A stretch of 64,000 nucleotides of DNA from Monarcha castaneiventris obscurior (lineage: Eukaryota > Chordata > Aves > Passeriformes > Monarchidae): the NCBI GenBank assembly GCA_026261815.1, contig JAMPIT010000511.1:3333001-3397000 (forward strand), in the 5' to 3' direction. The stretch's first letter is position 1; every line of letters starts with the position of its first letter. The position numbers were made by a program, and so were the translations under genes. The notes under the pieces are model-generated. The model made no database searches and was not told where the DNA came from. It worked only from the letters and a program-made list of their open reading frames with translations. Below are positions 1 to 64,000 of this stretch, in pieces.

Positions 1-109
1 AGGTGAGGCTGGGATTCTGTGCAGCTCCGATGCTGTGTCCTTGCCCTCTGCTCCTCCCTGCTCCAGGGGAAGGGGAGAGTTCAGCAGGGCGTGTTTGGGG
101 CTGAGCACG

Positions 110-300
110 GGGATCCCAGAAGGGTTTGGGTGGGAAGGGACCTTAAAGCTGATCCCATCCCACCCCTGCCATGGCAGGAACCCCTTCCACCACCCCAGGC
201 TGCTCCAAGCCCCATCCAGCCTGGCCTTGGGCACTGCCAGGGATGGGAAATCAGAGATTCTCTGGGCACGGGTTCTGCACCTCGAGTGAATCCTCCCCTG
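110..300 (-). mobile_element. CR1 3' fragment
   Basis: The segment agggtttgggtgggaaggga, then caggctgctccaagccccat and ctggccttgggcactgccag, is the reverse complement of a truncated CR1 3' end. Confidence 0.75.
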
Positions 301-1020
301 GGCAGCTCAGCCCAGCTCTGCACGTAACCCCAACCCCTCTGGAATCATTTCCATCTCTCCATGAGCAGCAATTTGAAGATCTCCTTGTCTCCTGCACATC
401 AGTGATTTAAAAACCCCAATCCATGTTCCTGCAGTGACCCAGGGCAGTGGGGGGTTAATGCTGCTCCCCCCAAAATCTGCTGTGCCTGCCCTCCTTGTGC
501 CAGATCTGGAATGTGCAGGCAGCCCAGTGAAGCAGAATTTTAATCTCTGATCCTGTTTTTCAACTCTGATTTTAAGATCCCATGCAGGTCAGGGCTGTCT
601 GATTCTTCACAGTTCATTAAGCAGAGAGCAGCTCGTGGTGGAGATTGACTTTTAAAAATGATGGATTTTTATTTATAGCGGAGTTCTACTCATTAATTTT
701 AAAGGATGGAAGCATAAAAGCAGGAATGGGTTCATTTTAAAAAAAAAAAGTGACACTGGTAATTTAATTAAATTGGGGGTTTGAGTATCATTACAGAAAA
801 TGAAACATTAGTTCTGGGCTGCTTTTCCACCCGTTTGGGTTTGACAGCATTCCCTGCTCCCAGAACCTGCCTGGGCCGGGATATTTCAGGTGGAAGTGGC
901 TGCTGAACTTCCCAGCTCCAGGGGCTTTGTGGGATGATGTAAATAATGGGTTTGGGGGAAGAAATGGTGTCAGGAGTTTGGATCTGCCCCTGTTGCTGTG
1001 CAGGGAGGGGCTGGGGGTGG

Positions 1021-1445
1021 CTGGAGCCCGGGACTGGCTTGAGGACACTCAGGTGTGCGACCAAAGATTGGAGCTGCAGCAGGAAAACCCCAAAATCTGG
1101 GCTTGGGGACACTTGGGGTGACCAGAGCTCACAGGCACAGCAGAAAACCCCAAAATCTGGGCTTGGGGACACTTGGGGTGACCAGAGCTCACAGGCACAG
1201 CAGAAAACCCCCAAAAACTGTGCTTTGAGATGTGCAGGTTTGTGATCAGAGCTCCCAGGGACAGCAGAAAAGCTCCAAAACTGGGCTTGGGGGCACTCAG
1301 GTGTGATCAGAGCAGGCTTTGGGACACTCTGTGTGACCAAAGCTCGTAGGAACATCAGAAACCCCCTGAAAATCCCCCAAACCTGGGCCTGGGGACACTC
1401 AGGTGTGACCAGAGCTCAGAGTCACAGCCTAAAATCCCCAAAACC
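1021..1445. repeat. 60-bp minisatellite, about 7 units
   Basis: Units of about 60 bp contain gaaaaccccaaaatctgggc, ttggggacac and gaccagagctcacagg. Two adjacent copies (1083-1140 and 1143-1200) are identical in register, and outer copies are diverged or shortened. The antisense open frame across it is a by-product of periodicity. Confidence 0.9.
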
Positions 1446-1989
1446 TGACTGAAGCAGCTCAGGAGTGGATCTGAACGTGTTGTTAAAACAAATTCCATTC
1501 CAGGTGGTGTTTAGGGTGGAAATGGGTTCTCCACAAACCCCACTGGTCCCTCTGGGCACAGGGAACTGCTCCGGTGTCCTTTTGGGATTAATCCTTCATT
1601 CCCCTCCTGCCAGGGATGCAGAGACAGACCAGGAGCATCCCAATCCCCATCCCAAAGCGCTGCCCACGGCAGGATTGGGGATTTGTGTCCCGTTTTGCAG
1701 CTGCCCCAGCCCTGGCTGGGTTTTATCCCTCTCTGTGTGTGCCAGGACATCGTTTTCCTTTTCATGTTGCCCTTGCCCTTGGCAGGGTCGCAGAGCAGAG
1801 CTCCCTCTGCTCCTAGGAATTCCTCTGCTCCCTTCACACCCTGACAAACTCATTTCCAGGGCTCAGCCATCCCCGAGCTGCTGTCGCTGCTCTCCCAGCC
1901 CTAATGAAAAGCAGCTGTAACAGGAGATGCTGCACAGGGGCCCGATTTCAATTGGATTAAGCTGTTTTTTGTCACTAGCGGGCAGCAGA

Positions 1990-2345
1990 TTGGGGAATAA
2001 ATGCGACATGGATGATCTCATATGAGCAGAAACCGATGACTTTATTAATTTACAAGTTTGGTTATGTACCGTAGTTCGCTGGACTAGCATAAGGTCATTG
2101 GTTTATTGGTCAGCCACTCCCAAAGGGATTGGCTGAACCCAACAATACTTACTCCAACTATTTTTCTTCTATGTACCATAACAATACCATAGTTTACAAA
2201 AAACTCCCAAGTCTTCCCAGAGCATCCGTGAGAAAGCGAGGCTTTCACACAGACACTATCAAACAACTGAGAAATCTCTCTGCACCCAGGCTTTCAGCAT
2301 CCACACTTTTTAGGCCTGTTTGTCTTTTCCCCGGGTTTTATATCG
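1990..2345 (-). mobile_element. Candidate solo LTR of an endogenous retrovirus, minus orientation
   Basis: Read on the minus strand this AT-rich block has a TATAAAA-like box at its 5' side (ttttatat on +, 2336-2343). It then has repeated CCAAT-type elements (agccaatccc, accaataaacc) and an ATTAATAAA signal (tttattaat on +, 2041-2049). Its composition is unlike the flanks and resembles passerine ERV LTRs as I remember them. Exact ends and target-site duplications were not determined, and no viral coding sequence is present. Confidence 0.45.
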
Positions 2346-2794
2346 GCCTCTAAAACCCTGATTGGAGTCGATCTCTTTCGGAGTGGCTCGTGGGAAGCTG
2401 TGGGGTTTATTTAAATCCCCTGGAACTGCTGGGCACAGGCGCTGCCTGAGGATTTCTTGGTGTTTCAGCTGCAGCTTTCCCATCTTAGACTGGAGTATCC
2501 CACGTTTCCCCTGATTTTGTTGGGCTCTGTTTTGCCTTAAGTGCAGCTGGCTCCAGGTGTGTTTCAGTCTGGTTTGAGGCAAGTGAGCAAAATCTGGATT
2601 AAACATCGGGAATTAGAAATCTTGGTGAGCTGAAACATCGGGGTTTTTTTGCCAGGCAGTTTCGCTGGGTTTGGGGTGGTTTTAAGGTGTGGAACAGCCC
2701 TGCTCGGCCTGCAGGGACTGTTGAAAAATGTAATCTCTGGGTTTCATCAAGTGAAGCTGAATATGGAATGCAGTCAAGTTGTATCAAAATGGGG

Positions 2795-3002
2795 GAAAGG
2801 GGTTTAGTAATTAGGAAGAAATTCCTCCCTGTGGGGGTGGGGAGCGGCTGGGATGGAATTCCCAGAGAAGCTGTGGCTGCCCCTGGACCCCTGCAAGTGT
2901 CCAAGGCTGGGCTGGAAAGGGCCTTGGAGCCACCTGGGACAGTGGGAGCTGGAATGGGATGATCCTATGGAATGAGATGATCCCATGGAATGGGATGATC
3001 CT
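2795..3002 (+). mobile_element. CR1 3' fragment
   Basis: Consecutive CR1 landmarks are present: aggaagaaattcctccctgt, gaattcccagagaagctgtg and ggccttggagccacctggga. It ends in repeated gatgatcc(c/t)atggaat units. Confidence 0.75.
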
Positions 3003-3147
3003 TAAGTTCTTCCTGTGGTTCAGAAATTGCTCAGACTGGTCAGGAAGGAGAGGATCTTGTTGACTCAGCAGCTTGGGGAGGGATTTTTCCTCCTTTCTGT
3101 GGATATTCGGTAAAAATTATATTTAAAGTTGACTCCGAGGGGCCTGA

Positions 3148-3609
<462 letters not shown>

Positions 3610-3751
3610 TGAATCGTTTTTAATGGGTTCCTCAAGGCTGCCGGGGTTTGGGGGATAACGGGAGGGGTAGCAGGGCTTGGAGTGTTGGGAATGCTGCACA
3701 GCTGCTTTAGCTGCCGTTTCTTGGGCTGAAATGGGGAAAAAAACAACTTTA

Positions 3752-4014
3752 CAGGTGACAGGACAAGAGGGAATGGCTTTAAACTGAGAGAGAGTAGGTT
3801 TAGATTAAATATTAGGAAGAGATTCCTCCCTGTGAGGGTGGGGAGGGGCTGGGATGGATTTCCCAGAGAAGCTGTGGCTGCCCCATCCCTGGAAGTGTCC
3901 AAGGCCAAGCCAGAGCAGCCTGGGGTAGCGGAAGGTGTCCCTGCCCCTGGAACGGGGTGAAATGAGATGATCCTGACGTTCATTCCCAACCCAAACCATT
4001 CCATGATCCCGTGA
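3752..4014 (+). mobile_element. CR1 3' fragment
   Basis: The CR1 order ggtgacaggacaagagggaa, ttaggaagagattcctccct, agagaagctgtggctgcccc and caacccaaaccattccatga is intact. Confidence 0.8.
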
Positions 4015-4829
4015 TTATCCAGAAGATCCCCTGCCCATGGCCTGCAGGGTTTCCAGCTCAAACACTGCAAGGTGGGGCTGGATTTTCTGCTCTCCAGTGT
4101 CAGATTCCCTCTCCATGGCACACCCCAGGGTGACTGTGGTGCTCTGCTGTAGGAAGAGTGGATCTGTGCAGGGCTGGGATGTGCCCTGGTTTGGGGATGC
4201 TGTAGGGGAGGTAAAAGCTGCCCTTGGATTGCAAACAATTCCCAACTGCCTGCCAGTTGAGGGGCAGAGAAACTTCAAATTCCTTGATCAGTACAGAGAG
4301 TGCCTTGCTAATTCTGGTCCCAAGAGGGCTGGAGAGTGTGTAAATACACAAATGTCTGTGTTGTTCTACCAGAAGCATCTGCTGCTGCTCTTGGAGCCTC
4401 TACCCCTCGATTCCTTGTGTACTTCAGCAGAGCATCTCCTATTGATTGTTTTTATTGACTCTGCCTGGGCGATCAATCAGGCCCTCTGAGCTGGGCCGTG
4501 GAGCTGGAGCTTGAAATGAGCAAATATTGTTTGCTTGGGATGTTTTTAATGCTCCCTCCGATGGGTTACACGTGAAGGATGCGTGTTGTACCTCTCAGTG
4601 GGGGGTTTTTTGGGGCACTTGGTTGCTCTTTTGGGACTGGGAGCATTTAGGGAGTGTGAGGAGGGACTCAGAGTGACTTGAGAGAGGGCTGCTGATCACT
4701 GGCGTTTTTTGTGATCAGTTATGGTGCTTTTCTCTGCTTATCCTTCAAATTAGGACTGGCTTTGTCACTTTTATAATACTTCTTTTTTTTTTATTTTATT
4801 TTTTGAGTTTCACTGGAAGTGAAAATACT

Positions 4830-5160
4830 CAGAGAATCAAGGGCCGAAGGATCATTGATTCCAGCTCCTGGCCCTGCACAGACACCCCAAATTCCCCCTT
4901 GAGAGCCATGTCCAAAGTCTCCTGGAGCTCTGGCACCTTTGGGAATGTTCCCATTCCCTGGGGAGCCTGGGCAGTGCCCCAGCACTCTCTGGGGGAAGAA
5001 CCTTTCCCTAAATCCATCCCGGTATTCCCTCGGGAGGAGCTGCAGCCCCTCTGAGCTCTGCCCTCTGCTGCAGTCTCCTCCGCTCCAGCTGAACACCCCA
5101 AGTGCCCTCAGCTGCCCCTGCTGCCCCTTCACCATTCAGGTCCCTCCTCTGGACCATCTA
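4830..5160 (-). mobile_element. CR1 fragment of a different subfamily
   Basis: The pieces gattccagctcctggccctg, ggggagcctgggcagtgccc and ctctgggggaagaacctttc match a CR1 type with a more internal breakpoint. It runs antisense to CSMD2. Confidence 0.7.
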
Positions 5161-8069
5161 AAAGCTGAAATTCCCTGAAATTCCACCTTGGGAAGGGTCA
5201 AAGCAGCACCTTGTCAGAAGAAAGGGGAATTCCCTGCATGGATGGAGCAGTTCCTGTGCCCTCACAGCATTTCCCTGCTGGCACCTGAGGGGAGGCAGAG
5301 TCCTCTCCTTGCCCAGCTCCATTCAGGGTTTGTGGAAGAGACCCCAGGGAGGGAGGGAGGGATTTATGCTGACCCCAGCTGGTGCTGGAGCCGAGGTTTG
5401 GCATCATTTCCACTTCTGAGATCCCCTCTCCAGCTGGAGTAGAAGCCCAGTTCTGCATTTCCATCCTGAACTGCCAAACCCTCGTTTGATTTCAGCATTG
5501 CCCTTCCAGTCTGGAGTCCAGCACGGGCTGGGGGCTCCTCAGCTGCTCCAGGGAGGAGGAAAATCCAGGGAATGGCTCCAAGGGCAGCACAAAATGTGCT
5601 TTTCAGCTGCTCTGGTGGAGCTGTGCCTGCAGCTTCCTGGAGGCAGCCACTTCTTTTTTGATGGATTTGGTCCTGATCCTTCAAGACTTCTTGGAAGTTG
5701 CACTTGAAGTGTTTTTATGGAAGGCAGGGAGCAGAAATATTCCCCGGAACACTCAAATCTTGCTGCAGGAGAGCAGAAAGCAGCAAAGCCAGGCTGCAGA
5801 GGGTGGGTTTGAAGCCCTGCTGCACTTCCAGCAGCATCAGTGGGCTCCCGGCCGTGCTTGGCTGACAAACTGGGGACAGTTTCACTTGGAGCAAGGGGCA
5901 GAAGCATTTGCATCCTATCAAACAGGTTTTCCCCTTCTTCTGCAGGGAAAAGGATGATTCCAAAGCTCTTGCCTGAAGGAGGATAAATATATTTAATACA
6001 TTTAGCTTTCCCCGAGAGCAGCATGATCTCTGTGGCCTGTGTGGATTGCAGTGAATTCTGTTAAAATGGGCTTTATTGGTCACGGTCACTGGGAAGTTTA
6101 TTAAATGTCTTTGTAGGTGTTACTTCATTTTCTAGTGGAAGTTGGAGATGGGATCCTGATAAATTGGGAAGAAAAGTGCTCTCAGGCTGAGCAGCTTAAA
6201 ACCTGGGGAGCTTTTTTGGGAACGGACCTGTCCCGTGTCACTTTAGAGGGCAGTGGTTGGTTGGAGCTCTTCCCTTCCCTCTCCCCTCCTCTCCAGGATA
6301 ACAGAGAGGAGTTGGAGATTCCACCCCTGATCCAGGGTTTCCTTGTGCTTTTTCCTTCCTGCTTTTCCCCTGCTCTGGGACATTCTTGTCCCTGGATTGG
6401 CAGCTTTGCCTCTGCTCTGGTCTTGATGCGTTGAAAGAATCCATGAGAAGTTCATGGTGGGAAAGAGGAGGAATCCAGGGCGTTTGGGAGGGTTTGCTGG
6501 GACAGGAGGATGTTGGAATGCTGGGCTCACCTTCATCATTCCTCCTGCACAGGAATCGTCTGCATTCCCAGCTCAGGGTAATTCTCTGGGATCACAAACC
6601 TGGGAATGACAAAGTATTCCTGTAAAGGATGAGCACAAACCCAGTGGGAAGGGAAAGGAGCTGGGAATTGCAGCAGGACCAGGAGTGGCTCGGTGGGATG
6701 TGTGTGCAGAGGTGCACCTCACCGGCAGTTTGGGAAGCACAGCTGGATCAGGATGGATCCTTTTGGCCCGGATCCCTCAGTTCAGGCTCCGTGCGCTGGG
6801 GTTGGTCCCTGCTGGCCTGGCAGGAGGGCTGGGAGTGCTGGGATCTCCCCAGGGATGCCACTGGGGCTGCTGTGGAGCAGAACAGCGCCTGGGGCAGGGT
6901 TTGGCTGGGGAATTTGGGAATTTGCCTCCAGCACTGGAAGTCCTGACTGGCTGTGAAGCCTGGGCTGAGCTGAGGTTTATCCCATCCCTAGAAAAATCCC
7001 ACCCCCGTGTCAGAAATCCCTGGAGCGCTCTCCTTATTGCATCCCGTGTGTTTTACACACTTCCTGCCCAATTCTTCTGCTCTCAGGAGTGAAGTGAGGC
7101 CAAGTTCTGAGCCTAAACGAGGCTTAGGCTGAGCCCCCACAAGCCGAGCTGTATTTTTATCCTGGCAGTTGGAATGCTGGGGGCAGAATTCCCAGCAGGC
7201 TCGGGATGCTGCCTCCTGTGAGCAGCCCTCGCCTGTGCCAGTGAGCCTCCAACAAAGCAAAACCTTTGGAGCACCGGAAAATGATCCCAAAACATCCCAA
7301 TCTGTTGGGAAAACACGCAGGGAGAAGTCTTTTCCTGGATTGTTTGGTGCATTGAAGCAGAGCTGGTGGGTTTGTGGTTCTGGTGGGCGGCGGAGTAAAA
7401 ACTCAGCAAAGCCGGAGGAAAAGTTGGGAACATTTGTGGAGCTCCATTTTGGGCATATCAGATCTGCATCATCTCATCAAAAGTGCTCTGCCTTACTCCA
7501 GCTCCAGCAGCTGCTGAGGCTGGGGCGTGCCCAGAATAATTGGAGAGCTGCTCAGGAAGATTTGGGGAGATTGTAGGATGTGTTTAGGCAATAACAGCCT
7601 CTCCAAGCGGAGCGGGTGTGTGTTTAGAGGGGGGTGGGAAGGGAATGTATTCCCCAGGAAACACCTAGTGCAGTGAAAAAATAGTCGAGGAATTGAAATT
7701 AAGAACTGCCCTCTTAAATATATTGGTAATAAAAAAGCCAAAGCACAGCACCTTTGGCTGGCTCCTCAGCTCCTGTGAGGTTGCATAAAAGCAGAGTTGT
7801 CCCTTGTTTAAGAATTCTGAAGTAGCACTGAATCAAAATTCTTCATCCCCTGTTCTCCATCCCCTCCTGTTCCTTCCAGTCCAAGGAGGTAGTTTGGAGT
7901 TTTCCATGGACCTTTGGAGGTCCCATTGGGTGTCTTGTGCAAGATGCATCCAAATTTGAAGGAAATTTTGGGGCCTAAATGGGAAATCTTCCAGCCTGAA
8001 TTTATTTGTGATTTGAACACAAATTGTCAGTCTCTGGGAGTAACTTTAATTCCCTGACAGTGCAGCAGA

Positions 8070-8212
8070 TAGGATCATGGGATGGTCTGAGTTGGGAGGG
8101 AGCTGAAGAATCATCCCATCCCATGGGCAGGGCAGGGTGCTCCAGGGACGGTCCAGCCTGGCCTGGGACACTTGCAGGGATCCAGGGGCAGCCCCAGCTT
8201 CCCTGGGGAACA
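8070..8212 (-). mobile_element. CR1 3' fragment
   Basis: The fragment includes aggatcatgggatggtctga, gtccagcctggcctgggaca and gggcagccccagcttccctg. Confidence 0.7.
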
Positions 8213-8381
8213 GGAGACTGTGACAGGGAGCAGAGCACGGAGTCAGGATGTTGGTGGCCTTTTCCAGCTCTCATTTGGGCTGCTGCAATGGCCCAGGGAT
8301 TTCCATGGCTGGTTTTTTAATGGTGTTTCTTGCTCTTGCTGTGAGCTCTGTGATTGCCAGCAAGGGCCACCCCTGGCTGGG

Positions 8382-8516
8382 CACAGAATGCCAGCACGGT
8401 GTGGGCTGGAAGGGACCTTAAAGAAACCTCATTCCATGGGCAGGGACAACTTCCACCACCCCAGGCTGCTCCAAACCCCGTCCAGCCTGGCCTTGGGCAC
8501 TGCCAGGGCTGGGGGA
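8382..8516 (-). mobile_element. CR1 3' fragment
   Basis: The fragment includes gggctggaagggaccttaaa, ccaggctgctccaaaccccg and ggccttgggcactgccaggg. Confidence 0.75.
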
Positions 8517-8574
8517 AGTGCTGCCAAAGGGCCTGACCGGTGCTGGGAGGTGGCAACTCGGGCTGGCAGGGGGT

Positions 8575-8690
8575 GGCAGGGTGCCAGCAGTGCCCAGTGG
8601 CCTGGGGTGCCACTGGTGGCAGTGCCCGGGGAGCCGCTGGTGGCAGTGCCCAGGGAGCCCGGTGCCAGCAGTGCCATCCGTCCCAGGAGC
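8575..8690. repeat. Short GC-rich repeat with tggcagtgcccrggga units
   Basis: Several partial copies of gtggcagtgcccggggagcc and ggtgccagcagtgcc are arranged in tandem after a CR1 tail. Confidence 0.7.
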
Positions 8691-9569
8691 TGCAGGGGAG
8701 GGAGGCTGGCACACCCCGGCCGGGCTCTGTGTTCCAGGGTTCTCCAGTCAGAGGTGCTGGGTGCAGCTGTGCCCTGGAGCTGCTGCGGGCACCGGCTCTG
8801 CCAGGGCTGGGGCTGAGCTCCAGAGCAGCCCCGTGGGGGGGCCCTGCCCTTGCCATCCGTGCCCTGCTGTGCCCAGCACGTGTTCCCAGCTGGGGCTCAG
8901 CCTCAGGAAGGGCTGTTGGAAAGGATTTCTGTGGTGGAAGGAAGAGTTTGTCGTGTAAAGCCCCGAGCTCCTTGGCTGGAGCGCCTGGAATGCTGCTCCA
9001 GCGCTCCTGAAGTTACCAGGCCTTGCTCAGCCCCGTTCCCAATAAAACCTGGGAGCTGCCCCCCGAGCAGCAATTCATTCCTGCTTTCCTCCACCTCCCT
9101 GCCATTCCTTTTAGATCCTCCTTTTGTTGCTCTGCCAGCTGCTGCTCAGAAAGTCCAGGGAAGCACCTGTGGGAAGCAGGAGATGCAGGAGCTGTCGCTG
9201 CTGGGTTGCTGAATGAGGGGTTAAGTTTCCAGCACTCTGATTTTGGCAGCTGCAATCATTTCCTTAAGAAATCTCAGCAAGCACAGACATGTGAGGCGGG
9301 AGTGTGGGATGCTCCACTCCCTTTTCCATCAGGTTTCTGTTAAATGTGGCGTTTTTACTCCCAAGTCCCGTTGTCCCAATCCTTGGGAATGTTTCTGTGG
9401 CTCAGGAAGGTGCTGGGATCTGTGTGAGCTGGGAATCAACCTTTCCCTGCTGTGATGGGAGAGTGTTCACGTGTCTGAAACCCCTCTCAGCCACTGATTT
9501 CCTGGGATTTTCCTCCTCCTTGCTGGGCATGGATGGGAGGAAAGTTCCAGGAAAAACCTCAGAGGATCC

Positions 9570-9777
9570 TAATCAGGAAGAAGGGACATCAGGAGGAATT
9601 TCCTCATGGAAAGGGTGGTCGGGCATTGGAATGGTGGAGTCACATCCCTGGAGGTGTCCAGGGAAGGCCTGGACATGGCGCTCAGTGCTCTGGGCCGGGG
9701 ACAAGGTGGGGATCTGGGTTGGACTCGGTGCTCTTGGAGGGCTTTTCCAGCCTCCCTGATCCTGGGATTCTGTGATG
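9570..9777 (+). mobile_element. CR1 3' fragment with ATTCTGTGA end
   Basis: The fragment contains catggaaagggtggtcgggc, ggaggtgtccagggaaggcc and gggcttttccagcctccctg. It ends gggattctgtga, a CR1-type terminus. Confidence 0.75.
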
Positions 9778-9933
9778 GAACAGGAGATTTGGGCAACAGG
9801 AGATTTGGGCAAGAACAAGTGAGGAAATCGTGTCTGTCAGGGAGATGTGCTGGGAACAGGCTCCTCAGGGGACATGGGAGCAGCTCTGGCACTGGGGGTG
9901 TTTAAAATCAAGCCAACACTTGCCAGGAGCTGA

Positions 9934-10287
<354 letters not shown>

Positions 10288-12929
10288 TAGGTTCCTGCTG
10301 GCATTAATTCCTTGTAGGACGCTTGGGGTGGTGCTCGTGGTCTGTGTGGGCAGAGCCAAACTCCTCAGGGTGGTCAGAGTGAGCAGTTTGTGCCTGAAAG
10401 AGGGGAAATTCACAATTATTCCCAGTTACTCCCAGTGGCTTCCTTCTGAAACTTGGGATTTGCGTGGTGAACTCCGCAGTGAGCATTGCTTTAAATCCTG
10501 TTCTGGGCAGAGAGAATCTGTGGTGTGGCTGGGTGGGAGAAGAAAGAAAGAATTAAAAATAACCCCAGACAAAATCACCTCTGAGAACTCCTCAAACCTT
10601 GCCACACTTGAGCCTTGGTTTTGCTAAATTTTCTGATTATTGCTAAACCCGTTGCTGGTGAGGAACTTCTGGAAACGTTTCACCAGATCCACTCACCCCT
10701 GGGACAGGAGACACAATTCCAATGCCCCTCTCATCCCAGGGGTTGCCTGGGAAATGCTCTCAGAAATAATTGCTTTTATTTGGGATAAAGGCCAGTATTT
10801 CCAGTGTTCAGGAGCTGCCCCAGTGCTCTGAAGGCAGGAGAAATAAAACACTGCAGAGGGAATTTGATGTGTTCCTGATGTTGGTTTTATAGCAAAGGTC
10901 AGGGTTTGCCCTCAGCTGCAAATGGTTAAAAGTCCTGGCTGGCAGCAAGTGGAAGGTCCTGGGAGTTGGTTTTAAACCCAGTGTTGGTTTTAAACCCAAC
11001 GTCCCCCTGGAAGGGAAGAAGGAAGCGTTTGAAACACTCAGGTGTTGCCTGGGATTATCAGCAGTGAGTTAAATCGTGATTATTTGTGAGGATCCCATCA
11101 CAAATCCCATTGATTGGAGTGATTTATCCTCGCTGGCAATTGTGGGGGAACGGGACTGGAGCGTTTAGGAAGTATTGATGGGGGGGAAGTTGCCATTTAC
11201 CACATAGCAATTGTTTACTGTTCCCTGGCCCCCTTGGAAAATTAGATGTTGCTGTTTGATGAAAAAAAGCCCAGCCTCGTTTTATTAGAATTCATTAATA
11301 TTTTAGGGCACTGCTGGTTTGTGCTGCAGTGAGGATCACTGAGCTGTGCTGGCTGGGAAGATGGATGGAGCTGGTTAAGAAACATTATTCAGCCTGGAGG
11401 TGTTGCCAGAGCAGAGCTGTGTCTTGTCATATCAAAAATAAAACAAAGCCTGGCAGAGGGAACCTGCTGGGGAAAAAAAAATAAAATAAAATTAATAAAC
11501 TCCTCGTAAATACAGCAGGGAACAAACTTTAAAAATGCCAATTGTAAGGAGTGAAAGCCTGGCTTCGAGCTGAGCCTGTAGTGCACGCACAGTCCTTAAA
11601 ACTGGGATTAAAGCCAGGTTTAAGCGCGCTGAGTTTCACAGGTGTCACTGTGAGGGGTTGTCAGAGGGAATAAGGATGGATTCACATCCCTGCCCCGCTC
11701 CAGGTGTCCCCGTGCTGCATCCCTGACTCTCCCTTTCCTCCCAGCACCTTGCCCTGGCTGAGCTCAGCCTTTTTTGGGCTCCCCTGGCAGCCCCCTCGGT
11801 GAGCCCAGCACGGGCCCCAGCAGCAGCAGTTCCCCCCGGGAGAGGCTGTTCCTGCTTTTTGGGGTGCATCCCTGAGTTCCACACCCACAGGAGGCAGCCC
11901 CACCCCCAGCCCATTCCAGGCACCTCACTGAGCGTTCCTGAAGGGAACTTTGCAGTCCCACCAGTGGAATTGCAAAGAAGTCTTGTTTGTAATTTCATCT
12001 TTCCGAGCTGGCCCGGTAATTAAATTCAGATGAGTCAGTTCTCAATAATTTTTGCCCGTAGGGGGAAAAAAACCTGGCGCTCCTATCTCGTCTTCACCCG
12101 TGCTGATGTAATTCAGCAGGAAAACAAAGCTCAAACCCCTTTTTCCCCTTCTGCCTATGAAAAAACCGGTTTTAATTATTGGTAATAGGGCAGAGGGGCT
12201 TGCAGCCAACTCTCTGGGAGTCTCTCGCAGCTGAATATTTCATTTTCCAAGCGTTCTGGGTGGTTTTAGTCATGGCCGGGGCTGGGCACAAATAAACAGA
12301 ATTCAATTTCATCAGGAGGATAATTCCTGTGAGTTTCCAAGCTATGGAATGGGATCTAATGATGGTATTTATGAGCCCATTAACTCAGCACTTCAAGTAA
12401 CCTTGACTTGACCTGCTCTTAGAAAAACCTGCATTACCATTCACCCTCCCAGCTTTAAAAATGGATTTTTTGGGGTTTTATTTATGAGCCAGCTTGCTTT
12501 AAGTGCCTTCACATTGATCCCACGGCCTGGAGAATCCCAAGCTGGTTTCCTTTGCTCCCCAACCTGTTGGATGTGAATCCTGCAGGAAGAATTCCAGGGG
12601 AAGGGGCACTGCAGGGCTGTGCCCGGCACAGCAGCGGGGGCCGAGGAGCTGTTTGAGGCAGATTCATAAAATCCCACATTTACAGCTCTCTCAGCTGCTC
12701 CCACGGCTCTGTCAGGGGACCCTGGGCCCAGATTGCCTTGACAGGTGAGGAATAAAATGCTGCAGAGCAGGGAGCAGGAGGGGGAAGGAGCAGGCTGGGA
12801 TGAGCCTGCTGGGTTGGGAAGGGCGAGCTGGGGTCCCCAGGCTGGGAGGGGAAATGGGAAACATGGCAGGAGCTGCCCTGCTCTCCTTTGGCCCAGCCAG
12901 GTGTGATCCTGCCCTGTCCCCAGGCTGTG

Positions 12930-13022
12930 GAATGCCCCTGCTCCAGTGGGAACAAGGTGATCTTTGGGGTCCCTTCCAAGCCAGACCACTCTGGGATTCT
13001 GGGATTCTCTGGTATTCTCATC
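12930..13022 (+). mobile_element. Short CR1 3' end
   Basis: The tail ggggtcccttccaagccaga is followed by three attctggg/attctctg-type terminal repeats. Confidence 0.55.
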
Positions 13023-13559
13023 CCCAGAGTTTTTCTTGTCTCCCAGACTTGGGGTTCTCTTCACTTGGTCCCCGAGAGATCTGGCAGGGTTAATGCAATT
13101 CCTCCCTCTAAACACAGGGAAAAGAAGAAATCCTCCAGAGCAGCTTGAGTCCTTCCAGGGCCTGATGGTCGAGATCTGGTGGTGCTTTGTGTCAGGGTCT
13201 GCTGGAGCTGGGAATTCCCAGTGCTGAGGCTGTCGGGAGTTGCTGCTGATGGTCCCTGGTTTGTGGCACCTGCTCAGAGCCTCACAGCCCAAAACCCGTC
13301 AGGCTGAGCACCCAAACACCCCAAAATGTGTCTGATGTGTGCAGCCCCCAGGCTGGCCCTGGGGGCCCTGGTGGGGTCCCAGCCCTCGTGTGCTCTTCCA
13401 AGGCTCCCCAGCCTGGGGAGGTTGGGCCTTATCCCAAATCCTGGGCTGGGCTCCTGCTGCTCCTGTGGGAGTGCTCAGAGGGGTTTTGGGGTGCTGAGGG
13501 GACAGCGTGGGACAGCAGGAACTGGGCTCCTGCAGCTCGGCACTGGTGGCTGCACTCCT

Positions 13560-14578
13560 TTCACACCTGGACCTGTCACACCTGGACCTGTCACACCTGG
13601 ACCTGTGTCACACCCGTCACACGTGGACTGTCACACCTGGACCTGTCACATCTGCACCTGTGTCACTCCTGTATCTGTCACTCCTGTCACACCTGTACCT
13701 GTCACACCTGAGCCTGTCACATCTGTCACACCTGCACCTGTGTCACACCTGTACCTGTGTGACATCTGCACCTGTGTGACATCTGTGCCTGTCACACCTG
13801 TACCTGTGTCACACCTGTACCTGTGTCACATCTGCACCTGTGTCACACCTGTACCTGTGTCACACCTGTACCTGTGTCACATCTGCACCTGTGTCGCACC
13901 TGTACCTGTGTCACACCTGTACCTGTGTCACATCTGCACCTGTGTCGCACCTGTACCTGTGTCACACCTGTACCTGTGTCACATCTGTACCTGTGTGACA
14001 TCTGTGCCTGTCACACCTGTACCTGTGTCACATCTGCACCTGTGTCACACCTGTACCTGTGTCACATCTGTACCTGTCACACCTGTGCCTGTGTCACATC
14101 TGTACCTGTCACACCTGTGCCTGTGTCACACCTGTACCTGTGTCACACCTGTACCTGTGTCACATCTGCACCTGTGTCACATCTGCACCTGTGTCACACC
14201 TGCACATGTCACACCTGTGCCTGTGTCACATCTGTACCTGTGTGACATCTGTGTCACACCTGCACATGTGTCACATCTGCACCTGTGTCACACCTGTACC
14301 TGTGTCACACCTGTACCTGTGTCACATCTGCACCTGTGTCACACCTGTACCTGTGTCACATCTGTACCTGTCACACCTGTACCTGTGTCACACCTGTACC
14401 TGTGTCACATCTGTACCTGTCACACCTGTACCTGTGTCACACCTGTACCTGTGTCGCACCTGTACCTGTGTCACACCTGTACCTGTGTCACATCTGTACC
14501 TGTCACACCTGTACCTGTGTCACACCTGTACCTGTCACACCTGGATCTGTCACACCTGGATCTGTCACACCTGCACCC
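13560..14578. repeat. CACCTG-rich minisatellite, 14/17-bp units
   Basis: About sixty short units of the type cacacctgtacctgtgt (17 bp) mix with 14-bp forms lacking gtg and with cacatctgcacctgtgt variants. Nearly every unit carries CACCTG, CACCTGT or a one-base variant. Decayed copies continue to about 15010. The 443-codon frame across it has no stop only because of the repeat composition. Confidence 0.95.
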
Positions 14579-15010
14579 CTCTGTCACCCTGTGTCACACC
14601 TATACTCTCTGCCACCTGTCACACCTGTACCTCTGTCACCCCTCTGTCCTCTCCTAGACCCTTCTATCACCTGTGCGTCACACCTGCACCCTCCTGTCAC
14701 CCTGTGTCACACCTGTACCTCTGTCACCCCTCTGTCACCCCGTACCCTGTGCTGCCTGTACCCTGTCACACCTGTGTCACACCTGTACTCCTGTCACCTG
14801 TCACACCTGTACCCTGTGCTGCCTGTACTCTGTCACCCCTGTGCCCTCTGTCACAGCTGCACCCCCTGAAATCCCTTTGCCACGCCTGTACCCTTCTGTC
14901 ACCCCAGTGTCACACCTGTACTCCTGTCACCTGTCACACCTGTACCTCTGTCACCCCTCTGTCACGCCTGTACCCTGTCCCTGTGCCACCCCTGTGCCAC
15001 CCCTCCAGGC
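14579..15010. repeat. Degenerate continuation of the CACCTG minisatellite
   Basis: Less regular copies of cacacctgtac, ctctgtcacc and ctgtgctgcc continue from the main array, with spacers of variable length. They look like older, diverged units. Confidence 0.75.
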
Positions 15011-15157
15011 TCAGGGAAGGCCGGGCTGTGCTGGGCAGCCCTGGCTGAGCTCTGAGCTCCCCTTGGAGTAACTCCACGGTAAAAGTTTGGGCAGGGACAG
15101 ACCCGGATTTCCCTGGCTGGGTTTATTGGCTGCATTTTAACAAATGAAACCGCAGAA

Positions 15158-15200
15158 AATCTGTCTGTCTGTCCTGTCTGTCTGTCCTGTGTGTCCTGTC
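15158..15200. repeat. CTGT microsatellite
   Basis: This is a short run of ctgtctgtctgtcctgtctg type repeats. Confidence 0.8.
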
Positions 15201-16499
15201 ATTTGTTTGGATCTCACAGAGCTCGGCTGCGATCTGGGTCTAAACTTAGGCACAGAATAAATCACCGAGCTGCTGCTGCCGCTGCCAGAGGAGGTGTGGG
15301 AATGACTCACAATGCAGTTTATACCCAGGATGTGGCTGAGCCCCCGTGTCTGTGGGGGTAACTCCGGGGCCCAGCACAGCAGGGACAGGCAGGACAGGGC
15401 AAAGGTGGCACCTTGTGCAGAGCAGAGCTCCTCTGGAGCTGGGAATTCGGTGTGGTGGAAGTTCAGGAAGGCAGCCCAAGGTTTGCCACGCCAAGTTTGG
15501 GTTGTGCGGTGGAGTTGGACCAGGAGGGAGTGACAGGAAGGTGCTGCCACCACCTTTTCCCCCAGAAGGAGAGCTGGCAGTTCCAGGGCTGTTTGCTCCA
15601 TCCCTGGAACCCTCTGGAAACCCCTGCCCCTGCCGAAGGAATCCCTCAGTTCCTGGGATAAAACCCCCGAGTCCCTTGCTGGTCTGACTCTGTCAGAGAC
15701 TGTCTGGGGCGTTCTGGGGTTTCAGGAGATGTTTCTGCTTTTCAGATGGGAAGTTTACTTTTAGGATGGAGATGGTTTCTTTAATAACAAGGCTTTCCAG
15801 CTCTTTTCTGTGCCTGTTGTGTTTTGTGGGGGTGGGAGGGACTGGGATTTTCGCTGGGAATTGTGCTGCTGTTGCCGCTTTATCCTGGTGTCGTGGGCTT
15901 CAGATCACAGAACGCTCCGAGCCTTTTTGGGTTTATTTTGGGAGAGTTGCATCAGCTGTCACATTGCCCCAAGTGCCTCCCACTCCTTGAGCCTTCCCTC
16001 TGTCATTCCCCCCTGGGAACCAGTTTCTCCTCCTTGATTCTCTGCTGATAATCCCATGCTCAGGGGGTGCAGTGGGAGAGGCTGGGCTGTGAGTGAGGAG
16101 CGGCCGAATCTGTGGGGTTTATTCCTGGCTGAGTTCAGTTCCTCCCCCTCAGTGCCTCATCTTCATTTCGCCTCTCCAGCCTTGGCACTGCATTTTCCTC
16201 CCTGGCACAAAAGCTTTTCTTCTTCATTTCTCATTGAATTTGTGCAGAATTCCTTTTGGCTTTGTCCTGTGATCCCCTGGAAAAGGAACCTGTCCCAGCA
16301 TGTGCATGGGAATTATTTCACACATTTCCAGCACAGCTGTGCCAGCTGTGAAGGCAGCACGGGCCCCCCACTGTGCTCCAGATGTGGGCAGTGGGTGAAA
16401 ACAGAAGTGCCCGTGCACCAGGTGAGCCGGGGAGAACCAAGGACCTTGGAATTCCAGGTTCCTCTGGTTGATTTTATTTTCCTTTCTGGAGCTGAGCTG

Positions 16500-16762
16500 G
16501 GAGACCCCTTGAAACCATCAGCCCTTTCTGGAGCAGCATTTCTGAAATTCTTTCATTTCCTGAGACCCTCTGGAGCTGTCAGCCCTTTCTGGAGGGACAT
16601 TTCTGAAGTTCTCTCTTGTTTTCCTGTTCCTGAGATCCCTTGGAGCCATCAGCCCTTCCTGGAGCAGCATTCCTGAAATTCTCTCTTTTTTCCTGAGACC
16701 TCTTGGAGCCATCAGCCCTTCCTGGAGCAGCATTCCTGAAATTCTCTCGTTCCCACATTCTC
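16500..16762. repeat. Four-copy repeat of about 62-70 bp
   Basis: Copies start at gagacccc (16500), gagaccct (16562), gagatccc (about 16633) and gagacctc (about 16696). They share ccatcagccctttctggagc followed by agcatttctgaaattctctc. Confidence 0.85.
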
Positions 16763-19700
16763 TCCTTTCCCTGTTCCTGCAGAGAGCCGACTTTGGGGAA
16801 GGTTTCTGAAGGAATCAGCAGCGTTTCAGCAGCTCCTCTCAACTCCCTTTTCTCATCACCACATGCAGCTGACCCTCCCCTCCCCACCACCTGAATCCAT
16901 CTCTTAAGTGGCTCCCAATAGTCATTAAAGCTCTGGGATGCTGCGGGATCCCCTCTGGATGTGCTCATCCCATCCCTCTGGCCAGCCCCGCTCTGTTCCC
17001 GGCCTCGTGCTCTCAGAGCTGCGGCTCCTGGGGGTCACAGCTTCACATGGTGCCCGTGGTGCCTGGGGAGAAACTCCTCAGTGTGGGCTGCTAATGAACC
17101 AACCCCTTTTCTTTCTATCAAAGCAGCTTCTGATCCTGCCGTGGCGGCCTCGCAGCTTTCAGCTCCCAGTTTTCATCTCGGAGCTGCCTGTGAAGTCCAT
17201 GGAAAGGCTCTGGCTCCGGAGGGTCTGTAAGCCAGGATTGTGGGGGTTGGAATCTGGTTTTGGGGCTGCCCCTGCTGCTGCTGCTGCCTGTGCAGCTTTC
17301 TGGGATAACCCTGCAGGATCCTGCAGACTTTTCCCAGCACCCCAGTGTGGGTGGGAGCTGAGGAGGGTCCCTCTCTCTGCCCGCTGCGCCTCCCCAGCAG
17401 CTGCTGCTCCTCGCAGGGATTCTGAAAAGCAGATTGCTTCCAGTGATTCTCATCTCACACTTGCCACTCTCTGGCGGAATTTTTCCAGGCTGTAATTACT
17501 TTTATTTGCAAGCTGACAAGAATTATCCTGCCCTGGGCGCGCACGAGGCTGGAGCTGGGAAGGGTTTTGTGTGTCTTGAAAGAGCTTCTTTCATCACCAG
17601 TTAAAACCCAGAAAAACGGGGAAGTTTCCTTTCCCTGCGCAGTGATTTGAGCTTCCTCCTTGCAGGAACTCCTGGATGCTTTATGTGGAATATTCAGATG
17701 TTTTTCTTCTCCCATAGGACGGGGAAACATGGATGAAGTGGCTTTTGAAATCCCTATTTAAATGTCACTTACATCTTCTTGGGGATCTGGAAAATCAACT
17801 TCCTTATTTAATTCCGTCGTTTTTCTTCCCAAAGCGTTTATGTGTTTTTAATTGGAAATGAATCCCACAAAGGCTTCAAAGCCCTAAAACTTTGCTTTAG
17901 TAGGGAAGAGTCTTCCTGCCAAATCCCCTTCTCTTGGAAGGTGTCTTCCCTGCGGAGAACATTCTGGAGAAGTTGGAGCCAGAGCAGTTCCAGTTCCTGG
18001 GAGCTGTGGAGGTCCCATGGTGGGGAACTTCCAGCCTTTGGAATTCCTGCCCTCCAGGCCTTATTGAATATGGATTTTCTGTGTGAAGAGCAGGAATTTG
18101 TAGGTCAGGGAGCTGTTTCTCCCTGCTGGAGCCCTGGATTCCAGGAGGCAAAAGTGATGGCTTCCCAAGGGAATTCCAACCATCCCTGAGCATCCTGGGT
18201 GCTGTTGGGAAGTTCAGGGATTGGGAATACTTTGGACAGAGAAGTTCCTGCAGAGTGGTGCTGCCACGGTCCCAGTGCTCCTGGCACTGCAGAAATAACT
18301 GGGAAATGCTGGAAGGAAGGAAAAAATGGGATATGGAGGTGTTCCATAGTTTTTCATATATTCCTGGAGGGAAGGGAAGGTTTCACCTCCTTCCCGAAGT
18401 CGTGGCTGAACCTGGAGCCAGCAGAACCCCCTTTTCCCTGCCGTTCCTTCTCCTGGGAAGCATCTGCTTCCCAAATCCTGCCCTGGAACATGGCAGGGAG
18501 AGAGAAACTCCTGTGCCAGGGGACCCGTGAGCTCTCACCCTCGTGTTCCATCCAATCAAACAGGGTCAGATCCCATTCCCACTCTGACTTTTCCAGGCAT
18601 TCATGTGATGAATTCCATTTGCTGCACAGTGGAAAGCTTTTCATGAATATTCAGACTGGCAAAAAGATGCTTTTAGGCTGAACATGACCCTGATAATGGT
18701 TTAATTGCCCTTTTTATCCCAATTTGTCCCTTCTTTGTTGTTTGGTCACCTCAAGGGCAAAGATCCTCATGGAAAGGCCACTGCTGTATGCTCCTGCATC
18801 CCAAGGATGAGGTGTTGGCAGGGAAAAAACACCCCTGAAGGTCATTAATTCTTAATTTCTTCCTGTGCTTGTCCTGCAAACGCGTCAGAAGAGTCAAAAA
18901 TAGAGGTTTTTGCAGGAACCCTCAAGAGCTGTAATCTGAACAGAGGTTTTTTTGAGGCTGAGGCTGACACGCCTGGCTGGAAGCTGAGAAAAATACTGGA
19001 ACCTCCTTCAGGATGTGACCCAAAATCCAGCCTGTAAAGCAGTGAATAATACCCAGATTTGGTGGGGGAAGGAGACTCGAAGTGAGTGCAGGGGATGTTT
19101 CGGGTTGTGAAAAGTTGGAAATTTGGGATGCTCTTGAAAACTCCGTGTGTTCCTGTGCTGTCACAGCGAGCTCTGATTCTCCCGGCTGAAGCACGGATTT
19201 GGTGGGAAAGATCAGTGCCTTCACTGCGAGGTGTTCAGGAGCTGTCTCTGCCTTCCCACTGCGTTTTCCCGTGTTCAGACACCAATTCCTGTCATTTTCG
19301 GGAGGCTGTGCCTGTGTGGGGAGGTCTCCCTTTGCACGGGGATCCAGCTCGCTCGGGGAGCTGCGTTTTGGTGTCAGGATGTGTCTGCCAGAGCTGATAA
19401 CAGTCGTGTTCTACAGCGCTCCTTATCAGCAGCTTCAAAGGGAGCGGCGCCGACACCTCGGCTGCTTTCAAAGGCCTCTCCCTGCTGGGCTTTCTCCAGG
19501 CCCCACTCAGGGATGTTTTTCTCCTATGTACAAGTTGTTCCAAGGATGGAATCGCTTCGTTTTCAGATGTCAGCTGCCTGACAAAATCGGGTTTAAATGC
19601 TCTTTGCCTGCTGGGCTTCCCTGGCTGGGTTCGCTGCTCCCCTGGATCCCAGCCCTTCCCTGGGCTCGCTTTCCCTCACTCCTTGGAGGTGGGAACCACC

Positions 19701-19894
19701 ACTGATGGATCCATTCTGAGCTGAATTCATCCCTCTGCTGTTAAAAGGATTTTTTGGGAGATGTCTGGGCCTCAGGGCAGGAAAATGTCAGCGTTTCAAA
19801 GAGCAGGGAAACGCTGACGTGCGTTGGTGCAGCTCCTCTTGAGAGGGCAGAGGAAACAAAGTGTGGCCACAGCATGGAAAACTCCTGAAGTTTA

Positions 19895-20125
19895 GAATTG
19901 GAATTGTGTTTTCAGAGCTGGTATTTGTTACTCCCGTGTTGTTTTCAGAGCTGGTATTTGTTAATCTTCTTGTGTTTTTGGAGCTGGGCTGTTGTGTTTG
20001 TTACTCCTGTGGTGTTTTTGGAGCCGGGCTGTTGTGTTTGTTACTCCTGTGGTGTTTTCAGAGCTGGTATTTGTTAACCCCGTTGAGTTTTCACAGCAGT
20101 CTGTTGTATTTGTTCCTCCTGACAT
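19895..20125. repeat. T-rich repeat of about 35-40 bp, six units
   Basis: Units follow the pattern gtgttttcagagctggtatt then tgttactcc, with alternating variants (tttttggagctgggctgttg). The outermost copies are diverged. Confidence 0.8.
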
Positions 20126-21131
20126 CTCCAGAAATACCTGGCATCTCTATGTCTTGACACATCTGGAGTACAAATCCCTATCTGTCTCTTTATTATTTAG
20201 CCAAACTCCTCAGTTTTCCAGCTCTAGTCCAGGCCTGGGGGTTTCTTGTCCTTGAGTCCCAACCCTGCAGTTCATGTGGCAAAATCTGACCCCTGTTCCT
20301 GTTGTTTGCTTTGCTGCTGCTGCTTTAAAAGCTGGAGGTGCCCTGGCAGGGATCAGTGCGATGACGAGGGAAGTGCAGGGTCTGTTTTCCATTCCAGATC
20401 CCTGAGCTGTTCCCGGGGGAGTTGCTGGATTCCTGAAGGGAGAGGGAATTGCCCAACTTTGTCCCAGGGATCCAAACTTTGGGATTGTTTAATGCAGCCT
20501 CACCTGAGCAGGGTCAGATCTGAGGGGTGAAAGCCCAGCTGAGCATCCTCAGGGGCAGATTTGCCTTTTGAGGGCTTGCTGTTTCCTTAAGGAACTAGTC
20601 CAAAACGTGAGAATGAGCTGTCAGGCAGGAACGGGAGGCATTTCTGTGATAATCATGAATTCCACAAGCTTCAAAATCCAGTGCTTTCCTGCCTGCCCTG
20701 GGAGCTGCCACCTCTGCTGGCTCCTGGCACGGGGACGGTTTTGTCTCCCAGACTGAAATCTGGTCCTGTCAGCTGTTAAATGCGGGCACTTAAGCCGAGG
20801 ATCTGAGCTCAGATCAGGCTGCCCAAAGCCCAGATGGAGGCAGCTCCTGGGGCTGGATGCAGGGAATTGCTGAGCTCTGCTCCTTGGCACAGCTCTGCTC
20901 TGTCCTGGCAGGTCGGGATCTCTTTAGCTCCTGCAGGGCCCGGCTCTGATACTCTTGGCTGTTTTTCAGCAGGGATTGGTTGATTTTTGCTTCCTGGGGA
21001 CCTTTCTTGTGGCTGGATTTGGAGTGGGGATCAGGAGGATGCCTGGGGCATCAGTAAATATTGGAGGATTAGGAATAAACAAAATGCTGTTGATAATTCA
21101 TGTCCAAGGCCTGCTTTCCTGGCTGGAATTC

Positions 21132-21585
21132 CCACAGAATCATGGAGTGGTTTGGCTTGGAAGGGAACTTAAAACTCATCCAGTGCCACCCCCTTCCATG
21201 GCAGGGACACCTCCCACTGTCCCAGGCTGCTCCAAGCCCCATCCAGCCTGGCCTTGGGCACTGCCAGGGATCCAGGGGCAGCCACAGCTTCTCTGGGCAC
21301 CCTGTGCCAGGGCCTCCCCACCCTCCCAGGGAGGAATTCCTTCCCAATATTCCCTCCTGAGCCCTTTTCTCCATCTGTAAAAGAGGAGCAGTGGCACCTG
21401 AATCTGTAAAATTCTGGAATTCCGGGAGGGTTTGGGTTGGAAGGGAGCTCCAAGCCCATCCATTCCCATCCCATCCAACCCTCCCCCTGTCCCAGGGTGT
21501 TCCAAGCCTCTTCCAACCTGGCCTGGGACATTTCCAGGGCTGGAACATCCACAGCTTCTCTGGAAAATGCAATAAACTGTTATAA
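21132..21585 (-). mobile_element. Dimeric CR1 (copy 1)
   Basis: Two CR1 3' ends lie head to tail on the minus strand, joined by a linker of about 47 bases (ctgtaaaagaggagcagtgg then cacctgaatctgtaaa, 21375-21410). The first part contains gcagccacagcttctctggg, and the second starts at gggagggtttgggttggaag. The same chimera recurs at 56830-57270. Confidence 0.8.
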
Positions 21586-22484
21586 AACCTGAAAACTCCA
21601 TCAGCCCTTTCCATGCTTTTAAAACAGTTCTGTTCCTTTGATAATTCCCAGTTGGAGCACAGGGGGAATTCCCATCTCTTCCTGCTCTCCTTTATCCCTT
21701 TGTCTTTCTCCCACTCTTTCTAAATTAATTTTATAATCATCCTTTAAATGATGGAGCAGCTCAAATTAGCTCTTTTAGCTGGAATTACCTGCATTAAAGA
21801 TCTCCCTTAAAAAAGAAAGGCATAAAGGTAATTAATAGCTTCAATTATTATAATGGGGCTTAGCTTGTGCTTTTCTCTTAGAAAAACCTGGTTTTGATAA
21901 GTCAGCTGTTCTTAAAAGGGGAAAAAAAAATAACAGAAGTGCTTCAGGCTGGAAGTTGGCACGAAGGAATTTGGAAATCAGGTTGTTCCCTGTGTAATGT
22001 GAGAGAATAAATTCCTCCCATTGATCCTGGAGCAGTGCCCTGTGCTCCCAACAGCCCGGTGGGAAGGGGAGTGTTCAGAGAGGATTTGGGGTTTTTGCCC
22101 GTTTTTTTTGCTTTATATGAGTTTAAAAACCAAAGGATATTTGTTCAAAGCCACCCTGGAATTTGTGGAGCCTGGAAGTGAATCAAAGGCAAGGGGAAAC
22201 GAGAGGGAGATCTTGAAAGAAGTTTCAGAGCCGCTCTGTGATGGATGAGGGGGAGGCTGGGGATGGCAGAGCTGCTCTGGGGGAGCGGGGCAGGAGCTGG
22301 GTGATGGAACAGGGGCCAGGGAACGGGGCCGGGAGCTGCTCCCAGCTCCCCTCAGCCCCGGGACTCCGGGTGCTGCCCCGGGGAGGGAGCCCAGGCTGGG
22401 ATGGGTGGGAGGGGACCTGGGGATGCCCAGGGCTCCCGGCTGGTCCTTTGGGTTTGCTTCTGCTGCTGCTGGGCACCTGGGTGC

Positions 22485-23350
22485 TGGGTGGGTGGGTGCT
22501 GTGCCCAGCTGGGTGCTGCATCCTGTGCCCAGGTGGGTGCTGTGCCCATCTGGGTGCTGCTCTCAGGTGGCTGCTGTGCCAGGTAAATCCTGTATCCAGG
22601 TGGGTGCTGTGCCCAGGTGGGTGCTGTGCTCAGGTAGATGTTGGCCCAGGTGGGTGCTGTGCCCAGGTGGGAGCTGCATCCTGTGCCCAGCTGGGTTCTG
22701 TGCCCAGGTAGATGCTGTGCCAGGTAACTCCTGAATCCAGGTGGGTTCTGTGCCCCAGCTGTCTGCTGTGTTCTGTGCCGGGTGGGAGCTGTGTCCTGTG
22801 TCCAGGTAGATGTTGTGTTCTGTGCCCAGGTGTGTCCTGTGCCAGGTGTGTGCTGTGCCAGGTGGGTGCTGTGTTCTGTGCTCAGCTGGGTGCAGTGCCA
22901 GGTAAATCCTGTATCCAGGTGTGTTCTGTGCCAGGTGGGTTCTGTGTCCTGTGCTCAGGTGGGTGCTGTGTTCTGTGCCAGCTGGGTGCTTTCCAGGCAA
23001 ATCCTGTGCCCAGGTGTGTCCTGTGCCAGGTGGGTGCTGTGTTCTGTGCCCAGGTGTGTCTTGTGCCCAGCTGGGTGCAGTGCCAGGTAAATCCTGTGCC
23101 CAGGTGGGTTCTGTGCCGGGTGTGTTCTGTGTTCTGTGCCCATTTGTGTTCTGTTCCCAGGTATGTTCTGTGCCAGGTAAATCCTGTGCCCAGGTGGGTT
23201 CTGTGCCCAGGTGTGTTCTGTGCCCAGGTGGGTTCTGTGCCGGGTGGGTTCTGTGTTCTCTGCCACCTGGGTGCTGTGCCAGGTAATTCCTGTGCCCAGG
23301 TGTGTCCCTTGCTCAGGTGTGTCCTGTGCCCAGGTGTGTTCTGTGCCCAG
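22485..23350. repeat. CAGGTG-rich minisatellite, about 17-bp units
   Basis: About fifty units of the type gtgctgtgcccaggtgg vary to ctgtgccaggtaaatcc and ctgtgttctgtgcc. Most units have CAGGTG or CAGGTA. On the minus strand this gives CACCTG, the same core as the array at 13.56 kb but inverted. Open frames across it are periodicity artefacts. Confidence 0.93.
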
Positions 23351-23724
23351 CTGGGTGCCCACACCCGCTGTTGGTGCTGCCAGTTCTGCTGTCCCAGTGC
23401 AAACTGGAGCGTTCCCAGTGAAACCTCCCTGGCTTTGCCTTTTCCTGCTGGTGAGCAGTGCCAGCACTGCCTGGATCCCTGTTCCAGCCCAGCCCCTGTG
23501 GGATTTGGGGAGGCTCCTTGGTTCCATGTGGGTGAGCTGTGCTTGGGAAGTGGCTCCTGATTCCAGGGGATCACCCTGGGCTGGGCAGCTCTCTCTGGTT
23601 TGTTTGATGTGCACAGGCTGAGGGAAGCTCAGGACAAATCTGCTGCTCTTTTTAAACTCGGCTGTTTCACCCTCGGATTTGAGCCTCATCTCTAGTTTAA
23701 GAGAGGAGAAGCGTCTGAGTGTGA

Positions 23725-23780
23725 TGCTGCGCTTGATCATCTTAAAACTCTTTTCCAACCTTGCCAGTTCCATGATCTGT
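23725..23780 (+). mobile_element. Short CR1 3' tail
   Basis: The segment tgatcatcttaaaactcttt, then tccaaccttgccagttccatgatc, resembles a diverged CR1 terminus. Confidence 0.4.
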
Positions 23781-25017
23781 GTTGCCACATTCCCTCAAAA
23801 ACCTGTTTAAAAGCAGAAACTGAAGCAGGAGGGGCTGTGCTCAATATCTGCCCCCCCAGAAACTCAAAGCAGAACAATCTCAGTGATTGGCATTTAGAAC
23901 ATTCTGTCATTGATTATTTTTTCTCTCCGGCTTTTAAGGAGTTATAGATTCTTCAGCCTGAAATTAATGTATTGGAATTTCTGTGGGCAGAATAAAGCCC
24001 TCATTAAATTTTGCAACGTATCAAACAGCTTGCAATTAAAATTCATTTTGAGGCGAGTTAGCAGAAGTTTTGTTAATGTTTAGCATCTTTATGGGTGTCA
24101 TTCTTTGGAAATTTGGACTAATTGAGTCCAAAGGGACAAACTCCCGGATTCTGCATTTGCTGTGGATGCCAGGCCTCGCTTCGCTTTTGGCATTTTTCCC
24201 CTTCCTTTATGCAAGTTCTGATTTTTGCAAGTTGCCAGGAAAGTAACTTATTTTGGTTTTTTCTGCCAAATTGCCGAGAATCCATCTTCCTAAATCTCGG
24301 AAAGACTGCAGCAAATCTCTGGGAAAGACAAGCAAGGCTCCACTGACTCCAAGGTGTTCGTTGCTGTGAAATATGGGAGATTCCAAATCGGATTTTTTAG
24401 GTTTTCCTTCTAAAAAGGTTGTTCAGAACAAGCTGCTCTGGGCATGCAAAAGCCTTGGCTGGGCTCATGTTTGTATCCTGAAGTTGGGAGGTTTCCTTGA
24501 CTGGAGCATAAACCAGCCTGAAACATTTGGGATGTGAATTTTCGTGTTTCTTACTCCCCTTAAATCTTTCCCCTGAGATCCCAAAGCAGTTCCCAGGAAG
24601 CAGAAAAAGCAGTGGGAATTATTTCCCTGTGGAATCCGAGACCAGAACCTGACCTGGCAGAGCTTTAAAATTCCCCTGGAGGAGGAGAGGTCAGTTTGCA
24701 GAGTTGGTGCTTTGAAGACTCTTCCCAGCAAAGCCAGATTGAATTTATCCCAAATTTATCCAATCCAGGGTAAAATCTGGAGCAGGGCTGCACTCCTCGA
24801 GCACCATCAGCAACATCCCACTCGGAATTGGCTCTTAAGGCACTTCATTGATTGAAGGGGGAGAGAGTTCATCTAAACTGGGGATAATTCTGGGAACTTC
24901 CTGGCGGATTTGGCTGCTCTGAGGCTGCTCCAGGCTTTGATTTAAAGGCAGCAGCACAAATGAAGCTGTCACTGCCCGGGGCTGGAGCTGCGGAGTCTCC
25001 GAGCACTGGGGTCCTGC

Positions 25018-25570
25018 ACAGGTGGTGCTCAGATGCTCCTAGAAGATGAGGAATTCCAGAGAATTCCTGGAGGTCTGGCGAAGGAGGTGCTCAGATCCTC
25101 CTAGGACACGTGGAATTCCACAGAATTCCCGGAGGTTCTGCAAAGGAGGTGCTCAGATCCTCCTAGAACATGAAAAATTCCAGAGGAGTCCAGGAGGTCC
25201 TGTGAAGGAGGTGTTCAAATCCTCCTAGAACACATGGAATTCCAGAGAAGTCCAGGCTGGCTGTAAAGGAGGTGCTCAGCTCCTCCTAGAACACATGGAA
25301 TTCCACAGAATTCCCGGAGGTCCTGCAAAGGAGGTGCTCAGATCCTCTAGAACACATGGAATTCCAGAGAATTCCAGGAGGTCCTGCGCACGAGGTGCTC
25401 AGATCCTCCTAGGACACGTGGAATTCCAGGGAATTCCAGGAGGTCTTGCACAGGAGGTGCTCAGATCCTCCTAGGACACATGGAATTCCAGAGAACTCCA
25501 GGAGGTCCTGTGAAGGAGATGCTCATATCCTCCTAGGACACGTGGAATTCCAGAGAAGTCCAGGCTGGCT
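25018..25570. repeat. 61-bp minisatellite, nine units
   Basis: Units begin at ggtgctcagatcctcctag and contain acacgtggaattccagagaa, then a ggaggtcctgcaaagga-like end. Starts near 25025, 25086, 25147, 25208, 25270, 25332, 25394, 25456 and 25517 give a 61-62 base period. Several units carry paired EcoRI-like gaattc sites. Confidence 0.93.
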
Positions 25571-27030
25571 GCAGCTGGTTGTGTCCTGCCAGGTGACACT
25601 GCTGCCACACCCTGCCTGGTCCAGGACCTGCATGGAATCTCTCCGTCCCCGGGGCAGGACATGGTGTCTCCCTCTGAAGTGGATGAAATTCCCCCTTTTC
25701 CAGCCTCCCTCAGAGTGGGACTGTGCCCGTGAGGTCCCTCAGCTGCTCCCAGGGGTTTGTGCAGGGCTCTGTCCCATCTCCCACCTCATTCATGAAGGAT
25801 CATCACTGGCCCCACGTTGTGAAGGTGGATTTTTTTTTTTCCCAGCAGAAAGTGGACTCAGTGTCTGCTGCCTTTCCCAGAATTCTGCCTCATTTCAGAC
25901 TGGAGAATGTTCCACGAGTTTTTATCAGCTCAGACCCTGGGAAACAGGGAATGATAGGTGAGTGAGCAGTGCCCCAACTCCCATCAGCCGAGGGGACAGA
26001 GTGCAGAAGGTGCACGTTGAACTCTGAGGAGCTGGGAGAGGGAGAGAAGCTCGGAGCAGCAAAGGGCAGACGGAAAGCAGCTGTAAAAAGCGGGAAATAA
26101 TAAAGCAGAACCCACTGGCAGCGCTCAGGAGTTCCTGCAGCTGGGAAGACTTCACGTCACGTTAAGGTCACCCACAGAGGCTTGTGCAAAAAACCATTTT
26201 GCCCTTGTGCAGTTCTCACTCTGCTGCCTTGGCAGCTCAGATCTCTGCACTCGGGGGTCGAGGGCTCTTCATCTTCCCGGGAAAGCCGCGGAGCACCGGG
26301 GCCCGGAGCAGCCCCGGCCCGGCTCAGCCCAGGTTGTGATGCTCAGCCCTGCCCAGCCCTCCCCTCCCCTCAGGAGCTTTGGTCTCCTGGTGGAGCTGCT
26401 CTGGAGAGCAGCAGGGAAGGATTGATGTGTTTGTTGTGTCTGGGAGGCAGGGCTGGGTCTCTCTCAGCACCGGGATTAAGGCAGGCGGGGAACTCTGCCG
26501 TGATTCCTCAAGGATCGGGGTCATTCCAGGAGGTTTGTTCACCCCTGGCCGTGTAAACCTTTCAGGGACTGAGTGGGGTGTGTGTTCTTCTCTTCACACA
26601 CTCCCAGGAACAGGGTGGGGTTGTGGGGGTGGCTGTGCAGGCCAGGAGTTGGACATTGATGATCCCTGTGTGTCCCTTCCAGCATATTCCATGATATTCG
26701 GGATGTTCCTTGATTCCATGGTGGTGTTCATGTGTGCGTGCCCATCTTCACCCTCCTGGTGCAGCCAATAACGTGGATCATCCAAATAAGTTCATCCCCA
26801 GTTTGAAGATGGCAGCTTTGCCATCCCCATCTCAGTCACATCCAACTTTATCAGCAGCCACTGGGACTCTGCAGCTGATGGGGACAGGGTAGAAAATGAA
26901 CTTTGTCAATTCAAGCAATTTCTTAACCATAATTAATCGCTTTTTACCTGGGGGCTGGGCTCTCCTTTAGGGCAATCTGATGACAGTTTTATTTTTCACA
27001 TAGAAGAGAAATGAATATTTTTTTAACCCT

Positions 27031-27085
27031 AGAATGGTTTGGGTTGGAATGGGTCTTAAAGATCATGTAATTCCAACCCCAAACA
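27031..27085 (-). mobile_element. Short CR1 3' tail
   Basis: The stretch agaatggtttgggttggaat, followed by gggtcttaaagatcatgtaa, is a CR1 terminus. Confidence 0.65.
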
Positions 27086-30084
27086 TAATGTGGATGTTGT
27101 TAATTTGGGGTATTTGACACATTCTGGGGTATTTGGTACCCTGCCTGTGAGAACCACAGCTCCCATCCCTGCCCGATGGAACTGGAGTGTTGTGGCTTTC
27201 AGTGAAACGAGGAAGTTCCCAAGCAACCCCGTATTTTATCAATGTAAATGATGAATGCTGGGAAAGCCAAAACTGGGTCTGTCAAGCTGCTGCTCCACTT
27301 GCACTTCTGATAACTCAGCTGCTGCTTTTTTGGGGGGAAACGAAAAGAAACAGATGGGTTTGGAGTTGGGTGGGGGTGGTGCATATTGGAAGACCCATTC
27401 CATTATCTCCCCTCAAACTGGGACTGGGGATTTCCCCTCCCCAAGGACTGCAGGGCAGGGGGCATCATCTGTGCTGCCCCTGGGAATGGGAGAGCCTGGA
27501 AATCTCGGGAGCGTCCCGTGCCGGGTGCAGGGATGAGCTTGTTCCTGCGGTGATCTGTGATGTAAATCAGAGCTAACAAGGGGGGCAGGCTGTGCTGCCT
27601 CTCCCCGAGCTGTGCAGATGGGGATGAGCTCCGAGATGCTCAATCTGTGCCTTCCTGCCTGCAAGATGGGCTTCAAAGAGCCGAGCTGTTGTTCCCTCGC
27701 CGCGGTCCTGGTGGCTCTCGGCGCCTTGTGCCGCCGTGGCTTTTTGGTCCCATTAAAATCAAGCTGTGAACAAAAGCAGGTTATTGATTTTTGAGACCGG
27801 GAGGATCCTTTGGCAGGCAGTTAATGAGCAGAGAGCTCTTCCAGGCTCTGATTTTTCGAAGGGTGTTGAAGTTGTAACATCTCAGTTAATGTGTGACAAG
27901 GAGCTTGCAAAGCCTCCCAGTCATGCAGAACGAATCTGTTCCTAAGTGGGGGTTTAGGGGAGGCCTCTGCTGGGTTTGGCTGCTGTGGATTAGTCCCCAA
28001 AACCTTTTTGGGTGTCCATGAGTGAGAAGAGAGAAGAGGGTCCCTCTTCAATGGGCACTTCTTGCTGTTGGGATTCACTGGGGTGACTCTCATCACCCTC
28101 TGGGGGCACAGACACAGCCTCAGCCCCAAAGCAGCGCCTTCAAAGGCTCAAATCCTCACTGCAGCCTCGAGAAGGAGTTGCAGGGGTTGGTTTGGGGGGT
28201 TCATTGTGGTGCCAAGCTGTGGGATACTCCTGGTGTATCCATGAACATGGACAAGGCCACGTGTGGGAGCAGCACTGCAGAGAAATCTGTTAAATGAATC
28301 CGCTGTGCACGAGCCCTCCAGTGCTTCCCCTGCTATTGCTGCGCCACAAGAGCATCTTGTGCACACAAAGATGAAAATTGCTGGGATGAGAAGAGTGGAG
28401 CTGGATGAGGGAGGTGGGCTGGAGTGCCACTGTTCCCTCTGAACGAGAGGGGATCTCTGCAGAGGCACAGCTCTCGTGCTGTCGATGGGACTGCGAGTGC
28501 AGCAGCCGTGTCTCCGTGCTGGGACTTGGTGGTTTTGTGCTCAATAATTGGATTTTTTTAGGCTGGGTGTGGGGGAGTACAGGAAATTCTGGGTTGTTTA
28601 CCCAAACGTTGAAGTCCCAAATGTGTTACATAGCTGTGATCCAGCACCTGTTGTGGCAGATGTGTGTTGGTGCCCCTGGTCAAGCACAGGGATGTGGATT
28701 TCGGAGGGCTGTGGATGAAGATCTGTCACTCCTGGCTTTTCCCTTCTGCTCCAAAACTCGTCCCCTTTGAAGCCCCCACATGGAGAGGGCAGGGACAGCA
28801 GATCCCAAGGACAGGGACAGCAAATCCCACCCTGGACAGCTCTCAGGTGAACCCGTTCAGCTGACCTGAAGGGAGCGTTGTCTAGGCAATTCCCAATTTC
28901 CCTCATTTTTCCCTGAGCAGTGACAAGACAGGCAGCACAGATAAAAGTTCCATTCCTGGGTCTGTAACAATGCCTTTAACATTAGTTCTGAGCACATGAA
29001 AAAGGCGCTGAGGCTCCCAACGAGCCAAAATTGTGCCAATACTGACAGAAACCATTTTCTGCAGTTGGTTTATTGCAGGTTTTAACTACAGCGTGGAAAG
29101 CAGAGGAAGAAACCCACCCCAGGCCCATGAGACACGTTCCCCCCATAATATCCATATTTATCACTCACCCCCCTCCTCCATCAGCTGCCTGCAGCTCTTC
29201 CAGGATCATTGTTTCCTCTTCGCTGCTGGAAGGCATCTCCCAAACTGTTATTTCCCCTTGTTAATGTTCTGCTCTCGCAGTTAATTCCATCTCCAGTCTC
29301 CACACCGTTAGTGGGAAACACATCCAGGTGGATAACTACCAATTTCCAGTGCACTGTTTTCCATCTCTTCCTGTTCTCTTCTCACTAGGAGATTTCCTGC
29401 TGCAGGTAACTGGAATTTGATGGTGTGTTCTGAGCTGGCAGAGTTGTCCTTCAGCCTCTCAGGTGGCATTTTGGCTGAAGGGACTGGTGGGAATGGCCAG
29501 ACTGGGAGTTTATTGGGGTGTGTTTGTAAAAAGTGGATGTTTGCAGGCAGAGCTGCAGGAACTTGGAGCCATTCCTCAGCACCAGCCCTGTGTGATGGGT
29601 TCAATTGAGTGGAACCTGTGTTCCAACTTCCCTGAGCCTGATTTTGCCTGAGTGCTGCTTGTTTATGGAGTTCACAGGCTGAGGGATGGGGGGACGCAAA
29701 GATTCCGTGAAAAGCGTAATTGGCTGGGTGATATCTGGGGCCTTTCTGACCACTTCATATTTGTAACGTGCCAAAAATAGCTGCTCCTTCTGCTGGAGCC
29801 ACGGCTGCTGCAGCTGGGAATAGATTTTAATTGATGGATCCTGTCAGGCTCCCGGCGGCCGTGCAGGCAGGAGAACCATTAAAGTGAGATTTCTTGTCCC
29901 TGCTCACTTAAACACTCTGCTACCAGCTCATGGCAGCCTTGCAGCTTTCCCTTAATATCCCCAGCCTTTGTACCCATATCCTAGGGCCGTATCCCGGGAT
30001 TTGAGGTTTCCCAGCAGGGAGAGCCGCTGGCCACGGGCTTTGTGTCCTGGTGTTACAGGTGTGCAAAGAATGTGTGTTACTGTG

Positions 30085-30565
30085 CATGGAATAAGGGCCA
30101 TGAACACCTCGGGAGTTGTTTGTGTGGAATAAGGGATGGGAACACCTTGGGAATTGTGTGGAATAAGGGATGGGAACACCTTGGGAATTGTTTGTGTGGA
30201 ATAAGGGATGGGAACACCTCGGGAGTTGTTTGTGTGGAATAAGGGATGGGAACACCTCGGGAGTTGTTTGTGTGGAATAAGGGATGGGAGCACCTCGGGA
30301 GTTGTTTGTGTGGAATAAGGGATGGGAACACCTTGGGAATTGTGTGGAATAAGGGATGGGAACACCTTGGGAGTTGTTTGTGTGGAATAAGGGATGGGAA
30401 CACCTCGGGAGTTGTTTGTGTGGAATAAGGGATGGGAACACCTCGGGAGTTGTTTGTGTGGAATAAGGGATGGGAGCACCTCGGGAGTTGTTTGTGTGGA
30501 ATAAGGGATGGGAACACCTTGGGAATTGTGTGGAATAAGGGATGGGAACACCTCGGGAGTTGTTT
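30085..30565. repeat. 34/38-bp minisatellite with 186-bp higher-order period
   Basis: About thirteen units of ggaataagggatgggaacac followed by ctcgggagttgtttgtgt (38 bp), or a shorter form ending ttgggaattgtgt (34 bp). The order of long and short units, and a gggagcacc variant, repeats after 186 bases, so blocks of five were duplicated together. Confidence 0.92.
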
Positions 30566-31084
30566 GCTGGAGACTTTTGGAGCTTGGGAAAAAGGTGGCA
30601 TTGAACTGGGACTCTGGGATGTGACCTTGTGTGGCTGGGATGTGACCATCCCTAAAGGAACCTGGACAAAGGCTGTGGTCGAGAGGAGAAACTTCTCTGA
30701 GGCTCCTCCAGCAGGGTCAGGGACCCGTGTGCGTTTGGGCTCTGAGTTTGTGCACCTTCCCAAGGCTTTTTCCTGGGAATAGCTGTGTTTCTGTGTTCCC
30801 TGCACCCTCCTTTTTGCCCATCTGCATTGGCTGTGCCTCCTCCCCAGCTCCAGGACCTGTTGCTGGAGGACCAAAAACCCCTCCTTTGCAGAGGGAGCCT
30901 ATTTTGACTCCTGGTTTGGAGAGGACTCATGGCTGTTCTCCTCACGGATGTGCAGGAGCATCCATCCCCACCCCACCCAGCCTCCCCGTCACCCACGAGG
31001 GCGCCAGCTCCGTTCAACCGGAATTACTGCCCTGCCCAAAGACACCACAGCGAGCCAGGGTTTGCTGCAATAACAACTCGGAAA

Positions 31085-31090
31085 TTTATT
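31085..31090 (-). terminator. Polyadenylation signal AATAAA of the nested gene
   Basis: The + strand reads tttatt here, i.e. AATAAA on the minus strand, about 195 bases past the TGA at 31283-31285. It is the first canonical signal downstream of the HMG-box frame. It implies a short 3' UTR that runs through the 20-bp minisatellite. Confidence 0.5.
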
Positions 31091-31099
31091 GGGACTTCC

Positions 31100-31297
31100 C
31101 AAGGCACTGCAATCACAGGTGGGAACTGCAATCACAGGTGGGAACTGCACTGTCAGGTAGGAACTGCAATCTCAGGTAGGAACGGCAATCTCAGGTAGGA
31201 ACGGCAATCTCAGGTAGGAATGGCAATCTCAGGTAGGAATGCAATCTCAGGTAGGAACGGCAGTCTCCGGCAGGAACTGCAGTCACAGGTAGGACAT
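31100..31297 (-). repeat. 20-bp minisatellite in the presumed 3' UTR of the nested gene
   Basis: About ten imperfect 20-bp copies on the + strand read like ctcaggtaggaacggcaat, with caggtgggaactgcaatcac variants at the left. The array begins shortly before the AATAAA (in transcript terms, just after the stop codon). It even covers the last codons of the frame, where the stop lies in a copy-like caggtagga context. Confidence 0.8.
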
Positions 31298-31744
31298 GAG
31301 GAAATTCCGCAGGCTCGCTGCCCTGGTGGTGAAGGAGACCATGATGTTCCTCAGGGCCCTCCTCCGGCTGGACATCCTCGGGCCCCTGCTTCTGCTCCTG
31401 CGGGCCCTCCTCCTGCCCCTCATGTAGTCGGCCATGTCCTTGTACATGTCCTTGTCTCTTTCGGGCAGCCTCTGCCACATGCGGCCCAGCCTCTTGGCCG
31501 TCTGCGCCATGCTCATGTGGGGGTACTTCCTCTGGAGCCGCCGGCGGTGCTTCTCCATGAAGATGAAGAAGGGCGGCAGCGGGCGCCCCGAGGACCTGAA
31601 GCGGACGCTCTTGGCAAAGCGCCTTGCCCTCCTGGCCCGGAGCCGGGAGTGGGCCCTGCCGAAGCGGCGCCGGGGCCTCTGGATGGTGATGCGGAACAGC
31701 ATCGTGGTGCTGGGCGCCCTCCCCGAGCGCACCGGCCGGGCCAT
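31283..31744 (-). CDS. Nested single-exon HMG-box, arginine-rich protein (candidate avian HMGB4 counterpart)
   Basis: This intronless frame of 153 codons plus TGA lies antisense inside the 46.3-kb CSMD2 intron. The ATG at 31744 is the first in-frame ATG and sits in a strong Kozak context (gcggccATGG). The frame stays open upstream only to a GTG near 31909, which I do not accept as a start. The protein has about 41 Arg but only 6 Lys and no Cys. Residues 1-53 are Arg-rich. Residues 54-109 form one HMG box, with PFFIFMEKH, a YP pair, AKRLGRMW (core Trp 90) and Tyr 101. The tail from residue 110 is again Arg/Ser-rich. The box resembles the second box of remembered mammalian HMGB4 (R-P near the start, H..L.R..P, S..Q.AK..G.MW), and human HMGB4 is also intronless and antisense within CSMD2. 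Box A is missing. I infer a nuclear DNA-binding, spermatid-chromatin type protein. Function and orthology are untested. Confidence 0.72.
   Translation of the reverse strand: MARPVRSGRAPSTTMLFRITIQRPRRRFGRAHSRLRARRARRFAKSVRFRSSGRPLPPFFIFMEKHRRRLQRKYPHMSMAQTAKRLGRMWQRLPERDKDMYKDMADYMRGRRRARRSRSRGPRMSSRRRALRNIMVSFTTRAASLRNFLMSYL
31418..31585 (-). other. HMG-box domain of the nested gene
   Basis: This segment covers residues 54-109 of the nested protein. It carries the hydrophobic cluster FFIF at the start of helix 1, the Tyr-Pro that ends helix 1, the motif AKRLGRMW in helix 2 with the hallmark Trp, and Y-K-D-M-A-D-Y in helix 3. The SOX/TCF signature (RPMNAFMVW) is absent, so it belongs with HMGB-like boxes rather than sequence-specific SOX boxes. 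Confidence 0.8.
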
Positions 31745-31929
31745 GGCCGCGCAGGGCTGCCCGGGCTGGGCCGCTCTGGCTGCTCTGGCTGCTCCTGCTC
31801 CCTCTGCTCCTCGGGCCCCTCTGCTCGAGTTGCGCTGCTGCGAGGCTGCGGAGGAGCGCGAGGCTGCGCTGCCCCTCAGCACCGGCCGCTGGAGCGCACT
31901 GAGCAGCACGGAGCAGGAACCGGCCAGGG

Positions 31930-32045
31930 CACCGCGCCGACGTCACCGCGCCACTGTGACATCAGGCTCCAGGGGCCAATCGGTGTGGGCCAGGCCGGCT
32001 CCCTGCAGTGCCATTGGCTGGAGGGGTGTGCTGATGTCATAGTTG
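31930..32045 (-). promoter_or_regulatory. Candidate proximal promoter of the nested HMG-box gene
   Basis: Upstream of the ATG on the minus strand there is a GC-rich stretch. It holds a near-perfect CRE (CGACGTCA on the + strand, 31938-31945), a second CRE-like 8-mer (TGACATCA, 31957-31964), a CCAAT pentamer (31976-31980 on +), an opposite CCAAT (ATTGG on +, 32013-32017) and a third CRE-like TGATGTCA (32032-32039). No clear TATA box is seen. CRE plus CCAAT promoters without TATA are common in CREM-driven spermatid genes, which would suit an HMGB4-like gene. The motif positions are observed; promoter function is inferred. Confidence 0.45.
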
Positions 32046-32640
32046 GGGAGCTGGAGAGGGTTTGCGTTGATGTGGAAGCGCTGCCGTGTGTGGAACGTTG
32101 GGGTGGGCGGTGGTGATGGCGCCGGGCCGTGGTGACGTGAGGTTCCCAGAGACGGGCGGGAGGGGCCAGGCCTGGTCCCTGGAACTCTGGTGGCTGGAGG
32201 GGTGTGATGATGTCATAACCATGATGGCGGAGCAGATCTTGGATGAGTTGGGAGCGCTCCATGGATGGAATTTTGGGATGGGATGTGGTGACCTCACTGT
32301 GCAGTGGGGACACATTCCCAAAGCCGATGGGGAGGGGCCAGGCCTGGTTCCTGTAACCCGGTTGGCTGGAGGGATGTGATGATGTCATAGCCATGATGAT
32401 GTCACGGCCGTGGTGATGGAGCAGGTCTTGGTTGAGTTGGGAGCGGAGTTTTGGGACATGACATGGGGACATCGCTGTGCCATGGGGACATCACTGTGCC
32501 CTGGTGCCATGTGGTCTCCCAGGCCCACCAGGAGGGGCCAGATCTTCTTCCTGTAACCCTGTTGGCTGGAGGGACGTGATGATGTTGTAGCCATGATGAT
32601 GTCATAGCCATGATGAAGTCACAGCCATGATGACATCTCA
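32000..32640. repeat. Four-copy promoter-like tandem repeat with CRE-like motifs
   Basis: Diverged units share a core of aggggcca, then about 30 bases, then ggctggaggg(g/a)(t/c)gtgatgatgtcata. The ggctggaggg starts lie at 32016, 32192, 32364 and 32564, spacings of 176, 172 and 200 bases. Copies carry TGATGTCA (CRE-like) at 32032-32039, 32208-32215, 32380-32387, 32397-32404 and 32597-32604. The first unit overlaps the candidate promoter of the nested gene, so the array looks like an amplified promoter or upstream region. Confidence 0.7.
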
Positions 32641-34911
32641 TCCCTTCACCCCAGGCTGTGCCCCTGCTCCAGCGCCGGGATTTTGGCTCTGTTTCTCACT
32701 CGGTGTTTTACAAACCTGTAACACCCAAGGAGGGAAGTGGAGGCCTCGGATTTTTTGTCATGATAAAATGTGGAGCCGCCGCTCGCCGCTGCGAGGTGGC
32801 AGCTCATAATGGGAAAATGGTTTAGTAGCAGCCCTAAAAATAATTGTCTGTGACAGCTGTTCCTTGGTTCCTGTCAGGAGAACCACTGTTATTTAAATCC
32901 ACAGCCCTTGGACTCCATGGCTAATTTATTTGGGTGGACTTTTCATTAATTTGAAAGGTTCTGCGGGTTTAAAAGCCTTCATTAATTATGCTCTAGCAGA
33001 TGAAAATGCAATAAGGTTCTGCAGGTTTGTCTGGGAAGAAAAGAAATTCCCAGCGGTTTGTTTGGTTGTTTCCAAAAGGTGCAATCAGTCGTTCCCAGGC
33101 AGAGGTGAGCTTGGCTGTCCCCGTCAGAATTCTTGTGACTGAGGACAGGACTATGAATAAAACAAATTGAAATTTTGACCACTCATTCCGAGTACAAGGT
33201 GATTTATTGAAGTTCCCAGTAGTGTTAAATATTCATATGTAGCCGATTGCATAAGTGCTAAATTATGAAACAGCCCCAGCTTCTGTAGAACTTGTCTCTG
33301 CTGAAAGGTAAAGATGGGGGAGCAGAAGCCTTGGAAGTCGGGAGTCATCCCTGAGTTCCACACGGATGACTTTGGAACTGTGTAATTCCCGTGCAATTAG
33401 GACGTGTGTAATTGCTGGGCTGGTTAATCCTGGCAGAGAGGGGCCGAGGACTCGGGGGGCTCTGTGGAAGCTCGTGGTGAAATCCAGCCTGGCCAGACCG
33501 TGCTGCCCAGTTCCCCTCCTGTGTTTACTCCAGGTTGTTTTGCAGTGACCTCAGCCTGGTAAATAAACTCCGTTTGTCCCACCAGCCTCGTTCCTTTCAT
33601 GTCCCGCCTCTCCCTGCAAGCCGAGAGGGTGATTTGCATTCCATTTATCTCTCCCACTCTCCCTTCCCTTGTTTCCTCTGCTCTCCAAAGAGAACCTGCC
33701 CTGGTGATTATTCTGGGGCAATGAAATAATTTCATTCCAGCAGTCACAGGTCCCTTCAGCAGGTGCTTTATTATCTCAATAATTCAGCCTAAGAGACTTT
33801 TCAGGCTCCCCAATTCCCACAGTTCAGAAGCTACAAATAAAACTCTTTTGCTCTTTCCCTGATTTGGTTTATTTAGCCTTTTTTTTTTTTTTCCCTGTGT
33901 TCTTTCCAGATCCTCCCCAGGAATTATATTCAAATGTGGAATTGATGCTGTTCAGTCCAAGTGCCTTAAGGGGTGCATTGTGTTAAAATGCACATAAAGG
34001 CAGCGCTGTCCCACTTGGGCTGGGTCATTTATAAAATTCACTTCCAATCGAGGCCATTTATCTGAACTCAGCACGATGTTTGCTCATGTCCCTGGATTAC
34101 CTACATCCTCCATCAAAATAGGTCAGCTGGGTCCAGGGAAATCTGGGATAGAAGCGCTGGAATAAACAGAGGGCAGGGCTGGGGTGGGACACACCCATCA
34201 ATCCTTTCTCGCTCATGGAGTTGGGTTTAACCCACTACCACTTCTGTGAGGCTTCTGCAGGCAGAGACGCCAGGACAAAGCAGCTTTATTGCACCAGTTT
34301 CCTCTTTTATTAGGGAATTTTTGGGTTTTATTTAGGATTTTCACGTGGAACAGTGATTGTTAAGGACAAATCGTTTGTGGGGAGCAGAGCCCAGGAAAAC
34401 CAGGCTTTGAACACATGAAGACACTGCAGAGCTTTTCCTGTGGCTGTGGCTGCTCCAGGTATTGGTTTAATCCCAGGAGTACACACGACAACATCCTGGA
34501 ATTGGTGATTCAAGGGGATTTGTGTTCATTTTCCTGCCTGGACCTGAACAGGTCCTGAGGCTGTGCTGAGACACCTCAGTGCCAGGATCCCACCAGGGCA
34601 GAGGGTCCAGATGTGTCCTGGGACTGCCCAGACCTGATTAGGAAGGAAAGACTTTGCCACCAGTCCTGGCAGAAACAAAATCTTAGTTGTGAACCTGTTT
34701 GGATTTGCAGCGAAAAGCAGAATTTACAAAGCTTGTATTTAGCAGAGAATATTGTAGCCAAAGAGGGAAAATGAAAAAACTCCACAAAAAATCACAAAAT
34801 GCCCCAAAACCCCCTCACAGACCTTGGCCAATGCTCTGCCTCCCCTATCAGGTAATGAGTGTTGCTGAAGGGATGGAACTGGCTCCAGTTTGCCGTGGTG
34901 GGTGAAAATTC

Positions 34912-35258
34912 CATGCCAGGAGGAGACTGGAAAAAAACCAAATAGGAATAGAGGTTATGCTTTGAAAAACCTCTGGGGTGACCCTCAGCAGCACTGGAGG
35001 AGGGGTGGCAGCATGGGATGAATCCCTGAGGGGAAGGACTCCTCACTCCAGCCTGCAAAAGCCAAGGAGCAAGTCTCCCAGACTCTGGAATTAAGGCACA
35101 ATGAGGATTCAAGGAAATCTCAAGGAGTGGAATAAAAAGCTTTTACCCTAAAAGAAGAAAACAGCACAAGTGGGAGGGACGTGTCCCACGTGTCCCATGT
35201 CTTCCAACCCAACCCATTCCACAATCCCGTGGCTCTCTTCCCCTCGGCTCTGCACGAG
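34912..35258 (-). repeat. Left arm of a large inverted repeat
   Basis: The reverse complement of this segment matches 36402-36757 at roughly 90% by eye over about 350 bases. Shared stretches include gtgcagagcc, tcttcttttagggtaaaagc, ggctggagtgaggagtcctt and gaggtttttcaaagcataac. The arm includes a short CR1 3' tail (about 35195-35235). Confidence 0.9.
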
Positions 35259-35764
35259 TCAAAGGCAAGCCAGGAGAACTCACAGGAGGAGAAGACTCCG
35301 TGTGAATTGCAATTAATGTTGAGGTGAAACTGTTGCCAGAGCACTCCCAGCAGCGCTCCCAGTCCCTGCCTCGTCAGGAGCAATCCCTGCAATACACAGC
35401 AGCTCCTCATTGGAAAGAACAAGTTTTTACTGTTACTTGAAAAAAACTGGAAGTGAAAACAGCCTCTTGACAGAAACCATCAGGACACACCAAAGAAAAA
35501 AAACCTGAAGCGGGAAGATGAGAAAAATGTCACTGCTCGTAATGATGTTAATTAGGAGGTAAATGAATGTTGACATTTGAGAGCTGAGCTGAAAGGATCA
35601 GACGTGTGAAGGTGTGGAGGATCTGTGTGGAGTCTGATGGAGGGAGAAGCTGAAATGTCTGAAGGATTGCCATTCCTGCAGGAGCAGAAGAAAGGAGAAG
35701 GTTCAGCATTGTCTTTGTTGGTTCTCTTAATGCCACGGGGTGAATCCAGCATTTAACAGTTTCA

Positions 35765-36118
35765 TGTCTTGTAGTAGAACAGGGACAAGAGCGAACGGAA
35801 GATTTCGTGATGTGACGGAAAGCAGAAAGCAGCGTGTAACCTTCCTCCCCTTCATTCCTCTGTGATAAGAATTACTCTAAACAATACAGCCCTTCATAAC
35901 CCCAGTAGCTTTACACCCCTTACTAACTTTTACCATCCCACCGTCCCCCCTCCTGACGTAGAGAAACCACCTCGACTATATAACCCCACGAAGTAGAACA
36001 ATAAAGCGCCATTTTGACCATCTGCCATATTGGTGCTGTGTGTCTGTGGCCCAAGCAGCTTGGGGGCTAGGCCGAGCTGCCGTGCCGGGTTCTTGAACCA
36101 GGTCGCCACTGCCTCACA
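35765..36118 (+). mobile_element. Candidate solo LTR, plus orientation
   Basis: The block begins tgtcttgtagtagaacaggg and ends near actgcctcaca, giving TG...CA ends. Inside are a TATATAA box (35977-35983), an AATAAA signal (36000-36005) and a U5-like stretch with ggttcttgaaccaggtcgcc. It sits in the loop of the large inverted repeat. I could not identify a target-site duplication, so the ends may be off by some bases. No gag, pol or env sequence adjoins it. Confidence 0.6.
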
Positions 36119-36401
36119 TACCGAGAGGCATCAATGTCTCGGACTCTTCCCTCTGATTTGGGATGGCAGGAAAAGGTCTCAGCACGGGGATGGGGCCTTA
36201 AAAGTCCCAAGGCGAATAGGAAATAGTTTATTTTCTAATCTGGTGCTATTGTGGTGTATTTTTGCATTTATTACAGGTACAGGTGCTCTCAGGTGTGTAA
36301 AGCTGAGCTCCGAGGCTCTGTCTGAGTCCCTCTGTAGTTCAGGTGTGCTCAGCCCACCCTGGGTGCCTGAGCTGCTCTCGTGGTGTTTGCTGTGGTTTTC
36401 C

Positions 36402-36757
36402 CTCGTGCAGAGCCAAGGGGAAGAGAGCCACAGGATCGTGGAGTGGGTGGGGTTGGAAGACATGGGACACGTGGGACACGTGGGACACGTCCCTCTCACT
36501 TATGCTGTTTTCTTCTTTTAGGGTAAAAGCTTTTCATCCCATTCCTTGAGAATTCCTTGAATCCTTATTGTGCCTTAATTCCAGAGCCTGGGAGACTTGA
36601 TCCTCGGCTTTGCAGGCTGGAGTGAGGAGTCCTTCCCCTCAGGGATTCATCCCACGCTGCCATCCCTCCTCCAGCACTGCTGAGGGTCACCCCAGAGGTT
36701 TTTCAAAGCATAACCTCTATTCCTATTTTTTTTTCCAGTCTCCTTTTTCCTGCCATG
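36402..36757 (+). repeat. Right arm of the large inverted repeat
   Basis: This is the partner of 34912-35258. The arms are separated by 1,143 bases that include the plus-oriented LTR. The right arm has one extra copy of a 9-base gacacgtgg unit (near 36468-36489) and a longer T run than the left arm. Homology stops at both inner and outer edges. Confidence 0.9.
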
Positions 36758-37544
36758 CTTTAGGGATCAGGGAGGTCTCTGCCCTGGGAAGCAGGGCTGC
36801 CTCAGGCATTTCCCAGCTTTAGGGCCTTGTGCTTCCAGATCCTCCCGGGAATGCTGCAATGCACCAGGAGAATCATCTCCCTAGAGGTGCCGTGCCCTTG
36901 TCCTGCTCACTCCATTCTCAAACCCAGTTTATCCCCTTTGCAATGTGGATTTTATGCTCCCTACTCCCTCCTTTACCCCTTTATTGTCCTGTTGGGGAGT
37001 GAAGGGGAAGGGAGGGGAATGGTCCCTCTCATGCTGCTGAAAGCTGCACGCCATAAACTCTTTACTTTCCCTACAATTCACACCGTGTTGCCTTTTATTC
37101 CTGCCCCTTTTTAATGTGAGTAGTTACTCCTGTTTCCCACTTTAATGCAATTACAGCACACTTCTCCTTCCCCAGATCCCAGGAAGGTGCCCAGCCTGCT
37201 CAGCCATTAAGTGGCATTAAATGGAGTAATTGCAAGATTAGGTTCCTTCGGCCGGGCCATAAAGAAATGCCATTACAGAGGAACTGCAGGAGAGCGCCTG
37301 GAGAATCAGGCTTTGAGGCTGAAAGCTCTGCAGGCACATTTTTATTGTTATTGACCACCCCAGAGCCTCTGGGAGAAGGGAGCCAAGGGCATTCCTGGGG
37401 TTTTTGTCCTCTGAGAAAGGAGTGAAGGCAGGAGTGGCTTCATGTGGGGCGGGTGGGATCAGCTGGGCTGTAGTGAGAATTAAAAATGTAATTGTCAGCC
37501 CTGGGAGGCACAGCTGTGGTGCTTGTCCAGCTCTGGATCCTCAG

Positions 37545-38165
37545 CAGGGACAGGGAGCTCCTGGAGCGCTGTGGAGATGAGGAAGGGCCTGGAGCATCTC
37601 CCTGCCCAGGGAAGGCTGAGGGAGCTGGGGCTGCTCAGCCTCAAGAGGAGCCCCAGCTGAGAGGGGCCTCAGCCCTGGGTGCCCCTGGGTGCCCCTGGGT
37701 GTCCCTGGCTGTCCCTGGGTGCCCCTGGGTGCCCCTGGCTGTCCCTGGGTGCCCCTGGGTGCCCCTGGGTGTCCCTGGCTGTCCCTGGGTGCCCCTGGGT
37801 GCCCCTGGCTGTCCCTGGCTGTCCCTGGCTGTCCCTGGGTGCCCCTGGGTGTCCCTGGCTGTCCCTGGGTGCCCCTGGCTGTCCCTGGGTGCAGGGAGGG
37901 TCAGGGCAGGGCCCAGGCTCTGCTCCAGGGCCCAGCAGTGGCACCAGAGGAACAGGCAGGGCCTGAGCCCAGGCAGTTCCACCTGGACACAAGGAAGAAC
38001 TTTACTGTGGGCACTGGAGCAGAGCCTGGAGAGGGGCTGGAGTGTCCTCACTGGGATATTCCAGAGCCCTCTGTGCCCTGTGCTCTGGGATGGCCCTGAG
38101 GTGGGACCGGATGAGCCTCTGTGGCCCCCTAAACCTGACCCACTCCAGGGTTTTGGGATTCATCC
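37545..38165 (+). mobile_element. CR1 fragment interrupted by a minisatellite
   Basis: The left part (ggctgagggagctggggctg, ctgctcagcctcaagagg) and the right part (ctggacacaaggaagaactt, ggctggagtgtcctcactgg) read as consecutive pieces of a CR1 3' region. The short 10-bp array at 37676-37893 lies between them. Confidence 0.65.
37676..37893. repeat. 10-bp minisatellite inside CR1
   Basis: About 21 units of cccctgggtg or tccctggctg type occur in mixed order, so that 30- to 60-base blocks recur. Confidence 0.92.
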
Positions 38166-38374
38166 CCCCCAAATGCGTTTATTTGGCTGGTCCCAGGTGA
38201 AGGTATTCCAAAGCTCTGGCTGTGTTTTTATTCATGAGGAGATCGTTTTACTGCCTTCTCTGAGGCTGTCACCAAGGCCATCACCTCACCAGCTCACAGA
38301 TGGCTCATGGCTGTCCCTGTTCCCTCTCTGGGCTGGGCATGTAGAACTCCTAGGTGAGCTGATGTGCTTGGATG

Positions 38375-38853
38375 TGGGAGTTAGGTACTCCACACAAATC
38401 CGAGTTCTTTATCTTCACCTCTGGGGAGCTTTACCTCGAGCCCCAACAGATGAGAAACGGCTGCAGATGTTGTTTCAGGTTGTTTATTTCTCCTTCTCTC
38501 TGCCAGCTCTCAGCTCCGGCCGCACATCTGATGCAGCCGAGTCCGAGCGGGCACTGCCCAGCCCTGGGCTGTCCCGGCCTTTTTGTGCCCTTTCCATCAT
38601 CCAACCATTCTTCACAACGCATTTATTAGTTACTGTTCTGTACCAATTCATTTGCACCTATTCTAGACATGGAATTTCTACCTCTTTTTCATTCTACCAA
38701 TCATTTTGTGCCACCACCACTAGAGAAGATGGAGGAGAAGGAGAACAGGGCAATGCCCAAAATCGTCCATCTTAAACCCTTCGTCCTCATATTAAAAACC
38801 CTAAAATCGACTTTTTTACCTTGTAAAATACTAAACCACTACTCATTTTCACA
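38375..38853 (-). mobile_element. Candidate solo LTR, minus orientation
   Basis: On the minus strand this reads from TGTGAAAATGAG through a U3-like region and an AGAAATAAAC polyadenylation signal (gtttatttct on +, near 38480-38490). It ends in a U5-like stretch with ctgttggggctcg. Such an order (U3, AATAAA, then a gggGCTCG-type end) is typical of retroviral LTRs. No internal viral genes are seen. The boundaries are approximate. Confidence 0.55.
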
Positions 38854-40919
38854 CTCTGGTGGCTTGCAATGATTCTGGCAGTGTTGGTAACTTTTCCCAT
38901 GGGCTGAGGTCAAAGCCGGTGCCATTCTGGGCTCCTTGCCAGGGTCTGGGACCCCCTTGCTGGGGCTCCTGACCCCCCAGGGCAGCCCGAGGCGTGCCCT
39001 GAGCTCCCAGGGCAGCCAGAGGTGTGCCTTGGATTCCAACACTTGAAGGTGAAGGGATCCCTCCTGCATCCTCAGGACGTGGTGGCCGTGGGCTCCCAGC
39101 ACTCAGACCTTGTCACCAACATCGCTCTGCTTCATCCCGAGCCGCCCCTCACGCAGAGCTCAGCCCTGGTGGCATCCAGAGAGCAGGGGGGACATGAAGG
39201 ACAGGCAGAGGCACCTGAGAGCGAGGGCAGGGGACGCTGGAGCTGATAAGGAGGTGACTGGGGAGGAACGGTTTGAAATGCTGCATGTAAATGTGGGAGC
39301 ACTGAGTCCCCAGATAAGATGCCGGTGGGTGAGATAACAAAGGTTCAGGGAGGGCTGATCTCGGGAATGCTTCCTGATAGCGGCTGTGCTCGGAAGGAAT
39401 TCGCTGCCTGCTTTTCCTTGATAGGGAGGTGACCTCCCTCTGCTGCCCGCCGGGGTTTGGGGTTGGTATCTGGATAATATTTGTCAACAGAACAGACCAA
39501 ACACCGCCTTGATCTCTGTTCTAACGCACCTGCTGTTTGTTCCGGGGATTTTCAGCAGAGAGGCAGAGAGGGGAGGGTGTGTAATTTAATCTCCTGGCTG
39601 TAAAAATCCATTTCTGCTTGTACTTGTTGATAATTTAACTGTGACGCAGCAAATGTGAAATGATTCGAGTGCACTTTGATAGAGTTGTCGTAATGAAGGG
39701 TGATCTGTACCCACAGGTACAGGGTGGTGCTCACAGTTTGATGGATGACTGGCACAATTTGGGGTTTTTTCCCATTATTTTGGTGTTGATTGTCCTCCAG
39801 ATATTAATAAGATTCTTTTACCACTGCCCTCTCTGCAGTACCCTCATCAGGGCTCCGTAAAATAACCATTTTTGTTTGAACTAAAGAACTGACTGGAGGA
39901 GAAAGACCAGGTTTGGATCAGGGTGGATTTGTTCCAAGGAACTCCAAGGGCAGAGCGGGATCTCCTGTAAAATGAACATTTTGTGCGGTCATCAGCCGGT
40001 TACAGATGAAATCCTTACATACAGAAGGAGATGTAGGAGTGTTGATTTTAGAAAAAGAACAGAAATTATCCCTTGGAGCGAAACCAAACCTGTCAGTCCT
40101 GGCTGGTTTTGTCTGTCTGGGGAGATGAGTGCCTTGAGTACCTGTCTGGGAGGGCTGAAAATAGACAGGGAGGGGTTTGGGATGAGGGGAAATCGCAGCC
40201 TGGAGAGGCTGGGGGTGTGCTGGGAATGCAGGCACTGGGAGAGCCGGAGCTTCCCCAGCTCCGCAGTTCTGATCCCCTTTTCCCGGGGGAGACTCGCCCA
40301 GCTCAGCTCCAGCTCCTGGGGTGATGCCTGCGGTGATTCCTGGGTAAATGGAGCCCTTTTGGATTGTGGCACCCGCTCCTTTTTCCTGTGTTCCCTCCAT
40401 TCTCCCCCTTGTTGCTGGTCAGGCACCCCGGTGTTCCTGTGGGAGCTGGTTTTGCTGTGATCCAGGGAAAGCTGACTCTTGGCCGACCCAGAGGAATATT
40501 TCCAGGAGCTGTGGGTGCTGTGAAGTGCTCAGAGGAGGTTGTGGCCATCAGCTGCTGCTGGCTCTTGTCCCTGAGGTGCCACAGGCAGGTCCCAGCCAGG
40601 AGCAGGTGCTGCAGGCACTGCAGTAATTTGGAATTCTCACATTTTCCCACATTTTCCTGCCCTGGAGGAGATCCTGCTGCTCTTCTGGAGTCACAGCAGC
40701 ATCCCAACACCAGGTCTGGGCACTCCATCCAACCCTTTTCTCCCCACACATCCCCGGGAACATTGGATTCCCAGTGGGATTCCACTGAAGAGCTCTGGGG
40801 CACTCAGGGCTGTTCAGAGTTCATAATTTTCAATTCTCATTAAGGATGATGTAATTAATTCAGACATAAAGCAGTGTTGAGTCAACCTTGACACGTGCCC
40901 TGTGAAACTCTCAGCCATT

Positions 40920-41095
40920 CAGAGAATCAGAGAATCCTGGAATGCTTTGGGTGGGAAGGGACCTCAAAGCTCATCCCGTCCCACCCCCTGCCATGGGCAG
41001 GGACACCTCCCACTGTCCCAGGGTGCTCCAAGTCCTTTCCAAGCTGGCCTGGGACACTGGCAGGGATGGGGCAGCCTGTGCTGTGTCCCAGGACT
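40920..41095 (-). mobile_element. CR1 3' fragment
   Basis: The fragment contains agagaatcctggaatgcttt, gggtgggaagggacctcaaa and gacacctcccactgtcccag. Confidence 0.8.
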
Positions 41096-41099
41096 GCAC

Positions 41100-41225
41100 T
41101 GGAAGAAGCAGCAGATGAGGAATGGGAGTGTGGAAGCAGATGAGGAATGGGGAATGGGAGTGTGGAAGCAGATGAGGAATGGGAGTGTGGAAGCAGATGA
41201 GGAATGGGGAATGGGAATATGGAAG
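41100..41225. repeat. Short tandem repeat, gaatgggagtgtggaagcag units
   Basis: Four copies of gatgaggaatgggagtgtgg, some with an inserted ggaatgg, lie directly after a CR1 fragment. Confidence 0.85.
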
Positions 41226-43091
41226 CAGCTGGTGGAGATTTCAGTCCCTGTGTGTCTCCAGTGATTGTTGTGCTCAGGGACAGGTTTCCAGAAGGTTCTG
41301 TTTGTGGCCTGTGCATGTCTGGCCAGCGGAGAGGTGCAGGCAGAGCCGTGCTGTCCCTCCGAGCATCCCACGCCCAGGATGCTCCTCCCCAAAGCCCTTT
41401 CCCGGTGCTCCTGGCTCTGCTGGGTTCATCCCCAGCTCCTGGGCCAGCCTGGCACGTCAGGAATGCAGCACTGAGCTCCGTGAGGCCTTTATTGCTGGAA
41501 GACTTCGGGAAGAAGAACGGCTCTGGTTCTCCCAGACAGGGAGCAGCTGTTCCTGGCAGAGGCTGCCCTGGGATTTGTGCCAGTGAAATCTCGGCTCCTC
41601 CTGTGTCCAACTCCACAGCAGACACCGGCTCATCCCACTGATACCCAGCAGACAGCGTGGAACAGCCGGAATGAACAAATCCTGCTCCCTCCTCGCAGCT
41701 TTGGGCTGAGCAGAGCGTTTCAGAGACCTCCCCAGCACTTGTGGAGCTGGGCTGGGCATTCTGGACCTGAAATCACCCCTCAGATTTACGGGGTTTTGTT
41801 TGCTCCAGTCCATCTGTGGGACCTTGGCTGATTCCCTGCCTCCTTCCCTTGTTTTGCCAGTGGCAGGTGGAAGTTTTTTGGGGTTTGGCAGGCTGTGTCC
41901 TCATGGCCTGTCTGGGGTGGGAAATCGGAATTGTTCACAGTGCAGAGATGTTAATGAGCATTTCGGAAAGGCCGGAGTGCATCAGGCAGTGAGGGGAGCT
42001 TTTGTCTAAGCAGGAAACAAGCAGCTCTGGGAACTTGATAAACCCACCCGGGAACTTGATAATCCCACCTGGGAATTCCTGGCTGGCTGAAGGTGGGAGG
42101 CACAGGGGCAGCTGGAATCTAAAATGAGGTTTTTTCCCTTTCGTGAGAGCTTCCGCTCAGGGAATCCCTGCAGGAGTTACTGCTGAGTGGGTGCTGGAAT
42201 GTTTGGATGGACACAGGAGCCCTCACTTTGCTGCTGAGAAGGAGCTGCTTGGTCCTCAGAAGCAACAATTGATTGACTTGTGGTGAATTCTGGGAATTCT
42301 CTCAGCAGAAAACACTCTTGAAAATGGATTTTTCTAAAGAATTCACCCAAAATGATAAGGCCAGGCCTGTTTTATGCTCCCCTGCTCGAGTTATTCAGTC
42401 TCTTCCTAAGGAAATAGGACACTGCAAACAGCTTTTCACAGCTCCTTTCTTGGCAGGAAGAGCCAAAGCTGGGTTGGAAAGGACGAGTTTGGAAAGGAGT
42501 AAAGGAGGAAAAACCAAGTTTTATTTCCCTCATAGCTACTGGAAAGCACCTTTCTTGTCCCTGCTGCTGTTAAATTAAAGCTCCAGCATGAGTTTATCAG
42601 GGAATGAAATCTCGGAGCTTCCCGGAGGCTTTAAGCAGGTACTCCTTTTTTTTTTTCCCCTAAAGAGTCATTGAGGACAAGGTGGAATTCGGGGCAGAAA
42701 TGAGAATTTAGCTGAACAATTTGTTGCTTTAGCTGACGCCTGGCACCTCTCAGAGGGCTCCCCACACCCTGGCAGAGGAAGGATTTATTGCTGTGCAGGT
42801 CTCCCGTGGAATAATGTGGTGTAAAATGACAATGTCAGAGCAAGTTAAGGATCTGCTGCGTTCTGAGAGACTTCCCTGCAATAATCCTGAGTATTAAACT
42901 TCTGGAGACGCTGCAGGAATTACCACGGGGACCATTCTGAGCAAACGACTGCTCCTTCAACATCATCATTACCCAGGCTTTGCTCCCTCATAAAAATTCC
43001 TCTCGGTGATCCCAGATAATCTTTTGTGTTGCCTGTCTTTTATTTTTTAGTGTAAATCAGCAGCAATGCTGCCCTTCGAAGGGAGGGAGGG

Positions 43092-43196
43092 AGCTCTGAG
43101 CACCCTGGGCTGGTGGAAGGTGTCCCTGGATCCGGGGGAGGGATTGGATAATCCTTAAGGTCCTTCCAACCAAACCGTGCTGGGATTCTGTGAAAA
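43092..43196 (+). mobile_element. Short CR1 3' end
   Basis: The stretch taaggtccttccaaccaaac, followed by cgtgctgggattctgtga, is a typical CR1 terminus. Confidence 0.7.
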
Positions 43197-44640
43197 GATG
43201 ATTTTTGCGAGGGCAGGATTGAGGCAGGGGTTGGAGGAGGAGGAGGGAGCTGGGGTGGGAGAAGCTTTCGTGCCTGGTGGTCTCTGGAGTTGGGAGGGGT
43301 CAGAGACAACCTGGAAGTGCTGGTGCAGTTGGTGACATCAGTGAATTGTGAGGAGCTCCTGAGACGTTCACCTGTACTCCTCCAGGCCCCGCTCTCTGCG
43401 TGAATGCAGGACCTGGGACGAAAAAAAAGAAATGGTGACAGGAATATTTTCCGTGCTGTACGAAAGACAGGAAGCACAAATAAACCAGCGTGTGGAGATG
43501 ACTTTTCCAGAGCAAGGTGTGGCCCCAGGCGTGTCTAGACTGTGCAGCAGATTGGAGCTGAGCTCGGGGCCATCCCGGCTGTGTCACCTTGGCCTCGTCC
43601 CCTCGGTGCCGCAGGGAGTTGGGCACCGACCTCTGTGTGGGACACAGGATCCCTGCTGGGCTGCCCGGGAAGATTCACTGCTCCCAGGCTGCTTTTCTGG
43701 GAACGGTGCCCAGCTTTTGTTTCATTCCTGCCCAATCCCAAGCACCTTGCTCGGAGGAGAGCAGGATCAGAAATTAAAAAGGTAAACGTGGTCTCCGTTG
43801 GAGACAATCCGTAGCTGGATCTTTTCCTCCTCCCTTCTGCTCCTTTTGAATCTGATCCAACATTTGATTTAATGCTGGATTTCCTGCCTTTTGTAGCTCT
43901 GGCTCAGAGCTTTCCCAATATTTGATCTCCCTCTCTTTTTCTGGAGTTACAACATCCAGGCCATGGATATTTGGGGAATCTTCAGGGAGGCCTCATTTAC
44001 TTGGATGACCTTGGAGAGAGGAATGGAATGATTTCTTTGCCTCCCACTGCCCCTGCAGCCACCTCAGAGGCTTTAATTATTAATGGATTATCCTGGAGCC
44101 GTCGGCACTTGGGATGGGAAGGTGCAGCAGGGATTCCTGTGCTGTGTCCCAGGACTGTGTGGATGCAGCTCCATGTGCCCATTCCCCCGCGTTCATCGCG
44201 GCTCTGTCCGTACCTGTGTCGTCGTGCTCCTGGCAGGGACACCTTCACTGCTGCTGGAATATTTTTCCATTGATTTTTTTCCAGTTAAATGATGCCTTTT
44301 TGTGAGGGGCTTGTGGTGGAAAAGCTGAATCCTGGCTCTGGAAAACACCTTCTCCCAGGTGCTGGGGACTGAGCGGAGAGCAGGAAAAGCAGAGCAGGTC
44401 TGACCCTGGAATGGGAATCTTGTCCTGGTTTTCCTGACTTTCCTTGCTTGGCCAAAATGGGGATTATTTCTGTTTAATACTGACCAGATAACCCAGAATC
44501 TGGAGATAATTCATGGGTTCATTTGGGGGATTTGGGAGCAGCCCAGGTTTGTCCTCTGCCACCTGAGGTGGGATCACCCAGTCCAGGCCTGGTGCCTAAA
44601 GAAGGGAGGAGGATGAAGATAATCACTCCTTTCCCAGGAT

Positions 44641-44745
44641 TTTAATCCTGGAATATCCTGAACTGGAAGGGACCCACAAGGATCACCAAATTCAACCCCT
44701 GGCCCTGCAGAGACAATCCCCCATGTCCTCATTGCCCTAATGCTT
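44641..44745 (-). mobile_element. CR1 fragment
   Basis: The pieces tcctgaactggaagggaccc and ttcaacccctggccctgcag match the CR1 subfamily seen at 4830-5160. Confidence 0.6.
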
Positions 44746-46117
44746 CAGCTGCCTGCAGTATGGAATATCTTCATCCTTTCCAGACCTGAGACAGAAAATG
44801 ACCCCAAATCCTCCCCCAGCACCACCCTTGGGTGTTCTCCTCCTGCCTGAAGAGTGCAGCAGAACAAACACAGCTTTATCCCACTTTTTAGGGCAGAGTT
44901 GCTTTGGAAATCTGGCAGTGGAGATGCCAAAACAAGTCCCTGCCACATGCTCGGTGTGAGGATGGTGAGATTTGGCTCTGAACTATTGGTCCCTGCTCAT
45001 GGCCCTGCTTTCATCTCACCTCCCGGCCCTCCTGATTCCAAGGACATCGCTATCCCAAATATTTTCCTCCTAGGATTCCAAGGAAGGAATTCCTGTGCGA
45101 TTCCCTGTCTGAGGAGGGGCTCTTGTGTCTTTACTGCAGAATTCATCTTTTTTAAAGCTGATGTTGTGGCAGCTTGAGCTCAGCACAGAGGGAATTCCTG
45201 GGATTGGGGAAGCCATTCCAGAGGCTGATGAAGGACAAACCTCCCATGCTGCTGCTGGAGAGGAGCAGGAGGAGTTTGGGTTGGGGCAGTGCCGTGTTTG
45301 ATGTGAGAGGGAGATTTTTGGGCCTTGAGGGGATTCTTGGGGTGTTTCTTCTCCTCCTGATCCCATTTCTTCTGGCACAGGGAAAAGAGGGGGTGGAAAC
45401 AACATTTTTCCTCAGTGGAAAGGGTTCTGCTCATTATTTCTGAATGAAAACTGGAGAAACACGCAGGAGTTTGGAGGATGTGGTGACGTGACAAAACTCA
45501 GCCGATGTCCTGGGGCCCTCCTCATCCATCTTCCTTCCACGAAGGGAAAACTCAGGACAACCTTTCTCCCTAACATCTATTCAAAAATTGGAGAAAAAAC
45601 CCCATCCTGATTTCCACAAACCTCTCCAAGCTCCCCAGACTGGTTTTTCAGCCAGCATTGGTGTTGTTTGCTGATGGGATCTCCACAATTCTCCATCAGC
45701 TGTGGCTCATGGTGGCCGTGCCAGCTGTGGATAACCCCAAGCTTGGACATAAATTCCCAGAAAAGCAGCGAACAAATTCTGGGGAAGCAAATTGCCAGGG
45801 AGAGGAATGGAAAGGCTGATGAAGGCAGACTCAGGCACCACAGGAACGCGGGGCTGGAGCAGGGAGGGAGGGAAGTGACTTCCTTGATGGGAGCTGAAGG
45901 TTGGAACAGGACACAATTCCATGGCTTCACAGCGGGTGGGAGGCGATGGAAGAAGCACCTGGAGGACCAGGGTGGATCCCTGTTGAGTTGGGATGGAGAG
46001 GGAAAAGGGGTTTGTGATGCTTTGGAGGCTTCAGTTGGGCCATAAAGTGCACGGCAGCACTGCCTTAAAATGTTCAGGGCCTAAAGGGGCTCCAGGAGAG
46101 CGGGAGGGATGGAGGAG

Positions 46118-46372
46118 CAGGATGAGGGGGAATGGCTTCAAACTGGAAAAGGGGAAATGTGGGTGGGATATTGGGAAGAAATTCATCCCTGTGAGAGCAG
46201 TGAGGGGCTGGGATGGAATTCCCAGGGAAGCTGTGGCTGCCCCTGGATCCCTGGGAGTGTCCAAGGCCAGGTTGGACGGGGCCTGGAGCAGCCTGGGATA
46301 GTGGGAGGTGTCCCTGGAAGGTGGAATTGGATGAGTTTAAGGTGCTTCCAACCTCAGCCATTCCACAATTCC
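46118..46372 (+). mobile_element. CR1 3' fragment
   Basis: The CR1 order is gaatggcttcaaactggaaa, ttgggaagaaattcatccct, tcccagggaagctgtggctg and ggcctggagcagcctgggat. It is the ordinary, non-chimeric structure. Confidence 0.8.
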
Positions 46373-48694
46373 CTGCTGCTGCACTCCTTGTGGAGAGGCC
46401 ACCACACAGTAGGAGCCTTTCTTAAAGAATTTCTCGTGGCTTTTGGGCCTGGAGATCGGGACCAAGCAGATTCTGGGGATTTGGCGGGAAGCCACTGCTC
46501 AGCTTTCCCTCAGCCGTGGCCGTGGTGCGAAATTCAGATCTGGAGTAAACAAGCAGATGGTTCCACCGAGCTCTTTGCGAGGGGAATTCTGCTCCCAAAC
46601 CCAGCTGCAGCTGGAAGTTACGGAGTAAAACAGCCCTGACACTGAGAGTTCAAATTGCTCTGTCTGCAGGAAACTCGGGAATGTGGGTTCTTCCTGCAAA
46701 TACCCACAAGTGGTGGAGCTTTCCCATCTTTCTGTCCCCAGGCAGGAATTTTTCATGGGCTGAGCAAGAGCCTCACCCACAGGAGAACTCCCGGCACAGT
46801 CAGAGCTCAGCACCAGGTCAGGAGTCTGGGTGGGCTGTGGCTGTTGCCATCGCTCCAGCTTCATAAATCAACTATAAATAAATAAAAATAAAAATAAACA
46901 CAAGCTTCAGCCTGTTCTGAGGTGGAGGAGGTGGTGGGAGGACAGGACGTGGTGTTGCCATCATCAGTCAGAGCCTGTGCTGGAGGAGCTGGTGGCAGTG
47001 GTCAGGCACTGGATTAGTCCAGGCTTTTGCCTGTGGGCAGCACCAGCCTAAGCCTGGCTTAGACCTGTCCTAGGGCTTTGTCACCTCCCCTGGTCACAGC
47101 CCCTCCGTTCCCCTCAGCTCTAAAAGGGAGGCAGAAACTGTGCCCCCAAAGGGCGATTTCAGCATCTGGGGGGGCTTGGGGCCATTATTTATCATCAAAT
47201 GGGGCTGATCATAAAACTCCGATGGCACTGCCATCCCACGGGGCCAGACGTGAGCCAGAAAATCGCTCTTTGCTCCAGAGAGCTCCCAGGTTCTGCTTTC
47301 CTTCTTCCCGAGGCTGCTTGGCATTCCACTGGCGTTCCCACAGCCACGGCTGCTGGAATTCGAGCGGGTTTTTCATGGAGCTGTCAGGAATCCGAGTTGC
47401 ACTTCCCAAATCGTGTTTTCTCCCAGTTCCTGTGACGTTTTTTGCTGCGCTGTAAAAGAGATTTGTAGAAACTACAGAAACAAAGGAGAAAACAGAGGAG
47501 AGGAGTGTTCGGAGGTGGCAGCTGGGCTGGTTTGGGGGCCGCTGGTGCCATCCGCAGCGTGTGACGGGTGACGTGTGGCTGAAACCCTTGATGTGGTGGC
47601 ATCCGCTGGGACTTCAGAGCTCTTTTGCAATGTGATTCCTTCCTTTCCCCCTCTTTGCTGAAGGTGCTTTTCCTTCTGAAGCTGAGCGGTGACGGCAGCA
47701 GGGGTGGCCGTGTCCCTTTTCCCCGGAATGTGCCGAGCAGCGCCGCGGGAGGGGAGGCCCGGGCCGTGAGGGGGAACAGGGCAGGGCTGAAGCCGTGCCC
47801 GGGGCGAGCGCGGCGGAGCTGCCACCGAGCCCCGTTTGTCACTTCCAGCGAGCCTCTTCCATTATTAATGTGACATCGCGGAGCCAGCCGGGATCAGCTC
47901 GGTCCCTGCTGCGTGTCTGGGAGCGCAGCTGAGCTTGACCTCGTTGTGCACCGCTTCCCAAAGGGAGCAGCTCCTGGGCCCGGTGAGCTGGAAAGCCGCC
48001 AGGCTGCGGCTCCGAAATTGCCCCTTTCGGCTCCTTGGGCTCCCTCTGCAGATTCCAGCCGGCTGGAACATCCCCCCTCGCTGCCCTGGCAGCCTCGGTT
48101 GTCAATAAAAGTGCAGGTTTAATGGAATTTAAGTGCATTGTTAGGGTGACAAAGGCGCGAGTGAGCCCGCACGGAGGGCTGGGGCTGCTGTTATTTATCT
48201 GGTGATAAACACAGCCCGGCTCCTTATCAGCGCATCTCCCTTTGCCTGCCCGGGGAAAACAATCTCTGCAGCCCTGATAGCAGGCAGAGAGGCTTCAGAG
48301 GAAATTCTAATAAAGCTGTAGCAGCTTTCGGGGGGGATTTGTGATGCAGCATTAGCGAGCCTCAATTGCATTCGCCTTCCTTCTGTTGTGCTGAATGAGG
48401 GGCTGTTTGCTGCTGAATGGAATCGATATAATCGTGTTTGTCTCCTGGTGTGGTGTGACTGGAACCAAGCGCTGCTTCCAGGGTGGGAGTGTCGTGGGAA
48501 GCACCTGGGTTCTGTCACTTGACTTCTTTTTATTGGAAATTTATTGTCTCTCTAATTAGCAGCGAGGGTGGGAGTCATTATTTTATTATTTTAATCGTGG
48601 GCAGCCCTTTCTGTCCCCATTTGCAGGGGTCCAGAGGTCTCGCTGTGGATGCAGCACTGGCACAGGTGTTGTGTAGGATCCTGTTTTCCTTTCC

Positions 48695-48935
48695 AGGATA
48701 ACTGAGGTTGGAAAACCCCTCCAGGATCATCAAATCCAACCTGGGACCAATTCTTGTCCCCAGCCCAGAGCGCCGAGTGCGGCATCCAGGAATTCCTTGG
48801 GCACCTCCAGGGATGGGAGCTCCAAACCTCCCTGGGCAGTTCCAAGGCCTGACCACCCTTTCCATGAGGAAATTCCTCCTGGAATTTCCAACCTCCTGAT
48901 GTCCAACCTGAGTGCAGAGCAAAGCTGGCTCCTGG
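48695..48935 (-). mobile_element. CR1 3' fragment
   Basis: The fragment contains tgaggttggaaaacccctcc, aggatcatcaaatccaacct and caaggcctgaccaccctttc. Confidence 0.7.
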
Positions 48936-49187
48936 CAGGAACCCCCTCTCCTCCAGCCTTGACACCGGCTGCGTCCCTTCTGAAATATCTTGGAATTATC
49001 CAGACGCAGCTTTGGAGTCCAAACCTTTGGTGTGACCTGGGGAATGTCCTGCACTCAGAGCTCTGATGGGATTTTAGCGGCATTAGGGTGAAAACTGGGA
49101 ATATTTCTGTGTTCCTGGCCAGCTCAGTGCTTTGCAGTCACCTTTGTGCCCCAGCTGCATTTTGCTCCATGGTAGTGGCTTTGGGTT

Positions 49188-49368
49188 AAAGAGGTTTTTA
49201 CCCTAAAACTAAAAACCTACATTTTCTGAATGCCTGGGAAATACTTACCTCTGAGATGAGCTTATTACTCTTTTTTTTGAAGAGGTTTTCCACTCTAAAA
49301 CTAAAAGTCTAAATTTTCTGAATGCCTGGGAAATACTTGCCTCCAAGATGAGCTCTTTGCTCTTTTTA
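49188..49368. repeat. 91-bp tandem duplication
   Basis: Two adjacent copies share agaggtttt, ctaaaactaaaa and ttttctgaatgcctgggaaa, then atactt and gatgagct, at an offset of 91 bases. They differ at about ten positions. Confidence 0.88.
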
Positions 49369-49831
49369 TATTTAACATGGGTACCCATTGCCTGTGTGTA
49401 TAAATGTGTGGAATGTCCATGAAATCCAAGAAAAACTAATCCACAGTGGGCGGGTTTGTGCATAAATCAGTGCTAAATGTAATAAAAACCCCTCTGAGAC
49501 ACTTTCACCTGTTGGGTTGCTCAGCTGTGACAGTTCCAGAAATGCCTGTGGACCATTGAGTCACTTCTCATTAAAGTGAAATTAAACCCGAACAGAGATC
49601 CAGGAGAATTCAGCCTGAGATAATTTTGAAACATTTCAGAGGGGAAGGAAAACAGCAGAAAAATGAGATTATCAGGCCCCCTGGACAGTGGAAATTGGTT
49701 TGGCTTTGGCTCCAGTTGAGCTTCATCAGCCCAAATCAGCCAAGGATTCGGTTTGTGCTCCTTCAGAGATGAGCTGGGGAAATGCCACATAAAAAAATGA
49801 AGAATTAAGAACTCTAGTGCAGAAGTTCCTG

Positions 49832-49872
49832 CAAAAAAAAAAAAAAACCAAACCAAACAAACAAAAAAAAGG
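49832..49872. repeat. A-rich tract
   Basis: A run of A is followed by accaaacc and aaacaaac repeats. Confidence 0.8.
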
Positions 49873-51286
49873 GATTGATTTGGTCCCAGCCAGCAAATTT
49901 CTCTGGGAAAGGGCAGGAATTAAAGGGGCTGTCGATGATGTTTTGCTGCTGCTCGGAAACACTTTCACCTTTTGAGGGAGTGCAAGGGAAAAAGAAGGAA
50001 AAGGGAAGTGGGGGATAAATTAATGGGATTTCCCTTCCAGCAGCAGCTTCTGGAAGGAGCAGGGACAGGTATCCCTGGAAGTGGAAGCTTTGGGAGTGAT
50101 TTCTGCTGTTACCGCATCACTGGAGTTCTGAGGAAGGAAACAAGGGCAGAGGGGTGGAGGCCAAAAGTTGCTCCAGAAGGGTTTAGCCTTAAGCTGCAGC
50201 CTGGGATTAAGGCTGAGACTAAGCCCAGATCAGGAGAATTCCTTCATTTCCAGCCCAAGGGTTCTGGCTCAGCGCTGGTGGCATTTTTTGGACTGATTTG
50301 GAGCAAACCTGTCCCGTTCCGTCCTTCCCATCAGGATCTGGTGCCACCGAATTCCCTGGAGCCTCCTGGGGGTGGTGTGAAGCTGCCAGGAGGTTTTCCA
50401 CACTCCCAGCTGGAAATAGCCTGTCCTTAAGGAAATTCCCATTCTTTTTGGGGAAATGGGGAATGCACTGCTCCTCCTGCAGGAAGAAGCTTGGTTAAAT
50501 CTGTCCTTGGGGTTAAGATGGGTCTTAAAAACCTTCCAGTGGGGAATTCCCACCTCAAAAACATCCCAGTGAAGGAGGGCACTGGGAAGCCTGGAAGGGG
50601 CACATCCTTCCAAGGGAAATCCCTGCCTGCTTGGCCCCAGAAGTTCCTTTTCCTTGTTTATGGGGTGGTTTTTTACTGAATCGCCTATAATCAGAGGGTT
50701 TACAAGTCCCAAAGCTGCTGCTTCCCAAGCCGTGGGCCGATTTGGGATCTCTCCCTGCACTCCCTGAGCCACTTGCAGGCTCTGGAGCAGAGTTAAGATG
50801 CAGGTGTGCTCCTCCCATCCCTCCAGCATGAAAGGAGGAACAATAACTGGATGTAATTATTCATTTTCCTTGTGAAAGTCCATTGTGAGGAGACGTCTCC
50901 TGCGACCGGAAAATGAGGTCTAGAGGTGCTTAAGTATATTTTGTTTAAGAGAGCAGACAAGCTCGAGTAAGATGTTCGGAATTAATGGTACAGCTCTCCT
51001 GATAATTTGAGGAGAGGTTTGGATGAAAAGTTAAAAATACAGGTGAAGTGAATAATAACACACAGGGAGATAAAGAGCTGCTGAGAGGTGTCCCTGAGTT
51101 GCACTGAGAGGGAAATGAATCCCGGAATTGGCAGGATGGTGCAGTGGAATGAAGGATGGGAGGGAAAAGGAGGCTCTGGCTGGGCTGGGGATGGAGCTCA
51201 GAGTGAAATTTGGGCTGGGCTCAGTTCTGTGCCCTCAGCAACTCTGGTTAAATCGAGCATCCACAGCGCCAAATCCAAGTGTGGAT

Positions 51287-51427
51287 CGTGGAATTCCAGA
51301 ATGGTTTGGGTTGGAAAGGACCTTAAATCCCATCCAATCCCACCCCATCCATGGGCAGGGGCACCTTCCACTATCCCAGGCTGCTCCAAGCCCTGTCCAG
51401 CCTGGCCTGGGACACTTCCAGAGGTGA
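51287..51427 (-). mobile_element. CR1 3' fragment
   Basis: The fragment contains agaatggtttgggttggaaa, cactatcccaggctgctcca and ctggcctgggacacttccag. Confidence 0.8.
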
Positions 51428-51502
51428 TTCAGGTGTGTTGTTCTCCTTGGATTTCCTGTTGACTGCCAGCTGTGACTCCTCCATCCATGGCAATGCTGCT
51501 GG

Positions 51503-51547
51503 AATCTCCTCTCCTCCTCCTCCTCCTCGTCCTCCTCCTCCTCCCAG
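51503..51547. repeat. CTC trinucleotide tract
   Basis: This is an interrupted (CTC)n run with one cgtc break. Confidence 0.85.
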
Positions 51548-52647
51548 CCTCTCCAGCTGGTCTCACTTTGGGTTAACACAGCCAGGGCAGGAAAAGGTGG
51601 AGCTGAGCTCCAAGAAGATGAAATATCAGGGAGATTCACCCAGAATTCATGGTGGAAGCTCCGGGAGGACCCAGGAGCCTGGCTGATGTCAGGGATTATC
51701 TGCAGAGATCCAAGGGCGTGGCAGAAGAGAAATAAAATTAACAGAGAGGTTAAATTAAATCAACAAAAGTGGTTCAGAGGGAAAAAAAACAGATAAAACA
51801 TCCCCAGTGATGCCCTTTGCTTTTATTTGAAGCTGGTGTTTGACTGCACCCCAGTTCTGGGCAGTTCAAGTTCATCTTGAAATCCATCCTCTCCACATAT
51901 TTCACTTGAAATAACGGGATTGCAGCTGGAATTCCTGCCTTTAGCCATGACCTTTGACTCCTGCACTGGTTTGCAGCATCCTCACCAGGAATTCTCATGG
52001 TGTTTGGGTCTATTTAAGAAGAACTAATGGCCAAATCCATGATTTGATGAATTTCAGGGTGCTTCAAATCCATGTGCAAACATCTCCTCCTGCTCCTCTG
52101 GAGCTTCTGCCTCACTTTGTGACACTTTATTGATTTCTTTTTTTTTTCCCCTTTAGTTTTCTTCCTCTCGGTGTGGAAACAAATGAAAGCTGGAATTGGG
52201 ATTGTAAATAGATAATGGGACGTGAACGCAGAGTAATCAGTGCCATCCATGTACAGCCATACTAATTGTGCCAGGGGAGGGAATGGGATAAATATTTAAT
52301 GCCTGGATTCGGTGGGAAATGCGAGAGCAAGGAAAGGAATAAAGAAAAGAGTTGAGAAGGCCACACTTGAGTGCTTTTTCTCAGAAAAGAGGAGTTTTGA
52401 TGGCGTTAACCCCTCTGTGTTCTGCAAGGAAGGAATTGTGTTTAACGTGGAGGCTTCAGTGCCACTCAAGGGAAAAATATCCTGAGTTAAAAACACTGCT
52501 GGAAAGGATTTGGGATAAAATCAGTTTTTTGAGGTGAGGTTTTTTCCTCAGGCTGAGCAGAGTTCAGGTGGGGCTTGGGGACAGGGTGGTGACAGCAAAG
52601 GAAAACACGAAAATAAAGAGGAAAATCCTGAAACCCTGCTGGTGGTG

Positions 52648-52715
52648 GCATCATCGGAAAAGACCTCCAAGGTCATCAAGTCCAACCAAATCCGACCATG
52701 CCCAGGAAACCACAA
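52648..52715 (-). mobile_element. Short CR1 3' end
   Basis: The stretch gaaaagacctccaaggtcat, followed by caagtccaaccaaatccg, is a CR1 terminus. Confidence 0.6.
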
Positions 52716-53215
52716 GGATGTTTCTGAGGGAGTGGGACAGACGGACCCAGAGCTCCTGCCAGGGCAGGAATGGCTTTGGGAACACCCTGGGAGGCACAGC
52801 AGGATTTCCATGTGGGATTGGTGTCCAGGGGGAAAGGCTGGCGGGTTTTCATGGAAGTTAGGATGACTGGAGAGGGAAATAAATCCAGGAGTGGGTGCAG
52901 CAGGAGGGATCTCGGGATGGGAAACTCCCGGCGTGCTCCTGTTCCTCTGTGCCACAAAGAACCACAGGGGAAAAACCTAAAACCTCTTCCTCCACTACGA
53001 GCTTGAATTGCAGGAGGAGATAAATTGGGCTCAGATATCCAGAAAAAAAAAAAACCAACAACATATTTTTAAATTGTCACTGCCACTGAGGGGTTTTTGA
53101 TGCTCTTCAGGCAGTTCCAGGAGTTCCTGCATTTCCTGAGCGCTGGTTTCTCTCTGCTGGGTGCCTGATGTTGAAGCCACTTGAAATTTGATCAGATTTA
53201 TATGAATATTAAGTG

Positions 53216-53364
53216 ATTGCCCATCCCTGGAAGTGCCCAAGGCCAGGTTGAATGGGGCTTGGAGCACCCTGGGACAGTGGAAGGTCCCTGCCCATGGCAG
53301 GGGGTGGGACTGGATGGGCTTTAAGATCCCTCCCAACCCAACACATTCCATGATTCTGGGATGA
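53216..53364 (+). mobile_element. CR1 3' fragment
   Basis: The fragment contains atccctggaagtgcccaagg, ggcttggagcaccctgggac and ccaacacattccatgattct. Confidence 0.8.
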
Positions 53365-54689
53365 TTTTCCATGTCCTGGTGATGGCTGGAAGGGGGACAT
53401 GGCTGGAGGAGGTTTTCAGATTTAATGGGCATGAAATCAATTCAGAGGAAAAGGAAAAGTCTGGAATGCTGAGGAGCACCATGGCAGAGGGCCGGGAGAA
53501 CGGGATTTTATTTACAGGCCTCAATGGCCTATCAGAAACCCAATGATTGCTTGGGTTAATGGGGAGTGCTGGCAATTCTGAGCACATCCCGTGGTGAGGA
53601 GAGTGCTGGGAAGGCAGAGGGGACTCGGAGCTCCCTTCAGTCATCCCTGGGTGTTTCCAGGTCTGATGGGGTTGCTGTGTTCTCCTGGAGATGGGGTTGG
53701 GGCTATGGGCAAAGCCCCTGTGGCTCTGAGGGCTCGCTGGTGCTCAGCCCTTGCCCTGTGTGTCCCCAGAGCTCGTCACAGCCCTTGTGTGGCTGCTGCC
53801 CCCCTGCCCAGCGCCTGTGGGACCCTCCTGCCTCATCCCCCAGCCCCTGCTTGGAAATCCGGGATGATTCCCTGCTTTCCTGGTTCTCCTCCCAGCTGAG
53901 CATCCTTCCTGTTCCCTCTGGGATCCCTCCACAGCAGCCGGGACATTTGCATGGCGAGGCTGTGCAGCTGTAATTAAATATTCTGTTATCAATTAACTAT
54001 TAATGCTGCCTTAATGATTATTTTAAACCTGTGGGAGCCTCCTGGTGAAAAGCTGCAGGTGGGCACAGAGTTTTCCGTGGAATGCTGAGCTCTAGCCGTG
54101 GCATTTCTTACCCAGAGCATTTTAACTCCTTTTCCCACCCGGTTTGGGGCTGGGCAGATTGGGTGGGAAAATTTCCATCCTTTTAGGGGATGGAATCCTT
54201 CATCCTGCAGTTCTCCTGCTGGATTTCAGATGAGAAAGGGGAGAGAAAAGGGAGTTCTGGAGGGAACAGAGTGGTGTGTGAGTCTGACGTGTCAGCTGCG
54301 CCTGGAAATGAGGAGCTGATGGGGATTTCTCGGCCGATTTCATCCTTTCCAAAAGCTGTCGATGTCTTGAGCAAGTGGCACGTGGAGCTGAGGAAAATTT
54401 CTGTGCAGGAAAGTCAGGGAAAGGTTTTCCTTCTCCCTAAACCTTCTGTGGGTGCAGAGCACCATCACGGGGCTGTGATGGGTTTTTTGTCCCCTCTCCT
54501 GCTTTTGCTTTCAGGAATTTTTCCTGCTGTTGCAAAGGCAGCAAGAAGTGCCATCCATGAATGTTTTCCAGTTGATTTTCCAAGTGTTCGTTCACTGGGC
54601 TGGTGGAATTCGAGCAGTTCAAGCATTTGGGATCCTTGGAAGTTCGCGGTGGGATGGGTCTGGGAAGTCAGTCCTGGAAGGGGGACTTG

Positions 54690-54776
54690 GGGGGGCTCAG
54701 CCTGGAGAAAAGGAGGCTCAGGAGGGTCTGGATTTGATGATCCTGGAGGTCTTTTCCAACCTTAATGATTCTGTGA
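54690..54776 (+). mobile_element. Short CR1 3' end
   Basis: The stretch gatgatcctggaggtctttt, followed by ccaaccttaatgattctgtga, is a well-preserved CR1 terminus. Confidence 0.75.
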
Positions 54777-55434
54777 GCCTGTGGAGATGAAATGCCTGTC
54801 TGAGTGGATTCCCAGCCCTCAGGCTGCTGAACCCACCCTTCAAGGATGTGCTGATTAAAAACAGAAGCAGAGAGGGGGGACAGGAGAAACTGAGCCTTGT
54901 CCGGGCAGGTTTGGGTTATTGTGGTCTCGTTTTTATCTCATTTTCATCCCATTGAATTACAGCTGCGAAAGGGAAATTTGGCTCTGCATAGCCAAAGATT
55001 ATTTACGAGGAGTTTCACCGCTGATGCAGAATGAACAATGACAGGGCCCTTGGGGGGTGGGAGTATTAAATTTAAGGGTGTTGTCATAACAACCAGCCGG
55101 GGGAACTTCCTCAGCATCGGTTTGAGGCACCCCATGTTTGATCTCGGCCCCAAATCTGTTTGTTTGTACTTGGTTGTATGAGGAACTTCCCAATTTGGTC
55201 AGTTCAGCCGCCTCAGAGTCACCCAAGGATGGCAAAAAACCACAGAGAATCCATTTCTGCACCACCTCACCTTCCTGAGGGGGCCAGGAGCAGGGATGGA
55301 AATAATCGGTGCAGAAATGGTTGGGAACAACCGGAAAGCCCAGTTTTAAAATGTTTCAGTCACGCTCAGAGCGCTGCAGGATCCAGGCACGGGATAATCC
55401 AGGCTTTGGATCGTACTGTAGGTGGCAGAGATGC

Positions 55435-55520
55435 ATTAGTTATGCAGCCTAATCACTCTGCAGCTCATTAACAGGCCACGAGCACAGGGCAGCCCCTCTG
55501 CATTAACTAATGCTGCCAGT
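55435..55520. promoter_or_regulatory. Possible conserved non-coding element
   Basis: This AT-rich, non-repetitive stretch has clustered homeodomain-like cores (cattagttatg, cctaatca, ctcattaac, cattaactaatg). It resembles developmental enhancer sequence. There is no direct evidence of conservation. Confidence 0.2.
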
Positions 55521-55623
55521 TCCAGCCTGGATCCTGCTTGGAGGAGCTGAGGTCACCTCTGGAGGCGCTGGGTGACTGAAGGGCTCTTCAAATGCTCCAG
55601 AACAAAAAGGAAAAAAAAATTTG

Positions 55624-55706
55624 TTAGGGTTAAGGTTAGGGTTAGGGTTAGGGTTAGGGCTAGGGCTAGGGCTGGGGCTGGGGCTAGGGCTGGGGCTAGG
55701 GTTAGT
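55624..55706 (+). repeat. Interstitial telomere-like repeat
   Basis: About thirteen consecutive 6-base units are seen. Perfect TTAGGG copies at the left decay to GCTAGG and GCTGGG types and end with GGTTAG. The vertebrate telomere unit is TTAGGG, so this is an internal telomeric tract. The run is short and sits between ordinary intronic sequence. Confidence 0.93.
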
Positions 55707-55805
55707 GCTGTGAGATCTACTGCTAAAAATGTTTAATGATCAAATCTGAATTGTCCCCTGGATGGAAGAGATTCCCAGTATCCTTTTGCCTTCACCTAGA
55801 AGTCC

Positions 55806-55892
55806 AGGGGTGTTGGAGTGCCAATAACGTGTGTTGGAATGCCAATAATGGGTGTTGGAATGCCATTAATGGGTGTTGGAATGGCAGTAATT
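55806..55892. repeat. 21-bp repeat, four units
   Basis: The units read gggtgttggaatgccaataat with single changes. They lie about 100 bases beyond the telomere-like tract. Confidence 0.85.
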
Positions 55893-56560
55893 AAATAAGT
55901 GCTTGTTGGGGATTAAAGTAATTAACTTTCATGAGCAGGAACAAGGTTCCATGAGAGCTTTGCTCCTGGTGGTGTCCCCACCACGGTGAATGTCACCGCT
56001 GTGGACCTCGGTCCAAGTGCTGTGACTCGGGAAAAATGTTGTGTTCCAGTCTGAAACTTTGTTTGGGACAAAAGTCGGCCTGGAATTGTGAGCTGGAGTT
56101 TTATGAAGCAAAGAGCCTCATATTTTAGAAGGAAATAAAATTGTAAATAGTTTTGAAGGGCTGCTGCTGGGCTCTTGAGCTTCTCCCCATTTGTGGCTGG
56201 CTGGGATCTTCCTCAGGTTGGGATAGGTCATGAATAAAATCAAAATTAAAGAGGTTCTTGCCATCTTTTGCCTTCCTGAGTTAAAATAAACAGAGATTTT
56301 TGCTGTGGGTTAACCAAATGTGAAGAAGGGCACTGAATAAGCTTGGGAATGTTCTTTGCCTTAGGAAAAAGGAATGGAAACCCCTGCAATGACAAACATG
56401 GAGCTCTCAGATGGGAATCCCAGCAGGAACGAGAGGCTGGAAGCACCCATGGGCTGGGGGTGCTCTCCTTGGGTGTGTGGTGCCCACGGAGGAGCCCCTG
56501 AGCTCCCAGAGCCTGGAGAGGCTGGAGAGCCCCTTTGGGGTGTCACTGCCGGGATGCTGA

Positions 56561-56800
<240 letters not shown>

Positions 56801-56829
56801 TGAAATCCCCCAGAGCGTGGATTTCACAC

Positions 56830-57270
56830 AATCCCAGACTGGTTTGGCTTGGGAGGGACCTTGAAACCCATCCAGTGCCACGGGCAGGGACATTTCTCCT
56901 ATCCCAGGGTGCTCCCAGCCCTGTCCAGCCTGGCCTTGGACCCTCCCAGGGATCCAGGGGCAGCCACAGCTTCTCTGGGAAATTCATCCCAGCCCCTCCC
57001 CACCCTCCTAGGGAGGAATTCCTTCCCAATATTCCCTCCTGAGTCCATTTCTTCATCTGTAAAAGAGGAGCAGTGGCACCTGAATCTGTAAAGTTCTGGA
57101 ATACCGGGAGGGTTTGGGTTGGAAGGGAGCTCCAAGCCCATCCATTCCCATCCCATCCAACCCTCCCCCTGTCCCAGGGTGCTCCAAGCCCCATCCAACC
57201 TGGCCTTGGACACTTCCAAAGATCCAGGGGCAGCCACAGCTTCTCTGGGAAATCCATCCCAGCCCCTCCC
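56830..57270 (-). mobile_element. Dimeric CR1 (copy 2)
   Basis: This has the same order of two CR1 3' ends and the same linker (57053-57090) as 21132-21585, with roughly 85-90% identity by eye. The outer flanks differ between the two loci. Confidence 0.8.
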
Positions 57271-58479
57271 AAGGGAGAATTCAGGATTGGGATAGAAAGA
57301 TTTCAGGATTGGGATGCTCAGGTGCTGTTGAGGGGCAGAAGATCCTTTGACAGTGGAGAGAAGATGCTACTCTGAGGCTGTGGCAGCCCCTGGTGGGACC
57401 AGAGGGTCTCCAGAATGGATTAAGGGGATTCCTTGGAAGTGTTTCCACTGTTCCCTGTGATGGCTTTGAAGGAGGTTGTGGGTGCAGCTGGCTCTGGAGG
57501 CAGGATCTAGGAGAGCGGCAGCGAAGCAGGAAGGAGCAGGAATGACATCCAGTCCCTCATGCAGTCCCCTCCCAAGGCTGGGCTCCGTGGAGCTCAGCAG
57601 GTTTCCTTTTGCTGCGAAAAGGTTCCTCAGCTCTGGAGAGGACTCAGGGGAAAGGGAGAGGATTTTCCTTGGAAAAATCCGCAAAGCTGCCTCGTTTGGA
57701 TGTTCCCTGGCTGTTCTCAGCAGTGTTGTCCTGGCTTCAGCACACGAACCACATCATATTCAACTTCCCTGCTTTCCTTGACCCCGTAAATGACTTTATT
57801 ACAAGGAAAAAAACCCTTTTGCTGTTGCTGTGCAACACAAACCCCTGGAAAAGGCAGCTTCCCTTCGGACACCTTTTCCCCGGCTGGCAGGAGCGCTGCT
57901 TTCTCTGGAGCACCTGTCTGAGCCAGCCTTTTCCCTCCACAGGAAAGTGAAGCTGAGTGTTTTAATTCCCCTGATGAGATAAATGTCAGGGGGTTCCCCT
58001 CCCGTGCACGCTGCGGAAGCGGCACTGGCAGAGGGAGCGAACTGGGCATGGAGTGTTCAAAAATGAACTGAACTCCCCATTCCTGAGCTGGAATCGAGGC
58101 AGGATCTCGGCCCAGCTGCCAGAGGGAACCTGCCCTCGTTTTTCCTGCTGGTTTTTGTGGAGTTTGGCCGCTTTTTTCTATCTTTCAATGCTTAAAAAAC
58201 AAAGCAAAATGAGCAGCCAAGCAATAGAAGCTCCCTGGGATGAAGGGGAGGTGTCTGCAGGCAGTGGGATCTGTAGGACAGGAGATGGTGATACTTTAAA
58301 AACCTCCCCGTAACCCTTCCCGCAACCCGGCCTGGACATAAATATTTCACTGGAGATAAATCCCTACAAAACAGGCCGTGTAATTCCACGGGATGCACGG
58401 CAGCTGAAATGCATTTTTCATCAGGAGAGCCGGATCAGGATCGGCCAGGAGAAGGAGGGGAGGCTTTAGGGCAGCTCTA

Positions 58480-58690
58480 ATTTGTTGTCTGTTTCCCAAA
58501 GACGTGTCTGTACATCATTTATGAACCCCCTGTGTCCTCTGGGACGGGGCCTGGCTTTGCTGATAATCTATAAGAAAACAATTTCCCTTGCAGCTTGTTT
58601 AAATTGATCCCGAGTTTTGCGGAACGCCTTCGCTGTCTGTTCCCTCTCGGCTCTCCCTAATCCGTGTCCTCATTTGGAAATCACTTCAGG
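58480..58690. promoter_or_regulatory. Possible conserved non-coding element
   Basis: This unique sequence contains ctctaatttgttgtctgttt, gacgtgtctgtacatcattt and tgataatctataagaaaaca. It differs in texture from the CR1 and minisatellite sequence around it. Regulatory function is a guess. Confidence 0.2.
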
Positions 58691-59348
58691 AATGTAAAAG
58701 CAAAGTTAGGTGCAGTCAGGCTGTGGAAAGGGGTTTTTTTTTGGTGTTGTTGAATAGAGCAAATTCGTTCCCTTCCTGGAGAGTTAAATATTTCCCCCTT
58801 CCCTTTTCCTTTCCATTAAGGTGAATCTTGATCTTTGCAAATGCTTTTTCCCCATTCCCTGTGTAAGGAAATCAAAGGGGCTCTGAGAAATCTGTGGATA
58901 GGATTTTTTTTTTTTAATTTTCTTCCCATCCTGGCTCCTCAAAGAGGTGCCTGCAGGTGGAAGAAAATAATACAGAAGTGTTTTAGTCAGGTGAGGTGGC
59001 AGCACCTCAGGTGTCCCCTGTCCTCCCCGGTCACAGAGGCTGGAAATGCAGGGCTGGAATTGCAGAGACGCTGGAGAGATGGGAATGCTGCCCTGGCTCT
59101 GCTGCCCCTCTCTGCACATGTTTTATGGCAGAACTTGGCTCCCTAATTGCTCTGGAGCTGATTGTTACCAACACATAATTGCAGCTTTTATCGATCTCCC
59201 CGCCCCGGCCGCTTCCCTTCCCTCCGGCAGGAAGATGAATGGGATGAGCTCCAGCCCTGGCACAGGACAGATCCCAGCAGAGCTCAGGGAGGGGCTGGGG
59301 AGCTCTCTGTGGCACGAGTGAGACACACAAACGGCTTTTTGAGGCTGT

Positions 59349-59455
59349 CGTGGAATCTCACAATGGTTTAGGGACCTTAAATCCCATCCAGTTCCAGCCC
59401 GTGCCATGGGCACCTTCCACTGCCCCACGGTGCTCCCAGCCCCATCCAGCTGGCT
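59349..59455 (-). mobile_element. CR1 3' fragment
   Basis: The fragment contains gtggaatctcacaatggttt, agggaccttaaatcccatcc and ccatgggcaccttccactgc. It abuts the pyrimidine-rich array. Confidence 0.7.
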
Positions 59456-59487
59456 TTGATTTACACTTCTGTCCGTGGATAGGCTTC

Positions 59488-60222
59488 AGTCTGGGCAGAT
59501 CTTCCCCTCCTCATCCTGCATGTTCCCCTCTCCATCTTGGACCTTCCCCTCCTCATCCTGCACGCTCCCCTTCTCATTTTTGGTCTTCCCCTCCTCATCT
59601 TGGATCTCCCACTCCTCATCCTGTATCTTCCCCTCCTCATCTTGGATCTTCCCCTCCTCATCCTGCATGTCCCCCTCCTCATTTTCAATCTTCCCCTCCC
59701 CATCCTGGATCTCCCACTCCTCATCCTGTATCTTCATTCCTCATCCTGGATCTTCCCCTTTTCATCCTCGATCTTCCCCTCCTCATCCTGTATGTTCCCC
59801 TCTCCATCTTGGATCTTCCCCTCCTCATGTTGGATCTCCCACTCCTCATCCTGTATCTTCATTCCTCATCCTGGATCTTCCCCTTTTCATCCTCGATCTT
59901 CCCCTCCTCATCCTGTATGTTCCCCTCTCCATCTTGGATCTTCCCCTCCTCATGTTGGATCTCCCACTCCTCATCCTGTATCTTCATTCCTCATCTTGGA
60001 TCTTCCCCTTTTCATCCTCGATCTTCCCCTCCTCATCCTGCATGTTCCCCTCTTCATCCAGGATCTTCCACTCTTTATCCTGGATATTCCCATCTTCATC
60101 CTGATCTCTCACTCCTCATCTTGGATCTCCCACTCCTCATCCTGGATCTTCATTCCTCATCTTGGGTCTTCCCCTTTTCATCCTGGATCTTCTCATCCTG
60201 GATCTTCCCCTCCTCATCCTGG
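59488..60222. repeat. Pyrimidine-rich 21-bp minisatellite with 125-bp higher-order units
   Basis: Units are of the type cttcccctcctcatcctgga or a tat-ending form. A block from cttcattcctcatc recurs at 59732, 59857 and 59982, exactly 125 bases apart. One strand is almost purely C/T for more than 700 bases. The long frames of both strands here (Ser/Pro-rich and Glu/Asp-rich) are repeat artefacts. Confidence 0.93.
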
Positions 60223-61264
60223 ATCACCCCCTGGGGCTGCAAAGGGATTTTTAGCTCCTGCCATGCAACCTGTGGAGTCTCCTGGGCAATCCTGGGCAAC
60301 TCTGGTGCTTGTGCAGGCTCTGGTTCCCAAAGATCCACTGCTCAGGCTGCCAAAAGAGGGATTTTTCCAAAGAGTTGTGTTTGCGGGGGTTTCTCTTCAC
60401 CCCCAAGAACCAGAACTGCTGTGAGCATCCTGCTCTATCCCTGGAGCTGCTGAATCATCCCAGCAGGAGGGAGGATCCAGGCAGGATCTGGATTTAACAG
60501 CAATTCCCCCAGCAAGGAGAACAGAGCTTCACGGAATAGATTTTTTTGTTGCTGTTGCCGAAATGCTGTTTTCCAAATTAAAAATAAATAAATGTCTGCT
60601 TAAATTCTCATTTAGAGCAACATGAAGTGGTTGAAAAGGAACAGCCCGGCCTGCCTGCCGCGCTGGCAGAGCTTTGTAATGTCATCTCTCAAATCTGACA
60701 GGATGCTGAGTATTCCATTAGATGTGCTGGATGTGTGTGAGCAGCAAAACCCTCCAGAAAACAGGAGTTTGTGTTCATCCAATTATCCTGACACAGTCCT
60801 TTGTAGTACTGCTCCACATTCCAATTGACAAACAAAGTAGATTTTCAAATACTGGATTTTTGAGGGCAGGGAGTGGGAGAATTGTTCTGATTTATTTAAT
60901 TTAAAAAAAAACAAAAACAAAAAACCAGAAACAAGTGGTGCTTTATTGTGCCTGTTTCTGATCTAAATGGAGTCATTTGTAAAGCCCGACTCCCATCATT
61001 ACGGCTCCAGAATGAAGGATGCAGAGCAGAGGATGCAGTGATTCCTGTTCATGGATTATCCTGGAAAGGGACACGATGCAATTAGGGAGGAGATGCTTCC
61101 CGGGGATGCAGCTCAGCCTCTGGATTTTGGGATTGGTTTTCCATTAGGGACTGGGTGTTGGTTCGATGGGATCTGGCAGGGATGGCTCTGGGAGAACCTT
61201 GGTTAGAAATTTATCCCTGAAAAATTTCCAGGCCTGGGTGTATCCAAATGATGAATTTCCCTAT

Positions 61265-61345
61265 ACCAGAGAATCCTGGAATGGTTTGGGTTGGAAGGGA
61301 CCTTAAAGCCCAACTTGTTCCATCCCCTGCCACCTTCCATTGCCT
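61265..61345 (-). mobile_element. Short CR1 3' end
   Basis: The stretch gagaatcctggaatggtttg, followed by ggttggaagggaccttaaag, is a CR1 terminus. Confidence 0.75.
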
Positions 61346-62644
61346 TGTCCTGGATTTGGGATGTTCAGCACTGGGGAAATCTGTGCAGGCTGCTGTGTCC
61401 TGATGGGAAAAGTTGACCTTTCCAAGGATGTCTCATCCCATCCGTGGTGCCGCTGTCAGCCCTGGGGGCTTCACCAATGCTTGGGAAGCTTTGCTCGGCC
61501 TCTAAATTCCCTTTATCATGCACAAATCACCTGAGCTGAGCTTCTGTGTGCGTGGAGAGTGGGAATATTCCCTGGGGGCTGGATAACGGGACGTGCAGTG
61601 GGAATACAAAAATGGGATTATTTTGTAAAGCTGCTCTGTCACTGATCATGCCCCGAAGAACAACCACGGAGCAGCGACTCAGAGACTGCACAGTCCCAAT
61701 GCCCATCCTGCCATAGCCCAAATTCAGCCTCGGAAACTTGGGATTGACTGGGTTTTACTGCCTGGGAGGGAATGTTGGCTGGGATTGGGGAGTTATCCCT
61801 GTGTTTGCCTGGAAAAAGCTGGAGAATCACTGCAGGATGGTCCATCACTATTGTAGTTGAGGCAGAAACAGGTTTTTACCCCAAAAACATGAGCTTTGGT
61901 AACCCCAAGTCCCTTCTTTGATCCACTGATAACACAGTTATTAAAAACCTTGAGATCAGGCTGGAAATATCCCGTGATTCCCATCCACGTGGGATCTTCG
62001 GGGCATCCCAAAACCTGCTGCTTTCTTTTCCTCCTGCTGCACTTGCAGGTGGCTTTGGAGTAAAAAGAAACACGAGTTCGATTTGCTTTGACAGCAGCCT
62101 GCTGTTAATTAGTTTTCCCTTCTTCAATTAATACAAAAAGGCAGCTCCCCTGAACAGATTGAAGCTGCTGAGGAGCAACAGCAGCTTCCCTGATGAATAT
62201 TTGCCAGCTAATGCAGCCCTCAGATGGAAGTTGTTGCCGCTTTATTTAAAGAGAAAGCCAAAAGCTGGCAGTAAATGATGAGTGAAGAGCTGCACCCAGC
62301 ACCTCCCTCAAAGCACCACCTCAGGTGAGCTTCAAGGAGCCTCTCCCTGTCTGAGGCTCCTGCAGCAGCTGTTCCAAACAGGCTTCTTTTAAGCCCGAAA
62401 AAGAAGCGCGCGCGATTAAAAAGCCCCTCGTTAGTTACATGGGTAATTCTGCCTGACAGCTTTGTCTTAGGAATGTGCTCATTTAGGGATGAAAGGCTGA
62501 CAGGATGGAGAACACGGGGAGAAAGGGTTTGAAGTGGGAGCAGGGCTGGGTTTCTCCATGGATAAGTGCTGGCTTGTCAGGAAAAGGCTCCCAGAAAGTG
62601 GTTTGGACACGGAGCTCTCTGCTGGGAAGCCGCTCTTCAACCAC

Positions 62645-64000
62645 AGCAGCTCCAGCCTGCCAGGGAAGGCTGGGTTATCCCCATTCCTGCCAGGGAAGGC
62701 TGGGTTATCCCAAATCTTGCCAGGGAAGGCTGGGTTATCCCAAATCTTGCCAGGGAAGGCCAGGTTATCCCAATTCCTGCCAGGGAAGGCCAGGTTATCC
62801 CAATTCCTGACAGGGAAGGCTGGGTTATCCCAATTCCCACCAAGGAGGGCCAGGTTATCCCAATTCCTGCTGGTGAAGGCTGGGTTATCCCAATTCTTGC
62901 CAGGGAAGGCTGGGTTATCCCAATTCCTGCCAGCCAAGGCCGGGTTATCCCAGTTCCTGCCAGCCAAGGCCGGGTTATCCCAATTCCTGCCAGTGGAGGA
63001 TGGATTATCCCAACTCCTGCCAGTGAAGGCTGGGTTATCCCAATTCCTGCTGGTTGGTGAAGGCCGGGTTATCCCAATTCCTGCCAGCCAAGGCCGGGTT
63101 ATCCCAATTCCTGCCAATGGAGGATGGATTATCCCAATTTCTGCCAGTGAAGGCTGGGTTATCCCAATTCCTGCTGGTGAAGGCCAGGTTATCCCAATTC
63201 CTGCCAGTGAAGGCTGGATTATCCCAATTCCTGCCAGGGAAGGCCGGGTTATCCCAATTCCTGCCAGTGAAGGCTGGGTTATCCCAATTCCTGCCAGTGG
63301 AGGATGGATTATCCCAATTCCTGCTGGTGAAGGCCAGGTTATCCCAATTCCTGCCAGTGAAGGCTGGATTATCCCAATTCCTGCCAGTGAAGGCCAGGTT
63401 ATCCCAATTCCTGCCAGTGGAGGCTGGGTTATCCCAATTCCTGCCAAGGAAGGCCAGGTTATCCCAATTCCTGCCAGTGGAGGCTGGGTAATCCCAATTC
63501 CTGCCAGTGGAGGATGGGTTATCCCAATTTCTGCCAGTGAAAACTGGATTATCCCAATTCCTGCCAGGGAAGGCTGGGTTATCCCAATTCCTGCCAGGGA
63601 AAGCTGGGTTATCCCAATTCCTGCCGGTGAAGGCCGGGTTATCCCAGTTCCTGCCAGTCAAGGCCGGGTTATCCCAGTTCCTGCCAGTGAAGGCTGGGTT
63701 ATCCCAATTCCTGCCAGTGGAGGATGGATTATCCCAATTCCTGCCAGTGGAGGCTGGGTTATCCCAATTCCTGCCAGTGGAGGATGGATTATCCCAACTC
63801 CTGCCAGTGGAGGCTGGGTTATCCCAATTCCTGCCAGTGGAGGATGGATTATCCCAATTCCTGCCGATCAAGGCCTGGTTATCCCAATTCCTGCCAGTGG
63901 AGGCTGGGTTATCCCAATTTCTGCCAGTGAAAACTGGATTATCCCAGTTCCTGCCGGTGAAGGCCAGGTTATCCCAATTCCTGCCAGGGAAGGCCAGGTT
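62645..64000. repeat. 30-bp minisatellite running off the window
   Basis: About 45 units of ctgccagtgaaggctgggtt followed by atcccaattc, with ggatggatt and gccaggtt variants. Each unit holds GG(G/A)TTATCCC, a near-palindrome. The array does not end within the window. Confidence 0.95.

What the first reader, a model, noticed from the sequence alone, without database searches (positions are those of the whole stretch)
31085..32045. Antisense single-exon HMG-box gene in the CSMD2 intron: candidate avian HMGB4 turned protamine-like
Seen: an intact 153-codon frame with strong Kozak context, a complete HMG box, about 27% Arg against about 4% Lys, CCAAT/CRE-like sites upstream and AATAAA downstream. 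From memory: human HMGB4 is intronless, testis-specific and antisense within CSMD2, with two HMG boxes. Inferred: the avian locus is its positional counterpart, having lost box A and replaced it with an Arg-rich arm. That would be an HMG protein evolving toward a sperm nuclear basic protein.
Basis: partly seen in the sequence, partly recalled or inferred. Interest (0 to 1): 0.92.

Follow-up and report, generated by a model that had tools for sequence, protein, structure and literature searches.

The report
Arginine-rich HMG-box gene inside CSMD2
A small intact gene on the opposite strand inside the gene CSMD2 of a probable bird encodes a single DNA-bending HMG box flanked by arginine-rich arms; mammals keep the testis gene HMGB4 inside the same host gene, so this may be its counterpart turned into a sperm-DNA packaging protein.

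Summary
A 153-codon single-exon frame lies on the minus strand at 31283-31744. Third-codon-position GC is 95%, a bias confined to the frame; it has the highest codon contrast of 121 ATG frames of 80 or more codons in the window, and 0 of 5000 shuffles reach it. Residues 54-111 form a complete HMG box (Pfam 2.4e-12). Both arms are Arg-rich without acidic residues. The gene lies antisense in the 46-kb CSMD2 intron that splits the second CUB domain (CSMD sequences recalled).

Mammalian HMGB4 is intronless, lies in a CSMD2 intron and is called mammal-specific in print. Locus, lack of introns and absent acidic tail fit HMGB4. Against it: one box instead of two, human HMGB4 is the weakest of HMGB1-4 against the box, trees leave HMGB box B, HMGB4 and UBTF box 4 open, and shared residues favour UBTF box 4. 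No second single-exon HMGB-like gene was seen among the genome matches read.

Most likely an HMGB4-locus gene whose product packs or remodels spermatid chromatin, working like fly HMG-box sperm proteins. Expression and other species could not be tested. Filed as HMGB4-like by position, not as an HMGB member.

The parts
31283..31744 (-). Single-exon coding frame, 153 aa plus stop, Arg-rich HMG-box protein
   Evidence: intact frame, GC3 0.95 confined to the frame
31586..31744 (-). N-terminal arm, residues 1-53: 17 Arg, 1 Lys, no acidic residue, no trace of HMG box A; predicted helix 30-48
31412..31585 (-). HMG box, residues 54-111; predicted helices 58-73, 79-92, 95-119; mean pLDDT 94-98 over residues 61-110 in the aligned model
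31286..31411 (-). C-terminal arm, residues 112-153: 13 Arg, 0 Lys, no acidic residue, SR/RS dipeptides, then a predicted helix 124-152
31102..31294 (-). 19-bp minisatellite, 10 copies, making most of the 3' UTR and reaching into the last codons
31085..31090 (-). AATAAA polyadenylation signal; a GT-rich stretch follows (read by eye)
31745..32200 (-). CpG-rich 5' flank (500-bp windows starting at 31541 and 31791 have CpG observed/expected 0.72 and 0.66, against 0.25 for the whole window) with CCAATGG, TGACGTC, TGATGTCA and TGACATCA sites
31970..32616 (-). Four diverged copies of a promoter-like module of 99 bp, start-to-start 172-200 bp; three of four carry TGATGTCA at the matching place (plus-strand letters)
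3296..3490 (+). CSMD2 exon, first sushi domain
   Evidence: ends read from splice signals
10079..10286 (+). CSMD2 exon, first half of the second CUB domain
   Evidence: ends read from splice signals
10287..56583 (+). CSMD2 intron that contains the HMG-box gene on its other strand
   Evidence: flanking exons join in one frame
56584..56696 (+). CSMD2 exon, second half of the second CUB domain
   Evidence: further CSMD2 exons follow in L004

Best explanation
A functional, fast-evolving, single-exon gene at the HMGB4 locus (antisense within CSMD2), probably sharing ancestry with mammalian HMGB4. In this lineage it encodes one B-type HMG box between two Arg-rich arms instead of two boxes. Proposed working: a CpG-rich promoter with CRE-like and CCAAT sites is switched on in post-meiotic germ cells and makes a short unspliced mRNA ending after the AATAAA. 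The protein enters the nucleus through its Arg clusters. The HMG box inserts its wedge residues (aligned F60 and M79; wedge positions recalled from HMGB1) into the minor groove and bends DNA without sequence choice. The Arg arms neutralise the phosphates, so the protein compacts spermatid chromatin as a transition-protein-like or protamine-like factor; SR/RS sites could let phosphorylation loosen it. Shown here: frame, codon constraint, HMG box, arms, CSMD intron, promoter motifs, and no second candidate among the genome matches read. Inferred: common descent with HMGB4, germ-cell expression, DNA bending and sperm function.
For: Codon signature confined to the frame. HMG box by profile E 2.4e-12; PDB sequence matches led by chains with HMGB1 or HMGB2 boxes (two-box chains sum both boxes, the best single-box chain is HMGB2 box B, 39.9 bits, then UBF1 box 4 at 36.1 after another HMGB2 chain and SOX-9 at 34.3); Foldseek with model 2: HMGB1 box B 1hme, probability 1.00, rmsd 1.5. 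Host: recalled CSMD2 fits the CUB2a, sushi and CUB2b exons at 91/76/90% identity against 74/65/82% for CSMD1 and 69/63/68% for CSMD3; downstream exons fit CSMD2 better than CSMD1. HMGB4 lies in a CSMD2 intron of human, mouse and rat, is highest in spermatids and spermatocytes, less conserved than HMGB1-3, without acidic tail; rat relative is Transition Protein 4 (PMC5036535). Own genome with recalled human HMGB4: 19 matches, of which 9 are exons of intron-split HMGB1-3 and one is this locus, E 0.0055. Best non-self own-genome match of the protein is HMGB2 box B, E 1.5e-5. Few retrocopies in chicken, 78 with 57 intact (PMC3136929), so an independent HMG-box retrocopy in CSMD2 is improbable. Arg is about 4% in HMGB1-3, 11% in HMGB4, 27% here (recalled mammalian sequences).
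Against: One HMG box only. Of recalled HMGB1-4, HMGB4 box B scores lowest against the box (phmmer 22.7 bits against 37.4 HMGB2, 30.5 HMGB1, 25.7 HMGB3), and tblastn of HMGB4 against the window did not list the locus at E 10 while HMGB1-3 did. In the first tree the box joins UBTF box 4 weakly (90/42). Shared derived residues: UBTF box 4 8 (null mean 1.97, p 0.0002), HMG20A 8 (p 0.0044), SOX9 7 (p 0.004), SOX2 6 (p 0.039), HMGB4 only 4 (null mean 1.6, p 0.057). Which CSMD2 intron holds mammalian HMGB4 was not checked, and its antisense orientation there is recalled. No transcript, second species or dN/dS. CRE-like sites are inflated by tandem copies.
Confidence: 0.55

Rival explanations
1. A real gene, but an independent retrocopy of another HMG-box gene (UBTF box 4 region, HMGB2 or a SOX-like source) that happened to land in CSMD2; not HMGB4.
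For: The box groups weakly with UBTF box 4 (90/42), the closest row by identity, 21 of 59 against 20 of 59 for HMGB2 box B and 18 of 59 for HMGB4, and shares 8 derived residues with it (p 0.0002). The own-genome UBTF box 4 exon (L021, name recalled) is among the next matches, E 0.0051.
Against: HMGB2 box B is the best own-genome match, E 1.5e-5. Tree support is weak and long branches are in play; with own-genome boxes UBTF and HMGB4 fit about equally (p-AU 0.47 and 0.401). A chance landing in CSMD2 is improbable given few avian retrocopies. The UBTF and HMGB2 exon matches are both cut by introns, so scores are not strictly comparable.
Confidence: 0.25
2. A real HMGB4-locus gene whose product is not a sperm packaging protein but a nuclear regulator, for instance in neurons or in meiosis.
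For: Mammalian HMGB4 is also expressed in neuronal cells and alters gene expression (PMC5036535) and is called a transcription inhibitor (PMC9202578). Arg content (27%) is far below true protamines (recalled).
Against: Size under 200 aa, pI about 12, one HMG box and near-total replacement of Lys by Arg match the description of fly HMG-box sperm proteins (PMC9917458). Adult HMGB4 expression is highest in testis.
Confidence: 0.15
3. A chance or decayed open frame in GC-rich DNA.
For: Frames this long are common here by chance: 126 of 500 shuffles. The last codons come from a minisatellite.
Against: GC3 of 0.90-1.00 only inside the frame, 0 of 5000 shuffles reach the contrast, complete HMG box, no stop or frameshift.
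Confidence: 0.03

Closest known systems
Mammalian HMGB4 (and rat HMGB4L1 / Transition Protein 4)
   Same: HMGB4: intronless, in a CSMD2 intron, B-type HMG box, no acidic tail, basic tail, less conserved than HMGB1-3 (PMC5036535, PMC9202578; antisense orientation and basic tail recalled)
   Different: HMGB4 has two boxes and more Lys than Arg; this has one box, 27% Arg and two Arg-rich arms; sequence trees do not join them with support
Drosophila HMG-box sperm nuclear basic proteins (ProtA/B, Mst77F, Prtl99C)
   Same: Mostly under 200 aa, mostly pI over 10, mostly a single HMG box (PMC9917458, passages seen)
   Different: Independent origin; insect; sperm role shown there and only inferred here
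HMGB1-3
   Same: Box B gives the best sequence matches in PDB (HMGB1, HMGB2) and in the own genome (HMGB2)
   Different: Intron-split genes with two boxes, Lys-rich, acidic tail
UBTF box 4
   Same: Highest identity over the box (21 of 59 positions)
   Different: Large multi-box, intron-split nucleolar factor gene (architecture recalled); no second box here
Bird protamine
   Same: Arg-rich stretches with SR/RS dipeptides
   Different: Protamines have no HMG box and far more Arg (recalled)

Membership tests
HMGB4 | Lies within an intron of CSMD2 | tested here: met
   with recalled CSMD sequences; the same intron as in mammals not tested
HMGB4 | Intronless gene | tested here: met
   One uninterrupted frame with codon bias from ATG to stop; own-genome HMGB2 box B is split by an intron. 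A non-coding 5' exon is not excluded
HMGB4 | Two HMG boxes | tested here: not met
   One Pfam box; HMGB box A sequences align only to the same box (residues 59-129), none to residues 1-53; one weak gapped HMGB4 hit touches residues 4-16 with linker and box B start; no box A upstream
HMGB4 | No acidic C-terminal tail | tested here: met
   0 of 42 residues after the box are Asp or Glu
HMGB4 | Sequence closer to HMGB4 than to other HMG boxes | tested here: inconclusive
   AU tests do not reject HMGB4 kinship (p 0.132, 0.239, 0.401) but do not show it; HMGB4 scores lowest of HMGB1-4; shared residues favour UBTF box 4
HMGB4 | Testis / spermatid expression | not testable with these tools
   No expression data on hand
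HMG-box domain (PF00505) | Profile match over the curated cut-off and three-helix fold | tested here: met
   47.5 bits against 25.4; three helices in both models; the 50 Foldseek matches shown of 96 are HMG boxes, best E 0.0057
HMG-box sperm nuclear basic protein (fly type) | Under 200 aa, pI over 10, HMG box | tested here: met
   153 aa, pI about 12, one box
HMG-box sperm nuclear basic protein (fly type) | Protein present in spermatid or sperm nuclei | not testable with these tools
   Needs proteomics or antibodies
UBTF-derived retrogene | Groups with UBTF box 4 with support, or further UBTF boxes present | tested here: inconclusive
   Support 90/42 and no second box; p-AU 0.485 and 0.47 when held together

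The most novel reading that the evidence does not exclude
HMGB4 is not mammal-specific: the CSMD2-intron HMG gene predates the split of mammals and sauropsids, and in birds it shed box A and swapped Lys for Arg, becoming a vertebrate HMG-box sperm nuclear basic protein, convergent with the fly HMG-box protamines.
Probability: 0.42. Interest if true: 0.82.

Novelty: new variant of a known kind. Interest (0 to 1): 0.62.

Why it matters
HMGB4 is described in print as mammal-specific (PMC9202578, passage seen). A counterpart in the same host gene of a probable bird would move its origin back to the amniote ancestor. It would also give a vertebrate case of an HMG protein drifting toward a protamine-like composition; in the papers seen here an HMG-box origin of sperm proteins is described for flies (PMC9917458, passages). 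The origin of sperm packaging proteins would become testable in a group with many sequenced genomes. The ten paper searches made listed no report of an avian HMGB4 or of such a bird protein; six of them showed only the best 20 titles, and only open-licence PubMed Central papers are held.

Tried and rejected
Chance frame: rejected by codon signature and HMG box, although frame length alone is unremarkable. CSMD1 or CSMD3 as host: disfavoured by exon identity with recalled sequences (CSMD1 also). A second HMGB4-like gene elsewhere: none recognised among 19 matches with recalled HMGB4, 21 matches with the protein itself, self included, and 57 HMG-box matches. Of these 57 only 13 span 58 or more of the 69 profile positions: 9 SOX-type, 3 HMGB box B exons and this gene (names recalled; read). 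Only 24 of the 57 were read; the counts are lower bounds per the tool. In one search two minus-strand matches (L009, L013) were read on the wrong strand and told nothing there; several loci (L020, L027, L028, L033, L037) were likewise misread; L013's place was read properly as L056. A standard protamine gene in this genome: the search with a recalled chicken protamine had 0 candidates, and the tool states that this shows nothing; left open. Relatives in viral contigs: 11 stretches matched a pattern, none is a relative. Rfam on the window: 0 matches. NCBIfam: one sub-threshold hit, ignored. The single-sequence structure was poor (mean pLDDT 64.8, best Foldseek E 0.03). The second model (82.3) used an alignment of ten own-genome HMG boxes, so its fold is not wholly independent evidence. 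In one search, 24 boxes were listed; 3 with stops (L050, L051, L063) and the duplicate of the query (L058) were dropped before the tree, and the query and a recalled human HMGB4 box B were added (22 rows).

Full report
What is there. On the minus strand an ATG at 31744 opens 153 codons to a stop at 31283-31285, with 41 Arg, 6 Lys, pI about 12 and net charge about +41. Length alone is not striking: 126 of 500 dinucleotide shuffles of the region give an ATG frame of at least 153 codons, and the region itself holds a longer one of 243. Two other tests are decisive. First, Pfam HMG_box matches residues 54-111 at E 2.4e-12, 47.5 bits against a cut-off of 25.4. Second, GC at codon positions 1, 2 and 3 is 0.47, 0.59 and 0.95, and the third-position bias is confined to the frame: 0.90-1.00 in 90-base windows wholly inside it, 0.43-0.87 in those wholly outside. 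Choosing codons for the same protein at a background GC of 0.74 gives at most 0.86 in 1000 draws, and at 0.80 at most 0.91. The contrast, 0.42, is first of 121 ATG frames of 80 or more codons in the window; 0 of 5000 dinucleotide shuffles of the coding stretch reach it, the largest being 0.195. The bias holds in N arm, box and C arm alike (0.96, 0.97, 0.93), so I infer that all three have long been coding.

The protein. Residues 1-53 hold 17 Arg, 1 Lys and no acidic residue; residues 112-153 hold 13 Arg, no Lys and no acidic residue; there is no Cys. PDB sequence matches are led by chains with HMGB1 or HMGB2 boxes (the first an SRY/HMGB1 fusion); two-box chains sum both boxes, and among single-box chains HMGB2 box B leads with 39.9 bits, UBF1 box 4 has 36.1, SOX-9 34.3 (similar). 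AlphaFold2 on the single sequence was weak (mean pLDDT 64.8) but already showed helices 58-73, 79-91 and 95-116. With ten HMG boxes of the same genome aligned (A1), residues 61-110 reach mean pLDDT 94-98. The 50 Foldseek matches shown of 96 are HMG boxes, nearly all with probability 0.97-1.00 and most with rmsd 1.0-2.5, though no E-value is below 0.001 (best 0.0057). Positions that are invariant or nearly so in A1 (R67, P75, L86, W90, K98) are kept. The wedge positions known from HMGB1 box B (recalled) align to F60 and M79.

The surroundings. tblastn with a recalled CSMD1 N-terminus found three collinear exons on the plus strand: first sushi, first half of the second CUB, second half of the second CUB. 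Splice signals, read by eye, put them at 3296-3490, 10079-10286 and 56584-56696. Recalled CSMD2 fits them at 76, 91 and 90% identity, against 65, 74 and 82% for CSMD1 and 63, 69 and 68% for CSMD3. The genome stretch after the window carries the next exons, again closer to CSMD2 than CSMD1. The CSMD2 letters were typed after these exons had been seen and may lean on them. So the HMG gene is antisense in the 46.3-kb CSMD2 intron that splits the second CUB domain. Its 5' flank is a CpG-rich patch: the 500-base window at 31541 has observed/expected CpG 0.72, sharing the top value of 183 intron windows with one at 47541; the whole window has 0.25. It carries CCAATGG (-273), TGACGTC (-201), TGATGTCA (-220) and five TGACATCA sites from -295 to -860. 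The six TGAYRTCA sites exceed shuffles (mean 0.06, maximum 1 in 500), but most belong to a module present in four tandem copies, so they are not independent. A 19-bp minisatellite fills most of the 3' UTR and AATAAA starts at 31090.

The genome. The window lies at 3.33-3.40 Mb of a 3.88-Mb contig in an assembly of 1,076,902,112 bases. Size and contig suggest a bird microchromosome; simple CR1-tail patterns were absent from the window, so 'avian' remains inference. The protein's only non-self match at E 0.001 or better is HMGB2 box B (E 1.5e-5); at E 10 or better there are 21 matches from 22 candidates, self included. Recalled human HMGB4 gives 19 matches from 34 candidates: three exons each of the HMGB1, HMGB2 and HMGB3 genes, four TOX-type and five SOX-type boxes, and this locus at E 0.0055 (names recalled, not every box was read). 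The HMG_box family gives 57 matches from 87 candidates; 13 span 58 or more of 69 positions, of which 9 are SOX-type, 3 are HMGB box B exons and one is this gene (read). No second single-exon HMGB-like gene was seen, but only 24 of the 57 were read.

Is it HMGB4? For: HMGB4 of human, mouse and rat lies in a CSMD2 intron, lacks the acidic tail, is less conserved than HMGB1-3, and in adults is highest in testes, in round and elongating spermatids and spermatocytes; a rat relative is Transition Protein 4 (PMC5036535, passages and the whole discussion). It is said to be encoded by an intron-free gene and to be mammal-specific (PMC9202578, passages). Chicken has only 78 retrocopies, 57 intact (PMC3136929, passages), so a separate HMG-box retrocopy in CSMD2 would be a rare coincidence; this is an argument, not a measured probability. 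Against: one box instead of two, and no box A remnant. Of recalled HMGB1-4, HMGB4 box B scores lowest against this box (22.7 bits; HMGB2 37.4, HMGB1 30.5, HMGB3 25.7), and tblastn of HMGB4 on the window did not list the locus while HMGB1-3 did. Trees do not resolve the box. With recalled boxes (25 rows) it joins UBTF box 4 at 90/42; holding it with HMGB box B costs 4.6 log units (p-AU 0.142), with HMGB4 5.6 (0.132), with SOX 11.1 (0.037), with HMG20A 10.9 (0.043). On box columns only (18 rows): HMGB box B 0.075, HMGB4 0.239, UBTF box 4 0.485, SOX 0.505, HMG20A 0.053, HMGB box A 0.017. With own-genome boxes (22 rows): HMGB box B 0.369, HMGB4 0.401, UBTF box 4 0.47. Among 38 positions where the box differs from HMGB1-3, it shares 4 with HMGB4 (p 0.057), 8 with UBTF box 4 (p 0.0002), 7 with SOX9 (p 0.004), 6 with SOX2 (p 0.039), 8 with HMG20A (p 0.0044), 3 with NHP6A (p 0.13), 2 with TOX and 1 with SSRP1. 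These residues speak for UBTF rather than HMGB4, or for convergence on Arg and Leu. Position and gene structure speak for HMGB4. I weigh the locus more, but not decisively.

How it probably works. Fly sperm nuclear basic proteins arose from HMG-box proteins, tend to be under 200 aa with pI mostly over 10, and 11 of 15 in D. melanogaster carry a single box (PMC9917458, passages). This protein has the same three traits. The likely picture is a spermatid protein whose box bends DNA and whose Arg arms neutralise it. Expression, DNA binding and sperm location are inferred.

Verdict. A real, unusual gene; an HMGB4-like gene by position; not filed as an HMGB family member because the two-box feature was tested and not met. 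New variant of a known kind. Interest 0.62; higher if relatives confirm the descent.

Noticed in passing
window 47291-48290: A second CpG-rich patch in the same intron (500-base window at 47541, observed/expected 0.72, joint top of 183 intron windows) with no convincing coding frame among the frames listed; possibly a promoter or enhancer.
   Followed up: partly
window 31970-32616: Four diverged copies of a promoter-like module with CRE-like sites upstream of the gene, as if the promoter itself had been duplicated.
   Followed up: partly
window 31434-32042, plus strand: A 202-codon open frame antisense to the HMG gene with GC3 0.85; probably a mirror effect of the codon bias on the other strand.
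   Followed up: no
window 30087-30566, about 37650-37920, 59480-60250, 62870-63960: A minisatellite array and repetitive open frames, as often seen on small GC-rich chromosomes (recalled).
   Followed up: no
G000 C277:8976127 and C277:8985232: Two HMG-box exons of equal score about 9 kb apart, each with a second exon of equal score; a possible recent local duplication.
   Followed up: no
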